Assembly: GCA_023265625.1 (NCBI GenBank)
Contig: JAHFST010000002.1
Coordinates: 225,024-289,023, forward strand
Origin: Deltaproteobacteria bacterium
GTDB taxonomy: Bacteria; UBA10199; JACPAL01; JAHFST01
DNA: 64,000 nucleotides
Direction: 5' to 3'
Of the stretch, positions 1-64,000 are shown in pieces. The notes under the pieces were generated by a model. The model was not told the DNA's origin. It made no database searches and saw only the letters and a list, made by a program, of their open reading frames with translations. The position numbers were made by a program, and so were the translations under genes. Every line of letters starts with the position of its first letter. Position 1 is the first letter of the stretch.

Positions 1-303
1 TTGGAGAAGCTGATTGTCTATCCCAAAAACATGGCGTCGAATCTCGGCAAATTTGGCAAGTTGGTCTACTCAGAAGGGGTTTTGTTAAAGCTGATTTCAT
101 CTGGGCTGACACGCGAGGAGGCCTATAAATTGGTGCAAGATAACGCCATGAAGGCCTGGCAAGGGAACGAAGATTTTGAGGAATTGGTCAAGAAGGATCC
201 GAAGATTGGTCAGCGGATCAAGGCCAAGGAGTTAACCGAGCTGTTTTGTCTCGAACATGTCTTGCGGCATGTGGAGACAATTTTTGAAAGGGTTTTGGGA
301 TAA
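1..303 (+). CDS. purB: Adenylosuccinate lyase, C-terminal part (cut by window edge)
   Basis: This is the last 100 codons of adenylosuccinate lyase, which releases fumarate from SAICAR and from adenylosuccinate in purine synthesis. The piece matches the family's C-terminal helical domain (ADSL_C), with a motif near the start reading YPKNMASNL and later SGLTREEAYKLVQDNAM. The TTG at base 1 is almost certainly an internal leucine codon, because the catalytic lyase domain must lie upstream of the window. It is the first visible member of a purB-S-Q-L-F operon. Identity is firm from the motif and the neighbours; the true start is not visible. Confidence 0.93.
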   Translation: MEKLIVYPKNMASNLGKFGKLVYSEGVLLKLISSGLTREEAYKLVQDNAMKAWQGNEDFEELVKKDPKIGQRIKAKELTELFCLEHVLRHVETIFERVLG

Positions 304-312
304 CACCCCCTA

Positions 313-335
313 CCCCCTCTTACATTAAGAGGGGG
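313..335. repeat. Interspersed hairpin repeat (CCCCCTCTTA type)
   Basis: A perfect 10-bp inverted repeat (CCCCCTCTTA, loop CAT, then its complement) sits between purB and purS. Two hairpins of nearly the same sequence lie between hom and thrC (55950-56030), so this looks like a dispersed family rather than a local terminator; no T-tract follows it. It could still affect mRNA stability between the two genes. Confidence 0.7.
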
Positions 336-355
336 AGAAGATGAAGGAGAGACTG

Positions 356-595
356 ATGAAGGTAAATGTTTACGTTACGTTAAAGCAGGGTGTGCTGGAT
401 CCCCAGGGCAAGGCGGTGGGTCATGCCTTGGACACCTTGGGTTTCAAGAATGTGGCCAATGTCCGCATCGGTAAATTGATCGAGCTGGAGATTGCGGCCA
501 AGAACAAGACGCAGGCCAAGGAAGAAGTGAAGGAGATGTGCGAAAAATTACTCGCCAACACGGTGATTGAGTCTTACCAATTCGAGATTGAATGA
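356..595 (+). CDS. purS: Phosphoribosylformylglycinamidine synthase subunit PurS
   Basis: PurS is the small subunit of the three-part FGAM synthase (PurS-PurQ-PurL), which makes FGAM from FGAR, glutamine and ATP; it bridges PurQ and PurL and helps channel ammonia. The 79-residue product starts [12 protein letters not shown] and contains the usual [11 protein letters not shown] and IGKLIELEI segments. I chose the ATG at 356 over the in-frame ATG at 341 because the AAGGAGA at 344-350 gives a proper ribosome binding site for it and homologues begin this way. It is separated from purQ by one base, implying coupled translation. Confidence 0.95.
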
Positions 596-596
596 C

Positions 597-1247
597 ATGA
601 AAATCGGAATCGTTGTTTTCCCGGGCTCCAACTGTGATCGCGACTGCTTCCATGTCTTGAAGACATTGAAGCAGGATGTGCGTTACCTCTGGCACAAGAA
701 CGCCACCTTTCCCAAGATGGATGCGCTTGTCCTGCCCGGTGGTTTTTCTTATGGGGATTACCTGCGTACCGGGGCCATCGCGCGTTTTTCTCCGATCATG
801 AAAGAGGTGGTACGATTTGCCAAGGGTGGGGGCAAGGTCCTGGGGATCTGCAATGGGTTTCAGGTCTTGACCGAGACCGGATTGTTGCCCGGGGTCTTGA
901 TGCGCAATGAAGGGCTCAAGTTTATTTGTGAATCGGTTCCCCTCGAGGTGGTCAATTATCAAACACCTTTCACCACCGCCTATGGGGCGAGGTCGTCGGT
1001 CCAGATCCCGATCGCGCACATGGATGGTAATTATTTTGCGGATGATGAGACCTTGCGGCGCTTGGAAGGGGAGGGGCAGGTGGTGTTTCGCTACCTGAAT
1101 AATCCCAACGGCTCGGCCCGTAACATTGCCGGGATCTGCAGCAAGAAGGGCAACATCTTGGGGATGATGCCGCATCCGGAGCGGTGTGCGGAGGATGTGT
1201 TGGGAAATCAGGATGGTAGGAAATTGTTTGAATCATTGATTGGGTAG
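597..1247 (+). CDS. purQ: Phosphoribosylformylglycinamidine synthase subunit PurQ (glutaminase)
   Basis: PurQ is the class I glutamine amidotransferase subunit that supplies ammonia to PurL. The 216-residue protein starts [16 protein letters not shown]. The nucleophile is Cys85 in the GICNGFQ elbow and the other triad members are His193 and Glu195 in MMPHPERC, so it looks active. An in-frame ATG at 567 lies inside purS and would add ten residues not seen in the family, so the ATG at 597 is preferred. The TAG stop is part of an interspersed palindromic repeat (1244-1292) that fills the gap to purL. Confidence 0.96.
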
Positions 1248-1292
1248 GGGCGTGATTTATCACGCCCGGGCGCCATGAATGGCGCCCCTACA
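1244..1292. repeat. Double-hairpin palindromic repeat between purQ and purL
   Basis: Outer arms GTAGGG (1244-1249) and CCCTAC (1286-1291) enclose two perfect hairpins: arms GGGCGTGAT/ATCACGCCC at 1248-1267 and GGGCGCCAT/ATGGCGCCC at 1268-1287. The whole could fold as a three-way junction or cruciform. The first bases provide the purQ stop codon. A shorter relative lies at 41126-41155 between moxR and the VWA gene. No T-tract follows, so it is not a classical terminator. Confidence 0.8.
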
Positions 1293-1300
1293 ATAAATTT

Positions 1301-3502
1301 ATGGATAAAAATATTATTAAACAACATGGCCTCTCGGACGAAGAATACAAGGCCATCCTGAAATATTTGGGTCGTGAGCCCAACCTCGTTGAGCTGGGTA
1401 TTTTTTCCGTGATGTGGAGCGAGCATTGTTCCTACAAGAGCTCGCGGGTGCACCTGAAAAAATTCCCCACGACGGGGCCCCAAGTGATTTGCGGCCCAGG
1501 GGAAAATGCCGGGATTGTGGACATCGGCGACGGGCAGGCGATTGTCTTTAAGATGGAGAGCCACAATCATCCCTCGTTTATCGAACCTTATCAAGGCGCA
1601 GCGACCGGTGTGGGCGGGATTTTGCGCGATGTCTTCACCATGGGGGCGCGGCCGATTGCCTTGCTGGATTCCCTGCGATTTGGCGCCGCGAATCATGCCA
1701 AGACGCCCCAATTGGTGAATGGCGTGGTGGCGGGGATTGCCGGTTATGGCAATTGCATGGGCATCCCGACCGTGGGGGGAGAGGTCTATTTTGATGAATC
1801 GTACAACGGCAACATCTTGGTGAATGTGATGTGCGTCGGCCTCGTGAAAAAACATCAGATCTTCCGCGCCAAGGCCAGCGGGGTTGGTAACCCGGTCATT
1901 TATGTGGGGTCGAAGACGGGGCGCGATGGGATTCACGGGGCCACGATGGCGAGTGATGTTTTTGACGAGGGCTCCGAAGAAAAACGACCGACGGTTCAGG
2001 TGGGCGATCCCTTTACCGAAAAACTTTTGTTGGAAGCCTGTTTGGAGCTGATGCAATCGGCGCAAGGGCGCAAGGATGTGGTGGGGATTCAGGACATGGG
2101 GGCGGCTGGGTTGACGTCGTCCTCGGTGGAGATGGCGGGGCGGGGCGGGGTGGGATTTGAGATGGATTTGGCAAAAGTGCCGTTACGGGAAACTGGGATG
2201 ACGCCTTATGAGATCATGTTGTCGGAGTCTCAAGAACGCATGCTGCTCGTGGCCAAGAAGGGGAGTGAGAAACGCATTAAGGCCTTCTTTGAGAAATGGG
2301 ATTTGGATTCCGAGGTGATTGGCACGGTGGTGAAGGGGGGGCAGCTGAGCCTGAAGGTGGGGGACGAGTTGGTCGCGGATCTTCCCACCATACCGCTGAC
2401 CGAAAAGGCCCCGCTCTATAAGCGACCGATTAAAAAACCAGCCTGGCAGGAGAAGATACAAGAACTTGATCTGGCCACGATCCCGTTGTTGAAGGATTGG
2501 CAGGAACCCCTGCTGAAGTTGTTGGCCAGCCCCAGCCTTGCCAGTAAACAATGGGTCTATCGGCAGTTTGATCATATGGTGGGCATCGATACGGTCATGA
2601 TCCCGGGTGGGGATGCCGCAGTGTTGCGGCTCAAGGGGACGCACAAGGGCATTGCGATGACCACCGATTGCAACAGTCGTTACTGTTATCTCGATCCCTT
2701 TGAAGGGGGCAAGATGGCGGTGGCAGAGGCGGCCCGGAATTTGGTGTGTGTCGGGGCCAAGCCGCTGGCGGCGACGGATTGTCTCAATTTTGGCAATCCG
2801 GAAAAACCTGAAATCATGTGGCAGTTTGAACAGGCGGTCTTGGGCATTGCGGAGGCCTGTCGGGTCCTAGGGACCCCCATCGTTTCCGGCAATGTGAGTC
2901 TTTATAATGAAACCAAGGGAGAGGCGATCTATCCGACCCCGACGATTGGCATGGTCGGATTGTTGGAGAATGTGGAGGATCATTGCCAGCTTGGTTTCCA
3001 GCAAGAGGGGGATTTGGTGGTCTTGCTGGGAGAACTGAGTGAAGAATTGGGTGGGAGCGAGTATCTCAAAGTGATTCATGGACTGACCCGCGGGTTGCCA
3101 CCTCGGGTCTCGCTTGATCTGGAAAAACGCGTTCAGCAGCTTTGCCTGGCCGGAATTCATGCGCATTTGATTGGATCGGCCCATGATTGCTCAGAGGGGG
3201 GCTTGGCGGTGGCCTTGGCCGAGTCTTGTTTTCCCAGGGAATTGGGGGTGGAGGTGCAAATTGGATTTCCGCTCCGACCCGATGCACTGTTGTTTGCGGA
3301 AACAGCGGGACGTGTCGTGGTCAGTGTGAAGGAACGTGATTTGCCGGCCTTTCTCGAGATGGCACGCGAGGTCCGATGTCCGGCGGTAGTGATCGGCAAG
3401 GTGACGCGGAAAAATTTTGTCATCAATCAGTTAATTCAGACAACGACTCAGAATTTAAAGCAGGTTTGGGCGCGTGGTTTTGAGACCAGTTTGGGGGTTT
3501 AA
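1301..3502 (+). CDS. purL: Phosphoribosylformylglycinamidine synthase subunit PurL (small type)
   Basis: PurL is the ATP-dependent synthetase subunit that amidates FGAR with ammonia delivered by PurQ. At 733 residues it is the small, PurS/PurQ-dependent type rather than the roughly 1300-residue fused form. Visible motifs are [15 protein letters not shown] (about 35-49), [21 protein letters not shown] and [14 protein letters not shown] in the first half, and a second PurM-like half with [14 protein letters not shown] and [10 protein letters not shown]. Its TAA overlaps the purF ATG by one base (TAATG), indicating coupled translation. The gap before it holds only a palindromic repeat. Confidence 0.97.
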
Positions 3503-4869
3503 TGTGCGGCATTGTCGGGGTTTATAACCATAAAGAAGCTTCCAATTTAGCCTATCTAGGTCTCTACGCCTTGCAGCATCGGGGCCAGGAGGCGGCGGGG
3601 ATTGTGAGCTCGGATGGGCAGCAGCTCCATACCCATCGGGCGATGGGCTTGGTGGCGGATATTTTTACCGAAGACCAGATCCATAAACTTCCGGGCAAGG
3701 CGGCGATCGGGCATGTGCGTTATTCGACGACGGGCGAAAGTACGATCGAGAACTGCCAACCCTTGGTGATCAACTATTCGCGCGGCTGGTTGTCGGTGGC
3801 TCATAACGGCAATTTGGTGAATGTGCAAAAGTTACGGGCGGAACTCGAGGCCCATGGGGCGATCTTTCAGTCCACGATGGACACCGAGGTCATCATTCAT
3901 TTGATTGCGGGTTCGCGTAAAAATGCCCTCGTGGAGCGGATTGCCGATGCCTTGAAACAGCTCAAGGGGGCTTACTCCCTGGTGTTCCTGACCGAGTCGC
4001 GTTTGGTCGCGGTGCGTGATCCCTACGGGTGGCGTCCATTGGTGATTGGTAAGATGCAGGAAACTTACGTGGTGGCGAGCGAGACGACGGCCCTTGATTT
4101 GATTGGGGCCACCTATGTGCGCGAGGTCGAGCCGGGTGAGATTGTCATTATGGATGGCAAAGGCTTACAATCCTACAAACTGATTCCCGCGGTGCAAAAG
4201 AAGGCACAATGCATCTTTGAATACATTTATTTTTCCAGGCCTGACAGTAATATCTTTGGGCGTGATGTCTACGAAATGCGGAAAGGATTTGGCAAGCAAT
4301 TGGCGCGGGAAGGGGCGGTAGAAGCCGATGTGGTGATCCCGATCCCGGATTCCGGCCTCCCTGCGGCGATTGGTTATGCGGAGGAATCGGGCATCCCATT
4401 TCAAATGGGCTTGATTCGTAATCATTACGTGGGTCGTACCTTCATTGAGCCGGAGCAGTCGATCCGCCACTTTGGGGTGAAGGTGAAGTTGAATCCAATT
4501 CGTCAGGTACTCCAGGGCAAGAGGGTGGTGGTGGTGGACGACTCGATCGTGCGCGGCACGACCTCGCAGAAGATTGTGACGATGCTGCGCAATGCCGGGG
4601 CCAAAGAGGTGCACATGAGGATTTCGTCACCCCCGACGGCGTGGCCCTGCTTCTACGGCATTGACATGCCCTCCCGCGAGGAACTGATCGCCTCCAGTCA
4701 CTCGAGTGAAGAAACTTGTCGCTACCTAGGGGCCGACAGTCTCTCCTACCTCTCGTGGAAGGGACTCTACTGGTTTCAAAAAGATCCGGGAGAGTGGTTT
4801 TGCGATGCCTGTTTTACGGGGAAATACCCGGTCACGATTGAGGATAAGACCTCCAAGCTAAAGTTATAA
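3502..4869 (+). CDS. purF: Amidophosphoribosyltransferase (Fe-S type GPATase)
   Basis: This enzyme converts PRPP and glutamine to phosphoribosylamine, the first committed step of purine synthesis. The 455-residue protein begins MCGIVG, so the nucleophile is Cys2 and only the initiator Met needs removal; there is no longer propeptide. The PRPP loop [13 protein letters not shown] is at about 342-354. Cys237, Cys383, Cys434 and Cys437 fall where the Bacillus-type enzyme binds its [4Fe-4S] cluster, so an oxygen-sensitive cluster form is expected. It closes the purine operon; the next gene follows after 16 bases but is functionally unrelated. Confidence 0.96.
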
Positions 4870-4885
4870 ATTTTAAAATTCCATC

Positions 4886-5848
4886 ATGAGTCAGATCATT
4901 TCCCAATCTCGTGTCACAGCGGTTGTTTGGGATGAGCGCTATTTGCAGCATGAAATGGGCTTGTATCATCCGGAATCTCCGGAACGTTTGCGAGCCATTC
5001 AAAAAGTCCTGCAGGATCCATCCGTAAAATCACAATTACAATTTCTCAAACCCAGGCCAGCCACTCCGGAGGAGTTGGGGCTCATTCATAAATTTGATTA
5101 TGTAAAATTAGTGGAGAAGACGGCTGGCCATGAGGTTCAGTTGGATGCAGATGTGGTGACATCGCCGCGCTCTTGGGAGGTGGCCTGTTTGGCGGTGGGG
5201 GGGATGTTGCAGTGTGTGGATTGGGTGATGCAAATCCCGTATCGCAACGCCTTCGCCTTCGTCCGTCCACCCGGCCATCACGCCGAGTCGGAACAGGCCA
5301 TGGGATTTTGCCTCTTCAATAATGTCGCCATCGCGGCGGAGTATGCCCTGCGCAAGCCAGGGATTAAGAAGGTGGCGATCGTCGATTTTGACGTCCATCA
5401 CGGCAATGGAACCCAGCACTCTTTTTATGATCGCAGCGACGTCTTCTATGTCTCCACCCATCGCTATCCCTTCTACCCCGGGACCGGGGCCCGGCGCGAA
5501 GAGGGGGCTGGACTCGGCAAGGGCTATACCCTCAACCTCCCATTTTCAGGGGGGGAGGGCGACGAAGAATACTTTAAAGTATTTTCTCAAGAAATCATCC
5601 CAATCCTGAGTGATTACAAGCCGGACCTCCTGTTAGTCTCCGCCGGCTACGACGCCCATCGCCGGGACCCGCTCGGCGGCATGAACCTGACTGGTACGGG
5701 CTACCAGATGATGTCGGAACAACTCATGCAGGTGGCCGATGCCTGTTGTCAGGGACGTGCGGTATTTGTCTTGGAAGGCGGCTATGACCTGCAAGGCTTG
5801 GCAGAAGGGGTGCGAGGATCCCTCACTGCGATGATGAAGCCAATTTAA
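4886..5848 (+). CDS. Histone-deacetylase-like amidohydrolase
   Basis: A 320-residue zinc hydrolase of the arginase/deacetylase fold, in the class II HDAC-like/acetylpolyamine amidohydrolase group. RPPGHHAE (127-134) gives the paired active-site His131/His132; DFDVHHGNGTQ supplies zinc ligands Asp169 and His171, and SAGYDAH supplies Asp256. All catalytic residues are present, so it should remove acetyl groups from lysine side chains or small acetylated amines; the substrate cannot be told from sequence. It follows purF by 16 bases and could be co-transcribed with the purine operon. It has no signal peptide, so it is cytoplasmic. Confidence 0.9.
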   Translation: MSQIISQSRVTAVVWDERYLQHEMGLYHPESPERLRAIQKVLQDPSVKSQLQFLKPRPATPEELGLIHKFDYVKLVEKTAGHEVQLDADVVTSPRSWEVACLAVGGMLQCVDWVMQIPYRNAFAFVRPPGHHAESEQAMGFCLFNNVAIAAEYALRKPGIKKVAIVDFDVHHGNGTQHSFYDRSDVFYVSTHRYPFYPGTGARREEGAGLGKGYTLNLPFSGGEGDEEYFKVFSQEIIPILSDYKPDLLLVSAGYDAHRRDPLGGMNLTGTGYQMMSEQLMQVADACCQGRAVFVLEGGYDLQGLAEGVRGSLTAMMKPI

Positions 5849-5918
5849 TTGATAGACAATATACCGAATAATGTATATACTTCTTTAGGTATTAATATGT
5901 TTTTGCTTGGCTTAATCC

Positions 5919-6299
5919 ATGCTTCGTAAAAGATATTTTCCTCATGGAGATTCAGGGGAGGTACGCGATTATTTGAACGCGCTTCGTCAGGATGGCCAGC
6001 GCAAGAAAGCGGCGGTTCGGCTCGACATCGATATCCAGACTTTGGAAGAGTTTTGGCCAAGGACTTTGAATGTGGTCGTCAAGACTTTGCGAGGTTGGGA
6101 ACCTCTGAGGGAGCTGAAAAGGGAGTATGATGGGATTGCTTATCGGATCTTCTTTTGCGTGAAATGGGATGAATTATGGCTTCTCTCGGCATTTGAGAAA
6201 GAGTCTCAAGAGACGCCTAGAAATGAGTTAGAGAAGGCCTACAAGCGGATGAAAAAAATTATGGAGGAGGAGAATGATGAAAAGAAAAAAAGGCATTGA
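5919..6299 (+). CDS. Type II toxin, RelE/HigB-like (Gp49/DUF891 type)
   Basis: A 126-residue basic protein resembling phage-derived Gp49-like/HigB toxins, which are ribosome-associated mRNA interferases of the RelE fold. The core reads RTLNVVVKTLRGWEPLRELKR then YRIFFCVKWDELWLL and FEKESQETP, typical of the beta-sheet and C-terminal lysine-rich helix of this family. It overlaps the antitoxin gene by 26 bases in toxin-first order, as in higBA modules. The upstream 70 bases are A/T-rich and hold a weak inverted pair (ATAC, eight bases, GTAT) that could be an operator. Function is inferred from family resemblance plus partner. Confidence 0.8.
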   Translation: MLRKRYFPHGDSGEVRDYLNALRQDGQRKKAAVRLDIDIQTLEEFWPRTLNVVVKTLRGWEPLRELKREYDGIAYRIFFCVKWDELWLLSAFEKESQETPRNELEKAYKRMKKIMEEENDEKKKRH

Positions 6300-6627
6300 A
6301 TTTGACCGGGATGTCAGGGATGCCATCAATTCCGATCCTGAGTATGCAGCCGAATACTTTGCCGAATTGATCAAACGTCCCCTGCCGGTCCAATTGTTGC
6401 TTTTGCGAAAGTTCCTCGGAATGACACAGGAAGAGCTTGCCAAGACTCTTAATATGAAACAGACTCACATTTCAAGATTGGAAAAAATCGATTCAGACCA
6501 CCTCTTGAGCCTTTACAAAAAGGCCGCCAAAAAATTGGGGGCCCATTTGGCGATCGTCCCGGACGATATGACGCTGATCCCAAAGAATCAGCTTCAGAAA
6601 CTCATCGAGGCCCAAGCCCACATCTAA
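6274..6627 (+). CDS. HTH (XRE/HigA-like) antitoxin
   Basis: A 117-residue DNA-binding antitoxin paired with the upstream RelE/HigB-like toxin. The helix-turn-helix is clear at about 48-70: LRKFLGMTQEELAKTLNMKQ followed by THISRLEKID. Such proteins bind and neutralise the toxin and repress their shared promoter. ATG codons at 6274 and 6277 both lie behind GGAGGAG (6263-6269), inside the toxin gene; either start fits. The final three bases overlap, in antisense, the end of a small toxin-like remnant on the other strand. Confidence 0.83.
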   Translation: MMKRKKGIEFDRDVRDAINSDPEYAAEYFAELIKRPLPVQLLLLRKFLGMTQEELAKTLNMKQTHISRLEKIDSDHLLSLYKKAAKKLGAHLAIVPDDMTLIPKNQLQKLIEAQAHI

Positions 6628-6740
6628 AATGGCATTAAGGGCATACTGTTAGTTTTAATCAAGGAAGAAGCCACGATATTGACAGTTTCATCCGGATCAC
6701 GGAAGGGGACGGCGACCACGTCAAAGGTATCAAAGGTCAT
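6624..6740 (-). pseudogene. Remnant resembling the N-terminus of a MazF/PemK-type toxin
   Basis: A 38-codon reading frame starts with ATG at 6740, overlapping the end of the RelE/ParE toxin gene by 11 bases, and stops at 6624-6626. The product begins MTFDTFDVVAVPFRD, which closely resembles the opening strand of MazF/PemK endoribonucleases (typically FDVVLVPFPFTD). The remaining two thirds of a MazF (about 110 residues) is absent and the rest of this peptide does not match. I read it as a decayed third gene of the neighbouring toxin-antitoxin operon. It could instead be a chance frame or a short unrelated peptide. Confidence 0.42.
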
Positions 6741-7161
6741 GGTAGGCCACCTCATCTTCCGGGGAAGTCCACTCGCTCAGGTTTCGATAGATCGATTTGT
6801 CCAGATCGGTGACATCGACCGGCCCCTTCACCTTCCCTTTTAAGAGACCGGCAGCCTCATAAAGGGAGTCATGCCCCGGTCCGGTGATGTGCAGAACCAG
6901 AATTTCATGGCCCCGGATGGTGTAAAAGATGAGATAGTCGAGATAGGGAACGAATCGGACCTGGTTTCTATGACCCCTGGACTCCATCAATTGGGCCCGG
7001 GACCCGCGTTGGGGAAACAGGGCGAGGCTCAAGACCCTTTTTCGGAGACCGTCCAGGATCTTTTTCGCGGCACGGGGCGATTCCTTGAAAATATACTGGT
7101 AAATATGGTCCAGCTCGTCGATGGCATCCGCTTGGATCCGGACGGAGTATTTTTTAGCCAC
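6730..7161 (-). CDS. RelE/ParE-family toxin with C-terminal extension
   Basis: A 143-residue RelE/ParE-fold toxin. The core, about the first 105 residues, has the family pattern: YSVRIQADAIDELDHIYQYI, SPRAAKKILDGLRKRV, SLALFPQRGSR and YLIFYTIRGHEILVLHITGPGHD. ParE-type members poison gyrase and RelE-type members cut mRNA; the sequence does not decide between them. The last 40 residues (KGPVDVTDLDKSIYRNLSE and on) extend beyond the usual length of about 95-105. It overlaps the upstream antitoxin by 8 bases and a MazF-like remnant by 11. Confidence 0.82.
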   Translation of the reverse strand: MAKKYSVRIQADAIDELDHIYQYIFKESPRAAKKILDGLRKRVLSLALFPQRGSRAQLMESRGHRNQVRFVPYLDYLIFYTIRGHEILVLHITGPGHDSLYEAAGLLKGKVKGPVDVTDLDKSIYRNLSEWTSPEDEVAYHDL

Positions 7162-7420
7162 GGTATTTGTCGTCCAGTTCCTTAAACACCGCCTCGGCCG
7201 GTCTCGATTGTTTGTGGCGGCGCAGCCGGTCTTTCAGAAGGTTGCGCAGGTCTCTGATCTGGACGGCGATCTCCAACGTCTCCAGGTCGCACACCCCGAA
7301 GTCGGGCTTCCCTTTGTTGGTGATGATGACCGGGGTTTTTTTGAGCTGGTTTTTGATCTTTTGCAGGTTCATCCTCAATTCCGACATGGGCAGAATGGAG
7401 TCTTCGTAGGATAGAGCCAT
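7154..7420 (-). CDS. Phd/YefM-type antitoxin
   Basis: An 88-residue antitoxin with the Phd/YefM signature: ILPMSELRMNLQKIKNQLKK, then PVIITNKGKPDFGVCDLETLE, the fold in which the N-terminal half dimerises and binds DNA and the C-terminal tail wraps the toxin. A ribosome binding site (GAGGT, six bases before ATG) lies in the A/T-rich 57-bp spacer that probably also holds the promoter. It precedes and overlaps the RelE/ParE toxin gene, the normal antitoxin-first order. Confidence 0.83.
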   Translation of the reverse strand: MALSYEDSILPMSELRMNLQKIKNQLKKTPVIITNKGKPDFGVCDLETLEIAVQIRDLRNLLKDRLRRHKQSRPAEAVFKELDDKYRG

Positions 7421-7567
7421 ATTTTTACCTCATTTTTTTGTAATAAATTAATATTTTTATATGATAAATAAGGGACAATGGTCTGTCAATGGATTTACAC
7501 TCTTAAATCTGCCCCAGTGAGTAAACCGCGATTGAAGTCATTAAGATCGTGTGTTAGGGTGGTGTTT

Positions 7568-7792
7568 GTGAAAAAGCGTTCTCAACCACGAAAAATGCCA
7601 AAAGAATGGATCGACGAATTTGAAGCGGCCCAGCGGCGACCCTTGGCGCTTCGTTTTAAAAATGCCTTCATTCACACCTACAAACCGGTTCTGGATGATG
7701 CGCCCTACCGCTCATTTAAAACCATGAAGGATTATCGTCGCTGGTGTGAGAAAAATCTCCCCAAATGGCTGGGCTATGGCAAAAACCTTTAG
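7568..7792 (+). CDS. Small basic protein of unknown function
   Basis: A 74-residue basic protein (KKRSQPRKMPKEWIDEFEAA at the start; YRSFKTMKDYRRWCEKNLP and WLGYGKNL at the end). I do not recognise a characterised family, though small proteins with this RWCEKNLP..WLGYG ending are familiar to me from bacterial genomes near toxin-antitoxin genes. The reading frame opens at ATG 7478, but the GTG at 7568 is preferred because the extra N-terminal stretch looks non-coding and AGGGTGG precedes GTG by five bases. It is divergent from the Phd antitoxin. Start choice is uncertain. Confidence 0.55.
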   Translation: MKKRSQPRKMPKEWIDEFEAAQRRPLALRFKNAFIHTYKPVLDDAPYRSFKTMKDYRRWCEKNLPKWLGYGKNL

Positions 7793-7818
7793 TTTTTATG
7801 TTTTCCAACCCTAGGAAG

Positions 7819-8760
7819 TTATTTCTTGGATGTTAGCTTATCCAAAGCTGCCAGCAATTGGTCGTTGATCGGGGTTGGGATCCCCAATCTCTTTCCCTCT
7901 CGCGCCACAAAACCGGCGAAAGAGTGATGCTCCAAAGGCCGGCCGGCCCGCAGGTCTTGCAACAGGGAAGGGGTGACCGGGCTGTATCTCTCCAGGGCCG
8001 TGGCGATTTGCGGCTCGATATCGGCCTCGGTCAGGTTAATGCCGTTGGCTTGGGCGACCCGCACCGTTTCGGCCATGGCCTCACTCACTTTGCGGATACC
8101 GTCCGAGTTAGAAAGTAGTGCGCCGATCGTCTTATCCTCAATGGCGCACCATTGAAAGATTCCCACGTTCCATAACAGCTTGATCCACAGGGCCCGTTGG
8201 ATGTCTTCGGATCGATCGGTGACGATGCGCGCTTTTTGGAAGGCCTGTAAGACCAGATCGACGTTGTTGGCACTCCGACCATCCAGATCGCCGATCACCA
8301 CCCGTTCCGGCGAATTGAGGGCCACCTCGCCGCTGGGCAGGACCGCCGCCCCCATGAAGCAAAAGGCCCCGAGGACGCAACCCCTTCTAAAAAATTCGCG
8401 TATTTGCCCCGCGCTCTCGACCCCATTTTGCAGGGAGAGGAGGATGGTGCGATCGGTGACGACCGGATCTAACCCGGGCAGGACTTCCGCATTGCTGTAG
8501 GTCTTGGTGGTCAGAAGAACCAGATCGGCTGCCCTGGCCCCTTCGAGACTGGCGACCGCACTGGCCTGGGCGACAAAGCTTTGACCGAGGTCCCGCAAGT
8601 TTTGCACACGTACACCGTCACGGTTGATCTGGTCGATCCGATCGCTCCCGGGCCGGGCCAGAAAGGTTACCTCATTCCCGGCAAGGGAGAGTTTCCCGCC
8701 GCAGACCTGCCCAACGGCCCCGGGACCGGCAATGACGATGTTAATTGTTGTGCCCGTCAT
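7819..8760 (-). CDS. panE: 2-dehydropantoate 2-reductase (ketopantoate reductase family)
   Basis: A 313-residue NADPH-dependent reductase of the ApbA/PanE family, which reduces ketopantoate to pantoate in coenzyme A synthesis. The Rossmann motif is IVIAGPGAVGQVCGG (8-22); later LLTTKTYSNAEVLP, LSLQNGVES and the C-terminal helical domain with KLLWNVGIFQWCAIEDKTIG and PSLLQDLRAGRPLE carry the family's lysine/asparagine and DLxxGRxTE-type motifs. The usual Glu is kept in LRAGRPLE. It lies 4 bases downstream of the metallo-hydrolase gene, so the two form an operon. Other 2-oxoacid reductases share this fold. Confidence 0.85.
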   Translation of the reverse strand: MTGTTINIVIAGPGAVGQVCGGKLSLAGNEVTFLARPGSDRIDQINRDGVRVQNLRDLGQSFVAQASAVASLEGARAADLVLLTTKTYSNAEVLPGLDPVVTDRTILLSLQNGVESAGQIREFFRRGCVLGAFCFMGAAVLPSGEVALNSPERVVIGDLDGRSANNVDLVLQAFQKARIVTDRSEDIQRALWIKLLWNVGIFQWCAIEDKTIGALLSNSDGIRKVSEAMAETVRVAQANGINLTEADIEPQIATALERYSPVTPSLLQDLRAGRPLEHHSFAGFVAREGKRLGIPTPINDQLLAALDKLTSKK

Positions 8761-8764
8761 ATGA

Positions 8765-9694
8765 TTACACCCTCACTTCCTCACCCATTATCAGGGATGA
8801 ATAGCGTTCCGGTCCGCCCACCAACACCCGAGCGGCGGCCACTTGTGGGTCATGGTAGAATGAAATGTGCCAGTGTCCAGTGCGCACGCGTTGTAGGAAC
8901 AACTCTTTCTCATTGGCCAGCTGTTTTGGGTCTCGATCAAATTGAGGCATATAGCGTTCTGGCGCGACATGCCAGGCGGTCGGGAAGAAATCGCCGCCAA
9001 AGACGACCCCGCCCGCGTCGGTGAGAAAGACCGCATGCATCTGACATTCGGAATGGCCACCGCTAAAGTAGAAGCGGACAGCGTCACCGAGCAAGTTGCA
9101 GGTGATGCCTTCCCCGCCCAATCCGGACGGGTCGCCGCTCAGGAGTGTCAAGCGCCCCGCCTGTTTCAGGGCCTGCAATTTTTCCGGCATCCCGGGGATG
9201 AAGGAAGAAGGTTGTCCCTCGATCGCGGGGTTTTCCATGTTCTGCTGATAGGCCCCCCGGCTTAAGAGGATGTGCGCTTTTGGGAGGCGCAGGTTCCCCG
9301 TCTCGTCCAGGATGCCACCGATGTGGTCCCAGTGGGGGTGAGAGCTGATAAAGATGTCGATGTCGGCGAGTGAGACCCCTAGCATCGCTAAATTTTCGAC
9401 CAGCAGGTCCCGGTCGGGGATACCCAATTTGCTCCGCGTGGCAGCCGGTAAATGAAGCCCAGAACCGGCATCACAGAGGATTGTTAAATTTTGGTTGGGA
9501 CCAGCGTTCTTGACTAGGAGGCAGTTGGCGGCCACTGTGACTGGTTGCTTCGCTGCATCACCCACTAAAGTGGGATCATTTCGCATGTGACCTGCCCGAA
9601 ATTGCGTAGGCCGGCCGGGGAGTGAGTAGACCGAGAGATGGGCCGCGGTGGCAGGGTTATTTCCTAAAATCAAAGCCGGATTGCCGCATGACAT
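8765..9694 (-). CDS. Metallo-beta-lactamase-fold hydrolase
   Basis: A 309-residue MBL-fold protein. SSHPHWDHIGG (118-127) supplies His119, His121, Asp123 and His124 of the HxHxDH motif, and further metal ligands are expected in FSGGHSECQMH and VFGGDFFPTAWH. The fold covers lactonases, glyoxalase II-like and other esterases; resemblance to N-acyl-homoserine-lactonase-type proteins is plausible but the substrate is not determinable. AGGAGG lies six bases before the ATG at 9694. It heads a two-gene operon with the ketopantoate reductase; what links them biochemically is unclear. Confidence 0.83.
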   Translation of the reverse strand: MSCGNPALILGNNPATAAHLSVYSLPGRPTQFRAGHMRNDPTLVGDAAKQPVTVAANCLLVKNAGPNQNLTILCDAGSGLHLPAATRSKLGIPDRDLLVENLAMLGVSLADIDIFISSHPHWDHIGGILDETGNLRLPKAHILLSRGAYQQNMENPAIEGQPSSFIPGMPEKLQALKQAGRLTLLSGDPSGLGGEGITCNLLGDAVRFYFSGGHSECQMHAVFLTDAGGVVFGGDFFPTAWHVAPERYMPQFDRDPKQLANEKELFLQRVRTGHWHISFYHDPQVAAARVLVGGPERYSSLIMGEEVRV

Positions 9695-9796
9695 GGATGA
9701 CCTCCTGTAATGACCTTGGTCTCGGCTCTAGCATGGATAAGTTGCTTGATTTCAGAAAATATTGAATTCTTCTGATAAATCTATGAACTCAATTTA

Positions 9797-9848
9797 TATC
9801 TCATTTTGAGATAATTCTCTTGCCAAAATATCTCATTTTGCTATATCA
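9797..9848 (+). promoter_or_regulatory. Promoter with repeated operator for the second higBA module
   Basis: TATCTCA, three Ts, TGAGATA forms a perfect inverted repeat at 9797-9813. The half-site TATCTCATTTTG recurs exactly at 9829-9840, 32 bases (about three helical turns) downstream. A candidate promoter overlaps it: -35 TTGCCA at 9820-9825 and -10 TATATC at 9842-9847, spacing 16. An autorepressor bound at both sites would cover this promoter. The predicted transcript start almost coincides with the toxin ATG at 9855, so the message may be leaderless. Confidence 0.6.
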
Positions 9849-9854
9849 TTTGGG

Positions 9855-10142
9855 ATGAGACTGCTGGGCAGGAATTGCATTGAGGGATTCATCAAGAAGC
9901 ATCGAAACTCCGAGGGGTCTTTAAGGCGATGGCAAAAGTTGATCGAAACGACGGACTATAAAAATATCAGCGAGCTTAGAAGGACATTTCCACATGCTGA
10001 TTACGTCGGTGGAAAGACTGTGTTTAACGTGGGGGGTAATAAAGTTCGAACGATAACCGTGATTGAGTATGGCATTGGGCAAGTGATTATTACGCATGTG
10101 TTGACTCATGAGGAATACGACCTGGACAAATGGAAGGATTAA
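9855..10142 (+). CDS. higB: HigB-type mRNA interferase toxin
   Basis: A 95-residue HigB-family toxin. The pattern SLRRWQKLIE..YKNISELRRTFPHADYVGGKTVFNVGG, then RTITVIEYGIGQVIITHVLTHEEYDL, is the classic HigB_toxin arrangement, ending in the conserved THxEYD segment. HigB cuts ribosome-bound mRNA. No ribosome binding site is visible ahead of the ATG, which suits a leaderless transcript from the overlapping promoter. The HTH antitoxin gene starts 6 bases downstream. Confidence 0.9.
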   Translation: MRLLGRNCIEGFIKKHRNSEGSLRRWQKLIETTDYKNISELRRTFPHADYVGGKTVFNVGGNKVRTITVIEYGIGQVIITHVLTHEEYDLDKWKD

Positions 10143-10148
10143 TCAATT

Positions 10149-10628
10149 ATGAATACATCGGAACTCCATTCATTTTTGCAAGAAACGATCGGGGACTCGC
10201 CTTTTGAAAAACCTGGCCGGGTTTATTTAGCCATGTGTTCCGTCTTTCCTCTTAGGAGGATTATGAACAAGAAACATCATGCATTGGCATTAAGTATTCT
10301 CACTAAGCTCCCTGAGTTTTTACAAAATACCTCGAGGATTTCATCGCAAGAGAAAAGACAGGTTCTTAGCTATATGGATGCCTTGGGCCTGCTAGTCGAA
10401 GCCTATGAAAAAAAGGCCTTTGCTGCGAATTTTGCTGGCATCTCGGGCTCGGAAATTTTGCAATTCCTCATGGAAGAGCATGCTCTAAAGCAGGGTGATC
10501 TTGTCAGTGAGTTGGGTAGCCAGTCGATCGTTTCTGAAATTCTTTCCCATAAACGAAAACTGAACAATCAGCAAATCCATGCGCTCTCCAAACGATTTGG
10601 AGTTTCTCCCGCGGCGTTTTTTGAATAA
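10149..10628 (+). CDS. higA: HigA-type antitoxin
   Basis: A 159-residue antitoxin pairing with HigB. The C-terminal helix-turn-helix reads SGSEILQFLMEEHALKQGDL, then SELGSQSIVSEILSHKRKLN, then IHALSKRFGVSPAAFFE, the standard HigA/XRE ending; the first 90 residues likely wrap the toxin. GGAAGGA nine bases ahead of ATG lies inside the end of higB. It probably binds the TATCTCA repeats upstream of the operon. Confidence 0.88.
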   Translation: MNTSELHSFLQETIGDSPFEKPGRVYLAMCSVFPLRRIMNKKHHALALSILTKLPEFLQNTSRISSQEKRQVLSYMDALGLLVEAYEKKAFAANFAGISGSEILQFLMEEHALKQGDLVSELGSQSIVSEILSHKRKLNNQQIHALSKRFGVSPAAFFE

Positions 10629-10634
10629 CGGCCC

Positions 10635-13103
10635 TTAAAAATCTTCGTAGAGAAAATCCACCCCTCGGCTGGAGGAGGCGGTGCCGTAGCCGGCGCCTTC
10701 ACCTTTCGGGGGCTCGCGGGGGCCGGGGGCGGAGCCGCCGGTCATGGAGTCGAGGTCGGCGACTTTGAGATCGGGAGGGACGGCGAAATCGCGGATGGGT
10801 TGGTCTTTCATGACTTCCTGCATGTAGTAGAGCCAAATGGGGGCGGAGACAACGCCACCGGTCATCTTTGGGCCAATGGGTTTGCGGCTGTCATAGCCTA
10901 ACCAAACACCCGTCACCATATTGGGGACGTAACCAACGAACCAGGCATCCGATTCATCATTGGTGGTGCCCGTCTTGCCCGCGGCGGGGCGACCCAGCTC
11001 CTTGGCCTTGAAGCCCGTGCCGTGATCCACCACGCTCTTCATCAAACTGACCATCAAATACGCCGTCTTAGGGGTAATGACATGATCTTCTGGGATAGCT
11101 GAACCATAAAGAACCTTGAGATCATCATGAGTCAACTTGAGGCGATCCTTCTTGGTCTCCTCATCTCCCTGCTTCATGAGGTGTTCGTTGTACTCGCCTT
11201 TGCTGGCACTGGGCTCACTCGCAAAGGGGTTCTCCGGTTCCTCGGGAATGGGATGTTCTTCCAAGACGCGGCCGTTCTGATCCACGATCTTGCTGATGTA
11301 GATGAATTTCGGACGTTTGCCGCCATTGGGAAAGGTTCCATAGGCGCGGGCCAGGTCCTGCAAGATGACATCGGAGGCGCCCAACGCCGAAGAGAGATAT
11401 TTTTGCACCGGAGTGGTCAAGCCCAGCTTGCGGGCGAAGGCCACGGCGTAGTCGATCCCAATGTCATGAAAGATCTTAACGGCCACGACATTGACCGAAT
11501 TGGTGATGGCCGAACGAAGACTCATGGGCCCGCTGAACTTATTGCCGTAATTTTTGGGGCTCCAGATCTCGCGTCCCACCGTGAAAGAAACCGGCCCGTC
11601 GACGATGATGGTCTTGGGGCTGTAGCCCTTATCCAAGGCCGCGGAATAAACGATGGGCTTGAAGGCCGATCCTGGTTGCCGCAGGGCTTGCGTGGCGCGG
11701 TTGAATTCGCTCTTCTTAAAGCTATAACCACCGATCATGGCCTTTACGGCGCCGGTGAGCGGGTTGTAAGAGAAGAGGGCGCTCTCCAACTTGGGTTCTT
11801 GGACCAGATTAAAATAGGTCTCATCCTTCTTGGTCACCCAGTAGACTTCCCCGCGTTGTAAGGGGTGTCCGGTCCAGGCCTTTTCGGCATTACTGATCGT
11901 GCCATGAACACGGCCCACTAGGATTTCTGCATCTCCCTTTGGAAGAAGGTTGAGTACAATTCCCTTGTAGGGCTGTCCCAGTTCCAACGGGGTTGTTTCA
12001 CGACCTTCTAGCTGGGGAATGTTGACAGAATCTTGTAAACTTGCCTGAATAACTTCCTGGTGCACCATTTCGGCAAATTTGTTGATCTCATCCTCCCTGA
12101 CGGTCACCAAGGGACCCCGAAAACCCTTGCGCCGGTCCAGTTCATGGAGGCCGCGCTTCACGGCCCGATCCGCCGCCCGATTGGCCTCCAGATTGGCCGT
12201 GGTGTAAATCTTCAACCCTTCATGATAGAGGACATAATCCCCGTATTTTTCTTCGATATATTTGCGGATATATTCCACAAAATAGGGGGCGTAGAGGTTG
12301 TTAAAATCTTTATCAATGCCGGCGCGATAGACCTTCAAGGGTTCTTTGAAGGCCTGCACGGCATCCTTTTTACCAATATACCCATTATCCAGCATTCGGC
12401 TCAGCACGATTTCCTGCCTTTTTTTGGCGGCTTGCACATTGGCGAGCGGAGAGAAGCTGTTAGGGGCGGAAGGGAGACCGGCAATCATGGCCATCTCCGA
12501 CAGATTTAAATCTTTGATGCCCTTGTGAAAGTAATTACGCGCAGCCGACTCAATGCCATAGGATCGGTTCCCCAAGTAAATCTGGTTGAGATAAAGTTCT
12601 AGGATCTGTTCCTTGGATAAATTTTGCTCAATCTGCGTTGCAAGAATGGCCTCTTTAATCTTGCGGTCGAAGGTCCGAGTGGGAGAGAGCAAGATAGAGC
12701 GAGTGATTTGTTGCGTGATGGTGGAACCTCCTTGCACCACCCGTCCGGCACGCAAGTTTTCAAACGTGGCACGCAAGATTCCTAAAAAATCGACACCCTC
12801 GTGTTCCCAAAAACGGGAATCCTCGCTGGCGACAAAGGCCTTGATGGCGAGAGGCGGAATGGTCTTGTAGGGGAGATAGTAGCGGGACTCCTGCCAAAAT
12901 TCGCCAATCTTTGTCTCATGATCATCAAAGACTTGGCTGACGACATCCGGGTGATAATCGGCAAGCTTGGAAAGGTGCGGTAGGTCTCGGGTATAATAAT
13001 AGTAGAGTGATGCCGCCCCCACAATGCAAACAAGCACCACCGACCCAACCAAACCAAAAATAATTTTTACGAGACGTCCAACCCCTTCCAACACAGTAGG
13101 CAT
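10635..13103 (-). CDS. mrcA: Penicillin-binding protein 1A (bifunctional)
   Basis: An 822-residue class A PBP that polymerises glycan strands and cross-links peptides in the periplasm. One N-terminal membrane helix (about 10-35) is followed by the GT51 domain with EDSRFWEHEG, GGSTITQQ and NQIYLGN, then the transpeptidase with SxxK in QPGSAFKPIVY, SxN in NSVNVVAVK and KTG in AAGKTGTTND. An in-frame GTG at 13205 would add 34 residues, but the ATG at 13103 starts right before the membrane helix as in homologues and leaves room for a divergent promoter shared with the lipoprotein gene. The tail is Gly/Pro-rich. Confidence 0.95.
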   Translation of the reverse strand: MPTVLEGVGRLVKIIFGLVGSVVLVCIVGAASLYYYYTRDLPHLSKLADYHPDVVSQVFDDHETKIGEFWQESRYYLPYKTIPPLAIKAFVASEDSRFWEHEGVDFLGILRATFENLRAGRVVQGGSTITQQITRSILLSPTRTFDRKIKEAILATQIEQNLSKEQILELYLNQIYLGNRSYGIESAARNYFHKGIKDLNLSEMAMIAGLPSAPNSFSPLANVQAAKKRQEIVLSRMLDNGYIGKKDAVQAFKEPLKVYRAGIDKDFNNLYAPYFVEYIRKYIEEKYGDYVLYHEGLKIYTTANLEANRAADRAVKRGLHELDRRKGFRGPLVTVREDEINKFAEMVHQEVIQASLQDSVNIPQLEGRETTPLELGQPYKGIVLNLLPKGDAEILVGRVHGTISNAEKAWTGHPLQRGEVYWVTKKDETYFNLVQEPKLESALFSYNPLTGAVKAMIGGYSFKKSEFNRATQALRQPGSAFKPIVYSAALDKGYSPKTIIVDGPVSFTVGREIWSPKNYGNKFSGPMSLRSAITNSVNVVAVKIFHDIGIDYAVAFARKLGLTTPVQKYLSSALGASDVILQDLARAYGTFPNGGKRPKFIYISKIVDQNGRVLEEHPIPEEPENPFASEPSASKGEYNEHLMKQGDEETKKDRLKLTHDDLKVLYGSAIPEDHVITPKTAYLMVSLMKSVVDHGTGFKAKELGRPAAGKTGTTNDESDAWFVGYVPNMVTGVWLGYDSRKPIGPKMTGGVVSAPIWLYYMQEVMKDQPIRDFAVPPDLKVADLDSMTGGSAPGPREPPKGEGAGYGTASSSRGVDFLYEDF

Positions 13104-13207
13104 GGGGAGAGTCCCTAGCAAAACGATCGTGACTTTGCAAGCTGCAGGAACTATTTCTTGACAAGCGGGCGACATTGCTATTTTTTTAATGCAGGGGGAA
13201 TTCACAT

Positions 13208-13414
13208 ATGAAGAAAATTTCGTTATCTATGGCTGTGGTGGTTGCCTTGGGATCATTCGCCGCGTGTAGTTTTAAAAAGAATTTGCCGGAAAGTACGAGT
13301 CATGAGGCGGCCCCTGCGGTAGCGGCCCCCGTCGCGGTCCCAGCCGCTCCGGAAACGGCGCCGGTCCCTGTGGCTGTTCCGGAATCGATGCCTACGGCTC
13401 CTGTTCATCCCTAA
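13208..13414 (+). CDS. Small Ala/Pro-rich lipoprotein
   Basis: A 68-residue predicted lipoprotein: a basic start, hydrophobic stretch and lipobox ending FAAC put the lipid-anchored Cys at position 20. The mature part of about 48 residues is low-complexity, built from Ala, Pro, Val and Glu, and resembles a flexible tether rather than an enzyme. AGGGGGA precedes the ATG by eight bases. It is divergent from mrcA and 50 bases ahead of the permease gene. Role unknown; a cell-envelope spacer is a guess. Confidence 0.7.
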   Translation: MKKISLSMAVVVALGSFAACSFKKNLPESTSHEAAPAVAAPVAVPAAPETAPVPVAVPESMPTAPVHP

Positions 13415-13464
13415 TGTTTTTGCCGCTTCTCATCCATGGCTAAATCTGATAGGAGAGGAACACC

Positions 13465-14526
13465 GTGACGCAGCGCCAGATCTTTGTCCTCTCTTTTTTT
13501 GGACTATTTTTTTTGATTGCCCTCCAATTGGCGGGGGTCTTCCGTTTATTTTTATTGCCGCTTGGTTGGGCGGTCATTCTCTCCATTGTATTCTATCCTC
13601 TCTACATTCGCATCCTGCGCGGGGTAAAAGGGCGGAAAAATATGGCCGCCTTAATCTCCGTTCTGATTGTCATGGTCATGACCTCGGCGCCGATGATTTT
13701 TTTTACCGGGACCCTGGTTCGTGAGACCTTGAGTTTTTATCACGATGTTTCCGGCTGGATTGACCAACGTCGGTACGAGGTTGCTTGGAATGCGTTGCTC
13801 AACTCTCCGCTACGTGTGATCTGGGATAAGATTATCGAGAAAACCGCCTCCCTAGACATCCAAATTGTCCCGTTGATTGGCAAGGCGATGCAAAATCTCT
13901 CCGATCAGATTGTCGGAAAGATTCAGGCGGGGGCCACCAATTTTCTGTTTTTTGTCGTCAATTACTTCGTCACGATCATCATTCTATTTTTTTTCCTCCG
14001 AGATGGCGAGGCGATGGGGCGCGGATTGAAGGATTTGTTTCCGATGACGCGAGAAAATAAGGAGGTGGTTTTTTCCCGCCTTTCCACCACCATCTCTGCG
14101 GTGGTGCGCGGCCTCGTGGTGACAGGCGGGGTGCAAGGGGCTCTCTCGGGATTGGCCTTCGCCTTGTTAGGGGTGCCTTTTCCGGTTTTTCTTTCGTTTT
14201 TGATCGCCTTTATGGCCCTGGTTCCAATTGGGGGGGCGGTGTTTGTCTGGTTGCCTTCCGCCGTTTATCTTTTTATGGCGGGCTCTTGGGGCAAGGCCTT
14301 GGCGTTATTTCTCTGGGGCGCCCTGGTCATCAGCACGGTCGATAATTTTTTAAAGCCTCTTTTGATCGGGGAAAAAACCAAGCTGCCCACCTTGTTTCTA
14401 TTTTTGGCCATCCTGGGTGGTTTGGTGTTCTACGGTTTTATCGGGGTTTTTCTAGGCCCCGTCATTCTCGCTCTGTTCTTGACCTTAATTGAGATTTATA
14501 GAAAAGAATATCCGGATCATCCGTAA
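13465..14526 (+). CDS. AI-2E family transporter (YdiK/PerM-like permease)
   Basis: A 353-residue integral membrane protein with about eight hydrophobic segments and the family's segment order: two N-terminal helices, a soluble stretch (RETLSFYHDVSGWIDQRRYE), then helices with FFLRDGEAMGRGLKDLFP, VVRGLVVTGGVQGALSGLAFALLG in two parts, and a C-terminal GFIGVFLGPVILALFLTL. The family was named for autoinducer-2 export but includes Na+/H+ antiporters and PerM, so the substrate is open. GTG start behind AGGAGAGG. Confidence 0.85.
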   Translation: MTQRQIFVLSFFGLFFLIALQLAGVFRLFLLPLGWAVILSIVFYPLYIRILRGVKGRKNMAALISVLIVMVMTSAPMIFFTGTLVRETLSFYHDVSGWIDQRRYEVAWNALLNSPLRVIWDKIIEKTASLDIQIVPLIGKAMQNLSDQIVGKIQAGATNFLFFVVNYFVTIIILFFFLRDGEAMGRGLKDLFPMTRENKEVVFSRLSTTISAVVRGLVVTGGVQGALSGLAFALLGVPFPVFLSFLIAFMALVPIGGAVFVWLPSAVYLFMAGSWGKALALFLWGALVISTVDNFLKPLLIGEKTKLPTLFLFLAILGGLVFYGFIGVFLGPVILALFLTLIEIYRKEYPDHP

Positions 14527-14536
14527 AGGGGAACCG

Positions 14537-15661
14537 ATGCTAAAAAAAATAATCGAAACGTTTTTTTGGGTGTGCGTTGCGTTGTCACCCTCCTGTTCTA
14601 GGAACAGCTCAGATATTCTCATCGGAGAGTACGGTTCTTTGACGGGGGGGACGGCGACCTTTGGCCAAAGTACGCATCGGGGTGTGACGATGGCCACGGA
14701 AGAGCAGAATGAACGCGGTGGATTGTTGGGAAAGAAGATTAAGATTATTACGGAGGATGACCAAAGCAAGCCGGAAGAGGCCAAGACGGTGGTTTTGAAA
14801 TTGCTCAAGCAGGATCGAGTGATTGCGTTGCTGGGAGAGGTGGCGTCTTCTCGCAGCCTGGCGGCTGCTCCGGAGGCGCAAAAGGCGAAGATCCCGATGT
14901 TGAGTCCCGCCTCCACCAATCCCAAGGTGACGGAAGTCGGGGACTATATCTTTCGCTCCTGCTTCATTGATTCTTTTCAGGGTGAGGCGATGGCTCATTT
15001 TGCCAAATCCCTGCATCTGAATCGGGTGGCCATTCTCAAGGATATTAAAAATGATTATTCAGTTGGTTTGGCGGATTATTTTGAACGCACCTTTCGTGCG
15101 CTGGGTGGCGAGATCACCGATATCCAATCTTACTCGGAAGGGGATATCGAGTTTCGCGCCCAATTGACGGCCCTGAAAGGCAAAAACCCCGAGGCTATTT
15201 TTATTCCCGGTTATTATACGGAGGTGGGATTGATTGCCCGGCAAGCCCGTGAGTTGGGACTGAACGTGCCACTGATGGGGGGCGATGGCTGGGACTCGCC
15301 CAAGACCTTGGAAATCGGCGGGGTGAGCGTCAATGAATCCTACTTTAGCACCCATTATGCCGCGGATGATCCGGATCCCAAGGTGAAGGATTTCGTGGAC
15401 AAGTACCGGAAAAAACATGGATCGGTGCCGGATGCCATGGCGGTATTGGGCTATGATGCCGCGGCTCTTTTGTTTGATGCGATCACGCGTGCCGGCACGA
15501 CGGATCCTGGAAAAATACGCGACGCCCTCGCGGCCACGCAGAATTTTTCCGGGGTTTCCGGGGCCATTTCCATGGATCCCAGTCGCAATGCCCGCAAGCG
15601 CCTGGTCATCCTCAAGATCGATAATGGCAATGTCCATTTCTACGATGCAGTGAAACCCTAA
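14537..15661 (+). CDS. livK: Branched-chain amino acid ABC transporter, substrate-binding protein
   Basis: A 374-residue periplasmic binding protein of the Leu/Ile/Val (peripla_BP_6) family. The mature region opens IGEYGSLTGGTATFGQSTHRG, followed by ERGGLLGKKIKIITEDDQSK, the family's first-lobe motifs, and ends with the usual FSGVSGAISMDPSRNARK. Cys20 after a hydrophobic stretch suggests a lipoprotein, though the lipobox (SPSC) is atypical. I start at ATG 14537, behind AAGGGGA, instead of the frame's first ATG inside the permease gene. It heads the complete liv operon. Confidence 0.92.
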   Translation: MLKKIIETFFWVCVALSPSCSRNSSDILIGEYGSLTGGTATFGQSTHRGVTMATEEQNERGGLLGKKIKIITEDDQSKPEEAKTVVLKLLKQDRVIALLGEVASSRSLAAAPEAQKAKIPMLSPASTNPKVTEVGDYIFRSCFIDSFQGEAMAHFAKSLHLNRVAILKDIKNDYSVGLADYFERTFRALGGEITDIQSYSEGDIEFRAQLTALKGKNPEAIFIPGYYTEVGLIARQARELGLNVPLMGGDGWDSPKTLEIGGVSVNESYFSTHYAADDPDPKVKDFVDKYRKKHGSVPDAMAVLGYDAAALLFDAITRAGTTDPGKIRDALAATQNFSGVSGAISMDPSRNARKRLVILKIDNGNVHFYDAVKP

Positions 15662-15665
15662 AATC

Positions 15666-16562
15666 GTGACCGAATTCCTACAGCAAATCATCAACGGCCT
15701 GGCTTGGGGGGCGATTTATGGTTTGATAGCGTTGGGTTACACCATGGTTTATGGCGTACTCCGCCTGATCAACTTTGCGCATGGTGATATTTATATGGTG
15801 GGGGCCATGGTCGGTTATTACGTGGCACGCTGGATCCCGCAAGGAACCGGTCTCGCCTCCTTTCTGAGTTCCTTATTGGCCGCCATGATTGTCTGCGGTT
15901 TGCTAGGGGCCTTGATTGAGCGGCTGGCCTATAAGCCGTTGCGGCATGCCCCGCGTATCAATGCGCTCATTACGGCCATTGGCGTTTCTTTATTCCTGGA
16001 ATATGCAGGCCAGTTGCTTTTTGGCGCCGACCCCAAATTTTTTCCGAACCTGATCGCGGACAAGGTTTTTCTCCAATGGCATGGCATTGTGATCAACCAA
16101 ATTCAGGTTTTGATTTTTTCGGTCACTATCGTTTTGATGGTGCTGATCCATACGATCGTGCAAAAAACGCGTTTGGGAAAAGCCATGAGGGCAGTCTCGT
16201 TTTCCCATACGGCCAGTCAACTGGTGGGGATTAATTTGAATGCCGTCATCACGTTTACTTTTGTGCTCGGGTCTTCCCTGGCAGGAGCGGCGGGGATCTT
16301 GGTCAGTCTTTCCAATCCCAAGATTGAACCGATGATGGGGATTATGCCGGGGCTCAAGGCGTTTGTGGCGGCCGTGTTGGGAGGCATCGGGAGTATTCCA
16401 GGGGCCTTGGTGGGCGGGCTCTTGATGGGCTTGTCGGAAACTTTTGTGGTGGGTTACATCTCATCGACGTACCGCGACGCCCTGGCTTTTTTGCTGCTCA
16501 TTGTGATCCTGTTGGTGCGCCCGAGCGGACTCTTTGGTCGATCGACGGCAGAGAAAGTATGA
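15666..16562 (+). CDS. livH: Branched-chain amino acid ABC transporter permease LivH
   Basis: A 298-residue inner-membrane permease, one of the two channel subunits of the importer. The N-terminus INGLAWGAIYGLIALGYTMV and GVLRLINFAHGDIYMVGA are diagnostic of LivH, as is the C-terminal GLKAFVAAVLGGIGSIPGAL coupling region. It uses a GTG start five bases after the livK stop and overlaps livM by four bases. Confidence 0.95.
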   Translation: MTEFLQQIINGLAWGAIYGLIALGYTMVYGVLRLINFAHGDIYMVGAMVGYYVARWIPQGTGLASFLSSLLAAMIVCGLLGALIERLAYKPLRHAPRINALITAIGVSLFLEYAGQLLFGADPKFFPNLIADKVFLQWHGIVINQIQVLIFSVTIVLMVLIHTIVQKTRLGKAMRAVSFSHTASQLVGINLNAVITFTFVLGSSLAGAAGILVSLSNPKIEPMMGIMPGLKAFVAAVLGGIGSIPGALVGGLLMGLSETFVVGYISSTYRDALAFLLLIVILLVRPSGLFGRSTAEKV

Positions 16563-17461
16563 ACCTTTATTACCTACAGATCATTAATATGATTGGCATC
16601 AATGCGATCATGGCCGTTAGTTTAAACCTGATCATTGGACATACCGGCCAATTCTCCTTGGGACACGCGGGTTTTATGGCCATTGGGGCGTATGGTTCTG
16701 CGGCCTTCACCGTTTATCAAAAGGCCTTTTTTCTCAAACTCTTTTCAGGTTTGCCTCCTTCGTTGGCCGAGTCCTTGTTGTTTTTAGTGGCCCTGATTTT
16801 TGGGGGAACACTGGCTTCGCTAGGTGGCTTGTTGGTTGGGATCCCGACCCTGCGTTTGCGCGGTGATTATCTGGCGATTGCCACATTGGGATTAGGCGAA
16901 ATTATTCGCGTGCTGGTGTTGAACCTGGACTTTGTCGGTGGCGCGCGCGGTTTCACCGACATTCCGGAATACACCAATTTTTTTTGGATCTATCTTATTT
17001 TAACAATCGTGGTGGTGATGATGACCCGTTTGGTGCACAGCGCCAAGGGCAAGGCATTTTTGGCGATTCGTGAGGATGAGATCGCCGCCAGTTCGATCGG
17101 CATTGACGCCTTTCAGTATAAGATCATCGCGTTTGTCGTGGGGGCCTTCTGGGCGGGAATTGGCGGGGGATTGTTCGCCCATCTCAATACCTACTTGCAC
17201 ACCAATTCTTTTTCTTTTCTCAAATCGATCGAATTTATCGGGATGGTGGTATTGGGCGGAATGGGTTCGGTGACCGGGTCGATCCTGGCCGCGTCGTTGT
17301 TGACCTTACTGCCTGAGGTTTTGCGGGTTGCCAGTGAATGGCGCATGATTATCTACGCATTACTTCTCATTGTTTTTATGATCTTGCGTCCCCAAGGATT
17401 GTTGGGAAAACGCGAATTCAAATGGTTGTTACCCAAACATCCAAAGGGCAAAAATGGCTGA
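16559..17461 (+). CDS. livM: Branched-chain amino acid ABC transporter permease LivM
   Basis: A 300-residue second permease subunit. Motifs: NLIIGHTGQFSLGHAGFMAI, GDYLAIATLGLGEIIRVLV, FLAIREDEIAASSIGID (the cytoplasmic loop contacting the ATPases) and SIEFIGMVVLGGMGSVTGS. The start overlaps livH by four bases and the end overlaps livG by eight, so the operon is tightly coupled. Confidence 0.95.
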   Translation: MNLYYLQIINMIGINAIMAVSLNLIIGHTGQFSLGHAGFMAIGAYGSAAFTVYQKAFFLKLFSGLPPSLAESLLFLVALIFGGTLASLGGLLVGIPTLRLRGDYLAIATLGLGEIIRVLVLNLDFVGGARGFTDIPEYTNFFWIYLILTIVVVMMTRLVHSAKGKAFLAIREDEIAASSIGIDAFQYKIIAFVVGAFWAGIGGGLFAHLNTYLHTNSFSFLKSIEFIGMVVLGGMGSVTGSILAASLLTLLPEVLRVASEWRMIIYALLLIVFMILRPQGLLGKREFKWLLPKHPKGKNG

Positions 17462-18242
17462 ATTGTTACGGAGCGAACACTGTGGCATTCAGTTTGGAGG
17501 GCTCCGAGCGCTTCACGATATTTCCATTCGCATCGCCGCCGGGGAACTTTTGGGGATGATCGGGCCCAATGGTGCGGGGAAGACGACTTTTTTCAATCTC
17601 CTCACGGGGGTCTATCGCGCCACTTCGGGAGTCATTTTTTTCGACGAACATGGGTTGGAAAAACTCAAGACTTTTCAAATCAGTCATTTGGGGATGGCGC
17701 GCACCTTTCAAAATATTCGCCTGTTCGCCGATTTGACGGTAGTCGACAATGTCTTGGTGGCCTTTCATTATCAAATGAAAAGTTCCTTGGGGGCCTCCGT
17801 GGTTCGGGGGGAGAAGTGGCGCGCGGAAGAAATCTCCTGGCATGACACGGCCAGGGAGTTGCTGCAGTTTTTTGGCTTGTGGGAGCGCCGACATGAGCTT
17901 GCTAAGAATCTTCCCTACGGGGATCAACGTCGGCTCGAGATTGTCCGGGCCTTGGCGACGCGTCCCAAGCTGCTTCTTTTGGACGAGCCAGCGGCGGGGA
18001 TGAATCCGACGGAGAAGAACCAATTAATCGGGTTGATTCGCATGGTGCATCAGAAATTTCAACTTGCGATCCTGCTCATCGAGCATGACATGAGCGTGGT
18101 GATGAGTCTCTGTCCGCGTATTATCGTTTTGGATTATGGTGAAATTATCGCTGAGGGGACTCCCCAAGAGATTCGTAACAATCCCAAAGTGATCGAGGCC
18201 TATCTCGGCACGGCTCCTGTAAATTATGTTACTTCAAATTGA
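17454..18242 (+). CDS. livG: Branched-chain amino acid ABC transporter ATPase LivG
   Basis: A 262-residue ABC ATPase. Walker A is GPNGAGKTTFFNLLTG, the LivG-type insert ARTFQNIRLFADLTVVDNVLV follows, the signature is LPYGDQRRLEIVRALA (an L-P-Y-G-D-Q variant common in this family), and Walker B is LLLLDEPAAGMNPTE. It forms the ATPase heterodimer with LivF. It overlaps livF by 17 bases. Confidence 0.95.
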   Translation: MAELLRSEHCGIQFGGLRALHDISIRIAAGELLGMIGPNGAGKTTFFNLLTGVYRATSGVIFFDEHGLEKLKTFQISHLGMARTFQNIRLFADLTVVDNVLVAFHYQMKSSLGASVVRGEKWRAEEISWHDTARELLQFFGLWERRHELAKNLPYGDQRRLEIVRALATRPKLLLLDEPAAGMNPTEKNQLIGLIRMVHQKFQLAILLIEHDMSVVMSLCPRIIVLDYGEIIAEGTPQEIRNNPKVIEAYLGTAPVNYVTSN

Positions 18243-18933
18243 AAATCTTTCGGTTCACTACGGTGCTATTCATGCCCTCAAGGGAATTTCCTTGGAGGTG
18301 GCCGCGGGGGAGATAGTGACCCTGATCGGTCCCAATGGGGCGGGTAAGACCACGCTCCTCCGGACGATATCCGGGGTGTTGCGGGGTTCTTCGGGACAGA
18401 TTCTCTATGATGGATTTCCCATGGAGATGATGCCGCCTCATCGGATTGTGGCTCAAGGGATCGCGCAGGTCCCCGAGGGCCGGCTCATCTTTCAAAATTT
18501 GACCGTTTTGGAAAATTTAGAGCTCGGCGCTTATTCGCGCCGCGATCGCCATGGACTGAAGGTTGAGCAAGAATGGATTTTTCATCTCTTTCCCAGGCTT
18601 CAGGAACGGCTTTCACAACAAGCAGGAACGTTATCCGGCGGTGAACAGCAGATGTTGGCTATCGGACGTGCCTTGATGGCCAAGCCGCGTTTACTGCTTT
18701 TGGATGAACCCTCACTGGGTTTGGCACCCGCCTTGGTGCAACAAATTTTCAAGGCCTTGGTGGAGATCAATCGGCAAGGTACCACTTTGTTACTCGTGGA
18801 ACAGGATGCCTATTTGGCGCTGGAGACCTCACAACGCGGGTATGTGATGGAAACCGGTGAAATTAAGCTGTCTGGAAAAAGTGCGGAGTTGTTGAGTAAT
18901 CCGCAGGTTAAAAAAGCCTATTTAGGGCAATAA
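18226..18933 (+). CDS. livF: Branched-chain amino acid ABC transporter ATPase LivF
   Basis: A 235-residue ABC ATPase completing the importer. Walker A GPNGAGKTTLLRTISG, VAQGIAQVPEGRLIFQNLTV (the LivF-type Q-loop region), signature TLSGGEQQMLAIGRALM and Walker B LLLLDEPSLGLAP are all intact. It is the last gene of the liv operon; the sequence beyond its stop is a dispersed repeat and then a gene on the opposite strand. Confidence 0.95.
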   Translation: MLLQIENLSVHYGAIHALKGISLEVAAGEIVTLIGPNGAGKTTLLRTISGVLRGSSGQILYDGFPMEMMPPHRIVAQGIAQVPEGRLIFQNLTVLENLELGAYSRRDRHGLKVEQEWIFHLFPRLQERLSQQAGTLSGGEQQMLAIGRALMAKPRLLLLDEPSLGLAPALVQQIFKALVEINRQGTTLLLVEQDAYLALETSQRGYVMETGEIKLSGKSAELLSNPQVKKAYLGQ

Positions 18934-18950
18934 CTTTTCCCGCTGCCTCC

Positions 18951-18982
18951 GTGAGATCCTTCGCCTACGGCTCAGGATGACA
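18951..18982. repeat. Short dispersed repeat between convergent genes
   Basis: The stretch GAGATCCTTCGCC, TACGG, CTCAGGATGAC carries partly complementary ends (ATCCT and AGGAT) around a GC-rich centre. It resembles a small interspersed element I know from many bacterial genomes (GAGATTCTTCGC...CTCAGAATGAC type). It sits between the convergent livF and the cation exchanger gene, where it may act as a weak bidirectional hairpin. Confidence 0.5.
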
Positions 18983-18990
18983 AGCGTGCC

Positions 18991-20181
18991 TTACTCCGGG
19001 ACCTTCCGCCACGATCTTTGCAACGAAATCATCAGCCCGTGCCGACTAGAAGGGCTGGCAATCAACCAAAGCAGGGAGAAGAGTAGGTAGACATAGGCGT
19101 AGAGGGTGCGGGCTTCGGTGGTAGTAAAAAAAAGTTGGGTGACAAATAAGGCCATTAGGATGGTGGCCTCGAGCACCGAAAAACTCAAATTAGCGATGAT
19201 CACCAGGGCAAAGAGTGATTGGGCGGATGTCAAAAGTAGCTCTTCACTTTGACGGCTGTCCAATACCATCGGATGAAAGTGCCCCGCGGAAATATTATAG
19301 ATGAGCGGCAACATGCCTACCAGTAAAGTCCACTGGTTGACCTTGGACGACACCAGGGTTGACAAGCTCGATTTGGCCTGCGCCCTGAGGGCAAAGAGAA
19401 TTGCCACAATAAATTCCGGGGATTCGGAGGCCAACGGTGCCAACCACTGTACCAGTAGGAATTCTTCCACACCCAGATGGCGTCCTGTTTCCAGCAATCC
19501 CTCTGCAAAGGGTTCCGCCGCAATAAAAATGATGAATCCGGAGATGAAAAAAAACACCAAGGTGGCCATCACTCGAGGACCGCGCTTCCAGTGGGCGATG
19601 GACTCAATCGGGCCTTCAATATTCGGTTCCTCATGATGGGATTGGGTGGTCTGATAAATGTAGACAGCAAAAATGGACAGCAAGATTATCGTGTCAAACC
19701 AACTGAGACTGCCCTTGATGGGGATGATAAAGGAGTAGAGAGTAGCGACCAACAAAGCGGAAATTTCGAGCCGATTTTCGGACCCTAGTTTGACCTGCTT
19801 GGAGCCCGTCTTGAACCAACTGGTCAAAACAACGGCGGCCCAACCCAGACCGATCAAGAGGCGGTTGGCACCGGTCATATTGGCGGTGGCATAATGGATG
19901 TATTGAGGATCTTTTCCGGCTTCCCAAGCAAAATACATATCCACGGCATATTCCGGAAGAACGGCCACCAAGGCCAAAAAGGCGATGGCCAGGGCTTGCG
20001 GGATTTCAAATTGAGCCAATTCTGCCCCCCAAGAAAGCAAGAAGGCGGCTCCAAAAATGGCTATTCCCGGCGAAATAGCATTCCAAGGAGGGGCCAAATG
20101 GGTCCCGGTGAATCGGAAGTAGGCCCATTGCAGCGATATGAACAGGATCACGGTAATAAAAAGACGGTCTTTAAGTTTCAT
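18991..20181 (-). CDS. Sodium/calcium exchanger-family (CaCA) membrane protein
   Basis: A 396-residue polytopic membrane protein of about ten helices. The two inverted alpha-repeats that define the Ca2+/cation antiporter superfamily are visible: ALVAVLPEYAVDMYFAW with ATANMTGANRLLIGLGW in the first half, and APLASESPEFIVAILFALRA with SSKVNQWTLLVGMLPL in the second. The acidic residues in PEY and SPEF are the expected ion ligands. It probably exports Ca2+ or a related cation using Na+ or H+. The patatin gene lies 44 bases upstream on the same strand. Confidence 0.85.
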   Translation of the reverse strand: MKLKDRLFITVILFISLQWAYFRFTGTHLAPPWNAISPGIAIFGAAFLLSWGAELAQFEIPQALAIAFLALVAVLPEYAVDMYFAWEAGKDPQYIHYATANMTGANRLLIGLGWAAVVLTSWFKTGSKQVKLGSENRLEISALLVATLYSFIIPIKGSLSWFDTIILLSIFAVYIYQTTQSHHEEPNIEGPIESIAHWKRGPRVMATLVFFFISGFIIFIAAEPFAEGLLETGRHLGVEEFLLVQWLAPLASESPEFIVAILFALRAQAKSSLSTLVSSKVNQWTLLVGMLPLIYNISAGHFHPMVLDSRQSEELLLTSAQSLFALVIIANLSFSVLEATILMALFVTQLFFTTTEARTLYAYVYLLFSLLWLIASPSSRHGLMISLQRSWRKVPE

Positions 20182-20225
20182 AGTTACCGAGGGCTAATAG
20201 AAATGGGCGATAAACTCAAGTGGAA

Positions 20226-21470
20226 TCACAGTTGGAGAAAGTCTTTGATTTCATCGCGCATGCTCCGCGCATCTTCAAAGCCCAATTCCAACAAGGCCTT
20301 GATGTAGTCGGGGATAAAGGCAATGTAAGAAAGCAAGTCGACTCCCGCGGTTGGGTCGACATCCAAAAAACGCACCAGAAAACGTTCAAATCCACTTAAA
20401 TCAGCCGAACGATGCCGTTGAAAAATATGACTGAACAATTCCGCGATATCTTGACTGGGACGAATTCGCAAGACTTGCAAACGCTTGAGGCCCCGATTGG
20501 CGATGTCGCCGCGGATATTTTTTTTATGCAGCATTTCATTCAGGTCATGGAGGTAGTTTTTACCGTATAGTTCTTCGGTCCAATCGACGATCTTATTGAT
20601 CCGTTCCAATTGTTCGAGGTCATATTGCAATCGATCCAGAAAGACGGCATTCATGACGCGTCCCAAGACCTGGCCCATGGAGGGAGGTTCTCCGCGTTTG
20701 CCGTGACTCGGAATCGTTTCATCCGTCTTGGCGCGATGATGGAGGCTGACCACAAAGACCCCGTCGGCCCCCAGCTGGATGGCGGGGGACATCGGCGTGT
20801 TGAGCCGGAGGCTCCCATCGGTATAGTAGACGCCCTGGATTGGAACGGTCGGAAAAATCATCGGGATGGCCCCGGAGGCCTTGGCATGAATGGCTCGAAT
20901 CCGGCTAAAGTGATGAATGTATTCTCCCGTATATTCAACGCTGGGATGTTTATCGATGAAGAGCTCGAGTCTCCCGGTAAACACATTGGTAGCGGTGATG
21001 GAGATGGCTTGGCAGATCCCGGCGCGAATATTTTTGGCAATGGCCGGCCAGGGGATGACTTTTTCGAGAAACCCCTGAAATGGTGTGGTGTCGAGAAAAC
21101 CGGGAAAGTGGGCGAGACCCTGAGTCCACAGATCCCGCCGAAAAATATTCCTCACAATGCCTTTGCCGCTTTTTACCAAAAATTGCACCAAGGCGGTCTG
21201 ATCGCGCCGGTAGACGGAATCGGCCTTCACGTCCTGCCACAAGCGCCAGATATCCTTCCCTTGGAGCATGGAATCGTGGGCCGTTGCCACCATAAAGCTG
21301 GTGTTAATCGCCCCGACACTGGAGCCGCATTGGATCTCAAAGGGCCGAAGTCCCCCCTCAGCCCCCGGGATCATCGTCCGGATATAATGAATGATCCCTG
21401 CCTCATACGCCCCCCGAGCCCCACCTCCGGAGAGCACCATGCCAAGCTTTCTAGGCGATTTTTTACTCAC
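20226..21470 (-). CDS. Patatin-like phospholipase
   Basis: A 414-residue patatin-family serine hydrolase. The oxyanion motif SGGGARGAYEAG (14-25), the nucleophile elbow CGSSVGA with Ser51, and the catalytic Asp in YTDGSLRLNTP make a complete Ser-Asp dyad. The roughly 150 residues after the catalytic domain are helical and lack known motifs. There is no signal peptide. Proteins of this type act on phospholipids or acyl esters in bacteria, sometimes as effectors; context here does not indicate a role. Confidence 0.88.
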   Translation of the reverse strand: MSKKSPRKLGMVLSGGGARGAYEAGIIHYIRTMIPGAEGGLRPFEIQCGSSVGAINTSFMVATAHDSMLQGKDIWRLWQDVKADSVYRRDQTALVQFLVKSGKGIVRNIFRRDLWTQGLAHFPGFLDTTPFQGFLEKVIPWPAIAKNIRAGICQAISITATNVFTGRLELFIDKHPSVEYTGEYIHHFSRIRAIHAKASGAIPMIFPTVPIQGVYYTDGSLRLNTPMSPAIQLGADGVFVVSLHHRAKTDETIPSHGKRGEPPSMGQVLGRVMNAVFLDRLQYDLEQLERINKIVDWTEELYGKNYLHDLNEMLHKKNIRGDIANRGLKRLQVLRIRPSQDIAELFSHIFQRHRSADLSGFERFLVRFLDVDPTAGVDLLSYIAFIPDYIKALLELGFEDARSMRDEIKDFLQL

Positions 21471-21632
21471 TTTGATTAGTTTACGCTAAATCAATGTTAA
21501 GATCTATAAGAATATCAAGTGTTTATGACGCAGTAAGTTGCTAGATTCTAGAGTGAACCTTGAAGACGGAGGTTTTGTAAAACATTGAAATTATTTACAA
21601 AAATAGTTACTCCGTCTTACAAAAAAAATGGC

Positions 21633-21660
21633 TTGATTTTGGTGGAAACGGGCTTATCTA
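21633..21660 (+). promoter_or_regulatory. Candidate htpG promoter
   Basis: TTGATT (21633-21638) and TATCTA (21655-21660), spaced 16 bases, lie 48 bases ahead of the htpG ATG. Matches to the vegetative consensus are only moderate. No convincing heat-shock sigma factor sequence was seen. The rest of the 237-bp gap (21471-21707) is A/T-rich and shows no gene. Confidence 0.3.
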
Positions 21661-21707
21661 CGTCACTCTAAACGGTGGCCTAACCTTAAAAACTCTACGG
21701 AGGCATT

Positions 21708-23576
21708 ATGGCGGAAGAATCTCAGGAACGGATTGAGTTTAAAACCGATGTCAAACAACTGCTCGATTTGGTCACGCACTCGCTTTACTCCCATCGGGAG
21801 ATCTTTCTCCGGGAACTGATCTCCAATGCCTCCGATGCCATCGATAAGGCCCGGTTTGCCGCCTTGACCGATCCGGCATTGTTGGAAGGAAATGCGGATT
21901 GGGGGATTAAACTGAGTGTCGATAAGGCCAATCTCACCCTCACGATCTCCGATAATGGCTGCGGGATGACTCGGGAAGAGCTCATTGAGCACATTGGTAC
22001 CATTGCCCGGTCTGGGACGAAGGCCTTTCTCGAACAACTCAAAAAAGCGGGGGGAAAAGATCAACCGGAACTCATTGGCCAATTTGGGGTGGGATTTTAC
22101 TCATCCTTTATGGTGGCCGATCTCGTGACGGTTCGGACCCGGGCCCATGGTAGCACCGGATGGCAATGGGTCTCAGAGGGGCAGGGGAGCTTTGAGTTGA
22201 CCTCTTGTGAGCATCCGGGGCGCGGTACGGATGTGGTGCTTCATCTCAAAAAAGAGGCGGAAGAATATCTGGAAACACATGCGTTACGCAGCCTCGTGCA
22301 AAAATATTCCGACTTTGTCGAACATCCGATCTCCATGGAAATCGAGAAAAAGGATGAGGTCCTGAATTCGCGTCAGGCCCTGTGGCTTCGTTCCAAGTCG
22401 GAAGTGAAACCGGAAGAGTATCAAGAATTCTACAAACACCTTTCCCACGATTTTAATGAACCGTTGAAGACGATTCATTATGGCGCCGAGGGGACCTTGG
22501 AATTTAAGGTCCTGCTCTACATCCCGAGCAAGGCCCCTTACGATTTGTTTCGCAAGGAGTCCTTTAAAGGCCTGCAACTCTACATTAAGCGCGTTTTCAT
22601 TATGGAAGAATGCAAGAAACTGTTGCCGGAATATCTTCGCTTCCTCCACGGCGTGGTGGACTGCAGCGATCTTCCCCTCAACGTCTCCCGCGAGATCCTG
22701 CAAGATGATCCGCGCTTGACCCAGATCCAAAAAAATCTGACTGGCAAGGTGCTCGGTGTCTTGAAAGATATGAAGGAACATGAGCCGGAGAATTACCTGA
22801 AATTTTATCGGGAGTTTGGCCCCGTCTTAAAAGAAGGGCTGCACTATGACCACGGGCACAAGGAGCAGATTTCAGACCTGATGTTGTTTGAATCGACTAA
22901 GTCGGAAGCCGGGGCCTTGCGCACCCTCAAGGATTATGTTCGAGACATGCGACTGGCCCAAAAAAACATCTACTATTTGATCGCCGAAAATCGTTCCAAG
23001 GCGTTGGCTTCGCCCCATTTGGAGATTTTTCGGAGCCAGGATATTGAGGTGTTGTTGCTGACCGACGCTGTGGATGAATGGGTCATTCCAGCCCTGGGTG
23101 AGTATGATAAAAAACCGCTGAAGCCGGTGAATCAGGGGGCCCTTGATGACAGCGATGTGAAGGGAGACGAGGGAAATCTCAAGCAATGGAACAAGACGTA
23201 TGGGGCCCTGTTGAAGAGTTTGCAAACGCCTTTGGATGAAAACATTAAAGAAGTGAGGCTCTCGACTCGTTTGACGGATAGCGCTTGTTGTCTCACCAGT
23301 GAAACGGGGGGGATGACGCCGCAGATGGAGCGGATGTTTCAGGCGATGGGCCAGGCCGTTCCCAAACAGAAGAAGATTTTGGAACTCAATCCCAAACATC
23401 CGTTGTTAGAGGCATTGCAAAAGATTCATGCCAAGGACAAGGAATCAGCCATCTTAACGGACTACGCCAGGCTCCTCTATGATCAAGCCATCCTCTCCGA
23501 AGGCGGCGCGCTGCCCGACGCCTTGCACTTTACCAAAAAGGTGAGCGAGCTGATGGTGAAGGCCCTATCTCATTAG
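21708..23576 (+). CDS. htpG: Chaperone HtpG (Hsp90)
   Basis: A 622-residue bacterial Hsp90, the ATP-driven chaperone dimer of the cytoplasm. The N-terminal ATPase has SLYSHREIFLRELISNASDA, the DNGCGM nucleotide motif, IGTIARSGTKAFL and IGQFGVGFYSSFMVADLV; the middle domain begins around 230 with the catalytic-loop region ending NVSREILQDD. Length is normal. The gene's stop overlaps by a few bases the end of an unknown gene on the opposite strand. Confidence 0.97.
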   Translation: MAEESQERIEFKTDVKQLLDLVTHSLYSHREIFLRELISNASDAIDKARFAALTDPALLEGNADWGIKLSVDKANLTLTISDNGCGMTREELIEHIGTIARSGTKAFLEQLKKAGGKDQPELIGQFGVGFYSSFMVADLVTVRTRAHGSTGWQWVSEGQGSFELTSCEHPGRGTDVVLHLKKEAEEYLETHALRSLVQKYSDFVEHPISMEIEKKDEVLNSRQALWLRSKSEVKPEEYQEFYKHLSHDFNEPLKTIHYGAEGTLEFKVLLYIPSKAPYDLFRKESFKGLQLYIKRVFIMEECKKLLPEYLRFLHGVVDCSDLPLNVSREILQDDPRLTQIQKNLTGKVLGVLKDMKEHEPENYLKFYREFGPVLKEGLHYDHGHKEQISDLMLFESTKSEAGALRTLKDYVRDMRLAQKNIYYLIAENRSKALASPHLEIFRSQDIEVLLLTDAVDEWVIPALGEYDKKPLKPVNQGALDDSDVKGDEGNLKQWNKTYGALLKSLQTPLDENIKEVRLSTRLTDSACCLTSETGGMTPQMERMFQAMGQAVPKQKKILELNPKHPLLEALQKIHAKDKESAILTDYARLLYDQAILSEGGALPDALHFTKKVSELMVKALSH

Positions 23577-24499
23577 GTGGAGGCCATGGGGGCTTCCTCG
23601 GCAAAGACAAAAACCGGCGAAGTAAAGATCCATTCCCATCTCGCGCGGCGCGGGGCCAAGGGAGAACTTGCGTCGAACATTTTATCAAATACCTCCCGGA
23701 ACCGGTCGATTCCGTAGTAAATGGCGAAGGCCAACTGGTTGAGCGGATGGCTCTCGAGATAATCAAAGAAGGATGCGTGTTTTGCCCGCATTTTGTCCAA
23801 GATCTCGGCCGGGGCATCATTGGCCTTCATAAATCTCCAACCGGCAATGGAGGGGATGATTTGCGAGAAAGCGTGTACAAACAGCCCCAGTTCCGCAATG
23901 GGAACGACTCCAGGCCTGCCGTATTCATCAACTGTCACGGACTCTCCGGAAAAAAGTTTCACACCGGCCCATTGCGCGCCCAGTCCGGCTTCTATGGTTG
24001 CCAACATTTCATCACTCAAGATATGAAATCTGGAGAGCATGAGTTCACGGATCACGTTGGTCGGCATCAATCCATCTTGTACGAGCGAGGCCACTTGGGC
24101 GATCTGGCTTGCACCAGGAGTGACTCGCGCCCTGGTGCTTAGGGCTTTTTGCAGGTACCAAGTCATCGTATCGAATTGAAAGGCTTGAGGCCTCGTTAAT
24201 ACTCGGGCCAGATGGAGTGCGAGCGCGTAATCACCCCCGTCAATAGACCTTTTGAGATCTCTCAGCCCCTCCATACGACTCTCCGGGTCTCGGAACAACA
24301 TTGTCACGACTCCAGGATGGGACGCCCACCTGATTACCCTATCCAAGCTTTCACCCAACGTGGCGACACAAGGTAAAACGATATCGTCTCCATGTGAGAG
24401 GGTTTCAATGGCCCTAGGAGCGACATCGAGAAAATGCCTCACACAAAGGAGCCTTGCCCCAGGAGACCCGAATAGAGCGCTTGGATAGTGGGCCGTCAT
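23573..24499 (-). CDS. Protein of unknown function (308 residues)
   Basis: A 308-residue soluble-looking protein that I do not recognise. It begins MTAHYPSALFGSPGARLLC and is mostly predicted alpha-helix with no membrane segment, signal peptide, metal-binding cluster or nucleotide motif that I can see. The ATG at 24499 is preferred to the TTG at 24517 permitted by the frame. It is convergent with htpG, their ends overlapping by four bases, and is 51 bases from hemG, which is downstream on the same strand. A single-gene unit seems likely. Confidence 0.7.
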   Translation of the reverse strand: MTAHYPSALFGSPGARLLCVRHFLDVAPRAIETLSHGDDIVLPCVATLGESLDRVIRWASHPGVVTMLFRDPESRMEGLRDLKRSIDGGDYALALHLARVLTRPQAFQFDTMTWYLQKALSTRARVTPGASQIAQVASLVQDGLMPTNVIRELMLSRFHILSDEMLATIEAGLGAQWAGVKLFSGESVTVDEYGRPGVVPIAELGLFVHAFSQIIPSIAGWRFMKANDAPAEILDKMRAKHASFFDYLESHPLNQLAFAIYYGIDRFREVFDKMFDASSPLAPRRARWEWIFTSPVFVFAEEAPMAST

Positions 24500-24550
24500 G
24501 ATTGAGTTATCGTCCAAATAATTTGAAAGTTGCTGCTCATTTTACACATT

Positions 24551-25870
24551 TTAAATCACCAATGCGGCGGCATGCGCCACGGTATCGGGCATGCTGATAC
24601 CCCCCAAGTAATTGCCGGCCAAGCGAATAGCCGGGTAGGGTGCTAGGGCCCTTTCGGTCTTTTCAATGATCTTGCCGTACCCCAGCTCATATTGCGGGAT
24701 GGCTTGCGGATGACGGCGCATATGTAAAATTTCGGGTGATTCCTTTAAATGAAACAGGCGGCGAACTTCCTGATGAATGAGGGAACGCAATTGTTCCGCA
24801 GAAAGATCCACTTGATCGGGGTGATGCATTCCCCCGGCGTAGACGGTGAGGTAGTGATATCTTTGATTGCGAAATAATTCCGGAAAACTACTCGAGTTCC
24901 ATAAGACCCCCAAAATGGCGCGATTTTCCAAGGAGGGGATGAGCATCCCAAAGCCGGCGAAGGGATAAGACTCACTGCGAGTGACCCGAAGATGCGCCGT
25001 GATGACGGGGGCGTAGTGTATTTGCTCCAAGACGGATAATTCAGGAATGGATTTTTTGAGCAATTGAGCTGCAATATAAGCCGGGACGGTGAGATAAAGC
25101 TGTTGGGCATGATAGGTTCTACGGTCCGTGACCACCTTGACCCCGGACGAATCGGGGATGATTTCCAACGGCAGTTCCGAAAAGTGCAATGCATGAGCGG
25201 GCAATTGTTCCCTCGCACGGATAAAGATGGATTCCAGGCCCTGCTTGAGTTGATAAATTTGTGGAGAGGTCTTGTGAAGTTTTTTCCGGCCGATCAGGTA
25301 GCGCAGCAACGAGCCGGAATCTATTTCCGCTTGGGACATGGTTGGAAAGGCGGCGGATAGTGAGAGGCGATGCACGTCACCGGCATAGATGCCTGAGACA
25401 AAAGGGTCTGCAAAATAATTGGCCACTTCAGGCCCAAAGTGTCTGGCAAAAAAATCCCAAACCGATTCCTCTTCTGGCGGCTTATCCGGAACATAGGCAA
25501 TCTCTCGGAGGAACCGGAGTTGACCAGTCAGGCTCAATACCGGGCTTGTGAAGAGATCTTGAGGTTTTTGCGGCAAGGCGAGAATTTTGCCACCCTTGAG
25601 GATGTAACGATGTTGGGCCCGCGGGTCGGGGACTATCAAATCTTCCTCTAGTTGCAGCAGACGCAAAAGTTCAAAAATGTCATTGGATTTATTGGTGAAG
25701 GAATTGGGCCCAAATTCGAAACAACCTTCTTGTGTCCATTTTGTTTCTATCTTACCGCCGAGCCGCGTGGTGGCCTCGATCAAGACAAAGGGTAGACCCC
25801 TTTGATGGAGGTGCACCGCGATTGTGGTCCCAGCGAGTCCGCCGCCAATAATGAGATGATCGATGTTCAT
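24551..25870 (-). CDS. Protoporphyrinogen oxidase (HemG/HemY flavoprotein type)
   Basis: A 439-residue FAD-dependent oxidase of the HemY-type protoporphyrinogen oxidase family, the penultimate step of heme synthesis. The dinucleotide motif is LIIGGGLAGTTIAVHLHQRG near the start, followed by EATTRLGGKIETKW; the C-terminus ends IRLAGNYLGGISMPD, the second FAD motif. The ATG at 25870 overlaps the acyltransferase stop (ATGA), showing coupled translation; the longer frame upstream lies inside that gene. Its closeness to the cytochrome oxidase operon fits a heme supply role. Related amine oxidases are the alternative. Confidence 0.87.
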   Translation of the reverse strand: MNIDHLIIGGGLAGTTIAVHLHQRGLPFVLIEATTRLGGKIETKWTQEGCFEFGPNSFTNKSNDIFELLRLLQLEEDLIVPDPRAQHRYILKGGKILALPQKPQDLFTSPVLSLTGQLRFLREIAYVPDKPPEEESVWDFFARHFGPEVANYFADPFVSGIYAGDVHRLSLSAAFPTMSQAEIDSGSLLRYLIGRKKLHKTSPQIYQLKQGLESIFIRAREQLPAHALHFSELPLEIIPDSSGVKVVTDRRTYHAQQLYLTVPAYIAAQLLKKSIPELSVLEQIHYAPVITAHLRVTRSESYPFAGFGMLIPSLENRAILGVLWNSSSFPELFRNQRYHYLTVYAGGMHHPDQVDLSAEQLRSLIHQEVRRLFHLKESPEILHMRRHPQAIPQYELGYGKIIEKTERALAPYPAIRLAGNYLGGISMPDTVAHAAALVI

Positions 25871-26652
25871 CCGAGTAGGCCGAAAAAATGGCGTCGTGAG
25901 AGGCCGATAGTTTTGATGCGTTCGGCCTCGGCTAAAACGCGTTGATGAAGTTCTACGACACAATGCTTATCTTTGTGTTGATGCGGTTTGTAGCGGTGGG
26001 TGATGGGCTTGCCGATGTAATGAGTCAATTTGACCGGGAATGGAAGCAGTCCGAGACCGAAAAAGAGGGGGAGGGGCACAAAGATGTTTCGCCATCGATG
26101 GTAGCCATTGACCAGCATGACATAAGCGTCATCAATGCCGATGGAGATGCATGGGATGATCGGGACACCGGCGGCAATCGCTACTTTTACAAAACCATAA
26201 TGATCATTCCAGAGGAGTTCGTATTTGTGGAAGGAGGATTTGACGGCCTCCTGGGCGCCCCCGGGACAGACAATCATGGCATGACTCCCGCGTAAAATTC
26301 GCAGAGCGTTTTTTGGCGAGCCATCCACGATGCCTAAATTCAGCATGATTTCCCGGACGAAGGGCAGTTTCCAAGACAAGTGTTCGGCGACTCCCCGGGC
26401 ATGACGGCCGCGGTCGAGGAGGAGATGGCGCGCAAAAAAAGCCAGGTCGATAAAGAAAAAACCATGATTCATGGCCAAGATAACGCCGCCTTTTTTTGGA
26501 ATATTTTCTATCCCCACCACTTCGTAACGGAAATATTTTTCGGCATAAGCCAATATTCCAAAGAGGATGCGGGCAAGACGCGCGTCAAACCAATGCAACT
26601 TATTTTCGTCGCCGGGTTGATAGGGATCGCTCAATAGGTGCTTCTTGGGCAT
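25867..26652 (-). CDS. 1-acylglycerol-3-phosphate-type acyltransferase (PlsC/DGAT-like)
   Basis: A 261-residue acyltransferase of the PlsC superfamily. ILAMNHGFFFID supplies the catalytic His and, after five residues, Asp, a spacing seen in the TMEM68/DGAT2-like subgroup, and IVCPGGAQEAV matches the FPGGxREA substrate motif. It should transfer an acyl chain to a glycerolipid or similar alcohol at the inner membrane. It is co-transcribed with the downstream protoporphyrinogen oxidase gene, with which it shares the overlap ATGA. The precise acceptor is unknown. Confidence 0.82.
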   Translation of the reverse strand: MPKKHLLSDPYQPGDENKLHWFDARLARILFGILAYAEKYFRYEVVGIENIPKKGGVILAMNHGFFFIDLAFFARHLLLDRGRHARGVAEHLSWKLPFVREIMLNLGIVDGSPKNALRILRGSHAMIVCPGGAQEAVKSSFHKYELLWNDHYGFVKVAIAAGVPIIPCISIGIDDAYVMLVNGYHRWRNIFVPLPLFFGLGLLPFPVKLTHYIGKPITHRYKPHQHKDKHCVVELHQRVLAEAERIKTIGLSRRHFFGLLG

Positions 26653-26779
26653 CCATGAGACTTAGCGGTCGGACTAAAGATTGTCAACAAACCGCAGGCT
26701 TTTTCTTGACTGAATAAAATCGATATGTTAGCAGAGCCTTTCTTTTTTTACTTTTGTAAGAATGTAACTACAGAGTGGG

Positions 26780-27598
26780 ATGATAACTATGGAACCAATC
26801 ACATATGGATGGGGTCTTCCGCCTAATCTTTCGGTTCATGGGCCAGCAATTGATCATTTGATCATAGTGATTCACTGGTTTATGGCCGCACTGTTTGTCG
26901 GGTGGGGGGCTTTTTTTATCTACTGCTTGATCCGCTTTCGTAAGCGACCGGGACATTCGGCTGTTTATGAGTCGACGCACAGTAAATTGCCAAAATTATT
27001 GGAAGTGGGTGTGGCCTTATTTGAGGTGTTCCTCTTGGTGGGGCTCTCCTATCCCATTTGGTCAAAATATAAAAATCAACCGCCGGCAGAAGATCAGGCG
27101 GTGTCCGTGCGGGTCGTGGCGCAGCAGTTTGCCTGGAATATTCATTACCCGGGGCAGGATGGCAAGTTTGGCAAGAGTGACCCGAAGATGATCAGTGGCG
27201 GCAATCCACTGGGGCTTGATTTAAATGATCCGGCGGCTCGGGATGATATTGTCACAATCAATCAACTCCATGTCCCGGTGCATAAGCCGGTGATTGTTCA
27301 TATTAGCTCCAGTGATGTGATCCATGGTTTTAATATTCCGGTGATGCGTGTGAAGCAGGATGCGATTCCGGGTATGAGTATTCCCGTCTGGTTTGAGGCC
27401 ACTCAGACGGGTCAGTTTGACATTGCCTGTGCGCAGTTATGCGGCAATGGTCATTCTATGATGAGAGGCTACTTAACCGTTGATACGCCAGAGGCCTTTA
27501 ATGCTTGGGTCGCCGATCAGGAGCAACAATTACAACCACCACCAATAGCCCCTGCGCCCGCTGCACCGGCCCCGGTTACACCAGGAAGTGAGGGATAA
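26780..27598 (+). CDS. coxB: Cytochrome c oxidase subunit II
   Basis: A 272-residue subunit carrying the CuA electron-entry site. Two N-terminal membrane helices (about 25-50 and 70-95) precede the cupredoxin domain. CAQLCGNGHSMM gives the CuA ligands Cys, Cys, His and Met, with the earlier His in DVIHGFNIP; Gln replaces the Glu usual in CxELC. The aromatic VVAQQFAWNIHY stretch stands where electrons enter. The tail is Pro/Ala-rich with no cytochrome c domain. The frame's ATG is at 26780; the ATG at 26789 is equally possible. Confidence 0.94.
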   Translation: MITMEPITYGWGLPPNLSVHGPAIDHLIIVIHWFMAALFVGWGAFFIYCLIRFRKRPGHSAVYESTHSKLPKLLEVGVALFEVFLLVGLSYPIWSKYKNQPPAEDQAVSVRVVAQQFAWNIHYPGQDGKFGKSDPKMISGGNPLGLDLNDPAARDDIVTINQLHVPVHKPVIVHISSSDVIHGFNIPVMRVKQDAIPGMSIPVWFEATQTGQFDIACAQLCGNGHSMMRGYLTVDTPEAFNAWVADQEQQLQPPPIAPAPAAPAPVTPGSEG

Positions 27599-27602
27599 TT
27601 CG

Positions 27603-29336
27603 ATGAGTCATCATGACCACCATGAAGCAGCCCATGAGTTAAGTTGGATCCAAAAGTATGTTTTTTCAGTCGACCATAAGGTCATCGGGATTCAATACAC
27701 CATCACGGCGTTGATTTTCTTATTTTTTGGTTTTTGTCTGATGATGATGATGCGTTGGCAGTTGGCCTTCCCGGGGGAGCCTCTGCCAGTGATTGGAAAC
27801 TTGTTTAGTGATAGCACCATGCCCGGAGGTGTGATGCTCCCCGATTTTTATAATTCACTCGGGGCCATGCATGGCACTATCATGGTTTTTCTCGGTGTTG
27901 TCCCGCTATCCGTGGGTGGTTTCGGCAACTACCTGGTACCGCTACAAATAGGCGCGCCAGATATGGCCTTTCCCAAGCTTAATGCCGCTAGTTACTGGAG
28001 CTACTTTATTGGTGGCGTCACTATGCTATCGAGTTTTTTTGTTCCGGGTGGCGCTGCCAATTCTGGTTGGACCTCTTATCCGCCGCTGGCTGATATTGCG
28101 ACGACGGGCCAAACCATCTGGCTCTTTGGTATGGTGGCTTTGATTACGTCTTCTTTGCTAGGTTCGGTTAATTTTATTGTGACCGTGGTACAATTACGCG
28201 CCAAGGGGCTTTCTTTTTTCAGGATGCCTTTCTTTGTCTGGGCACAATTTGTCACCTCCTTTCTGCTCCTGTTGGCCTTTCCTCCGTTGGAGGCGGCTGG
28301 CGTGATGCAACTCATGGATCGTTTGGCTGGGACAAGCTTTTTCCTTCCCACAGGGCTTGCGATCAGCGGAACGCCCATGGCCGTGAGTGGGGGGGGGAGC
28401 CCGATTCTTTGGCAGCATCTCTTTTGGTTCCTGGCGCATCCGGAGGTCTACGTGTTGATCCTACCGGCTTTTGGTTTAGTGACCGAAATTATTGTGACGA
28501 ATGTGCGCCGCCCACTTTACAGCTATCGCACCATGATTTACTCCGTCATTTTTCTTGGTTTCACCTCATTCATAGTCTGGGCCCACCATATGTTTATGAC
28601 AGGCATGGGCACAACGATCAGTAATTTTTTTCAGACGACAACGATGATTATCTCCATTCCATCGGTCATTCTGTTGACGGTCCTGTTATTGACGTTATGG
28701 GGAGGATCCATTCGCTACACGGTGCCCATGTATTTTGCGCTCGCTTTTTTACCGATGTTTGCGATTGGTGGCTTGACCGGCCTGCCGCTGGGATTGACGG
28801 CGTCGGATATTCACCTTCATGACACCTATTATGTCATTGGGCATTTTCACTACGTTGTGGCTCCTGGGACCCTTTTTGCGCTATTTGGGGGCATTTATCA
28901 CTGGTACCCCAAGGTTACGGGTCGCATGATGAACCGGGCATTAGGCAAGATTCACTTTTGGATTTCGTTTATCGCCATCAACGGCATATTTATGCCAATG
29001 TTTATTCAGGGAATTGCCGGAGTCTCCCGTCGCTTGGCGATTCCGAACATTTATGAGCATGCGCAGGCTGTTCAGGGAACTAATGTTTTTATGTCCTGCT
29101 CCGCATGGCTGCTTGGTATTGCGCAATTTATTTTCATTTATAACTTTTTCATGAGTTTAAAGACCGGTGAGAAGGTCACTTCGGATAATCCTTGGGATGC
29201 AACCACCCTAGAGTGGTTAGCTCCAACGCCACCGCCGCACGGAAATTTTTCCAAGGAGCCCCATGTATATCGTGGGCCTTATGAGTACAGTGTTCCAGGA
29301 GAGAAGCAGGATTTTTCGCCACAATTTGTGGCCTAG
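27603..29336 (+). CDS. coxA: Cytochrome c oxidase subunit I
   Basis: The 577-residue catalytic subunit holding heme a, heme a3 and CuB. Heme a ligands are His90 (LGAMHGT) and His416, heme a3 His414 (GHFHYV), CuB ligands His279, His328 and His329, with the cross-linked Tyr283 in HPEVY. The D-channel Asp120 (IGAPDMAFP) and Glu281 mark an A1-type enzyme, but the helix that normally reads IPTGIK reads IPSVIL here, placing Leu357 where the K-channel lysine should be. ATG 27603 follows GAGGGA. It lies four bases after coxB. Confidence 0.96.
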   Translation: MSHHDHHEAAHELSWIQKYVFSVDHKVIGIQYTITALIFLFFGFCLMMMMRWQLAFPGEPLPVIGNLFSDSTMPGGVMLPDFYNSLGAMHGTIMVFLGVVPLSVGGFGNYLVPLQIGAPDMAFPKLNAASYWSYFIGGVTMLSSFFVPGGAANSGWTSYPPLADIATTGQTIWLFGMVALITSSLLGSVNFIVTVVQLRAKGLSFFRMPFFVWAQFVTSFLLLLAFPPLEAAGVMQLMDRLAGTSFFLPTGLAISGTPMAVSGGGSPILWQHLFWFLAHPEVYVLILPAFGLVTEIIVTNVRRPLYSYRTMIYSVIFLGFTSFIVWAHHMFMTGMGTTISNFFQTTTMIISIPSVILLTVLLLTLWGGSIRYTVPMYFALAFLPMFAIGGLTGLPLGLTASDIHLHDTYYVIGHFHYVVAPGTLFALFGGIYHWYPKVTGRMMNRALGKIHFWISFIAINGIFMPMFIQGIAGVSRRLAIPNIYEHAQAVQGTNVFMSCSAWLLGIAQFIFIYNFFMSLKTGEKVTSDNPWDATTLEWLAPTPPPHGNFSKEPHVYRGPYEYSVPGEKQDFSPQFVA

Positions 29337-29351
29337 TGCTGAAAGGAGCTT

Positions 29352-29948
29352 ATGTCTGCAGAAATTAAATATATTGATGAGCCGCATCCAGTATCAGGTT
29401 TAACAAACTCTAAGCTTGGCATTTGGCTTTTCATAGCCTCTGAGATCATGCTCTTTGGCGGGCTTTTCTCCAGCTATATCTTACTGCGAGTTGGCAGCGC
29501 CGAATGGCCGCGTGGCGCCTCCGTGCTTAATGTCCCTTTAGCAACGTTCAATACCATTGTGCTTATCACGTCGAGTGTCACCATGGTCATGGCCTGGGCC
29601 TCGCTGATGAAGAATCAATTTAATAAGTATCGTTTTTTTATGGCGATGACCATTTTATTGGCCCTGGTTTTCTTGGTGGTGAAGGGATTTGAATATCATG
29701 CCAAGTTTGAGCATGAGCATTATCCTTCTACGAGCGTCTTTTATGCCCTGTATTTCACCCTGACCGGGCTTCATGGGATCCATATTTTGGGTGGTGTGGT
29801 GGTCAATAGTTACTTTTTATTTCCGGGGACCAAGCTTTGGAAAACGAATCCTAAACAGTTTGCCGGTCGTGTGGAGTGTGCCGGGCTTTATTGGCATTTT
29901 GTGGATTTGGTTTGGATCTTTCTTTTTCCGGTCCTTTATCTCTTATAG
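29352..29948 (+). CDS. coxC: Cytochrome c oxidase subunit III
   Basis: A 198-residue subunit III of the short, five-helix type. KLGIWLFIASEIMLFGGLFS near the start, FYALYFTLTGLHGIHILGGV and the terminal CAGLYWHFVDLVWIFLFPVLY are diagnostic. AAAGGAG stands seven bases ahead of the ATG. It stabilises subunit I and proton uptake in the membrane complex. Confidence 0.95.
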   Translation: MSAEIKYIDEPHPVSGLTNSKLGIWLFIASEIMLFGGLFSSYILLRVGSAEWPRGASVLNVPLATFNTIVLITSSVTMVMAWASLMKNQFNKYRFFMAMTILLALVFLVVKGFEYHAKFEHEHYPSTSVFYALYFTLTGLHGIHILGGVVVNSYFLFPGTKLWKTNPKQFAGRVECAGLYWHFVDLVWIFLFPVLYLL

Positions 29949-29960
29949 GAGGCTTGTGCT

Positions 29961-30266
29961 ATGTCTCACAGCATCGAAGAAATTAATAAGCATGTTAGGG
30001 TTTATATCGGTGTGTTTGTCACCTTGGCCTTTTTAACCGTAGTCACGGTGGGTGTCAGCTATTTACATCTTCCTGTTGTCCCCGCGATTATTTTGGCGTT
30101 GTTCATCGCCTCGATCAAAGCGACTTTGGTTGCGCTGTATTTTATGCACCTGATCACTGAAAAAAAATTGATTTGGACGGTGCTGTGGGTCACGGTTGTT
30201 TGTTCTATTGGACTTTTCTTGCTCCCAGTTTTGACAACAATGGGGTCTTCCCGTAGTCAATTCTAG
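29961..30266 (+). CDS. coxD: Cytochrome c oxidase subunit IV (prokaryotic type)
   Basis: A 101-residue protein with three membrane helices, matching the bacterial subunit IV (COX4_pro) family; the middle contains FIASIKATLVALYFMHL, the conserved K-A-x-L-V-x-x-Y-F-M-H motif. It follows coxC by 12 bases behind AGGAGG. An accessory subunit with no cofactor. Confidence 0.88.
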   Translation: MSHSIEEINKHVRVYIGVFVTLAFLTVVTVGVSYLHLPVVPAIILALFIASIKATLVALYFMHLITEKKLIWTVLWVTVVCSIGLFLLPVLTTMGSSRSQF

Positions 30267-30275
30267 TTAATCATT

Positions 30276-30698
30276 ATGTCGTTGCGTTATTTTCATGTTG
30301 TTTTTATCGTTGCATCACTGGCGCTCTCGCTTGTCTTGGGGGGGTGGGGCATTTATGATTTTCGAGCGACGCAAAATGCGACCAATCTTGCCATAGGAAT
30401 TTTTGGAGGAACCAGCGCGTTAGGGTTGCTGGGATATCTTTTTTGGTTTAATCGAAAAATGTCCCGCATCAGTAACCTCGCACTTTTATGGGGCTCTTTA
30501 ATGATACTAATCGCCTATCAGCAGCCATCGCTTGCTTGTTCCGTATGCTACGGTGATCCTGCTTCTCCATTGAGCAAAGGGGCCAAGTTCGGCGCCATGG
30601 CACTCATCGGGTTTATTTCCGGGGTTTTATTCGCGATAGCGTTGATTGGACGTACTTGGGCCAAACGGGCCCGGGCGCTTAACCAAGAAGCTTTTTAA
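30276..30698 (+). CDS. Oxidase-linked membrane protein with CSVCYGDP motif
   Basis: A 140-residue protein with about four membrane helices. The only striking motif is LACSVCYGDPASPLSKGAKF, a two-cysteine pair (CxxC) just ahead of the last helix, likely facing the periplasm. Being last in the cox operon, 9 bases after coxD, it may help assemble the oxidase, for instance by handling copper or thiols; that is inference. I do not know a characterised homologue. Its end overlaps the convergent glutaredoxin gene by 20 bases. Confidence 0.7.
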   Translation: MSLRYFHVVFIVASLALSLVLGGWGIYDFRATQNATNLAIGIFGGTSALGLLGYLFWFNRKMSRISNLALLWGSLMILIAYQQPSLACSVCYGDPASPLSKGAKFGAMALIGFISGVLFAIALIGRTWAKRARALNQEAF

Positions 30699-30987
30699 GC
30701 TCGCCGCGTTCGTGCAGTTCGGTGACAATATCACAGCCCCCAACAAACTTGCCGTTGATAAAGATCTGGGGCACTGTTGGCCAGTTGCTATACTTTTCCA
30801 ATTCATCCCACATGGCTTCATCCGCCAAGACATTGACTGTTTCAAAGGGGACATTGAGGGTCTTGATGACCTCCACGGCGCGGGCTGAGAATCCACACAT
30901 GGGAGCTGTTTTTTCGCCCTTCATAAAAATAACAACCTTGTTGTTTTTGACCTGCGTATCAATCTGTTCGTGAAGTGACTCGCTCAT
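30679..30987 (-). CDS. grxD: Monothiol glutaredoxin, Grx4 family
   Basis: A 102-residue monothiol glutaredoxin with the CGFS active site at Cys31, and the glutathione-binding WPTVPQIFINGKFVGGCDI segment. Such proteins bind a glutathione-ligated [2Fe-2S] cluster and pass it on, often in a heterodimer with a BolA protein, whose gene lies 13 bases upstream. AAGGA precedes the ATG. This is a two-gene operon for iron-sulfur handling. Confidence 0.94.
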   Translation of the reverse strand: MSESLHEQIDTQVKNNKVVIFMKGEKTAPMCGFSARAVEVIKTLNVPFETVNVLADEAMWDELEKYSNWPTVPQIFINGKFVGGCDIVTELHERGELKKLLG

Positions 30988-31000
30988 AAGTTATCCTTTC

Positions 31001-31261
31001 TTAGGGGTTCTTTTTCGACCATTCTTCAGGGGTATAGGTGCTTAGGGAAAGCGCGTGAATGCCGCCGCCTTGGGCCTCCATGGAATCGTGCATGATGGCG
31101 TAGAGCATGCGATGCTGATCTATCATAGTTTTTTCTGCAAATTGTGGGGCAATGATGGTGACTCGGAAATGATCCAAGGTCCCGGTCAAATCTTTGACGC
31201 TGACCTGAGACCCAGGAAGGGCTTTTTCGACAATTTGGATGATCTGTTGTGGTTGCATCAT
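31001..31261 (-). CDS. BolA-family protein
   Basis: An 86-residue BolA/IbaG-type protein. The conserved core is VKDLTGTLDHFRVTIIAPQF, and QHRMLYAIMHDSMEAQGGGIHALSL contains the H-x-x-x-Y and IHALSL motif of the family. ATG 31261 has AGGAGA nine bases upstream; the frame's earlier start adds 13 unlike residues. BolA proteins form cluster-bridged dimers with monothiol glutaredoxins, and its partner is directly downstream. Confidence 0.9.
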   Translation of the reverse strand: MMQPQQIIQIVEKALPGSQVSVKDLTGTLDHFRVTIIAPQFAEKTMIDQHRMLYAIMHDSMEAQGGGIHALSLSTYTPEEWSKKNP

Positions 31262-31353
31262 AGGAACGCTTCTCCTAGCAACTCCGATCTTGTTTGACAA
31301 GGGGCATCCTCACACTGCATAGATCACAGTGCACATCTACGGAAAGGATAAAA

Positions 31354-32046
31354 ATGATAAAATTATATCAATACGAGGTCTGTCCCTATTGTTGTAAAGT
31401 TAAGGCCGTTTTGGACTATAAAAAAATCGCCTACGAGAAGATCGAAGTGAACCCCATGACGCACGAGGAGTTGGCGAGCGTCCCTGGAGCGATTGAATAT
31501 GACAAAGTTCCAGTCTTGGTGGATGGAGAAAAGGTGGTGTTTGAGTCCAACGACATCATTCGTTACCTCGATCAGAAATATTCAAAAAATCCCATTGTGG
31601 CTTTGGATGCTAAGGGTCGTTTGGTTCAGGATAAATGGATCCAATTTGTCGATGATGAATTGGTGCAGATTCTCCCCGGTAATATTTATCGCTCCCTGAC
31701 GGAATCGCTTGATTCATTCAAGTACATCACCAAGGTTGGCAAATTCCCCCGCTGGAAGCGCTATTATTTGGCGTTGGGCGGTGCGGTGGCCATGACGATT
31801 GTGGCCAAGAAGGGGATGAAGAAGCGCGGCATCACGGATCCACGCAAGGCGCTGAGCGATACCTTGCAAAAGTGGAGTCAGGGGATGGCTGGAAAAAAAT
31901 TTATGGGGGGAGATAGACCTGATATCTCTGATCTCGTTTGCGCCGGTACCCTAACAGCCGTCCATGAAATGAAGGTTTGGGACTTTATTGCGGAACAAAA
32001 GCCCGTGGCGGATTGGTATCAGCGTATGGCATCCTTACTAAACTAA
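31354..32046 (+). CDS. Glutathione S-transferase-like protein (PTGES2 type)
   Basis: A 230-residue protein with an N-terminal glutaredoxin-like domain, active site CPYC at 10-13, followed by KVPVLVDGEKVVFESNDIIRYL (the glutathione-binding loop and Glu-Ser) and a C-terminal all-helical GST domain. A hydrophobic, basic segment in the middle and overall order match membrane-associated prostaglandin E synthase-2-like proteins. The physiological reaction in bacteria is unknown. AAAGGA precedes the ATG at 31354. It is divergent from bolA, sharing a 92-bp promoter region. Confidence 0.82.
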   Translation: MIKLYQYEVCPYCCKVKAVLDYKKIAYEKIEVNPMTHEELASVPGAIEYDKVPVLVDGEKVVFESNDIIRYLDQKYSKNPIVALDAKGRLVQDKWIQFVDDELVQILPGNIYRSLTESLDSFKYITKVGKFPRWKRYYLALGGAVAMTIVAKKGMKKRGITDPRKALSDTLQKWSQGMAGKKFMGGDRPDISDLVCAGTLTAVHEMKVWDFIAEQKPVADWYQRMASLLN

Positions 32047-32622
32047 CGAGATGTTAGTCTTGTACTGATCTTTAAACCCTCGATAAAATTTCATGACTTT
32101 TTGATAGTAGCCCTGCGGAATGAAGCCATTGCCGGATAATCGTTTATCCAGTGCGGTTGGGCCTAGGTTGTAGGCAATCAGTGCTTTTTTGATGTCCCCG
32201 AATCGTTCCACGAGATATTTGAAATAATGCATCCCGATATGCACATTCTTGGCAGGATCATAGAGGTCGGGGCGTCCCGATAAATTGATTTGACCCTTCA
32301 CTTCCCTCACCACAATAGGCATGACCTGCATGAGTCCAATAGCCCCCACTGAAGAGATGGCTCGGGGATTAAATTGGCTTTCCACCTTAATGATGGCCAA
32401 AACCAGCAGCGGATCAAGCCGATATTGCCGGCTCAGTCCCACGATCTGCCGGGCCATCTGCCAGGTGGGCAGGGTGCTGGAATGCCGTATTTCAGACCTA
32501 ATTAGTGCCTCTATGGTTGCGATTTTCCCCAAGGTTTCGGCCACCGGCGTATTGGCCACTCCCGTTGATCCTGCCAGTAAAGTCAAGACCAGAGCGGACT
32601 GGATGATAATGGTTCTTAGCAT
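32038..32622 (-). CDS. Lytic transglycosylase (SLT domain)
   Basis: A 194-residue exported muramidase-like enzyme cleaving glycan strands of peptidoglycan. A signal peptide spans about 1-23, followed by the SLT fold with the catalytic Glu81 in IIKVESQFNPRAISSVGAIG and LMQVMP, then YFKYLVERFGDIKKALIAYNLGP. This is the compact Slt70/MltE-type catalytic domain without extra binding modules. Its end overlaps the GST-like gene by nine bases, tail to tail. Confidence 0.9.
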   Translation of the reverse strand: MLRTIIIQSALVLTLLAGSTGVANTPVAETLGKIATIEALIRSEIRHSSTLPTWQMARQIVGLSRQYRLDPLLVLAIIKVESQFNPRAISSVGAIGLMQVMPIVVREVKGQINLSGRPDLYDPAKNVHIGMHYFKYLVERFGDIKKALIAYNLGPTALDKRLSGNGFIPQGYYQKVMKFYRGFKDQYKTNISLV

Positions 32623-32690
32623 GGCTGTGACTGTTGTCGGCGTTTTGCGGAATTAGTTGCGTAGAATCGAACTGAGCGTTTTGGGCGTTG

Positions 32691-35600
32691 TCAGGAAGTT
32701 TTGGGAGTTCGAGAGGACGTCTCACTAATTTCCCCCAACTCCGTCAACGCCTCTTGGAGATCGCGGTCATGACGATGACTCTCCAGTCGGGCCAAGAGGC
32801 TGTAGGCGCAGGGGACGACGAACAGCGTGAGGAAGGTGGAGAGAAAGACCCCGCCGATGACCACGAGGGCCATGGGGATGCGGGTCTCGGCGCCCGGACC
32901 AATGCCTAAGGCCGGGGGGATGGCGGCGGCAATGGTGGCAAAAGAGGTCATCAGGATGGGGCGAAGCCGGATCGGACACGCCTCTAAGAGGGCCTCGGTC
33001 AGCCCGAGTCCCTGTTTTCTCCGCTGGTTGGTAAAATCAACCAACAGGATGGAATTTTTCTTCACAATGCCCATCAGCAGGATGATCCCGATCATACTGT
33101 AGATATTGAGCGATTCCCGGCCCAGCGCCAAGGCGATGAAGGCCCCGGTGATACTGAAGGGGAGGGCTAAGAGGACGATGACGGGATGGATGAAACTATT
33201 GAACTGCGAGGCCAGGACCATGTAGGCCACAAAAATCCCCAAGACGAGGGCAAAAAGTAGGCTCTGGAAGGACTCTTGAAAGCTCTGCGCACTCCCGGAG
33301 AGGACAACACGATAACCATCCGGCAAGGCCTCTTTGGCTATCTTCTGGACCATCGTCAAGGCCTCTCCCTGAGATTTACCGGCGGCGACATTGGCAAACA
33401 CGCTGATGGCCCGCTCTCGGTTGCGCCGCGAGATACTCAGTAGGGTGGGTTTTTCGCTGATCGTGATCACATCGGAGAGTCGCACCACCTCGCCCCGATT
33501 ATTACGCACCAAGATCTTGGTGATATCTTCGGGTTGTTTACGATCCTGATCCACCAGGCGGAGTCGGATATCATAACGTTTGCCGCCTCGGGTGTACTTG
33601 CCCACCCGCACCCCGCCAATCATGGCATTGATGGTGTCACCGATGGAGGTGATGCTGACGCCACGGGCGGCGGCCTTCTCCCGATCCGGAACCACACGGA
33701 CCTCCGGCATGCCCAATTGATAATCGGTGTCCACATCGGTCATGAAGCCGGAGCTTTTCATCTTCTCCATCATCGTCTGACTCACACTAGCTAGCTGATC
33801 CCAGTCAGTGCCACGGACGGTAAATTCCACCGGAAAGCCGCGTTGCGCGCTAAACCCGGAGAGGGATAAATCCTGCACCACCGCTCGGGTGATCCCGGGG
33901 ATTTTGTTTAATTCTTGGCGGGCCAAGTTCATCATCTCTTGTTGGGTCTGATGATGGTGGGCTGGAGGAATGACGGGCCTCTTTTTGGGGGCCTTGAGGG
34001 TGACAAACATCATGGCCGAATTGACTTCGCTTCCCCCAAAACCTCCAATGGCCGCATAATAATATTCCACACCGGGTTGGCTCATCAAAAAGGTTTCGGC
34101 TTGTTTCACGATTTCGTCGGTGTGCCCAATCGAGGAGCCGATGGGTGTCTGGAGGCGCACCATGAATCTTGATTGATCCTGGGAAGGGACGAATTCTTTT
34201 TTGATGATCCTGGCGAGCAGCAGCGATGTCATGAAAATCAAGATGGAAACAAAGATGACTTTCCAACGGTGATGCAAGGACCATACGAGGCCACGCCGAT
34301 AAAACTGGGTTATTTTCTCTAAAATCCGATCAATGCGTTGCGCAAAGATGGAGGAGTGGCCGGCTTGCAGGTATTGGGAGCAGCGCATGGGTGCGAGTGT
34401 CAACGCCTCCAAGAGCGAGAGCATGACGGCGACCGACATGGTGACGCCAAATTGGTAGAAGAATTTTCCCATGATCCCCTTCATGAAGATGACGGGGATG
34501 AAGATGGCCAAAATGGCGATGGAGGCCGCTAAGGCCGCAAAAGTGATCTCGCGCGCGCCCACGATCGCGGCCTTGATGCGGGAAAAACCATGTTCCCGGT
34601 ACCGGACGATATTTTCCAACACCATGATGGCGTCATCCACCACAATGCCGATGGCGAGCGAGAGTCCCAGGAGGGTGAAGGTGTTGAGCGTAAAACCCAA
34701 GAAATAAAGGATGATGAACGAGCCGATAATCGAAGTGGGGATGGCCAGCAGCACGTTAAAGGTCGAGCTCCAGGAGCCCAGGAAAATCCAGCACACGAAG
34801 GCCGTCAGCAGGGCGGATAAAATAAGCATGAAGTTTAATTCATGGGTTGATTCCTCGATGTATTTGGTGCTGTCAAAAACGACATTGAGTTTCATCCCCG
34901 CGGGGAGATTTTTTTGCACCTCTTGCAGTTTCGCCTTGACGGCCTGGGCGACTTCTACGGCGTTGGAACCCCGTTGTTTTTTAATCCCCAAGCCGATGGC
35001 GGGTTTGCCCATGTGTCGGGAAATCCTGCGGATGTCGGCCAGCGAATCCTCGATTTGAGCCACCTCGCCGATTTTGAAATTTTTCCAGATGGGGGCGCCA
35101 TTGCGTTGTGGGATGATGATATTCTCAAATTCTTCCACCGAACCGGCCTCGCCCATGACACGGACATTGAGTTCCCTTTTTCCGGTGTCAATGTAACCCG
35201 CCGGGGCCTCCTGATGTTCGCTGGCAATCGCCTGGCTGATGTCGGAGGCGGTGATCTCATTTTTTTCCATCTGAGCGGCATCCATCCAGACCCGGAGGTT
35301 GGGATCGATGTAGCCTCCCAGGTTGACATCTCCCACGCCTGGGACGGTCGTAAACTGGTTTTTCAGGTAATCATGCGTGTAGGCCATCATCTCTGGGAGG
35401 GGACGATCGCCGGACAAGGCCGCCCATAGGATGGGTTGATCTTCCGGGTTGCTTTTGGTGACAATCGGGGGATCAATTTCACGGGGAAGATTTTTTTGGG
35501 CTTGGGCAATCTTGGTTTGAACCTCCTGCAAGGCGATATCGATATCGCGGTTGAGTTCAAATTCAATCGAGATGCTGGCATTGCCCTGGCGTGAGGAGGA

Positions 35601-35843
35601 GGAGACTTCCTTAATTCCTTGGATGCTCATGACCGCATCCTCGATGATGTCGGTCACCTCGGTTTCCATCACTTCGGGGGCCGCCCCTTCGAGCGAAACC
35701 GAAACGGTCACGACGGGAAAATCGACATCCGGGAGTTGGCTGATCCCCATGCGGTTAAAGCCAATCCAGCCAAAGACGATCAAGCCGGTCATGAGCATCC
35801 AGGCAAATACGGGTCGTTTGATGGAAAAATCGGACAAGGTCAT
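32691..35843 (-). CDS. RND-family efflux pump (AcrB/MdtB-like HAE1 type)
   Basis: A 1050-residue inner-membrane proton-driven pump with the twelve-helix RND layout and two large periplasmic loops. The N-terminus SDFSIKRPVFAWMLM, ISQLPDVDFPVVTVS and the helix-4 proton relay LAIGIVVDDAIMVLEN with its Asp pair are clear; MGIVKKNSILLVDF is in helix 10. It probably expels drugs or other amphipaths. Its ATG overlaps the tolC-like stop by four bases. No periplasmic adaptor gene exists beside it. Confidence 0.93.
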   Translation of the reverse strand: MTLSDFSIKRPVFAWMLMTGLIVFGWIGFNRMGISQLPDVDFPVVTVSVSLEGAAPEVMETEVTDIIEDAVMSIQGIKEVSSSSRQGNASISIEFELNRDIDIALQEVQTKIAQAQKNLPREIDPPIVTKSNPEDQPILWAALSGDRPLPEMMAYTHDYLKNQFTTVPGVGDVNLGGYIDPNLRVWMDAAQMEKNEITASDISQAIASEHQEAPAGYIDTGKRELNVRVMGEAGSVEEFENIIIPQRNGAPIWKNFKIGEVAQIEDSLADIRRISRHMGKPAIGLGIKKQRGSNAVEVAQAVKAKLQEVQKNLPAGMKLNVVFDSTKYIEESTHELNFMLILSALLTAFVCWIFLGSWSSTFNVLLAIPTSIIGSFIILYFLGFTLNTFTLLGLSLAIGIVVDDAIMVLENIVRYREHGFSRIKAAIVGAREITFAALAASIAILAIFIPVIFMKGIMGKFFYQFGVTMSVAVMLSLLEALTLAPMRCSQYLQAGHSSIFAQRIDRILEKITQFYRRGLVWSLHHRWKVIFVSILIFMTSLLLARIIKKEFVPSQDQSRFMVRLQTPIGSSIGHTDEIVKQAETFLMSQPGVEYYYAAIGGFGGSEVNSAMMFVTLKAPKKRPVIPPAHHHQTQQEMMNLARQELNKIPGITRAVVQDLSLSGFSAQRGFPVEFTVRGTDWDQLASVSQTMMEKMKSSGFMTDVDTDYQLGMPEVRVVPDREKAAARGVSITSIGDTINAMIGGVRVGKYTRGGKRYDIRLRLVDQDRKQPEDITKILVRNNRGEVVRLSDVITISEKPTLLSISRRNRERAISVFANVAAGKSQGEALTMVQKIAKEALPDGYRVVLSGSAQSFQESFQSLLFALVLGIFVAYMVLASQFNSFIHPVIVLLALPFSITGAFIALALGRESLNIYSMIGIILLMGIVKKNSILLVDFTNQRRKQGLGLTEALLEACPIRLRPILMTSFATIAAAIPPALGIGPGAETRIPMALVVIGGVFLSTFLTLFVVPCAYSLLARLESHRHDRDLQEALTELGEISETSSRTPKTS

Positions 35844-37141
35844 GGGGTTACCTCCAGTGATAATTCTTTTGGAGGAAGATCTCCGGCAGCCAGGAGGAGC
35901 TGCAGGTATTCCAATTTTGTTTGATAATGGGCTTGGTTGTTTGCCAAGCGGTTTTCTTGGAGGTCGCGCAAGGATTGTAAGAGATTCAGATTGTTGATCA
36001 ACCCCAGTTGGTAGTCAGCCAGTTCCGCTTGGTAACCGGCCTTGGCACTGGTTTCGGCCCTTTGCAAGGCGGTTTCCTGGGAGCGTGCCGCCGCGAGTTT
36101 GTGGTAGGCCTGGGTCAATTCGAGTTCCGATCGGCGACGCGTTTCTTGCTCAGCCAGCTCGGTTTGTTTGAGCTGGGCGGCCGCCTCACGAATGCGTCCA
36201 CGCATCGCCCCTCCGGAAAATAGGGGTAGGTTCAGGCTAAAAGTCATGTCCCAGTGGATGTCATTTTGAAAGCCCACCCGATAGGGATAGTAATTGGCAT
36301 TAAGGTCTACGGTTGGGTATCGATCCCCCTTTTCATAACCTAATTTCCCCTTGGCAAGTCGAACGGCCTCATGGGTAGAGCCCCGATCGGGACGCTGTTC
36401 GAGCTTCGCCAACCAATTGTCCAGGGAGGGTAGGGTATTGGGGACTTTAAAGGCATCCTCGAGTGGTTGTTGAACCGGGTGTCCCACCAAGAAGGCCAAG
36501 AGATCGCGGGCTGTTGACACCAAACCTTGCGTGGCTTCAATTTTGGCCTGGAGGGTGGCGAGTTGTGATTGGGTGGCCAAGAGCTCACTCTCTCGGGACT
36601 TTCCCAAATTCATCCGATTTTTGAGATCGAGGATTCTTTGTTGCAAGGTTCCCCGGATGGATTGCTGAATCTTCAATTCTTGTTCGACTTCCAAAACGGT
36701 GTAGTAGGCGCGGGCTACGTCGGCAAACAGGAGTTGTTTGACGCGGGCCACATTCAAACGATTTTTTTCCCGCTCGGCGGTGGAAATGCCGAGAGAACGA
36801 AATTCGCGAAATCCTTGAAAGAGCGGCTGCTGGAGATTGATGGCGACTTCAGGACGGCTGCGGCGTGTCAGGGTGGTATTCACCGAGTTACCGCTCCCAG
36901 ACGTTGTCGTTGTTGTATCCTGAATTACCTCCGAGGCCTTGGCATTCAGATGAGGCAGTACCGTGCCTAAGGCCTGAAGGTAGTGGGCCTCGGCAATACG
37001 TATGGTTTGTTCCTGACTGGCGAGGGACTCACTCTGTTTGACACTCTCTTGAAAGGCGGTACTCAAACTGAAGGTTTTGGGAGATTCCGCCCCAAGTTGC
37101 GTACTCGCCAGCGTGGCCAAGAGGATGACGGTTCGTTTCAT
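35840..37141 (-). CDS. TolC-family outer-membrane efflux protein
   Basis: A 433-residue outer-membrane factor with a signal peptide (about 1-18) and the doubled helical/beta pattern of the OEP family, for example LNAKASEVIQD, ATQSQLATLQAKIEAT and the repeat AQLKQTELAEQETRR with LELTQAYHKLAAARSQETAL. It would form the exit duct for the RND pump encoded next, with which it overlaps by four bases; it also overlaps the TetR gene by four. Confidence 0.88.
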   Translation of the reverse strand: MKRTVILLATLASTQLGAESPKTFSLSTAFQESVKQSESLASQEQTIRIAEAHYLQALGTVLPHLNAKASEVIQDTTTTTSGSGNSVNTTLTRRSRPEVAINLQQPLFQGFREFRSLGISTAEREKNRLNVARVKQLLFADVARAYYTVLEVEQELKIQQSIRGTLQQRILDLKNRMNLGKSRESELLATQSQLATLQAKIEATQGLVSTARDLLAFLVGHPVQQPLEDAFKVPNTLPSLDNWLAKLEQRPDRGSTHEAVRLAKGKLGYEKGDRYPTVDLNANYYPYRVGFQNDIHWDMTFSLNLPLFSGGAMRGRIREAAAQLKQTELAEQETRRRSELELTQAYHKLAAARSQETALQRAETSAKAGYQAELADYQLGLINNLNLLQSLRDLQENRLANNQAHYQTKLEYLQLLLAAGDLPPKELSLEVTP

Positions 37142-37734
37142 GGTAATATTCCTGTTAAATAAATTTCTACGTAAGTTTGGAGGGTCTTTTGGAGAGAGCG
37201 CTTTAACAGGGCTGGCACGCGAAAGAGAACACGTGTCTGCAAATACCCAAAAATCAGGGCCAAAAAAGCCCGAGCCATCAGTTCTGGATCCCCCGATTTT
37301 ACCGCCTGGGTGTCGATCCCTCTTTTAAAAAAATCTTTCAGGAATGCCAAAATGGGCAAGGTCTTCCGCTGGAAAAAAAGATCCGACAACTCGTGCCCCT
37401 CCAGGGCGGAGAAGAGCAGCAATCGCATCAGGCTCGGATCCGCGAGATTTTGCTGGGTGATCCTGAGAGCCAAGAGGGGCAATACGCGTTCAGGCCTATC
37501 ATCAACAGACAATCCTTCGAGCAGGGGAGGGAATTGCTCCTCCATCTTATACGCGAGCATGGCCTCATAGAGCATTTTCTTATCCGGAAAGTGTCGAAAC
37601 AGGAGGGCCTCACTGATCTTGGCCTGCTTGGCCAAGTCCTTGGTCTTCGTCCCGCGAAACCCACGCTCCGAAAACATGGCGCAGGCCGTTTGGATGATTT
37701 TATCTCTTCGTTCTTGAGCGCTGATTCGAGCCAT
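37138..37734 (-). CDS. TetR-family transcriptional regulator of the efflux operon
   Basis: A 198-residue TetR-type repressor. The N-terminal helix-turn-helix is RDKIIQTACAMFSERGFRGT then KDLAKQAKISEALLFRHFPD; the rest is the ligand-binding helical domain. ATG 37734 is chosen because homologues start MARISAQERRDK-like and the upstream frame runs over the operator. It is the first gene of the tetR-tolC-RND operon, overlapping tolC by four bases, and most likely represses it from the palindrome at 37747-37766. Confidence 0.9.
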   Translation of the reverse strand: MARISAQERRDKIIQTACAMFSERGFRGTKTKDLAKQAKISEALLFRHFPDKKMLYEAMLAYKMEEQFPPLLEGLSVDDRPERVLPLLALRITQQNLADPSLMRLLLFSALEGHELSDLFFQRKTLPILAFLKDFFKRGIDTQAVKSGDPELMARAFLALIFGYLQTRVLFRVPALLKRSLQKTLQTYVEIYLTGILP

Positions 37735-37746
37735 GAGTAGATTCCT

Positions 37747-37766
37747 AAGTAAGTACCTACTTACTT
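37747..37766. promoter_or_regulatory. Probable TetR operator
   Basis: AAGTAAGTA and TACTTACTT are perfect complementary arms with CC between them. The site lies 13 bases before the tetR start codon, where a bound repressor would block transcription or elongation of the efflux operon. Symmetry and position are typical of TetR-type autoregulation. It is also in the divergent region before typA, though 58 bases from that start. Confidence 0.75.
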
Positions 37767-37824
37767 TATGGGATTTGTTTTCCCTTGTCAAAACTAAAAC
37801 CATTCAGGCATAGTCCCGCGCCTT

Positions 37825-39633
37825 ATGAAACCTACCGCTCAAAACGACAAGATCCGTAACATCGCCATCATCGCGCACGTTGATCATGGCAAGACGACCT
37901 TGGTGGACTTTATGCTCCGGCATAGCGGCACCTTTCGGGATAACCAGGCGGTGGATGAGCGGGTGATGGATAGCATGGACCTGGAACGCGAGCGCGGGAT
38001 CACCATTGCCTCCAAGAATTGTTCGGTTTTTTGGAAGCAGACCAAGATTAATATCATTGATACGCCGGGCCATGCCGATTTTGGGGGCGAGGTGGAGCGG
38101 GGGCTCAAGATGGTGGATGGGGCTATTTTGTTGGTCGATGCCTCGGAAGGGCCGCTGCCGCAGACGCGGTTTGTGCTGAAAAAGGCCCTTGAGGCCCATT
38201 TGAAGATCATTGTGGTGGTGAATAAGATTGACCGGAAAGACGCCCGGCCCCAGGAGGTCTTGGATGAGGTCTACAGCCTGTTTATCGACCTGGACGCCGA
38301 TGATAACCAGATTGAGTTTCCGGTGCTGTATGCGATTGGCCGTGACGGGATTGCGCAAAAAACTTTAGAGGAAAAGGGTACCACCCTAGCTCCTTTATTG
38401 GATGCGATTGTGAGTGAGGTGCCGCCGCCGCACTTTGACCCGGCCGAACCCTTTCAGATGCTGGTGACCAATCTTTCTTACTCGGACTACATGGGTCGGT
38501 TGGCCATTGGTCGAACCTTCAATGGATCGGCCCGGAAAAATGACGCCCTGGTTTGCATCCCGAAAGACGGGGTTCCCAGGCCGCTCAAGATCTCCAGCTT
38601 ACAGGTGTATCAGGGAATTAAAGTTCAAGAAGTGGATATCGTCGAAGCGGGGGAGATTGTCATCCTCTCCGGTATTGAGAATGTGGAAATTGGCGACACG
38701 ATTTGTACGGGTGATTTTCCCAAGGCGCTGAAACGCATTACGGTGGATGAACCCACGGTATCGATGAAGTTCATGATCAACACCTCGCCCTTTGCCGGAC
38801 GGGAAGGCAAGAACGTCCAATCGCGGAAAATTTTTGAGCGGCTCAAGAAGGAAACCCTCCACAATGTGGCCTTGCGTGTGGAGGAAGGGGAGACGCCCGA
38901 CAGTTTTTTGGTGAAAGGTCGTGGCGAATTTCAGATGGCCATCTTGATTGAGACGATGCGCCGGGAAGATTTTGAGCTCAGCGTGGGACGCCCCCATGTC
39001 ATTATGAAGGAGTTGAATGGGGTCCAGACCGAGCCGATCGAGCATCTCTTCATTGATATCCAAGATGATTTTACGGGCATTGTGACGGAAAAACTCTCGC
39101 GCCGCCTAGGTCGGATGATTAATATGGTCAACCACGGGACCGGGCGGGTGCGGTTGGAATTTTCCATTCCGTCGCGCGGGCTGATTGGTTACCGCAATGA
39201 GTTTCTGACGGACACAAAAGGCACGGGTTTGATGAACTCTTACGTGCAGGGCTATGAGCCGTACCGTGGGGACATGAAGAGCCGTCTCACCGGTTCACTG
39301 ATCGCCGATCGTATGGGAGATACAGTGGCCTATGGGTTGTTCCATTTGGAGCCGCGCGGCGTCCTCTTTGTCGAGGCAGGGGTCTCGGTCTATGAGGGCA
39401 TGATCGTTGGAGAACATAATCGCGAGCAGGATCTGAATGTGAATGTCTGCAAAGAAAAGAAGCTTTCCAATATGCGGGCCTCCGGCAAGGATGAGGCCAT
39501 CACCTTGACCCCCATTATGCCCATGACCCTGGAACGGGCCATTGAACTAATTCGTGATGATGAGCAGGTCGAGGTCACCCCGAAGAGCGTTCGCCTGCGC
39601 AAAAATACCCTGTCGGCGACATACAGAAAATAA
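37825..39633 (+). CDS. typA: Ribosome-associated GTPase TypA/BipA
   Basis: A 602-residue translation-factor GTPase that binds 70S ribosomes under stress and helps 50S assembly. G1 is AHVDHGKTTL (about 17-26), switch region RERGITIASKNC, G3 DTPGHADFGGE, G4 NKIDRKDARP; the C-terminal domains end with the family's VEVTPKSVRLRKNTL. There is no ribosome binding site ahead of the ATG, and a candidate -35/-10 pair (TTGTCA 37785, CATAGT 37809) would start transcription within a few bases of it, so the message may be leaderless. Confidence 0.95.
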   Translation: MKPTAQNDKIRNIAIIAHVDHGKTTLVDFMLRHSGTFRDNQAVDERVMDSMDLERERGITIASKNCSVFWKQTKINIIDTPGHADFGGEVERGLKMVDGAILLVDASEGPLPQTRFVLKKALEAHLKIIVVVNKIDRKDARPQEVLDEVYSLFIDLDADDNQIEFPVLYAIGRDGIAQKTLEEKGTTLAPLLDAIVSEVPPPHFDPAEPFQMLVTNLSYSDYMGRLAIGRTFNGSARKNDALVCIPKDGVPRPLKISSLQVYQGIKVQEVDIVEAGEIVILSGIENVEIGDTICTGDFPKALKRITVDEPTVSMKFMINTSPFAGREGKNVQSRKIFERLKKETLHNVALRVEEGETPDSFLVKGRGEFQMAILIETMRREDFELSVGRPHVIMKELNGVQTEPIEHLFIDIQDDFTGIVTEKLSRRLGRMINMVNHGTGRVRLEFSIPSRGLIGYRNEFLTDTKGTGLMNSYVQGYEPYRGDMKSRLTGSLIADRMGDTVAYGLFHLEPRGVLFVEAGVSVYEGMIVGEHNREQDLNVNVCKEKKLSNMRASGKDEAITLTPIMPMTLERAIELIRDDEQVEVTPKSVRLRKNTLSATYRK

Positions 39634-39717
39634 CAAAAAAGCTAAAGTTTCCCCAAAATCATCCGTTCTTACGTATGAAGCACACATATGGCCCGGGGGG
39701 GTCATAAAGGGGGGGAT

Positions 39718-39930
39718 ATGTCGGTAGAATCATTATCCAAGGTTCATACGGAGGATGTCAAGACGTCTAGAGAGCTGAATTCACTCAAGAAAGCCCTGGC
39801 AGGCGGGCATGCCTTTGAGACGGAAGAGGTGGGTCATTCATCCGATTCATCCAAGGGCTCTGAGAGCAATGCTCAGCAGGCGGTGCAGCCAGCCAGGGGG
39901 TCAGAACGTCGCATCGACCTGTTGGCTTGA
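39718..39930 (+). CDS. Small hydrophilic protein of unknown function
   Basis: A 70-residue frame starting MSVESLSKVHTEDVKTSREL, hydrophilic, cysteine-free, rich in Ser and charged residues, with a probable helix in the first half and a disordered second half. A G-rich tract (AAAGGGGGG) seven bases upstream can serve as ribosome binding site. The last 30 bases overlap the end of the convergent VWA gene. I recognise no family. It could be a spurious frame; base composition does not settle it. Confidence 0.42.
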   Translation: MSVESLSKVHTEDVKTSRELNSLKKALAGGHAFETEEVGHSSDSSKGSESNAQQAVQPARGSERRIDLLA

Positions 39931-41118
39931 TGAGACCTTGAGGGCAGAGGGGCCCCGTCTCAGATCGTTAATGGCATCCGTTAGGCCTCGAATGCTCAAG
40001 GGATACATCTTGATGAGCGAGGCAACCGCTCGGATGGTGGGATGGTAATGCCAGCTCCGCTCTGGTTCAGGGTTGAGCCAGACGGATTGTGGAAAGTGAT
40101 GTAGCAGTCGTTTGAGCCGATCGATTCCCGAAGTCTGGTTGTATTCTCCATAATCAATAATCCCACCCTTGGAAAAAAGTTCATAAGGCGCCATGCAGGC
40201 ATCTCCGACAAACACCACATAGTGTGAGTTACGATATTTGCGAAACAGTTCCTGGGTGGGGATGGCCTTGCGCAGGTTCATATTTTCAAAAACCCGGTCA
40301 TAGATGCAGTTGTGAAAATAGTAGTAATGAAAGGCCTTGAAATGCGTCGAGGCATGGGCGGCCGAGAACAGGGCCTCCATCATGGAGGCATAGGGATCCA
40401 TGCTGCCGCCGACATCCATCAGGAGCAGGAGTTCCGACTGATTTTTGTGAATGGGTTCCATCACGATCTCAATATCCCCGGCATTGCGACAGGTCGCATC
40501 AATCGTCTTGGGCAAATTCAGTTCCAATCGATTGCCGATGCGATCCAGGCGCCGCAAGCGTTTAAGGGCGACCTTTAATTGGCGGGTATCCAAGACTCGG
40601 TCATGACGATAATTTTGAAAACGCCGCTCCTCGGCCACCTTGATGGCGGAACGCCCGCCACCTGGTCCACCCACCCGGATGCCGGAGGGATGAGTACCGG
40701 AATGCCCAAACGGGGAGGTGCCACCGGTCCCGATCCAGTAATTTCCCCCATGGTGTTGTTCGAGTTGTTCTTCGAGTCGTTCCCGAAACCGGCGTTGTAA
40801 TTCAGCGAGATCCAATTTCTCCACGTCTGGCGGGAGTTCAGGCCGATTTTTAGGATCAACCATGCGATTCAACCAATCAAAGATCTCTTTTTTAATGTTA
40901 AAGTCACCGGCGACGCCTTTAAAGCAGGCGAGAAAGGCCTGATCAAAGGCATCGTAGAGGGCCTCTGATTTGACGAGAATGGAACGAGCCACCGCGTAAA
41001 ATCGATCCAGCGAACAACCGGACAAATCTTGCGAGAGGGTCTCCATCAGGCAGAGCCATTCCTGGGTCCCAACCGGGATCTTGAGGGTACGTAGGGTGTA
41101 AAAAAAGGCTAATAACAT
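39901..41118 (-). CDS. VWA-domain protein (CoxE-like)
   Basis: A 405-residue protein with an N-terminal helical part and a C-terminal von Willebrand A domain whose metal-ion-dependent adhesion site reads LLLLMDVGGSMDPYASM (the DxxxS form) plus FVGDACMAPYE further on. Between them lies a Gly/His-rich linker (about 135-170). It follows a MoxR ATPase gene, and such pairs are chaperone-like machines that insert metals or remodel enzymes. No target enzyme is encoded next to them. Start ATG at 41118. Confidence 0.87.
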   Translation of the reverse strand: MLLAFFYTLRTLKIPVGTQEWLCLMETLSQDLSGCSLDRFYAVARSILVKSEALYDAFDQAFLACFKGVAGDFNIKKEIFDWLNRMVDPKNRPELPPDVEKLDLAELQRRFRERLEEQLEQHHGGNYWIGTGGTSPFGHSGTHPSGIRVGGPGGGRSAIKVAEERRFQNYRHDRVLDTRQLKVALKRLRRLDRIGNRLELNLPKTIDATCRNAGDIEIVMEPIHKNQSELLLLMDVGGSMDPYASMMEALFSAAHASTHFKAFHYYYFHNCIYDRVFENMNLRKAIPTQELFRKYRNSHYVVFVGDACMAPYELFSKGGIIDYGEYNQTSGIDRLKRLLHHFPQSVWLNPEPERSWHYHPTIRAVASLIKMYPLSIRGLTDAINDLRRGPSALKVSSSQQVDATF

Positions 41119-41125
41119 TCGGTAT

Positions 41126-41155
41126 TGTAGGGGCGCTGCTTGCCGCGCCCTTACA
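41126..41155. repeat. Palindromic repeat between moxR and VWA genes
   Basis: TGTAGGGGCG (41126-41135) and CGCGCCCTTACA (41144-41155) are near-complementary ends around a short centre, related to the purQ-purL repeat. Its left end on the minus strand supplies the TAA stop of the MoxR gene. No T-tract follows. Confidence 0.65.
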
Positions 41156-41954
41156 GATGGACCACCAAATCCTGTTCATTTTTCAAAAGACATCCCAACA
41201 AGGGCGCCTCGCCCTCCAAATCCGCGGGTTTCATCCCCATCGCCAACAAGGCATGCAGCCAATCGATGAGTTCCGAGGTGGAAGGTGGCTTGCGCAAGTT
41301 GGACTTATTGCGGATCACATAAAATCTCTTGAGGGCGGCTTGGACCATCTTGGACTCGAGATCGGGAAAATGCACCTTCACAATGCGTTCCATCATGTGT
41401 TCATCGGGAAATTCAATGAAATGAAAGACGCATCGGCGTAAAAAAGCGTCCGGGAGCTCTTTTTCCGAATTTGAGGTGATGACCACCAGGGGGCGCTGGA
41501 GTGCGCGGATCTCTTCCTTGGTCTCCGGGATGTAAAAACGCATCTCGTCAATTTCCGCGAGCAGATCATTGGGAAATTCCAGGTCGGCCTTGTCAATTTC
41601 ATCAATCAACAACACCACGGGTTTTTCAGAAACGAAGGCCTCGCCCATTTTGCCCAGTTTAATATACCGTTTGATGTCAGAGACATCGCCATCGCCAAAT
41701 CGGCTGTCATTGAGGCGTTGCACGGTGTCGTACAGGTAGAGGCCATCCATGGCCTTGGTCGTTGATTTGATATTCCAACGAAGCAGGGGACGACCTAGCG
41801 AGTTGGCGATCGAAGCGGCCAAGAGGGTTTTTCCGGTGCCGGGTTCTCCCTTGAGCAATAGGGGGCGGCCAACGGCCAGGGCCACGTTGACAACTTCTTG
41901 AAGTTCATCGGAGGCGACGTAGTCTTGGGTGCCTTGGTATTTGGGTTGTTTCAT
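41151..41954 (-). CDS. MoxR-family AAA+ ATPase
   Basis: A 267-residue AAA+ ATPase of the MoxR group. Walker A is LLLKGEPGTGKTLLAASIA, Walker B VVLLIDEIDKADLEFPNDLL, sensor I VVITSNSEKELPDAFLRRC. It starts MKQPKYQGTQDYVAS like the homologues I know, so ATG 41954 is used; the ATG at 41975 lies inside a palindromic repeat. Its partner is the VWA protein downstream; the complex would use ATP to remodel a client, which is not identified here. Confidence 0.9.
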   Translation of the reverse strand: MKQPKYQGTQDYVASDELQEVVNVALAVGRPLLLKGEPGTGKTLLAASIANSLGRPLLRWNIKSTTKAMDGLYLYDTVQRLNDSRFGDGDVSDIKRYIKLGKMGEAFVSEKPVVLLIDEIDKADLEFPNDLLAEIDEMRFYIPETKEEIRALQRPLVVITSNSEKELPDAFLRRCVFHFIEFPDEHMMERIVKVHFPDLESKMVQAALKRFYVIRNKSNLRKPPSTSELIDWLHALLAMGMKPADLEGEAPLLGCLLKNEQDLVVHL

Positions 41955-41961
41955 AGGGTTT

Positions 41962-41993
41962 TTGTAGGGGTTCAAAATTTTGAACCCCTACAA
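41962..41993. repeat. Perfect 32-bp palindrome upstream of moxR
   Basis: TTGTAGGGGTTCAAAA is followed directly by its exact reverse complement, with no loop. The 28-bp core recurs at 44857-44884. It belongs to the same GTAGGGG...CCCCTAC class of dispersed repeat as 1244-1292 and 41126-41155. Confidence 0.85.
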
Positions 41994-42020
41994 CCAACCT
42001 AATGAATGGGTATTCATAAA

Positions 42021-43535
42021 TCAACCAATTCCAAAAAATGCTTTAATTCGATCCACCAGACTTCCGGCAGGATTGGAGACAGGTCTTGGTTCTCCCGATT
42101 CCGCCAACCGGGCCTCTTGGCGCTGGGCCAGGATGTTGGCCAAATCCTGACAAATGGTCGGATTGGCGATGAGAATGGTGCGAAAGGCCTCGCTGGACAG
42201 GGAGAATACGACGGAGTCCCCGACGGAGCGCACCGTTGCGTTACGCGGTTCTCCCGTCAGTAGGCTCATTTCTCCGAAGAGGTCGCCGGCATGGAGATGG
42301 CCGACACATCGTGTTTCTGGTCCGTCAGCGATTAAAATTTCGCAGCGCCCCTGTTCGATAAGATAGAGAGAATTGCCGGCCTCCCCCTGGCGTACGATGG
42401 GTTCTCCGTGGCCGTAGACGAGGCGTGTGACTTCGTCTGCCAGCTGGTTCCGCTCATTTGGAGCCAGGGGCGCAAATAGCGGGATGGCCTCCAAACGTCG
42501 GGCGATCTGATCACGAGTCCTATCGGCCCGGCGTTCCTTGCGGCTTTTTTCCAAGTGATTAAGGCGGATATTCCGGGTGGGGAGGGGGATCTGGATGCCG
42601 TACCGTCGCAGCTTATACCACAGCTTGTTATTGATCTCGGATTTCAAGCGAGGTTCATTGCCGTAGTTACCGGTCCAAAAACGAACCTCATAATTGATGG
42701 CAAATTCTCCAAAGGCCGTGAGCCGGATCTCGGAGGGAGGGGTCTGCAAAATTTCTTGATGTTCACGCAACACTTGTAAAATGACCTCGCGAACCTTGTT
42801 GGGCGGTGCGTCGTAGTCGATCCCTAAATTAAATCGGGCAAGGTGATTGGGTGTTGGGCGAGAATAGTTGCGAAAGTTACTCTTGATGATCTCCACATTC
42901 GGAATAAAGATCATCTCCTCCTCATGAGTGATGAGTTGGGTGGATTTCCAGTTGATGCCACACACCTCTCCCGTGTAGTCGCCGACGGTGATCCAGTCAC
43001 GGATTTGAAAAGGGCGGTCGATCTGCAAGATCAGTCCGGCAAAAAAACTGGTGAGGGTGCTTTGCGCCGCCAATCCAACAATCGCCGTCAAGACGGCCGA
43101 GGTGGTGATCAGGCTGGTGAGATTGACGTCGCCTTGCACCCTGAGAAAGATGAGGGTCAAGAAGGCGTAGCCGAAAGCCAAGATAAAATCTCGGGTGATG
43201 CGCGGGATCGGGAGTTTTCCCGGTTGTTGCCAGAATTGGTTAACGACCCAATTGAAGAGGATGTTGAGTATGCCCCAGGCGAGGGCGATATTCGCGCCGA
43301 TCAGCGGCCATTTTGCCCAGACCTCGATGAAGGGAAAACGGCCAAATAAGATCCAGAGGAGTCGGAGCAACAGATAGAGGATAAGAAACCCCGCGGGAAT
43401 TTTGGGGAGTTTCGATTTTTGACTGAGTTGCCGGTAAATAACCAGGATCACTAGGGCGACAGAAAGTACCGGCGGATTGGAGAGACACTGTTGTAAGGAC
43501 GTGACAAGCAAACTAACCAAAGGGTGCATGTGCAT
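42021..43535 (-). CDS. MscS-type channel with cyclic-nucleotide-binding domain
   Basis: A 504-residue fusion. Four or five membrane helices lead into the MscS pore and beta-domain (VGLAAQSTLTSFFAGLILQI, then RPFQIRDWITVGDYTGEVCGI), and residues from about 355 form a cNMP-binding domain with GEAGNSLYLIEQGRCEI and the phosphate cassette GDLFGEMSLLTGEPRNATVR. This is the bacterial cyclic-nucleotide-gated MscS arrangement, in which the ligand may open an ion-permeable pore. Glu and Arg of the cassette are intact, so binding is plausible. Confidence 0.9.
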   Translation of the reverse strand: MHMHPLVSLLVTSLQQCLSNPPVLSVALVILVIYRQLSQKSKLPKIPAGFLILYLLLRLLWILFGRFPFIEVWAKWPLIGANIALAWGILNILFNWVVNQFWQQPGKLPIPRITRDFILAFGYAFLTLIFLRVQGDVNLTSLITTSAVLTAIVGLAAQSTLTSFFAGLILQIDRPFQIRDWITVGDYTGEVCGINWKSTQLITHEEEMIFIPNVEIIKSNFRNYSRPTPNHLARFNLGIDYDAPPNKVREVILQVLREHQEILQTPPSEIRLTAFGEFAINYEVRFWTGNYGNEPRLKSEINNKLWYKLRRYGIQIPLPTRNIRLNHLEKSRKERRADRTRDQIARRLEAIPLFAPLAPNERNQLADEVTRLVYGHGEPIVRQGEAGNSLYLIEQGRCEILIADGPETRCVGHLHAGDLFGEMSLLTGEPRNATVRSVGDSVVFSLSSEAFRTILIANPTICQDLANILAQRQEARLAESGEPRPVSNPAGSLVDRIKAFFGIG

Positions 43536-43552
43536 GTGGATGGGATACTGAA

Positions 43553-44062
43553 TTAAAAGCGGTATTTCAAGCCCGCATTCATACCCCCGGCCGAGAAGGA
43601 GGGATGCGAGGAGGGATCATCAAGACCGACCACATGGATGAAATTACCCGAGAGTGAGAGTCCCAATCTCTCCGTCATCCAGTAGTTGCTTGTGACACGA
43701 AATATCAGCCCGATGCCTTGTTTTTTGGCCAAGATAGAATCGCCAAACCCACCGCCGACCGCCAGATCCAGACGGGAATCGGTATCCAGCAGATGCACGT
43801 CTCCCACGACCAGGATTTGGGTCCAGTAGGTATCGCGATTGATGATGCGGTGAATGATGACGTCGCCACCGCCTCCCCACCAACGTCCAAAACGATAGTA
43901 CCCCTCCAGGGATCCTCCGGGGCTCTTCACGCCCACACTGCTGGATCCACCCAATACATAGGCGCCGGAGAGTCCCAGACTGGAATATAATTCTTCCGCA
44001 TGGAGTGTGGTGGTCAATGAAAATAAAAATAGGGTGAGGCAAAGCGACCGAAGCCAATTCAT
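43553..44062 (-). CDS. Small outer-membrane beta-barrel protein
   Basis: A 169-residue exported protein. The signal peptide runs to about LTTTLHA|EE, followed by alternating Gly/aromatic beta strands (YVLGGSSSVGVKSPGGSLEG, RFGRWWGGGGDV) and a C-terminal strand ending in KYRF; terminal Phe is the outer-membrane insertion signal. Its function is unknown; an eight-strand OmpA/OmpW-like barrel fits the size. Start choice between 44062, 44071 and 44098 is uncertain; 44062 gives the cleanest signal peptide. Confidence 0.68.
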   Translation of the reverse strand: MNWLRSLCLTLFLFSLTTTLHAEELYSSLGLSGAYVLGGSSSVGVKSPGGSLEGYYRFGRWWGGGGDVIIHRIINRDTYWTQILVVGDVHLLDTDSRLDLAVGGGFGDSILAKKQGIGLIFRVTSNYWMTERLGLSLSGNFIHVVGLDDPSSHPSFSAGGMNAGLKYRF

Positions 44063-44136
44063 TAGGTGCATCGTGCCGCATTTGATTGTAAAAAGCAACT
44101 TGCATCCAGGAAGGAGTCTGTCATTCTGCCATCACC

Positions 44137-44604
44137 GTGAGATGGATCAACATTTTTTATGGGTTGGTTGCCCTGCTATTTCTGAGCACGCCCCTTGGGG
44201 CAAGGGAAGCGGTGGTCGAGGCGGTGATTGATGGCGATACCATTTTGATAAAAAATCACAGTGTTCGTTTGATTGGCATCGATACCCCCGAGGTGGCCCA
44301 TCCCAAATACGGCAAGAGGAAGGCGCAATGTTTTGGGCCGGAGGCAAAACAATATTTGTCCGATTGGATCAAGGGGAGGAAAGTTAAACTGGTTTCCGAT
44401 CCGCTGTCAGACGCTCAGGATAAATATGGCCGGGAGTTGGCGTATGTTTATTACCAGGGGATTTTGGTGAATGCCCAACTGATCAAACAAGGCTATGCGC
44501 GGGCTTATCTGTATTTTCCGTTTCGCAAAAAATCCGAGTTTGCCCGTGATCAGAAAATAGCGCAAAAACGGGGCAGGGGATTGTGGGGGGCTTGTCAACC
44601 ATGA
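44137..44604 (+). CDS. Thermonuclease-like nuclease (SNase family)
   Basis: A 155-residue staphylococcal-nuclease-fold enzyme with a signal peptide of about 22 residues, so it is exported. Active-site residues are all present: Asp in VIDGDTI, Arg in VRLIGIDTPE together with the Glu of TPE, and Arg in YGRELAYVY. It should hydrolyse DNA or RNA with Ca2+ in the periplasm or outside. It starts with GTG and overlaps the next gene by four bases (ATGA). Confidence 0.9.
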   Translation: MRWINIFYGLVALLFLSTPLGAREAVVEAVIDGDTILIKNHSVRLIGIDTPEVAHPKYGKRKAQCFGPEAKQYLSDWIKGRKVKLVSDPLSDAQDKYGRELAYVYYQGILVNAQLIKQGYARAYLYFPFRKKSEFARDQKIAQKRGRGLWGACQP

Positions 44605-44876
44605 GCTGGCTGGAGACGTATCAAACAACGCATCAGCATCCCGTCAATCGTCTCCTCCACTCGGTGGGTATCCCCATGATTGTGGTTTCGTTGGGCATCG
44701 TTTTTTGGAGTTGGCGTTGGGGATTGGCCTTGTTTGTCGTGGGATGGATTTTTCAGTTGGTCGGGCATGTCTTTGAAGGGAAGCCCCCGGCTTTTTTCTC
44801 TAATCCGGTTTATCTTTTGGTTGGGCCTTACTGGTGGATCAAAAAAAGTTTTAAGGGTAGGGGTTCAAAATTTTGA
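44601..44876 (+). CDS. Mpo1-like (DUF962) membrane protein, end set by a repeat
   Basis: A 91-residue protein with two or three membrane helices and the Mpo1/DUF962 histidine motifs: THQHPVNRLLHSVGIPM and FQLVGHVFEGKPPAFF. In yeast this family is an iron-dependent dioxygenase of fatty-acid alpha-oxidation; the bacterial role is unknown. ATG 44601 overlaps the nuclease stop. The final residues (GRGSKF) and the TGA stop are encoded inside the palindromic repeat at 44857-44884, so the natural C-terminus may have been altered by its insertion. Confidence 0.85.
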   Translation: MSWLETYQTTHQHPVNRLLHSVGIPMIVVSLGIVFWSWRWGLALFVVGWIFQLVGHVFEGKPPAFFSNPVYLLVGPYWWIKKSFKGRGSKF

Positions 44877-44884
44877 ACCCCTAC
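44857..44884. repeat. Perfect 28-bp palindrome at the end of the Mpo1-like gene
   Basis: GTAGGGGTTCAAAA followed by its exact reverse complement, the same core as the repeat at 41962-41993, 2.9 kb away. A further partial copy (GGAACCCCTACGGG) adjoins it at 44885-44898. It carries the TGA stop of the Mpo1-like gene. Confidence 0.85.
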
Positions 44885-44943
44885 GGAACCCCTACGGGTC
44901 CCCAATAAAAATACTTGAATTAATTTTGGAGATACTCTAACTT

Positions 44944-45078
44944 ATAGTTATTAACAATTTGGTGATTAAGTGGTTCAGTACGCAGCACACGAAGGCCGCA
45001 GGCAGCTACAACTCCTGGTAGTTCTTCAAGTCGCAGCAAACTCGAATCAAAGAAGATCACAGAAAGGAGCAAGCAACC
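44944..45078 (+). promoter_or_regulatory. Promoter region and long leader of the cold-shock gene
   Basis: The 194 bases ahead of the cold-shock gene contain no reading frame of note. A -10-like TATAGT lies at 44944-44949, without a convincing -35, implying a leader of roughly 120 bases; long structured leaders are typical of cspA genes and control their translation at low temperature. AAAGGAG (45063-45069) is the ribosome binding site. Confidence 0.4.
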
Positions 45079-45291
45079 ATGTCTAAGAAAAGAGGCACAG
45101 TAAAGTGGTTTAATGACGCCAAGGGTTACGGTTTCATTACACCGGATGATGGTGGAAAGGACTTATTCGTCCATTACACCTCGGTCTCAGGGGAAGGATT
45201 CCGTACCCTGGCTGAAGGACAAGCGGTCGAATTCAATGTCGGCCAAGGTCCCAAAGGCGAAAATGCGATCGACGTCGTTCCGGCGGCTTAA
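45079..45291 (+). CDS. Cold-shock protein, CspA family
   Basis: A 70-residue single cold-shock domain protein that binds single-stranded RNA and DNA. RNP1 is KGYGFI and RNP2 LFVHYTSV (Tyr where Phe is more usual). It is a complete single-domain protein with its own leader and terminator, so a monocistronic unit. Confidence 0.96.
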
Positions 45292-45306
45292 GTAGCACAC
45301 TGCCTG

Positions 45307-45320
45307 ATCTCATATGAGAT
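45307..45320. repeat. 14-bp perfect palindrome after the cold-shock gene
   Basis: ATCTCATATGAGAT lies between the cold-shock gene stop and its terminator. It shares the half-site ATCTCA with the operator of the second higBA module (9797-9813). It may be coincidence or a regulator site. Confidence 0.4.
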
Positions 45321-45325
45321 TATCA

Positions 45326-45363
45326 ATCCCCCTGGTAGCGTAAGCCGCCAGGGGGATTTTTTT
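45326..45363 (+). terminator. Rho-independent terminator of the cold-shock gene
   Basis: ATCCCCCTGG pairs with CCAGGGGGAT across a 12-base loop (GGTAGCG...CGCC region) and is followed by seven Ts (45357-45363). It is the clearest intrinsic terminator in the window and closes the cold-shock transcript before the aminotransferase gene. Confidence 0.92.
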
Positions 45364-45406
45364 GTCGGCGACGCAACTTTTTTTAGGGTTATTCGAGAAG
45401 GCTTTC

Positions 45407-46753
45407 ATGGCAATTCCAGGTTTGGTACTTTATTCCGGAAGTTCAGTGTTGCTGCGCGATCCCACCAAAGTTTATCCTACGATCTCTTACGGCAAAGGGA
45501 TGTACCTCTACGATACGTCTGGCAAACAATACATCGACGCCTCGGGTGGTGCCCTGGCCAGTAGCGTTGGCCATGGGAAGCGCGAGATTACCAGGTTTGT
45601 GGCGGCACAAATGAATCGCGTGGCCTATGTCAATGGGACGCAATTTACTTCAGAGGTTGTGGAGGAATTAGCGGCTGAATTGATAAACCTGGCGCCCGAG
45701 GGAATCGAGCGGGCCTTCTTTTTGAGCTCCGGTTCCGAGGCCACGGAGGCCGCCATCAAATTTGCGCGGCAGATTTGGTTTCAACGCGGTCAAACGGGGC
45801 GTCGGAAAATAATCGCCCGGACACCCGGATATCATGGCAACACGCTTTATGCCCTTTCAGCCTCGGCGCGTCCACATTACAAGACAACCTACGGTCCGCT
45901 CCTCAGCAGTGACATCGTCATGATTGATGCCCCCTATGCCTACCGTTCTCCCGTCGATTATCAACAAGAGGGCGGGGCCCATTACGCTAAGCTGTTGGAG
46001 GAAGCGATCCAGCGCGAGGGCCCAGAAACCATCATGGCGTTTATGTTTGAGACGGTCATTGGTTCTTCCGCCGGGGCCAGTGTGCCGCCTCCCGATTATT
46101 TTGCTCGTGTCCAGGAAATCTGTCGTCGTCACGGCATCTTGATGATCGCCGATGAGGTCATGTGTGGTTCTGGGCGCACCGGTCGTTTTTTTGCGAGTGA
46201 ACATTTTGGACTGAAACCCGACATCATCACCATGGGTAAGGGGATCAGCTCGAGCTACGTACCTTTGAGCGCAGTACTCGTTCGTGGCAGTTTGGCCGAC
46301 GAAATACACAATCCCAGAAGCAAATACGCCCACGCGCAGACCCACATGCAGCACCCTGTGGCTGCGGCCGCAGGTCTGGCGGTTGTCAGGTACATGAAGA
46401 AGCACGGTTTGATAGAGAACGCCGATAAGATGGGACAGTATTTTCAGTCAGAACTACGCCGTCGGCTCTCACCGCTCCCTCATGTGGGCCATGTCGGGGG
46501 CATTGGGCTCATGGCCGGTGTGGAATTTGTTTATAATAAAGAGACAAAAGCCCCCTTTCCACGTCAGGAAAAATTCGTTGAACATTTTATTGCCGCCGCC
46601 TTCGAGGCAGGGCTGATCGTTTGGCCCAATACCGGTCAGGCCGATGAGACCAATGGCGACCTCGTCATGTTGGGGCCTCCGCTGACTATCAAGAAGAGGC
46701 ATGCTGATGAAATTATTGATCTTTTTGAGTCGATAATTCTAAGCTTAACTTAG
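45407..46753 (+). CDS. Class III pyridoxal-phosphate aminotransferase
   Basis: A 448-residue PLP-dependent aminotransferase of class III. FLSSGSEATEAAIKFARQ, PGYHGNT, ADEVMCGSGRTGRFFA and the lysine in MGKGISSSYVPLSAV define the class. Such enzymes handle omega-amino acids, ornithine, beta-alanine or DAPA; the substrate cannot be assigned. ATG 45407 is used because the frame's first ATG at 45362 sits in the terminator T-tract. It precedes the giant unknown gene by 34 bases, perhaps co-transcribed. Confidence 0.88.
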   Translation: MAIPGLVLYSGSSVLLRDPTKVYPTISYGKGMYLYDTSGKQYIDASGGALASSVGHGKREITRFVAAQMNRVAYVNGTQFTSEVVEELAAELINLAPEGIERAFFLSSGSEATEAAIKFARQIWFQRGQTGRRKIIARTPGYHGNTLYALSASARPHYKTTYGPLLSSDIVMIDAPYAYRSPVDYQQEGGAHYAKLLEEAIQREGPETIMAFMFETVIGSSAGASVPPPDYFARVQEICRRHGILMIADEVMCGSGRTGRFFASEHFGLKPDIITMGKGISSSYVPLSAVLVRGSLADEIHNPRSKYAHAQTHMQHPVAAAAGLAVVRYMKKHGLIENADKMGQYFQSELRRRLSPLPHVGHVGGIGLMAGVEFVYNKETKAPFPRQEKFVEHFIAAAFEAGLIVWPNTGQADETNGDLVMLGPPLTIKKRHADEIIDLFESIILSLT

Positions 46754-46787
46754 CAACTTTTCCCCAGGAGAGACGATACCCCCTGCC

Positions 46788-49700
46788 ATGAATTTTGCTG
46801 CAGGAACAACCTATCATAAGGGAATTTCCTTCTATTTGGGAGAGCTGGGAGGACTCGTTGACCGAGGACTGCTCGCTACTTTGCCTCCGGCCCGTCTTGA
46901 GGTGATGCGCACCCGCGCCTCGGCGTTATTAGGTCTTGTGGCCGATGCGGATCCGATTGCGACTTCGCCAGCGGTTGCCGCGCAATTGGTCCAATTGCAG
47001 TCCGGGATCGGGGACAAGGGGCGCAATCTTCGGGACTTAATCCCCGAAGTGGTGGCCCTCGCTCGTTTGGTGCTGCCAAAAGCGGAAGGGACAAACGGCG
47101 CCGGCTTATTGGGTTTGTTCGGGTCTGTTCCGGGGGCATCCCAGCAATTGCAGGTGGTCAAAAAGTTTATCCGTGAACGTCTGTCCGTCAGCCGTGACTT
47201 ACTCGTTCGTTTGAAACGGGTGCGGGAACAGGCCGCAGGCCTGGAGCAGCTGGGAAGGCATGACCGTGCCCTTTTGCAACAAATTGATGAGGCGGTGGAT
47301 CGACAGAAATGTTTGGCAGCGTCAGTGGAAACTTTGGACGACGCTCATGCGATTGACGCCAGTCATCAGGCCACCAATCATTACCTACATGCGAGCTTGT
47401 TAGAATCGGTATTTTTGGAACACGCGCGATTGGGACCCTTGCTTCGTGATGCGGCGTCACCTGTTCCCGAAGCAATTGCCGAGCCGCCGCCAGGAAACGG
47501 GGGTGCGCCACATGAAACGCCGGCATCAATATCGGCTTCTGCCTCTTATCGCCCCTTGTGGCCCGAACATTTTACCCTCATCCCCGCCTGGAGTCGGTGC
47601 AATCTGGTGGACTACTGTGCTGCCTTTGGGGTCGATTTGAGCGAGGTGGATGCGGATTCATTCAAGCGGGCGGTTGGGGTGACGCCGCGTACCATCATCG
47701 GATGGAGCCATTCGGATAATCGTCCTGCCAAGATCGGCTATGTGGTTGCTTTGTACCGTTACCTCGTGGAGTCAGCCTCGCGACAACAGGAGGTCGAGCG
47801 ACAAGCAGGAACACACGTGGACCCCGTAGAGTTGCCGGATCCGATGGATCTGTTGCGTTTGGTTTGCGGCTCATGGGGCGATCCCCTCTTTGTTTCCCAT
47901 GTCATGGGCGACCCCAGGCAAGTGATGGTTCCAATCCCATACCAGATTGCCGATATTCCCGCCGACCGGATCTCCTATGGTCCCGTGTTGCGACGGATTC
48001 GGGAGACCATTGCCCCCAGCGCTCAGGACGATATTAATTGGTTATTGCAGGGTTACCATCGTGGGGCCATTACGGGTGACACTTTTCAGGATCATGCTGC
48101 GGGCAGGGTGAGCGCGAGGGCCCGTACCAGAAAGAGTCGTGACACGGTTCGCGTATTTCTTGGGGATTCGTTTAACTTTTTTTTGGAGATCCAGCCCTAC
48201 CTTCGTGCCGTCGGTGTCTTGACGGAGGTCCCCAGCCGTCGGATGTTCGGCGATCCAAGTCATTCCCAATATCGGATTCGATTGGTGCCCGACCAGGTTG
48301 CCGTCGATTGGGCGAGTGTCCGCCCAAAACTGGAACCGGATCAGGCCCCTTACGCCTACTACCTGGATGGTCGAATGAGCTCGTTCTTGGCTTGGTTGCG
48401 CCAGCGTATGAAATTCATGAGGTTGGTCCTGGGATGGCAGGATGACTGGCCGATTACGATCAATGGGCTCAAACTACAAACCTTTGCGGGTCTCGAAGCG
48501 ACACTGGATGATTTGTCAGAGAAAGCGGATGTTGAAACTACCAACCTATCAGAGTGTCTGAAAGACCCCTCTCAGATCACGCCGCGGACTGAAACCGATG
48601 CCTACGAATTGACCCGTCGTATCCTGCGTTTCCACCGGTCTTTGGAAACGATTGCCGTGCTGGGCCATGTGACTCACGGCCCCCTGGCGATTGATTACCG
48701 GTTTGTCGGATCCAGCGAGGCGGCTATGGCGCGGGCTTGGCAGACAGAACAGGGTTATATGGTGGCGTTGGATCCAGGTCCCCTGATACAGAAGTGGCTT
48801 TCTGGTGGAATCTCAAACGAGACGGCAGGGCAGTTGTTTCACTATCGTGTCGTGCGGGAGGCGATGCGAGTGCGATTGGCAATCCGCGATCAACCGGGGG
48901 ATTTTTTTGATGAGGCCCTCTGCAAGTTTTTGTTTCCCGAGTCCAAGAAACGAGACCTGGAATCCTTATTAAAATCCCATCAGGCCTGGACGCAAGCCGC
49001 CAAGGGAGAAGGGATTGATCCGCTCTGTCTCGATCCATTTGCGCTGCAGGTGCTCGATCGGATGTCTATGAATCCCCGGCGCACCACTCGTCCTGTGGGA
49101 AAGACGTCCCTAACGCAGCAGATCGTCAAATACTTTTACGACAACTACGGAGTTCCTCCTGCCAATGCGGAGCCGCTGGTGACAGGCCTGCAAACTTATC
49201 TTGATACGGAGGGGAATGATCATTTCGCTGACGGGCGTCTCCTCGGGATGCTGGCCACCCTATTTACAGAAGAAGAGATCACCTCCTGGAAACCGGTCTT
49301 TTTGGATCTCCTGGCTTACTTGGGATTTCCGAACGGTGATGCCGAACTGGCGGCCAAGGTCGCTTCGGAGATAGTATCAGCGGAGGGAGCGCCTGGGAGT
49401 GGAGAAACGCCAACTGTGATAGTTCCTGGGCAACTTTCCCGATGGTTGGAGGCCTACCTTCTCCGGCAGGGACAGACCGGGGACGCGAACCTTTGCTGGC
49501 TCCGTTCCTTGGCGCAACGATCGGTTGGCCTGTTGGCGGGAGAGATGCCAGATGCGAGTGAGGTGGATGCGTGGGAACGGGATTTTCAGGCGGAGCTGAC
49601 CCAGACCTTGGGACTTTTGGTGACTCCCGGATTGGGCCTGCCGTTTTTACAGGCCATGGCTCGGGAACTTTCCCGGGTAACTTCCGATAATTTTCGAGTG

Positions 49701-52580
49701 GATGAAGATGGTATTGAACGGTCAGAAGCCTTGACGACGATCCAACGTCGCCTGATGGCTGACGAAATTTCGGACGTCCCGGAGCTCTTGTCTGTGTGGC
49801 TCAGCGAGACATTGGAACAGGTGCTGCGGTCAGAACAGCAACTCTTGGATGCCTTGCGCGAGACATCCAACGCCAAACCGCGGGATCAGGTGGGATGGAG
49901 GGCCCTCTTTTTTACTCGGGCGATTCAATGGCCTGCGTTGGGGGTAACGACAGCAAACTGGGAGGATGTCCTGCGACGTCATGAGACCAGGATGGAGCTC
50001 CTTCATCCCGGGCATCCAAATTTGGTGAGAAAAAATATGGAGCAGGCATTGGCTTCGTTGCCCGAGGTCTATATCCCTGAATTGGCGCCGATCCAGGGAT
50101 GCCAACAGGCCTTGGTGGCCTACGCGGCCGCCCGGGGGGAAATCGTGACGGTTGCAGCGTTGGCAGAACGGATCCGTCGTTTTTTCGCATCAGCCCCTGA
50201 CGACACCTCGCGGAACGTAGTGGTAGCCTTGCGCCAAAAACGATTGGAAACGGATGTTATTGGAGAGGTTGCCACTGAAATGTTGGCGGTATTGGCCAAA
50301 ACGATCAGGAGGGTTACACCGGAATCGGAGGCCTTCAAACGAGCCCAGCGCGCCGTCTACGAAGGTTTGGAAAAAGAACAGCGCGAGGCGGATGAACTTT
50401 TTGGCCAGATGGATACCTTGCTGCATTGGACGGAGGAGGCGTGGTCTCAAGCACCGGTGAAGGATAGGGAGGGTTGGCAGGAACTTTTACTGCGGCTGGG
50501 AAATGAACTTGGCGTGGAAAACTTTCCCGCGACCTGGGGAGGGTGGGAGACCTACTTAGAAAACCTCGAATTGCGGGGGATCTTGGCCCGTCGACCGAAC
50601 CCTTTGGAGATCCGACAGCGAGTGGCTGGGGTGCTAGCGGCGCTTCCACCACGAACATCATCGGTCCCTGTGCCAAAAGCGGAGTGGTCCGTTGAGCCGT
50701 TTCATCTCCTGGACGAGGTTGGATATGCCACTTTTTGGCGTGAGATGCTTTCCCAAATCCCAGTGGTTGCGGATGAGTCAATGGATTGCCATCTCATTAT
50801 TTATCGGGACGAGGGAGGAAATTACCGTGCGGCCTTTCTACAGGAGGCGAGTTGGCAGGGGCTGGGGAGCTTAGGCGTGCTCAACCATACCCGTCACACC
50901 CTGACCACAGTTTACGGAGATGTCCTTGTTTTGGAAAATTTTAGGGTCCTGTCGGGTCAAGCGGGCCCGATCGCCGCTCTCAAAAAAATAGCTTCTTGGG
51001 CCATGTCCCTAACACCGGATAATTCCAACTATGTCGATGTACAATTTCTCCTGACTGTCCTCCTGGCGCAAGGAGGGATTGCTTACGGTTCGGATCTCAT
51101 CCCGACTCTTGAAGAGGAGCTGGAGGGCCTGCCGGTTTCGTTGCGGGAGCGACTCAACCGTTTTTATCGGGACAATCGGGAAAAAATTGACCGCAATCGG
51201 CTTTATTTTGCAAATATCGGCGTTCATCCGATCACCACTGAGCTCACGCAGCAGTTGAACGATGTGACTGGAACAGACCCTCGTTTTGCCATGATGGCCG
51301 TAGCCATGTTGGATCTGCCCTATCAAGGGATTTTGCCAGCTGAATTGTCAGGGCCCTTAGCCGAGGCCATCGGCGGTTTTACGCCAGGTGCGGCGGATGG
51401 CTTTGTTCGTTTTCGTCAGAAGTTGGAGTCGCTGTGGCCTCAGATGAAAAGACATTTTTATGGTCGAGGAGACGAGCTCTCCCTCGTGAGTCGGGCCCAA
51501 CGGCGCACCCTGGCGACCGCCATGGAAGGGGATTTTCGCACCCCCGGCATAGATCCGGAGAGGAGCCTGGCCTTTGGGCATATTTTGGGACTACTTCGGC
51601 CCGAGTCCGACCGGTTGGCAGCGCGCGCCTTGGTCCGTATCTTCGATCCTTTTGTTACGAACCAAGAGCCCCCGTACGTCGGCTCCTTTGTCAAACTACT
51701 GTTAAGCGCTGTCCCCAAAGGGACGCAGAAACTCTCGGAGGCGGTGGTCGGCTTCTATCAACGAAGGCGCGCCGAGCTCCTCTGGCGTCTCTGGGAGGAG
51801 CGACATCACCCCGATATGCACCCCTGGATCGATGCCTTTCTCCCGGAGATGGATCAAATGCCTCCCCGTTTTGCCTTGAGTAGCCAGTTTCCGGAACTGG
51901 AGGCCATGACCTATGCGGAGATAGATCGTTTTAGGTTCGAGTATAAGACGGTTGTCGAGTGCCTGCGCAACCAAGGGAATTATATCGAGATCAGTATTGT
52001 CAAACAGGGATTGATCAGTCGGATTATTCTGCCCCAATCGAAGATGATCCTGCGATCTATTCAGGGGCAGATGTTAGCGGTTGGCATCAAGGGATCCGCG
52101 GGTGGAGGGGGGTATTATTTTAGGAGCATTGTGGCAAGAATGCCTGGTTTAAGAAACCGCACGATACCCGTTGATGCCCTGGAGGAGGTGACCTTTGAGG
52201 ATGTGACGGGAACGATGGTCACCCTGAGGGATGATCCGGTTTTTACGACGGCTTTCATCGACGCCAATATCAATCCCGATACCAAAATTCAGTATCAGGG
52301 CCCCCTCAAAATCTTACTGGAGGACCGATTGCGCGACCTGCATCCTCTCATCGTCCTGATGCAATGCAGTCAATTTGACAGTCATTCGGTATTAATGACA
52401 CAACGCGATTTTCTGATGGACGGGCATGCCTTGTACAAGACCATCGTAGGCTATAGCGCAGCGGAATGGGCTCTAGAAGCGACGATAAAACGGATACGCT
52501 CAAGCTTCATCGATCTTTATCGCCGCCACCATGCGGCACTGGTTACTTCCGGTCTTGATCCCCGCTTCATCCCTTCATAA
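46788..52580 (+). CDS. Giant protein of unknown function (1930 residues)
   Basis: A single uninterrupted frame for 1930 residues, one of the longest genes here, which I cannot assign to a family. There is no signal peptide or membrane helix, no Walker, kinase, nuclease or repeat motif that I recognise. Visible features: an N-terminal helical part, a Pro/Ala-rich linker around 222-252, a helix-turn-helix-like stretch (RAVGVTPRTIIGWSHSDNRP, about 294-313), a mostly helical middle, and beta-rich segments after about 1330 (MDCHLIIYRDEGGNYRAAF) and near the C-terminus. Codon use resembles the neighbours. It could be a cytoplasmic scaffold, secreted effector or defence protein; nothing decides. Confidence 0.85.
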   Translation: MNFAAGTTYHKGISFYLGELGGLVDRGLLATLPPARLEVMRTRASALLGLVADADPIATSPAVAAQLVQLQSGIGDKGRNLRDLIPEVVALARLVLPKAEGTNGAGLLGLFGSVPGASQQLQVVKKFIRERLSVSRDLLVRLKRVREQAAGLEQLGRHDRALLQQIDEAVDRQKCLAASVETLDDAHAIDASHQATNHYLHASLLESVFLEHARLGPLLRDAASPVPEAIAEPPPGNGGAPHETPASISASASYRPLWPEHFTLIPAWSRCNLVDYCAAFGVDLSEVDADSFKRAVGVTPRTIIGWSHSDNRPAKIGYVVALYRYLVESASRQQEVERQAGTHVDPVELPDPMDLLRLVCGSWGDPLFVSHVMGDPRQVMVPIPYQIADIPADRISYGPVLRRIRETIAPSAQDDINWLLQGYHRGAITGDTFQDHAAGRVSARARTRKSRDTVRVFLGDSFNFFLEIQPYLRAVGVLTEVPSRRMFGDPSHSQYRIRLVPDQVAVDWASVRPKLEPDQAPYAYYLDGRMSSFLAWLRQRMKFMRLVLGWQDDWPITINGLKLQTFAGLEATLDDLSEKADVETTNLSECLKDPSQITPRTETDAYELTRRILRFHRSLETIAVLGHVTHGPLAIDYRFVGSSEAAMARAWQTEQGYMVALDPGPLIQKWLSGGISNETAGQLFHYRVVREAMRVRLAIRDQPGDFFDEALCKFLFPESKKRDLESLLKSHQAWTQAAKGEGIDPLCLDPFALQVLDRMSMNPRRTTRPVGKTSLTQQIVKYFYDNYGVPPANAEPLVTGLQTYLDTEGNDHFADGRLLGMLATLFTEEEITSWKPVFLDLLAYLGFPNGDAELAAKVASEIVSAEGAPGSGETPTVIVPGQLSRWLEAYLLRQGQTGDANLCWLRSLAQRSVGLLAGEMPDASEVDAWERDFQAELTQTLGLLVTPGLGLPFLQAMARELSRVTSDNFRVDEDGIERSEALTTIQRRLMADEISDVPELLSVWLSETLEQVLRSEQQLLDALRETSNAKPRDQVGWRALFFTRAIQWPALGVTTANWEDVLRRHETRMELLHPGHPNLVRKNMEQALASLPEVYIPELAPIQGCQQALVAYAAARGEIVTVAALAERIRRFFASAPDDTSRNVVVALRQKRLETDVIGEVATEMLAVLAKTIRRVTPESEAFKRAQRAVYEGLEKEQREADELFGQMDTLLHWTEEAWSQAPVKDREGWQELLLRLGNELGVENFPATWGGWETYLENLELRGILARRPNPLEIRQRVAGVLAALPPRTSSVPVPKAEWSVEPFHLLDEVGYATFWREMLSQIPVVADESMDCHLIIYRDEGGNYRAAFLQEASWQGLGSLGVLNHTRHTLTTVYGDVLVLENFRVLSGQAGPIAALKKIASWAMSLTPDNSNYVDVQFLLTVLLAQGGIAYGSDLIPTLEEELEGLPVSLRERLNRFYRDNREKIDRNRLYFANIGVHPITTELTQQLNDVTGTDPRFAMMAVAMLDLPYQGILPAELSGPLAEAIGGFTPGAADGFVRFRQKLESLWPQMKRHFYGRGDELSLVSRAQRRTLATAMEGDFRTPGIDPERSLAFGHILGLLRPESDRLAARALVRIFDPFVTNQEPPYVGSFVKLLLSAVPKGTQKLSEAVVGFYQRRRAELLWRLWEERHHPDMHPWIDAFLPEMDQMPPRFALSSQFPELEAMTYAEIDRFRFEYKTVVECLRNQGNYIEISIVKQGLISRIILPQSKMILRSIQGQMLAVGIKGSAGGGGYYFRSIVARMPGLRNRTIPVDALEEVTFEDVTGTMVTLRDDPVFTTAFIDANINPDTKIQYQGPLKILLEDRLRDLHPLIVLMQCSQFDSHSVLMTQRDFLMDGHALYKTIVGYSAAEWALEATIKRIRSSFIDLYRRHHAALVTSGLDPRFIPS

Positions 52581-52609
52581 ATTTCTTCCCTCCGAATTTA
52601 AAATCTGTA

Positions 52610-53512
52610 ATGATAACCGCTCCTATGGAGCTTCCGGCCTATTCTGAGAAACCTGCGCGCCAACGTCTTCCCCCCTGGCTCACGAAGCGGCTTGGCTCAT
52701 TTGATCCGATACATGACGTAAAAAAAGATCTGCGCCAACTGGGCTTGCACACGGTTTGCGAAGAGGCCCGCTGTCCCAATATTGGGGAATGCTGGTCGCA
52801 AAAGACGGCGACCTTGATGATTTTGGGGGATGTCTGCACCCGACATTGCGGTTTTTGTTCCATCGAAGCCGGGGTACCTCAACCAGTAGATGCGGCCGAG
52901 CCGGCCCATGTGGCGGAGATGGTTGAGATCTTGGGATTGAAGCATGTAGTGATTACTTGTGTGGCGCGGGATGACTTGGCCGACAAGGGGGCGGGGCAGT
53001 TTGTGAAAGTCATTCAAGAGGTCAGAGGCAAGAGGCCAGAGGTCAGAATTGAGGTTTTGACCACGGATTTTGCGATGCAACAGGAGGCGATGGAGCAGGT
53101 GTGTCAGGCGGGGCCCGATGTCTTTAACCATAATTTGGAGACGGTCGAGCGTTTGAGCCCTGGTGTCAGACACCGAGCGAGCTACCTAAATTCGCTGGAA
53201 TTTTTGCGTCGCATCAAGAAGTACGATGCCTCCATTACCACCAAATCGGGGATGATGCTGGGATTGGGAGAAACTCGGGAGGAGATAGGCCAGGCCCTGC
53301 GTGATTTGAGACGTGTTGGTTGTCAGATTGTTACGATCGGCCAATATCTACAACCCACGTCGCGCAATTTACCGGTGGTGGAATTTATCCATCCGGATAT
53401 TTTTAAAGAGATAGAACAAGAGGCCAAGGAATTAGGCTTTGACCACGTGGCGTGCGGGCCTTACGTGCGCAGTTCCTATCATGCGGGGGAGATGGTGACC
53501 GATGGAATTTGA
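52610..53512 (+). CDS. lipA: Lipoyl synthase
   Basis: A 300-residue radical SAM enzyme that inserts two sulfurs into protein-bound octanoate to make the lipoyl cofactor. The auxiliary cluster motif has Cys50, Cys55 and Cys61 ([12 protein letters not shown]); the SAM cluster is CTRHCGFC with Cys76, Cys80 and Cys83; the terminal RSSYHAG has the serine ligand of the sacrificial cluster. Length is normal. An in-frame ATG at 52625 is an alternative start. Its end overlaps the aminotransferase gene by 11 bases. No lipB or pyruvate dehydrogenase gene is in the window. Confidence 0.97.
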
Positions 53513-54665
53513 ACGCATCAAACAAATCCCGCCATACGCCCTAGGCGTTGTGGTGGCCATGATGACCGAGGCCCGCAAGCGGGGCGAGGATGTCATTAAC
53601 CTGGGCATGGGAAATCCAGATCTGCCGACGCCGCCTCATATTGTGGCCAAAATGAAGGAGGCCACGGACAAGCCGAAGAATCATCGTTATTCCGTGTCTC
53701 GTGGCATTCCAAAACTGCGTATGGCCATATGCAAGTGGTACCAGAGAAATTTTGGGGTGGAGCTCGATTGGGACAGCGAGGCCATTGCGACGATGGGGGC
53801 CAAGGAAGGGCTCTCGCACCTGATTTATGCACTGACCATGCCGGGAGATACGGTCCTGGTGCAAAACCCCACCTATCCGATTCATACCTATGCGGCGATT
53901 ATTGCCGGGGCACAGACGATTCCGATTCGCTCGGATAGTCCCGAGATTTTTCTGGAACAATTGGAGGAGATCGCTCGCACGGGCAAGGGGAAGATTTTAA
54001 TTTTTTCCTTTCCCTCCAATCCCACCACATTGGCGGTGGAGCTGGCTTTTTTTGAACGGGTGGTGGCGCTCGCCAAACAATACCAGCTCTTGTTGGTCCA
54101 TGACCTGGCTTATGCCGATATCGTCTTTGACGGCTATCAGGCTCCTTCACTGTTGCAGGCCAAGGGGGCCAAGGACGTGGGGGTGGAGATTTATTCCCTC
54201 TCCAAGGGATACAGTATGCCGGGTTGGCGGGTCGGGTTTGTGGTGGGAAACCGGGAAATGGTGACAGCCTTGACCCGCATCAAGAGTTATCTCGACTACG
54301 GCATGTTCGCCCCGATCCAAATTGCCGCGACCGTCGCCCTGGATGGTCCTCAGGCTTGTGTCAAAGAGATTGTGGAAATTTATCGCCGCCGGAGGGATGT
54401 ATTGTGTGATGGGCTCAATGGGTTGGGTTGGGCGGTGGAAAAACCGAAGGCGACGATGTTTGTCTGGGCCAAGATCCCGGAGCATTTTGCCTCCATGGGG
54501 TCGCTCGAATTTGCCAAACGGCTGTTGACGAAGGGTTTGGTCACCGTCTCACCGGGGATTGGTTTTGGTCCCTTTGGTGAGGGGTATGTAAGATTTGCCT
54601 TGGTGGAGAATGAAAAACGGATTAGGCAGGCGGTACGTGGGATCAAGAAGGTGATGAACTTATGA
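53502..54665 (+). CDS. AlaC-like alanine/2-oxoacid aminotransferase
   Basis: A 387-residue class I/II PLP enzyme of the AlaC/LL-diaminopimelate aminotransferase group. [26 protein letters not shown] and the PLP lysine Lys235 in [14 protein letters not shown] are diagnostic. AlaC makes alanine from pyruvate and glutamate, but related enzymes act on aspartate or succinyldiaminopimelate, and the placement ahead of hom and thrC fits aspartate-family amino acid synthesis. It overlaps both lipA and hom, so the block lipA-aminotransferase-hom is coupled. Confidence 0.88.
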
Positions 54666-55942
54666 AGACTTTGCATATCGGCATGATCGGTCTTGGAACT
54701 GTTGGTAGTGGCGTTTGGAAAATACTTTCCGAGCATCGAGCCTTGCTTGAATCCCGGCTGGGCTTGACCCTCAACCTAAAAAAGATCGCCGTACGGGACC
54801 TGAAAAAAAAGCGGGAGCTAAAAATACCGCCAGGCGTCCTGACCCAACGGGTGGAGGATATTTGGGAGGATCCCGAGATCACCTTGGTGGTGGAGGTGAT
54901 GGGAGGGGCCGACAACCCGTATCCTGCCGAGGCGCTGCGTCGTGGCAAGCATGTGGTGACGGCCAACAAGGCGCTGTTGGCCACCCGCGGTGCCGAATTA
55001 TTGCGTTTGGCGGCAGAGCGGGGTTTGTTTGTGGGTTATGAGGCGGCCGTGGCCGGGGGTGTCCCCATTATCAAGGCGATTGAAGAAAGCTTTGTGGGCA
55101 ACCGCATTCAGCAACTTTACGGCATTATCAATGGCACGGCCAATTTTATTCTTTCCGAGATGACGGAACAGGGGAAGGCATTTCCAGAGGTGTTACAGGA
55201 GGCTCAGAAGTTGGGCTATGCCGAGCAAGATCCCAAGATGGATATTGAGGGACTCGATGCGGCGCAAAAATTGGCCATCCTGGTTTCCCTCTGTTTTGGC
55301 ACCGAACCGCATGCGAGCGAGATTTATGCCGAGGGGATTACGCGCATCACCCCCCTTGATATCCAGTTTGCAAAAAAGTTTGGCTATGTCATTAAGCTGC
55401 TTGCGGTCGCCAAGGACCATCAGGGGAGTATTGAGGCTCGGGTTCATCCGACCATGGTTCCCGAAAGTCATCCGCTGGCCGAAGTGGACGGGGTGTTTAA
55501 TGCGATTTATTTAAAAGGGGATGCGATCGGCGAATCGATGTTTTTGGGTCGAGGGGCGGGGAGTTTGCCAACGGCCTCCTCCATTGTCAGTGATGTGGCG
55601 ATGCTGGCCCGTCTGACGGGTTCTGGAGTCAAGGCCCCGCTGATTCATCGGGCCTGGCAGTCCATTCCCTATCGTAAGATGGACGAGATTGAGAGTCGCT
55701 ATTACCTACGCTTTTCGGTCCTGGACAAGCCAGGGGTCATGGCCCAGATTGCGGGCATCTTGGGGAATCACGCCATCAGTATCTCATCGGTCTATCAGCA
55801 TGACCGCGATGAGGGGGCGAAGGTCCCGATTGTGGTCATGACCCATCAGGCGAAGGAACGGGACGTGCAACAATCCCTCAAGGCGATCAATGATTTGGAG
55901 ACGGTTGTTGAGGATGCGGTGTTGATTCGGGTGGAGGAATGA
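54662..55942 (+). CDS. hom: Homoserine dehydrogenase
   Basis: A 426-residue enzyme reducing aspartate semialdehyde to homoserine. The NAD(P) site is [13 protein letters not shown] (about 7-19); the catalytic domain includes [27 protein letters not shown] and [13 protein letters not shown]-terminal ACT domain (from about 345, [20 protein letters not shown]) is the usual threonine feedback site. It overlaps the aminotransferase gene by four bases and is followed by thrC. Confidence 0.96.
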
Positions 55943-55949
55943 TTCTGTT

Positions 55950-56030
55950 CCCTCTCCTTGCCAAGGAGAGGGTTAGGGAGAGGTTGCGGCGCTGGGACCT
56001 CCCCCAACCCCCTCCTTTGTAAGGAGGGGG
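55950..56030. repeat. Two tandem hairpin repeats between hom and thrC
   Basis: Two perfect hairpins with 10-bp arms and 3-base loops: CCCTCTCCTT/AAGGAGAGGG at 55950-55972 and CCCCCTCCTT/AAGGAGGGGG at 56008-56030. Both match the repeat after purB. Between them lies the GC-rich spacer TTAGGGAGAGGTTGCGGCG. They occupy most of the gap and could attenuate or stabilise the hom-thrC message. Confidence 0.8.
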
Positions 56031-56059
56031 AGACGACAAATACATTTGAGGAAAAATTA

Positions 56060-57109
56060 ATGAGCGGCATTATACAAAAATATCATCAATATCTCCCGAT
56101 CGACGAACAACACATCGTCACCCTCCACGAGGGAAACACGCCCCTCTTGCCCGTTCCCCGATTACGAGACGCCATCTGTCCCAAATTGGCCCAACTTTAT
56201 CTTAAGCTCGAGGGACTGAATCCAACGGGATCCTTTAAAGATCGCGGCATGACCTACGCCGTCTCCAAGGCGGTGGCGCAGGGGAGTAAGGCCATCATCT
56301 GCGCCTCCACCGGCAACACCTCGGCGGCGGCGGCGGCCTATGCGGCTCGGGCGGGCATCAAGGCCTACGTGCTGATTCCCAAGGGAAAGATTGCCTTGGG
56401 AAAACTTTCACAGGCCATGATTCACGGGGCCAAGGTCATCGCCATCAATGGTAATTTTGATGATGCCTTGAAGATCGTGCTGCAGATTGCAGCTCAGGGT
56501 GGGGCGACTTTGGTAAACTCCGTCAATCCGGATCGCTTGGAGGGACAAAAGACGGCGGCCTTTGAGATCTGCGATGTCTTGGGAAGTGCCCCAACTCATC
56601 ACATGATACCCGTTGGCAATGCGGGCAATATTACGGCTTATTGGAAGGGGTATTGCGAATACTTTCGTGAGGGGAAAATTACTTCACGTCCGAGGATGAT
56701 GGGATTTCAAGCGGCGGGCTCGGCGCCCATTGTTGACGGAAAAATTATCAAGCATCCCAAGACCATTGCGACCGCCATCATGATTGGCAATCCCGCCAGC
56801 TGGAAGGCCTCCTTGGCGGCGCGGGATGAGTCGGAAGGATTGATCGATAAGGTGACGGATCGGGAGATTCTCAAGGCCTATAAAATGATCGCATGCCTAG
56901 AGGGTTATTTTTGTGAGCCTTCGTCGGCCGCGGGTGTGGCCGGGTTGATTAAATATGCTGAGCGGGGCTATTTTTCCAAGGGCGATGTGGTGGTCTGTAC
57001 CTTGACGGGGCATGGCTTAAAAGATCCGGATCGGGCCATCGAGGTTTCCGCCAAATTGCAGACAGTAAGACCGACCCTCAAAGAAGTTTTAAAAGTGTTA
57101 AAGATCTAA
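56060..57109 (+). CDS. thrC: Threonine synthase
   Basis: A 349-residue PLP enzyme converting phosphohomoserine to threonine. The PLP lysine is Lys60 in NPTGSFKDRGM, followed by ICASTGNTSAAAAAYAARAG and VGNAGNITAYWKGY for phosphate binding. It is the compact class of threonine synthase. ATG 56060, after GAGGA, is chosen; the longer frame runs through the hairpin repeats. With hom upstream and no thrB in the window, homoserine kinase must be encoded elsewhere. Confidence 0.95.
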   Translation: MSGIIQKYHQYLPIDEQHIVTLHEGNTPLLPVPRLRDAICPKLAQLYLKLEGLNPTGSFKDRGMTYAVSKAVAQGSKAIICASTGNTSAAAAAYAARAGIKAYVLIPKGKIALGKLSQAMIHGAKVIAINGNFDDALKIVLQIAAQGGATLVNSVNPDRLEGQKTAAFEICDVLGSAPTHHMIPVGNAGNITAYWKGYCEYFREGKITSRPRMMGFQAAGSAPIVDGKIIKHPKTIATAIMIGNPASWKASLAARDESEGLIDKVTDREILKAYKMIACLEGYFCEPSSAAGVAGLIKYAERGYFSKGDVVVCTLTGHGLKDPDRAIEVSAKLQTVRPTLKEVLKVLKI

Positions 57110-57112
57110 CTT

Positions 57113-57595
57113 ATGAAACAGCTTTGGGCCCCCTGGCGGCTAGAATTTATTTTAGGCAAAAAAGAAAAAGGCTGCGTTTTCTGCACTCGGGTCCGCCGCC
57201 AGCGCGATGTCGAAGATCTCATCTTGTTCCGCGGTCGCCATAATTTCGTCATCCTGAATAAATTCCCCTACAACAACGGCCACCTGATGGTCATCCCCAA
57301 CCGGCATACGGCGGATCTCGCCTCCATGACGGCGGCGGAAAAACGGGAGATGTTTGATTTGACACAAAAGGCCGTTGTGGTGATCGCCAAGACCTTCCAT
57401 CCCGCGGGATTCAACTTAGGCATGAACCTGGGCAAGGCGGCGGGGGCAGGGATTGCCGATCACCTCCATCAGCATGTTGTCCCTCGTTGGGAAGCAGACA
57501 CCAATTTTTTGCCGGTGTTGGCCGAGGTGAAACAGATGCCGGATCATATCCAAAATACCTATCGTTTGCTGAAACAGGCCTGGTGTAAGAAATAG
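57113..57595 (+). CDS. HIT-family nucleotide hydrolase/phosphorylase
   Basis: A 160-residue histidine-triad protein. HLHQHVVPRW places the triad at His117, His119 and His121, and a CxxC pair at Cys21/Cys24 likely binds zinc. Members of this branch (MPWRLEFI... start) resemble AP4A phosphorylases or adenosine 5'-phosphosulfate-type hydrolases; the substrate is uncertain. It starts three bases after thrC. Confidence 0.9.
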   Translation: MKQLWAPWRLEFILGKKEKGCVFCTRVRRQRDVEDLILFRGRHNFVILNKFPYNNGHLMVIPNRHTADLASMTAAEKREMFDLTQKAVVVIAKTFHPAGFNLGMNLGKAAGAGIADHLHQHVVPRWEADTNFLPVLAEVKQMPDHIQNTYRLLKQAWCKK

Positions 57596-57602
57596 CGAGC
57601 TG

Positions 57603-58319
57603 CTAAACACGACCCGTGGGAGGACGGCGTTTTGCCTTCAACAAATCTTTTAAAGTGGTGGTGGCGGCGTTGCTTGCGGCACTTTCCTTCTGTTTGATAG
57701 GACTCTGAAACAGCGCCTCAAGTTTCTTGAAGGCTTTTTCACCGGCATCAACGGTCTGGGTAAATTGGGACGAGTGAGACGTCGAGCCACTGGCTTGGCT
57801 CATTCCCTTTGGCATTCCGTGGACATCAATCTGCAAAACACGCAAGGGAGAAGGAAAACGTTGGAGCATTTTTGCAAAATCGTTTTTGACCGCCTGATCG
57901 ACGATATATTTTCCATTTTTGAATTTTCCGGCCGACTGATAATTTTTTAACACCTGGGGAATAGACGATGTCTTGAGCCAAGTGGATGGAACCAGGTAGT
58001 CGGCCAGCAGGGTGGCAAACTCGGCCTCGCTATATTCCGCGTCTTTTAAACGACTCGGGTCAAAGGGCTTGTCGACAAAGCCGGCATAGCGGAATTTCTT
58101 TTTCTCCATCCATTGAGCATGGGTGACTCTATACCCCCCTGCTTTCTGCTTGCTGGAGGCAAAGGCCTCCAGCCATGCCTCGAGGCTAAATTTTTCCGCA
58201 TCCACAAACCCGTTGGCATAGAGGTAGACCAGGTCATAGTCATTCTGGTAGACGACAAGCTTTTCACCCCCCTCAGCGACGGTGGCCACCTTGTCCCAAA
58301 TTTGCTGCATTGGATCCAT
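57603..58319 (-). CDS. Unknown protein of the radical SAM locus (238 residues)
   Basis: A 238-residue cysteine-free protein with no recognised family. It begins MDPMQQIWDKVATVAEGG and has aromatic/basic regions (NGFVDAEKFSLEAWLEAFAS, YRVTHAQWMEKKKFRYAGF) in the first 110 residues and a basic, Ser/Thr/Ala-rich tail ending KAKRRPPTGRV. There is no signal peptide or membrane helix. It is the last of five minus-strand genes and converges with the HIT gene. A structured N-terminal domain plus disordered tail is my reading; function unknown. Confidence 0.7.
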   Translation of the reverse strand: MDPMQQIWDKVATVAEGGEKLVVYQNDYDLVYLYANGFVDAEKFSLEAWLEAFASSKQKAGGYRVTHAQWMEKKKFRYAGFVDKPFDPSRLKDAEYSEAEFATLLADYLVPSTWLKTSSIPQVLKNYQSAGKFKNGKYIVDQAVKNDFAKMLQRFPSPLRVLQIDVHGMPKGMSQASGSTSHSSQFTQTVDAGEKAFKKLEALFQSPIKQKESAASNAATTTLKDLLKAKRRPPTGRV

Positions 58320-58395
58320 AAATATCCGAGTAGCTATTGGAAATTATTACAATTTTATTGTACGGGGAGAGGGGCTTCAAGTCAAGCCAAGCCTA

Positions 58396-58857
58396 CTAGG
58401 TGAAAAAGGAGGAACCGGAAACCATTCCTTGTTGGTCGATTTCCTTACTTTTCAGGGCAAATTCCTTGTCGTCGTGCTTTTCTTGATAGCCTAATTGTTT
58501 GGCCTCAAAGTCTATCTTGGCCAAATTTTCCGCGTGACCCAGGTTGTCTTGATGGATTTGGGCATTGAATTGTAGCATGGCCATCCGAAGCTCATTGCGC
58601 ATCCCCCGGCGCTCATTGGCAGACATGCGGGCATCGGAAAGGTCGGCGTAGTGCATCTGGGCCATGGCGACTCTCTCTTGACTCTGGACCCCAAACTGGA
58701 AATCCAGGGACTTGATATTGGCCTGTGAGATCATGTTCATGCCCATGATGCTGATCTGTTGGGTCTGTTGGGTGGCCTGAAATCGTGCCGCATCGGCTGC
58801 GATATCAGCGTCATTATTTTGCGAAAACGTGCCAAACAGAACTGATGAACTCGCCAT
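58396..58857 (-). CDS. Unknown coiled-coil protein of the radical SAM locus (153 residues)
   Basis: A 153-residue cysteine-free protein rich in Gln, Met, Ala and charged residues, almost all predicted helix: ADAARFQATQQTQQISIMGM, SQERVAMAQMHYADLSDARM and LRMAMLQFNAQIHQDNLGHA have heptad-like spacing suggesting a coiled coil. A strong ribosome binding site (AGGAGG, five bases before ATG) supports it as real. It lies 76 bases upstream of the previous gene's start. Cysteine-free helical Gln-rich proteins can be secretion substrates or filament components; this is inference only. Confidence 0.72.
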   Translation of the reverse strand: MASSSVLFGTFSQNNDADIAADAARFQATQQTQQISIMGMNMISQANIKSLDFQFGVQSQERVAMAQMHYADLSDARMSANERRGMRNELRMAMLQFNAQIHQDNLGHAENLAKIDFEAKQLGYQEKHDDKEFALKSKEIDQQGMVSGSSFFT

Positions 58858-59014
58858 AATATCCTCCTGGTTCGATCCTTCTCTCCTAAGTTAATGCAAG
58901 GAGTATGCCAGATTAAAATATAATAATATCAAGTATTTGTATACTATAGCCGAACTATCATTGAGGGCTGAAACACTGAAATTAGGGTCTTTAGACACCA
59001 GATTGGAGAGAGTC

Positions 59015-59422
59015 TTAAGCAAGGGTCGAGGCATCAACATTACCGTCAAAGAGTTGAGGAATCTTTGCAGTGCTTTCGGTCACTTGGGCCACTTGAGCCG
59101 CTTGGGTTCCCTGAGCACTTGGGCTGGCACTGGAAGATTTGTTGGCATATTTGTCTTTAACCAATTGAGCGAGTAGTTCGAGTACTTTTCCATCATCAGC
59201 CTTAGCGGGTTGAGGAGTTGGCGGTGGTGCTGGTTGAGCCTGGGGTGCTGGAGAATCGGAGTATCCCATGGACTTCTCCACCGCGGCGATAAACCCGGCA
59301 TTAGATGTAGCATCTTTAGCCATCTTATCTCCAGCTGATGCGGCACTCCCAGCCGCGTCAGCGCGTGTCTTTTTATCATTCTCCGTGAGAAGTGTAATGG
59401 CAGCCATAATCAAAGGTATCAT
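59015..59422 (-). CDS. Unknown protein translationally coupled to radical SAM gene (135 residues)
   Basis: A 135-residue cysteine-free protein: a hydrophobic start (MIPLIMAAITLL, perhaps a short anchor), an Ala/Ser/Lys helical part, a Pro/Ala/Gln linker around 58-73, then a short helix KVLELLAQLVKDKY and a Ser/Ala/Gln-rich tail. Its ATG overlaps the radical SAM stop (ATGA), so it is made from the same message. No family is recognised. A reverse-strand frame over it (58937-59176) is a shadow. Confidence 0.68.
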   Translation of the reverse strand: MIPLIMAAITLLTENDKKTRADAAGSAASAGDKMAKDATSNAGFIAAVEKSMGYSDSPAPQAQPAPPPTPQPAKADDGKVLELLAQLVKDKYANKSSSASPSAQGTQAAQVAQVTESTAKIPQLFDGNVDASTLA

Positions 59423-60312
59423 AACAACTCCTTATGCTTCTCTGATTTAATCATTTGATTAAAATTAACCCTTCGATAATCCATTTGCCCATTTTGCTCG
59501 TTCCGTGCCACGTACACCACACCCCTATTGGGATTGAGCACATAAGCATCGATGCAACACACCGAGCCATCTGTTTGGTAGTAGGCCTCGGCGGGGTCTA
59601 AATTAACCTTGGCCAAGCCCTCAAAATGGGGGCGACACACCTTGGCCCCTGGGACTTCCCCCGCCAGCCGACCAAAGGCCCTGGTAAAGGCCTGCAGGGT
59701 AGCCGCTCGATTTTGATTGGTTGTTAAGATCGTGATTTCATTGGGTTGGAGGACTTGAAAGACGTTTTTCATGTGGCTGATGTAGGCCTTGTCTCCTAAT
59801 TCGCGTGCCCAGCGGCTCTCGAGTGAGAACGAGACCCGGATACCATCAAAACTGGGCCAGCGTTCGTCAAAATAGTTTCGTAATTTTTGGGCCGCCCGTT
59901 CCCCAATGGACCCCATTTCAAAGCCGGCCGTGGAAATAAACGTGGGATTGAACAGCGTGTAGACATCGAAAAAATCTTTATCAAATGCCGCATCGTAGTA
60001 GTCTTTCAAAGGGTCGCTGTCGAAGAACAGACTGTTGATGGTGTGGCGTTTCTGCTGGATGGTCTTGATGCCACCCACCCACGGGATGTTATGAGTTTCC
60101 TCTGTCTCCAGTGACCAGACACGATTGGCAATCTCTACCACCCACGGCCAGGGCATGACCCGCACACTTTTACTGGCCGCCATGGCGCAAAAATCACACC
60201 CCACCGAGCAGCCCTGGGTGACATTGATCACCTTGGGGGAGGTGAGGAGATGACGAACCTCTTCTGGGTCCCATCCCTCGAAATAACTGTTTAAAAAAGC
60301 CGGTAGATGCAT
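59419..60312 (-). CDS. Radical SAM protein of unknown specificity
   Basis: A 297-residue radical SAM enzyme. The cluster motif is CSVGCDFC with Cys35, Cys39 and Cys42 and a short preceding strand (VINVTQG) as expected; ISFSLE-type substitution reads VRVSFSLESRWA in the later barrel, where SAM binds. Further cysteines in KVCRPHFEG and DGSVCCIDAYVLNPNRG could bind an auxiliary cluster, resembling a short SPASM-like end. AGAGGG lies four bases before ATG. It is flanked by four unknown cysteine-free proteins on the same strand; the substrate is unknown. Confidence 0.82.
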   Translation of the reverse strand: MHLPAFLNSYFEGWDPEEVRHLLTSPKVINVTQGCSVGCDFCAMAASKSVRVMPWPWVVEIANRVWSLETEETHNIPWVGGIKTIQQKRHTINSLFFDSDPLKDYYDAAFDKDFFDVYTLFNPTFISTAGFEMGSIGERAAQKLRNYFDERWPSFDGIRVSFSLESRWARELGDKAYISHMKNVFQVLQPNEITILTTNQNRAATLQAFTRAFGRLAGEVPGAKVCRPHFEGLAKVNLDPAEAYYQTDGSVCCIDAYVLNPNRGVVYVARNEQNGQMDYRRVNFNQMIKSEKHKELL

Positions 60313-60321
60313 TTTTCCCTC

Positions 60322-60777
60322 TTAAAGATCCCCATCGAACGAATCATCCTGATTACCTTGATCATAACTATTGGGATCCAGGTCATTCTTTGCGGCCTCC
60401 TCATCGGAGGTCTTGGCCTCGTCGGCCGTCGTCTTGTAGTCCATCCCGCTGTAAAGATCCTGCGAGAGGTCCGCCTTGGCCTGTTCGGCGATAAAATCTT
60501 TCTTTTCCGGAAGATGCAGATCAGCCCTGAGTTTGTCTTCTTCCCGACTATTCATCACCTTATTCCAGTTCATCAAATAATTAGCCCCCGATTGAAAGGC
60601 ATCCTGGGTGGCTTCACCGGCCAAGGAGCGTAGCTCGCCACGCAACTCCAATTTATCGGCATGTTCCATTTCTAAATTGAAAATCTTCTCCTGACTGGCA
60701 CTACCATTCGCCTTGTCTTGTTCGCCGATAGCCAGGACTTGGGATAAATATTTTTGAACTAAATCGATATCAGACAT
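60322..60777 (-). CDS. Unknown acidic protein heading the radical SAM locus (151 residues)
   Basis: A 151-residue cysteine-free, strongly acidic protein: helical first 95 residues (DIDLVQKYLSQVLAIGEQDK, KIFNLEMEHADKLELRGELR) and a disordered acidic tail ending in DDSFDGDL. GGAGGG lies five bases before ATG. It is the first gene of the minus-strand locus, nine bases before the radical SAM gene. Function unknown; it might be a substrate, chaperone or partner of the enzyme. Confidence 0.7.
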   Translation of the reverse strand: MSDIDLVQKYLSQVLAIGEQDKANGSASQEKIFNLEMEHADKLELRGELRSLAGEATQDAFQSGANYLMNWNKVMNSREEDKLRADLHLPEKKDFIAEQAKADLSQDLYSGMDYKTTADEAKTSDEEAAKNDLDPNSYDQGNQDDSFDGDL

Positions 60778-60955
60778 AGAGACCCTCCAATCTCTGTATA
60801 AGCAATTCTTGTGCCGCAGATAAATATTAGTAGATTCAGCTAGTTATGGGATAGATGGATTTTTATCTGTGGGGTAGCGGGGGGATATTGATGACTCAAG
60901 ACCCCAAAAAATCACTTTGCGATTCCGCGTAAAATCATTTACCAAAGAAGACTCC

Positions 60956-61972
60956 ATGTCTGACATTCTTCTCAAAAAAATGTTCTCCGGCGACCGTTTG
61001 GCCCTCTCCCGGCTCATTTCGATGGTCGAAAACCGCTCTGGAGACCTCGTGGCGCTGATGGCCCAGGTCCAGGAACGCTGTGGCCAGGCCCACCGGATTG
61101 GCATTACCGGCCCTCCCGGGGCGGGTAAAAGTACCTTGGTTGATCGGCTGATTGCGCAATTTCGTCAGGCGGGCAAGCGGGTCGGGGTCATTGCCATTGA
61201 TCCCTCCAGTCCCTTTACGGGTGGGGCGGTGTTGGGGGACCGGATTCGGATGCAGGATCATGCCTCGGATGAGGGTGTCTTCATTCGCAGCCTGGGGAGT
61301 CGGGGAAGTCACGGAGGTTTGTCACGGGCCACTCGAGAGGTCTCCAAATTGTTCGATGCCTTTGGTTTTGAGGTGATTTTGATCGAGACGGTGGGGGTGG
61401 GACAGACGGAGCTCGATATTATGGAATTGGTCGACACCACGTTGGTGATCTTGACCCCGGAGTCAGGCGATACCATCCAGACCATGAAGGCGGGGATTTT
61501 GGAGATTGCCGATATCTTTGTGGTCAACAAGGCCGATCGCGACGGAGCGGATCGCATGCAGGCGGAATTGACCGTCATGCTCGAGATTGGCAGGACTCAT
61601 GAACAAGCATGGACGGTGCCGGTGTTGGCCACGCAAGCATTTCATAATATCGGGGTTCGCGAGTTGGGGGAGGCCTTGACGGCGCATTTCGCCTTCATTC
61701 GCAAACAAGGTGTGAATCAAGCCAAGCGCGGCCTCCTGTTTCGTTCCGAAGTGGCCGAGATCTTGAGTGATGAGATAAAATCGCAAGTGCATCAATGGCT
61801 CGAGACCGTTCAGTTTGACCGAAATCACAACCCCTATTTGGTCGCCCAACAGGCCCTCAAGGAGGCACCATGGCTGCTCCAGCACGCTTCATCACGTCCC
61901 TCAACCCCGCGACGGAAGAGCCCCTCGCGGAGTTCGAGTGCGCCGACGCGGAAAAAATCGCGAAAACGGTAA
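60956..61972 (+). CDS. MeaB/ArgK-type P-loop GTPase
   Basis: A 338-residue G3E-type GTPase, the chaperone that loads and protects adenosylcobalamin enzymes such as methylmalonyl-CoA mutase. Walker A is GPPGAGKST (52-60), followed by VIAIDPSSPFTGGAVLGDR, IETVGVGQTELDIMELVDTT and VVNKADRDGADRM. I start at ATG 60956; the frame's first ATG at 60917 adds 13 odd residues. The last 34 residues (a Ser/Arg/Pro-rich basic tail) are read from within the next gene in another frame. No cobalamin mutase gene lies in the window. Confidence 0.9.
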   Translation: MSDILLKKMFSGDRLALSRLISMVENRSGDLVALMAQVQERCGQAHRIGITGPPGAGKSTLVDRLIAQFRQAGKRVGVIAIDPSSPFTGGAVLGDRIRMQDHASDEGVFIRSLGSRGSHGGLSRATREVSKLFDAFGFEVILIETVGVGQTELDIMELVDTTLVILTPESGDTIQTMKAGILEIADIFVVNKADRDGADRMQAELTVMLEIGRTHEQAWTVPVLATQAFHNIGVRELGEALTAHFAFIRKQGVNQAKRGLLFRSEVAEILSDEIKSQVHQWLETVQFDRNHNPYLVAQQALKEAPWLLQHASSRPSTPRRKSPSRSSSAPTRKKSRKR

Positions 61973-63426
61973 CAGCCGCCCGCCAGGCCTTTGCGGATTG
62001 GCGCCCGCTTTCCTATCACGACCGCGCTCGCATCATTCTGAAGGCCCGCGAGCTCATCTATCAGCAACTCGATCCCCTGGCGGCGCTCATTTCCCAGGAA
62101 AATGGCAAGCCTCTGACCGAGGCGATTTCGGCGGATCTCATGCCGGTCCTAGAGTTGGCGACTTATTTCGCCAAAAATACCGAAAAAATCCTGCAACGGG
62201 AGGCGATCTGGCTCGGGAAGTGGAACTGGCTCGGGCGTTCCAGCACGATCCGCTATCAGCCCTTGGGCGTGGTTGGGATTATTGCGCCTTGGAACTTTCC
62301 TTTTTCGATCCCTTGCGGCCAGGTCATCATGGCCTTGATGGCGGGAAATACGGTTGTGCTCAAGCCTTCTGAGTTTACCCCGCTGGTGGGGTTAAAAATT
62401 GCCGAGCTCTTCACCCAGGCGGGATTACCCAAGGATGTCTTACAGGTGGTGGTGGGCGATGGCCTCACGGGGGCGGCCCTGGTGCAATCGGGGGTCGATA
62501 AAATTTCCTTTACCGGGAGTGTGCCCACCGGCAAAAAAATTATGGAGGCGGCGGCCAAGTCTTTGACACCGGTGGTGTTGGAATTGGGCGGGAAGGACCC
62601 GATGGTGGTGTTGGAGGATGCGGATCTCGAGGTGGCCGCGGCGGGGGCGGTTTGGGGGGCTTTTTCCAATTCGGGGCAAATTTGCGCCTCGGTCGAACGA
62701 CTCTATGTCCACGAACAAGTGGCCGAGGCGTTTATTCAAAAATGTGTCGCGAAGACGCAACAACTGCGACAAGGACTTGGCAGCGAGCCCGTCGATCTAG
62801 GGGCGATGAACAATGCCCCTCAGTTGGCCAAGGTGGCCGCTCAAGTGGTGGCAGCCGCCCAGGCAGGGGCCCAGGTGCTTACCGGTGGCAAGCGGGTCAC
62901 GGGCGGCAAGGGCTATTTTTATCCGCCGACGATCCTGACTGGGGTCAATCACCAAATGTCCGTGGTTAGTGATGAGAGTTTTGGTCCCGTCCTGCCGATC
63001 ATGACCTTCAAAGATGAGGCGGAGGCGATTCAACGTTGCAATGATTCCCAATATGCCCTGACCGCCTCGGTCTGGACCAAAGACTTGGCGCGCGGCCAAA
63101 GGATTGCGGAACAGATCGAGGCCGGCACCGTGATGATTAATGAAAACACCTACACCTTTGCCCTCCCACAAACCCCCTGGGGCGGCCCCAAGCAGAGCGG
63201 CATCGGCCGGACGCACGGCAAAGAGGGGCTGCTCGAGTTTGTCGGGATCAAACATATCCACCTCAATCGCGTGGCCCGCATGAAGGACCTGTGGTGGTTT
63301 CACTATGATCGCACCCGGTATCAACTTTTGATTGCGATGGCGGATATGTTGTTTGGCAAGGGAATTAATCGGCTCAAGGGTGCTGTGAAGATGCTTTGGT
63401 TCGGGCGGCAGGCGAAAAATTTATAA
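61870..63426 (+). CDS. NAD(P)-dependent aldehyde dehydrogenase
   Basis: A 518-residue aldehyde dehydrogenase. The catalytic residues are Glu238 in VLELGGKDPM and Cys272 in SNSGQICASVE, with the Rossmann/cofactor stretch IIAPWNFPF and FTGSVPTGKKI. Substrate range cannot be told; the C-terminal extension of about 40 residues after GIKHIHLNRV is hydrophobic and may associate with membrane. A strong ribosome binding site (AAGGAGG) inside meaB, four bases before ATG, supports this start. It overlaps meaB by 103 bases in a different frame. Confidence 0.94.
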   Translation: MAAPARFITSLNPATEEPLAEFECADAEKIAKTVTAARQAFADWRPLSYHDRARIILKARELIYQQLDPLAALISQENGKPLTEAISADLMPVLELATYFAKNTEKILQREAIWLGKWNWLGRSSTIRYQPLGVVGIIAPWNFPFSIPCGQVIMALMAGNTVVLKPSEFTPLVGLKIAELFTQAGLPKDVLQVVVGDGLTGAALVQSGVDKISFTGSVPTGKKIMEAAAKSLTPVVLELGGKDPMVVLEDADLEVAAAGAVWGAFSNSGQICASVERLYVHEQVAEAFIQKCVAKTQQLRQGLGSEPVDLGAMNNAPQLAKVAAQVVAAAQAGAQVLTGGKRVTGGKGYFYPPTILTGVNHQMSVVSDESFGPVLPIMTFKDEAEAIQRCNDSQYALTASVWTKDLARGQRIAEQIEAGTVMINENTYTFALPQTPWGGPKQSGIGRTHGKEGLLEFVGIKHIHLNRVARMKDLWWFHYDRTRYQLLIAMADMLFGKGINRLKGAVKMLWFGRQAKNL

Positions 63427-63428
63427 CT

Positions 63429-63695
63429 TCATTCAATCGCCTTGCAAGACTCCTTAACCGTCGAATTCAGGCTCGGTAGTACTTGAATAGGATTTGCCAA
63501 AGTCCCTTTCAGACCGTTTAGAAATTCATCCAACCAGGAGGGGGTGAGGACCTTGACCCCTTCAAAATCGAGTTCAATGGTTTCTTCAGGCGGTGGTGGC
63601 GGGGAGAGCAGGTAAGCCAAAGCCGCCAGCGACGAATCCCGGCCCGCTGGACGCGAGATGAGTAATTCACCAAATTTTTTCATGGAGAGTTTCAT
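63429..63695 (-). CDS. STAS-like protein (DUF4325 type)
   Basis: An 88-residue protein starting MKLSMKKFGELL whose core ETIELDFEGVKVLTPSWLDE matches the STAS-like fold of DUF4325 (central beta strand followed by helix), a domain often found next to anti-sigma-like kinases. It may act as a signalling switch. ATG 63695 overlaps the upstream short gene by four bases (ATGA); the TTG start at 63707 permitted by the frame lies inside that gene. It converges with the aldehyde dehydrogenase gene. Confidence 0.6.
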   Translation of the reverse strand: MKLSMKKFGELLISRPAGRDSSLAALAYLLSPPPPPEETIELDFEGVKVLTPSWLDEFLNGLKGTLANPIQVLPSLNSTVKESCKAIE

Positions 63696-63853
63696 TGTTT
63701 TTCCCAAACGATGAGGGCTATCATTTCACGATAGAAGGTATCCAAGCGCGCTTGAAAAACATCCCGTGTGGTGCACAACTCTTGTTGCGCCAGCTTAGCA
63801 TCGGTTCGTTTGGCGACATACCATTCAGTCGCTTCGGTAAATGGCAATGCCAT
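63692..63853 (-). CDS. 53-residue protein coupled to the STAS-like gene
   Basis: A short frame of 53 codons, ATG at 63853, stop TGA at 63692-63694 overlapping the next ATG as ATGA. The product starts MALPFTEATEWYVAKRTDAK and ends FYREMIALIVWEKQ, amphipathic and helical. An in-frame TGA stands seven codons upstream, so this ATG is the natural start. The overlap with the STAS-like gene argues for a real pair. No strong ribosome binding site and no known family; possibly a partner of the STAS-like protein. The remaining 147 bases to the window end hold no gene I can support. Confidence 0.45.
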   Translation of the reverse strand: MALPFTEATEWYVAKRTDAKLAQQELCTTRDVFQARLDTFYREMIALIVWEKQ

Positions 63854-64000
63854 GGCGGGTAAAATAGGGAGTTTTCAGTTTTTATCACTAGTGTCCCAAC
63901 GTTGAGTGCGTAATCGTTGATAAGTTATTAAATTCAAATCATTTTTCGCAAAATCTGCATGGCATCGACTTGAAATCAGCTCCGTAATTCTGACTGATAT

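Follow-up and report, generated by a model that had tools for sequence, protein, structure and literature searches.

The 64,000-nucleotide stretch of DNA analysed here (the window) carries, on its minus strand, three genes of a module that is restricted to one uncultivated bacterial class, together with a very divergent radical SAM enzyme and its overlapping partner gene. Our preferred explanation is a tentative one, quite possible if still short of probable: the small proteins of the locus would be exported products of a type III secretion system (T3SS) regulon, and a lineage-specific radical SAM enzyme would modify one of them. As such, the locus supplies definite candidate substrates that are specific to the class and marked by a promoter signature, and it suggests that radical SAM chemistry may be connected with T3SS substrates. 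No description of the substrates of this class's near-universal injection-type machine was found in the open papers searched, and the literature search found no precedent for radical SAM chemistry linked to T3SS substrates.

The five genes all lie on the minus strand. The gene of an acidic 151-aa protein (60322..60777, net charge -18) opens an operon that continues with the radical SAM gene (59419..60312, 297 aa) and the gene of an Ala/Pro-rich 135-aa protein (59015..59422; 20.7% A, 8.1% P, with a short, hydrophobic N-terminus), the last two sharing an ATGA overlap. These three genes are tightly packed. The gene of a Gln-rich coiled-coil protein of 153 aa (58396..58857, 11.8% Q) follows after an AT-rich gap of 157 bp that holds its own promoter-like site, and the gene of a conserved 238-aa protein (57603..58319) follows after a gap of 76 bp with a sigma-70-like site, a kind of site that is no commoner here than chance. 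Judged from the spacing and the promoter-like sites, the five genes are probably not transcribed as one unit; there may be up to three units, i.e. acidic-radical SAM-Ala/Pro, Gln-rich and 238-aa. An initial annotation of the same sequence had described the five genes, their cysteines, the ATGA overlap and strong ribosome-binding sites (AAGGAG, AGAGGG and AGGAGG), and all of these are present; its statement that the companions of the enzyme are free of cysteine also holds, with 0 Cys in each of the four. The GC3 of the five genes is 0.55-0.62 vs 0.62-0.70 in the flanking genes, the exception being the Ala/Pro-rich gene with 0.40; apart from this lower GC3, the codon-position GC and the overall GC of the five genes broadly resemble those of the host.

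The acidic, Gln-rich and 238-aa genes belong to a class-restricted module that occupies a fixed chromosomal site, with threonine genes and a HIT-family gene (57113..57595, plus strand) on one side and the MeaB GTPase gene (60917..61972, plus strand) on the other. In a family profile search the 238-aa family (also referred to as the 240-aa family below) was found in 39 of the 46 class genomes and in none of 339 others; when the four companion proteins were used as queries, most class genomes were matched, and this was via the 238-aa protein. The family is convergent to the HIT gene, a neighbour conserved across the class, and usually also to a gene of a small LapA-like membrane protein, and MeaB bounds the locus in the order to which this genome belongs as well as in the majority of the other class genomes that were read. 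Directly upstream of the family, most of the class genomes read encode one to several small proteins, which are Gln- or Glu-rich coiled coils, acidic proteins, or proteins in which a coiled coil comes after a hydrophobic, Ala/Gly-rich N-terminus. Note that 14 of 15 such proteins in the relatives lack cysteine and the remaining one has a single Cys. Homologues of the Gln-rich protein are found in the same locus of four relatives (G001, G002, G004 and G013), and those of the acidic protein in G002 and G004, where they too open the module. In G002 and G004 the module has all its parts and no radical SAM enzyme, so the module does not depend on the enzyme. The initial annotation had asked whether the five genes recur together in other genomes. 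What recurs at this site are the acidic, Gln-rich and 238-aa genes, class-wide and without this enzyme, and also other radical SAM enzymes, but not the set of five; among the genomes searched, this one alone has the radical SAM gene and the Ala/Pro-rich gene that overlaps it.

The 238-aa protein has a well-predicted domain, as its model reaches a pLDDT of at least 90 in each ten-residue block of residues 1-170. The predicted fold had no match in the PDB or in a viral library at E<=0.001, and a profile search of the PDB gave no match either; the fold is apparently new, and the family can serve as a class-specific marker. An EF-hand-like reading of the model was dropped, as the light-chain matches were weak and poorly superposed. 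The identity of the family with the T3SS gatekeeper CopN/SctW (PF22342) was likewise dropped as marginal: the profile matches 3 of 26 family members at E 0.018, but it does not match the protein of the window, and the PDB gives no match by profile or fold.

The radical SAM protein carries the CX3CX2C motif of the SAM-binding [4Fe-4S] cluster (CSVGCDFC with C35, C39 and C42; 60187..60210, minus strand). Three C-terminal cysteines, C226, C252 and C253 (59554..59637, minus strand), are twitch/SPASM-like by eye only and possibly form an auxiliary cluster; the enzyme has no SPASM profile match in Pfam or NCBIfam. Its likeness to the radical SAM superfamily lies in the N-terminal motif and in weak profile matches in that region, namely 19 bits with PF04055 over residues 29-100 (curated cut-off 29.5) and a best NCBIfam match with PoyD (TIGR04517) over residues 22-48 (E 3.5e-5). 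PoyD is thus the nearest named subfamily, but the score of 22.9 bits is to be set against a cut-off of 325 and covers the cluster-motif region only. The initial annotation had asked about a named subfamily; assignment to the PoyD-type RiPP epimerases is not supported. The enzyme differs from the known families in that it stays under the curated cut-offs, lacks a full-length relative in the collections searched and has just three further cysteines. No relative was found at E<=0.001 in 385 genomes (the class and a sample across the domain), nor in the PDB or in phage and plasmid collections, and pattern scans of genome and viral collections, which reach close relatives only, gave none. The single-sequence model has a pLDDT of 43, which is too poor to use, and a check for a (beta/alpha) barrel on this low-confidence model gave no Foldseek match at E <= 0.001. 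The Ala/Pro-rich protein has no relative among the genomes searched and shows a weak match to the HaaA precursor (E 0.036).

Type III secretion genes are nearly universal in the class, with FHIPEP proteins in 44 of 46 genomes. The SctV protein of this genome (contig C10) scores 795.8 bits with TIGR01399, over the NCBIfam equivalog cut-off of 692, and a copy in G002 passes the same cut-off. This genome has a flagellum and, in addition, encodes a second Bac_export_2 protein of the SctU type that is not flagellar; the assembly, which is 95.6% complete, yielded the flagellar FliP and not a second SctR. Full sct clusters could be recognized by eye in G002 and G012 on the basis of gene order and sequence, and in G008 SctV is present and the 240-aa protein absent. 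In none of the loci read is a T3SS gene next to the module. A further SctV-like gene, which lacks the full conserved C-terminal match, lies on contig C16 of this genome (L058, G000:C16:10000-29900; 11466-18962) with a sigma-54-type site at -29; it is followed by small proteins, one of them with a central hydrophobic stretch, and the region also encodes a 761-aa membrane protein that is nucleotide-transporter-like by eye. Possibly this region represents a second T3SS.

The promoter-like sites point from the module towards these secretion genes. In the window, a sigma-54-type match (CGGCACAAGAATTGCT, 60801..60816, minus strand, 1 mismatch) is positioned 39 bp before the acidic gene, and another (TGGCATACTCCTTGCA, 58895..58910, minus strand, 0 mismatches) 53 bp before the Gln-rich gene. 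Such sites precede 8 of 131 module-side genes vs 1 of 367 other genes (Fisher p 1.4e-4), and in four genomes (this one, G002, G004 and G013) the first gene is preceded by one at -38 to -42. In the sites of the module loci it is the position alone that is telling and not the number, as whole module loci hold 12 sites vs 7 in the control, which is no clear excess, and the 64-kb window holds 3 vs 2.5 expected. T3SS regions, on the other hand, contain 36 sites vs 4 in the reversed control, a ninefold difference, and sctV itself has a site at -42 in G007 and G014. In Chlamydia, T3SS effectors have been reported to be under sigma-54 control (PMC7482065). As a separate observation, large proteins of 370-520 aa are encoded behind sigma-54-type sites in T3SS regions (L126, L129, L121, L119, L117 and others) that belong to several genomes of the class.

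A direct resemblance between module and T3SS genes is found in G002. The 19-residue pattern M..[YW]GF[DE]......PG[EQ][RK]FG, which starts both Gln-rich proteins of its module locus, also starts a 1081-aa and a shorter protein encoded beside sctT; it occurs in exactly these four places of the genome (control 0), and the genome searched as DNA has no near-misses with 1-3 mismatches. The corresponding N-terminal scores are 55 and 50 vs a maximum of 37 in 3682 cross-genome controls. Sharing of an N-terminal motif was seen in G002 alone of the 15 genomes tested, and not in the genome of the window, therefore the idea of a general sharing between module and T3SS genes was dropped. The 1081-aa protein (G002:C3; L103 3587-6832, minus strand) is, judged from its sequence, a candidate large T3SS substrate. 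With these sites and this motif, the T3SS link that the initial annotation had considered worth testing has gained support.

A comparison with known T3SS substrates shows similarities as well as differences. The module proteins are small, helical and coiled-coil, some with hydrophobic segments; the module has RpoN-type promoters as T3SS genes do, and an N-terminal motif is common to both in one relative. On the other hand, neither Pfam nor NCBIfam places the module proteins in a known substrate family, and their genes lie outside the sct cluster.

Taken as a mechanism, the T3SS reading would run as follows. The module sits at a fixed site and combines one conserved folded protein of about 240 aa with one to several small proteins that are coiled-coil, acidic or hydrophobic and almost free of Cys; it is most likely transcribed from sigma-54 promoters, jointly with the T3SS of the class. 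The small proteins would most likely be T3SS substrates, either translocon, tip or filament-like components or effectors, and the 240-aa protein most likely a dedicated partner in the cytosol. This genome has the genes of the radical SAM enzyme and of the translationally coupled Ala/Pro-rich protein inserted after the acidic gene. The enzyme, with its cluster at C35/C39/C42 and a possible auxiliary cluster at C226/C252/C253, would generate a 5'-deoxyadenosyl radical and place a non-thioether modification on a module protein before export. We speculate that the Ala/Pro-rich protein is the first candidate, the simplest one because it is encoded in overlap with the radical SAM gene.

Radical SAM genes are not confined to this genome. 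A cluster-motif scan of the 250 genes that lie no more than 8 kb from the 240-aa family found nine radical SAM genes (a tenth match, MiaB-like by eye, is left out of this count), vs 1 among 353 genes in T3SS loci. The nine genes are spread over six genomes, four of them in G015, and in the five genomes besides this one the enzymes at the locus are different ones, mostly of the B12-type. Four of the nine are orthologues of the B12-type, with 38-48% identity in the comparisons made; in G026 a distance of 3 bp separates the gene from the 240-aa gene ahead of it, and the enzyme of the window is a third type, within the operon of the acidic gene. The B12-binding enzymes (G001, G006, G009 and G015) share with it the chromosomal slot and the module, but they belong to another subfamily; Pfam finds a B12-binding domain in the G001 enzyme and none in that of the window. 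That radical SAM chemistry modifies the exports of a T3SS, with different enzymes repeatedly recruited to one class-wide substrate locus, is in our opinion a rather doubtful reading. The B12-type enzymes are often accompanied by aldolase, carbamoyl- or methyltransferase genes, and their company could equally mean small-molecule or glycan chemistry.

Small-molecule tailoring is indeed the main rival to the modification of exported proteins. The module would be as described above, and the enzyme would act on a small molecule or a glycan precursor, as one of several tailoring enzymes dropped into the locus in different lineages (B12-type radical SAM enzymes, an HMGL-like aldolase, an HpcH/HpaI aldolase, a TylF methyltransferase, a carbamoyltransferase and a DegT-like aminotransferase). 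Such enzymes are typical of glycan or natural-product tailoring and they recur in the locus, the carbamoyltransferase, TylF and HpcH/HpaI genes near the module in single genomes each, and the modules of the nearest relatives lack this radical SAM enzyme. However, the genome of the window has no further tailoring enzyme between HIT and MeaB, and its radical SAM gene is tightly packed with two small-protein genes, overlapping one of them; we consider this alternative somewhat unlikely. Less likely still is a RiPP-like peptide modification of the epimerase or cyclophane type, with the Ala/Pro-rich or another small protein as precursor and no link to the T3SS. The PoyD match and the weak HaaA match speak for it, but the former covers the cluster motif alone, the locus has no gene of a peptidase, exporter or recognition element, and homologues of the Gln-rich and acidic proteins occur in genomes without a radical SAM gene at the locus. 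A sactipeptide reading, which the initial annotation had already judged unsuitable, was dropped on the same grounds and because none of the four companions is a Cys-containing precursor; its view that this is not a cofactor or tRNA-modification cluster was upheld as well.

About equally improbable as the RiPP reading is that the small proteins have no role in secretion and are structural components of the cytoplasm or the envelope, the shared sigma-54 sites and the G002 motif reflecting general regulation and gene duplication. The separation of T3SS genes from the module and the confinement of motif sharing to one genome agree with this. Against it stand the ninefold excess of sigma-54-type sites in T3SS regions and the fact that the four exact motif copies in G002 are solely in the module locus and beside T3SS genes, at the extreme N-terminus, which is where T3SS signals are located. 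A prophage or mobile-element fragment, finally, is very improbable. The small helical orphan proteins give the impression of phage structural proteins in composition, but the best PHROG match (E 0.047) is not significant, phage, plasmid and viral collections gave no match, terminal repeats are absent, codon usage is broadly host-like, and the site is conserved and fixed across the class; this candidate was dropped as largely refuted.

Some further genes around the module should be mentioned. The window encodes a 1930-aa protein (46788-52580, plus strand), its gene flanked by an aminotransferase gene and the threonine genes, for which there is no Pfam match and no relative among the loci fetched. 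In several families of the class, HMGL-like aldolase (4-hydroxy-2-oxovalerate aldolase-like) genes recur near the module (L037, L040, L136, L149, L139, L142, L146 and L148).
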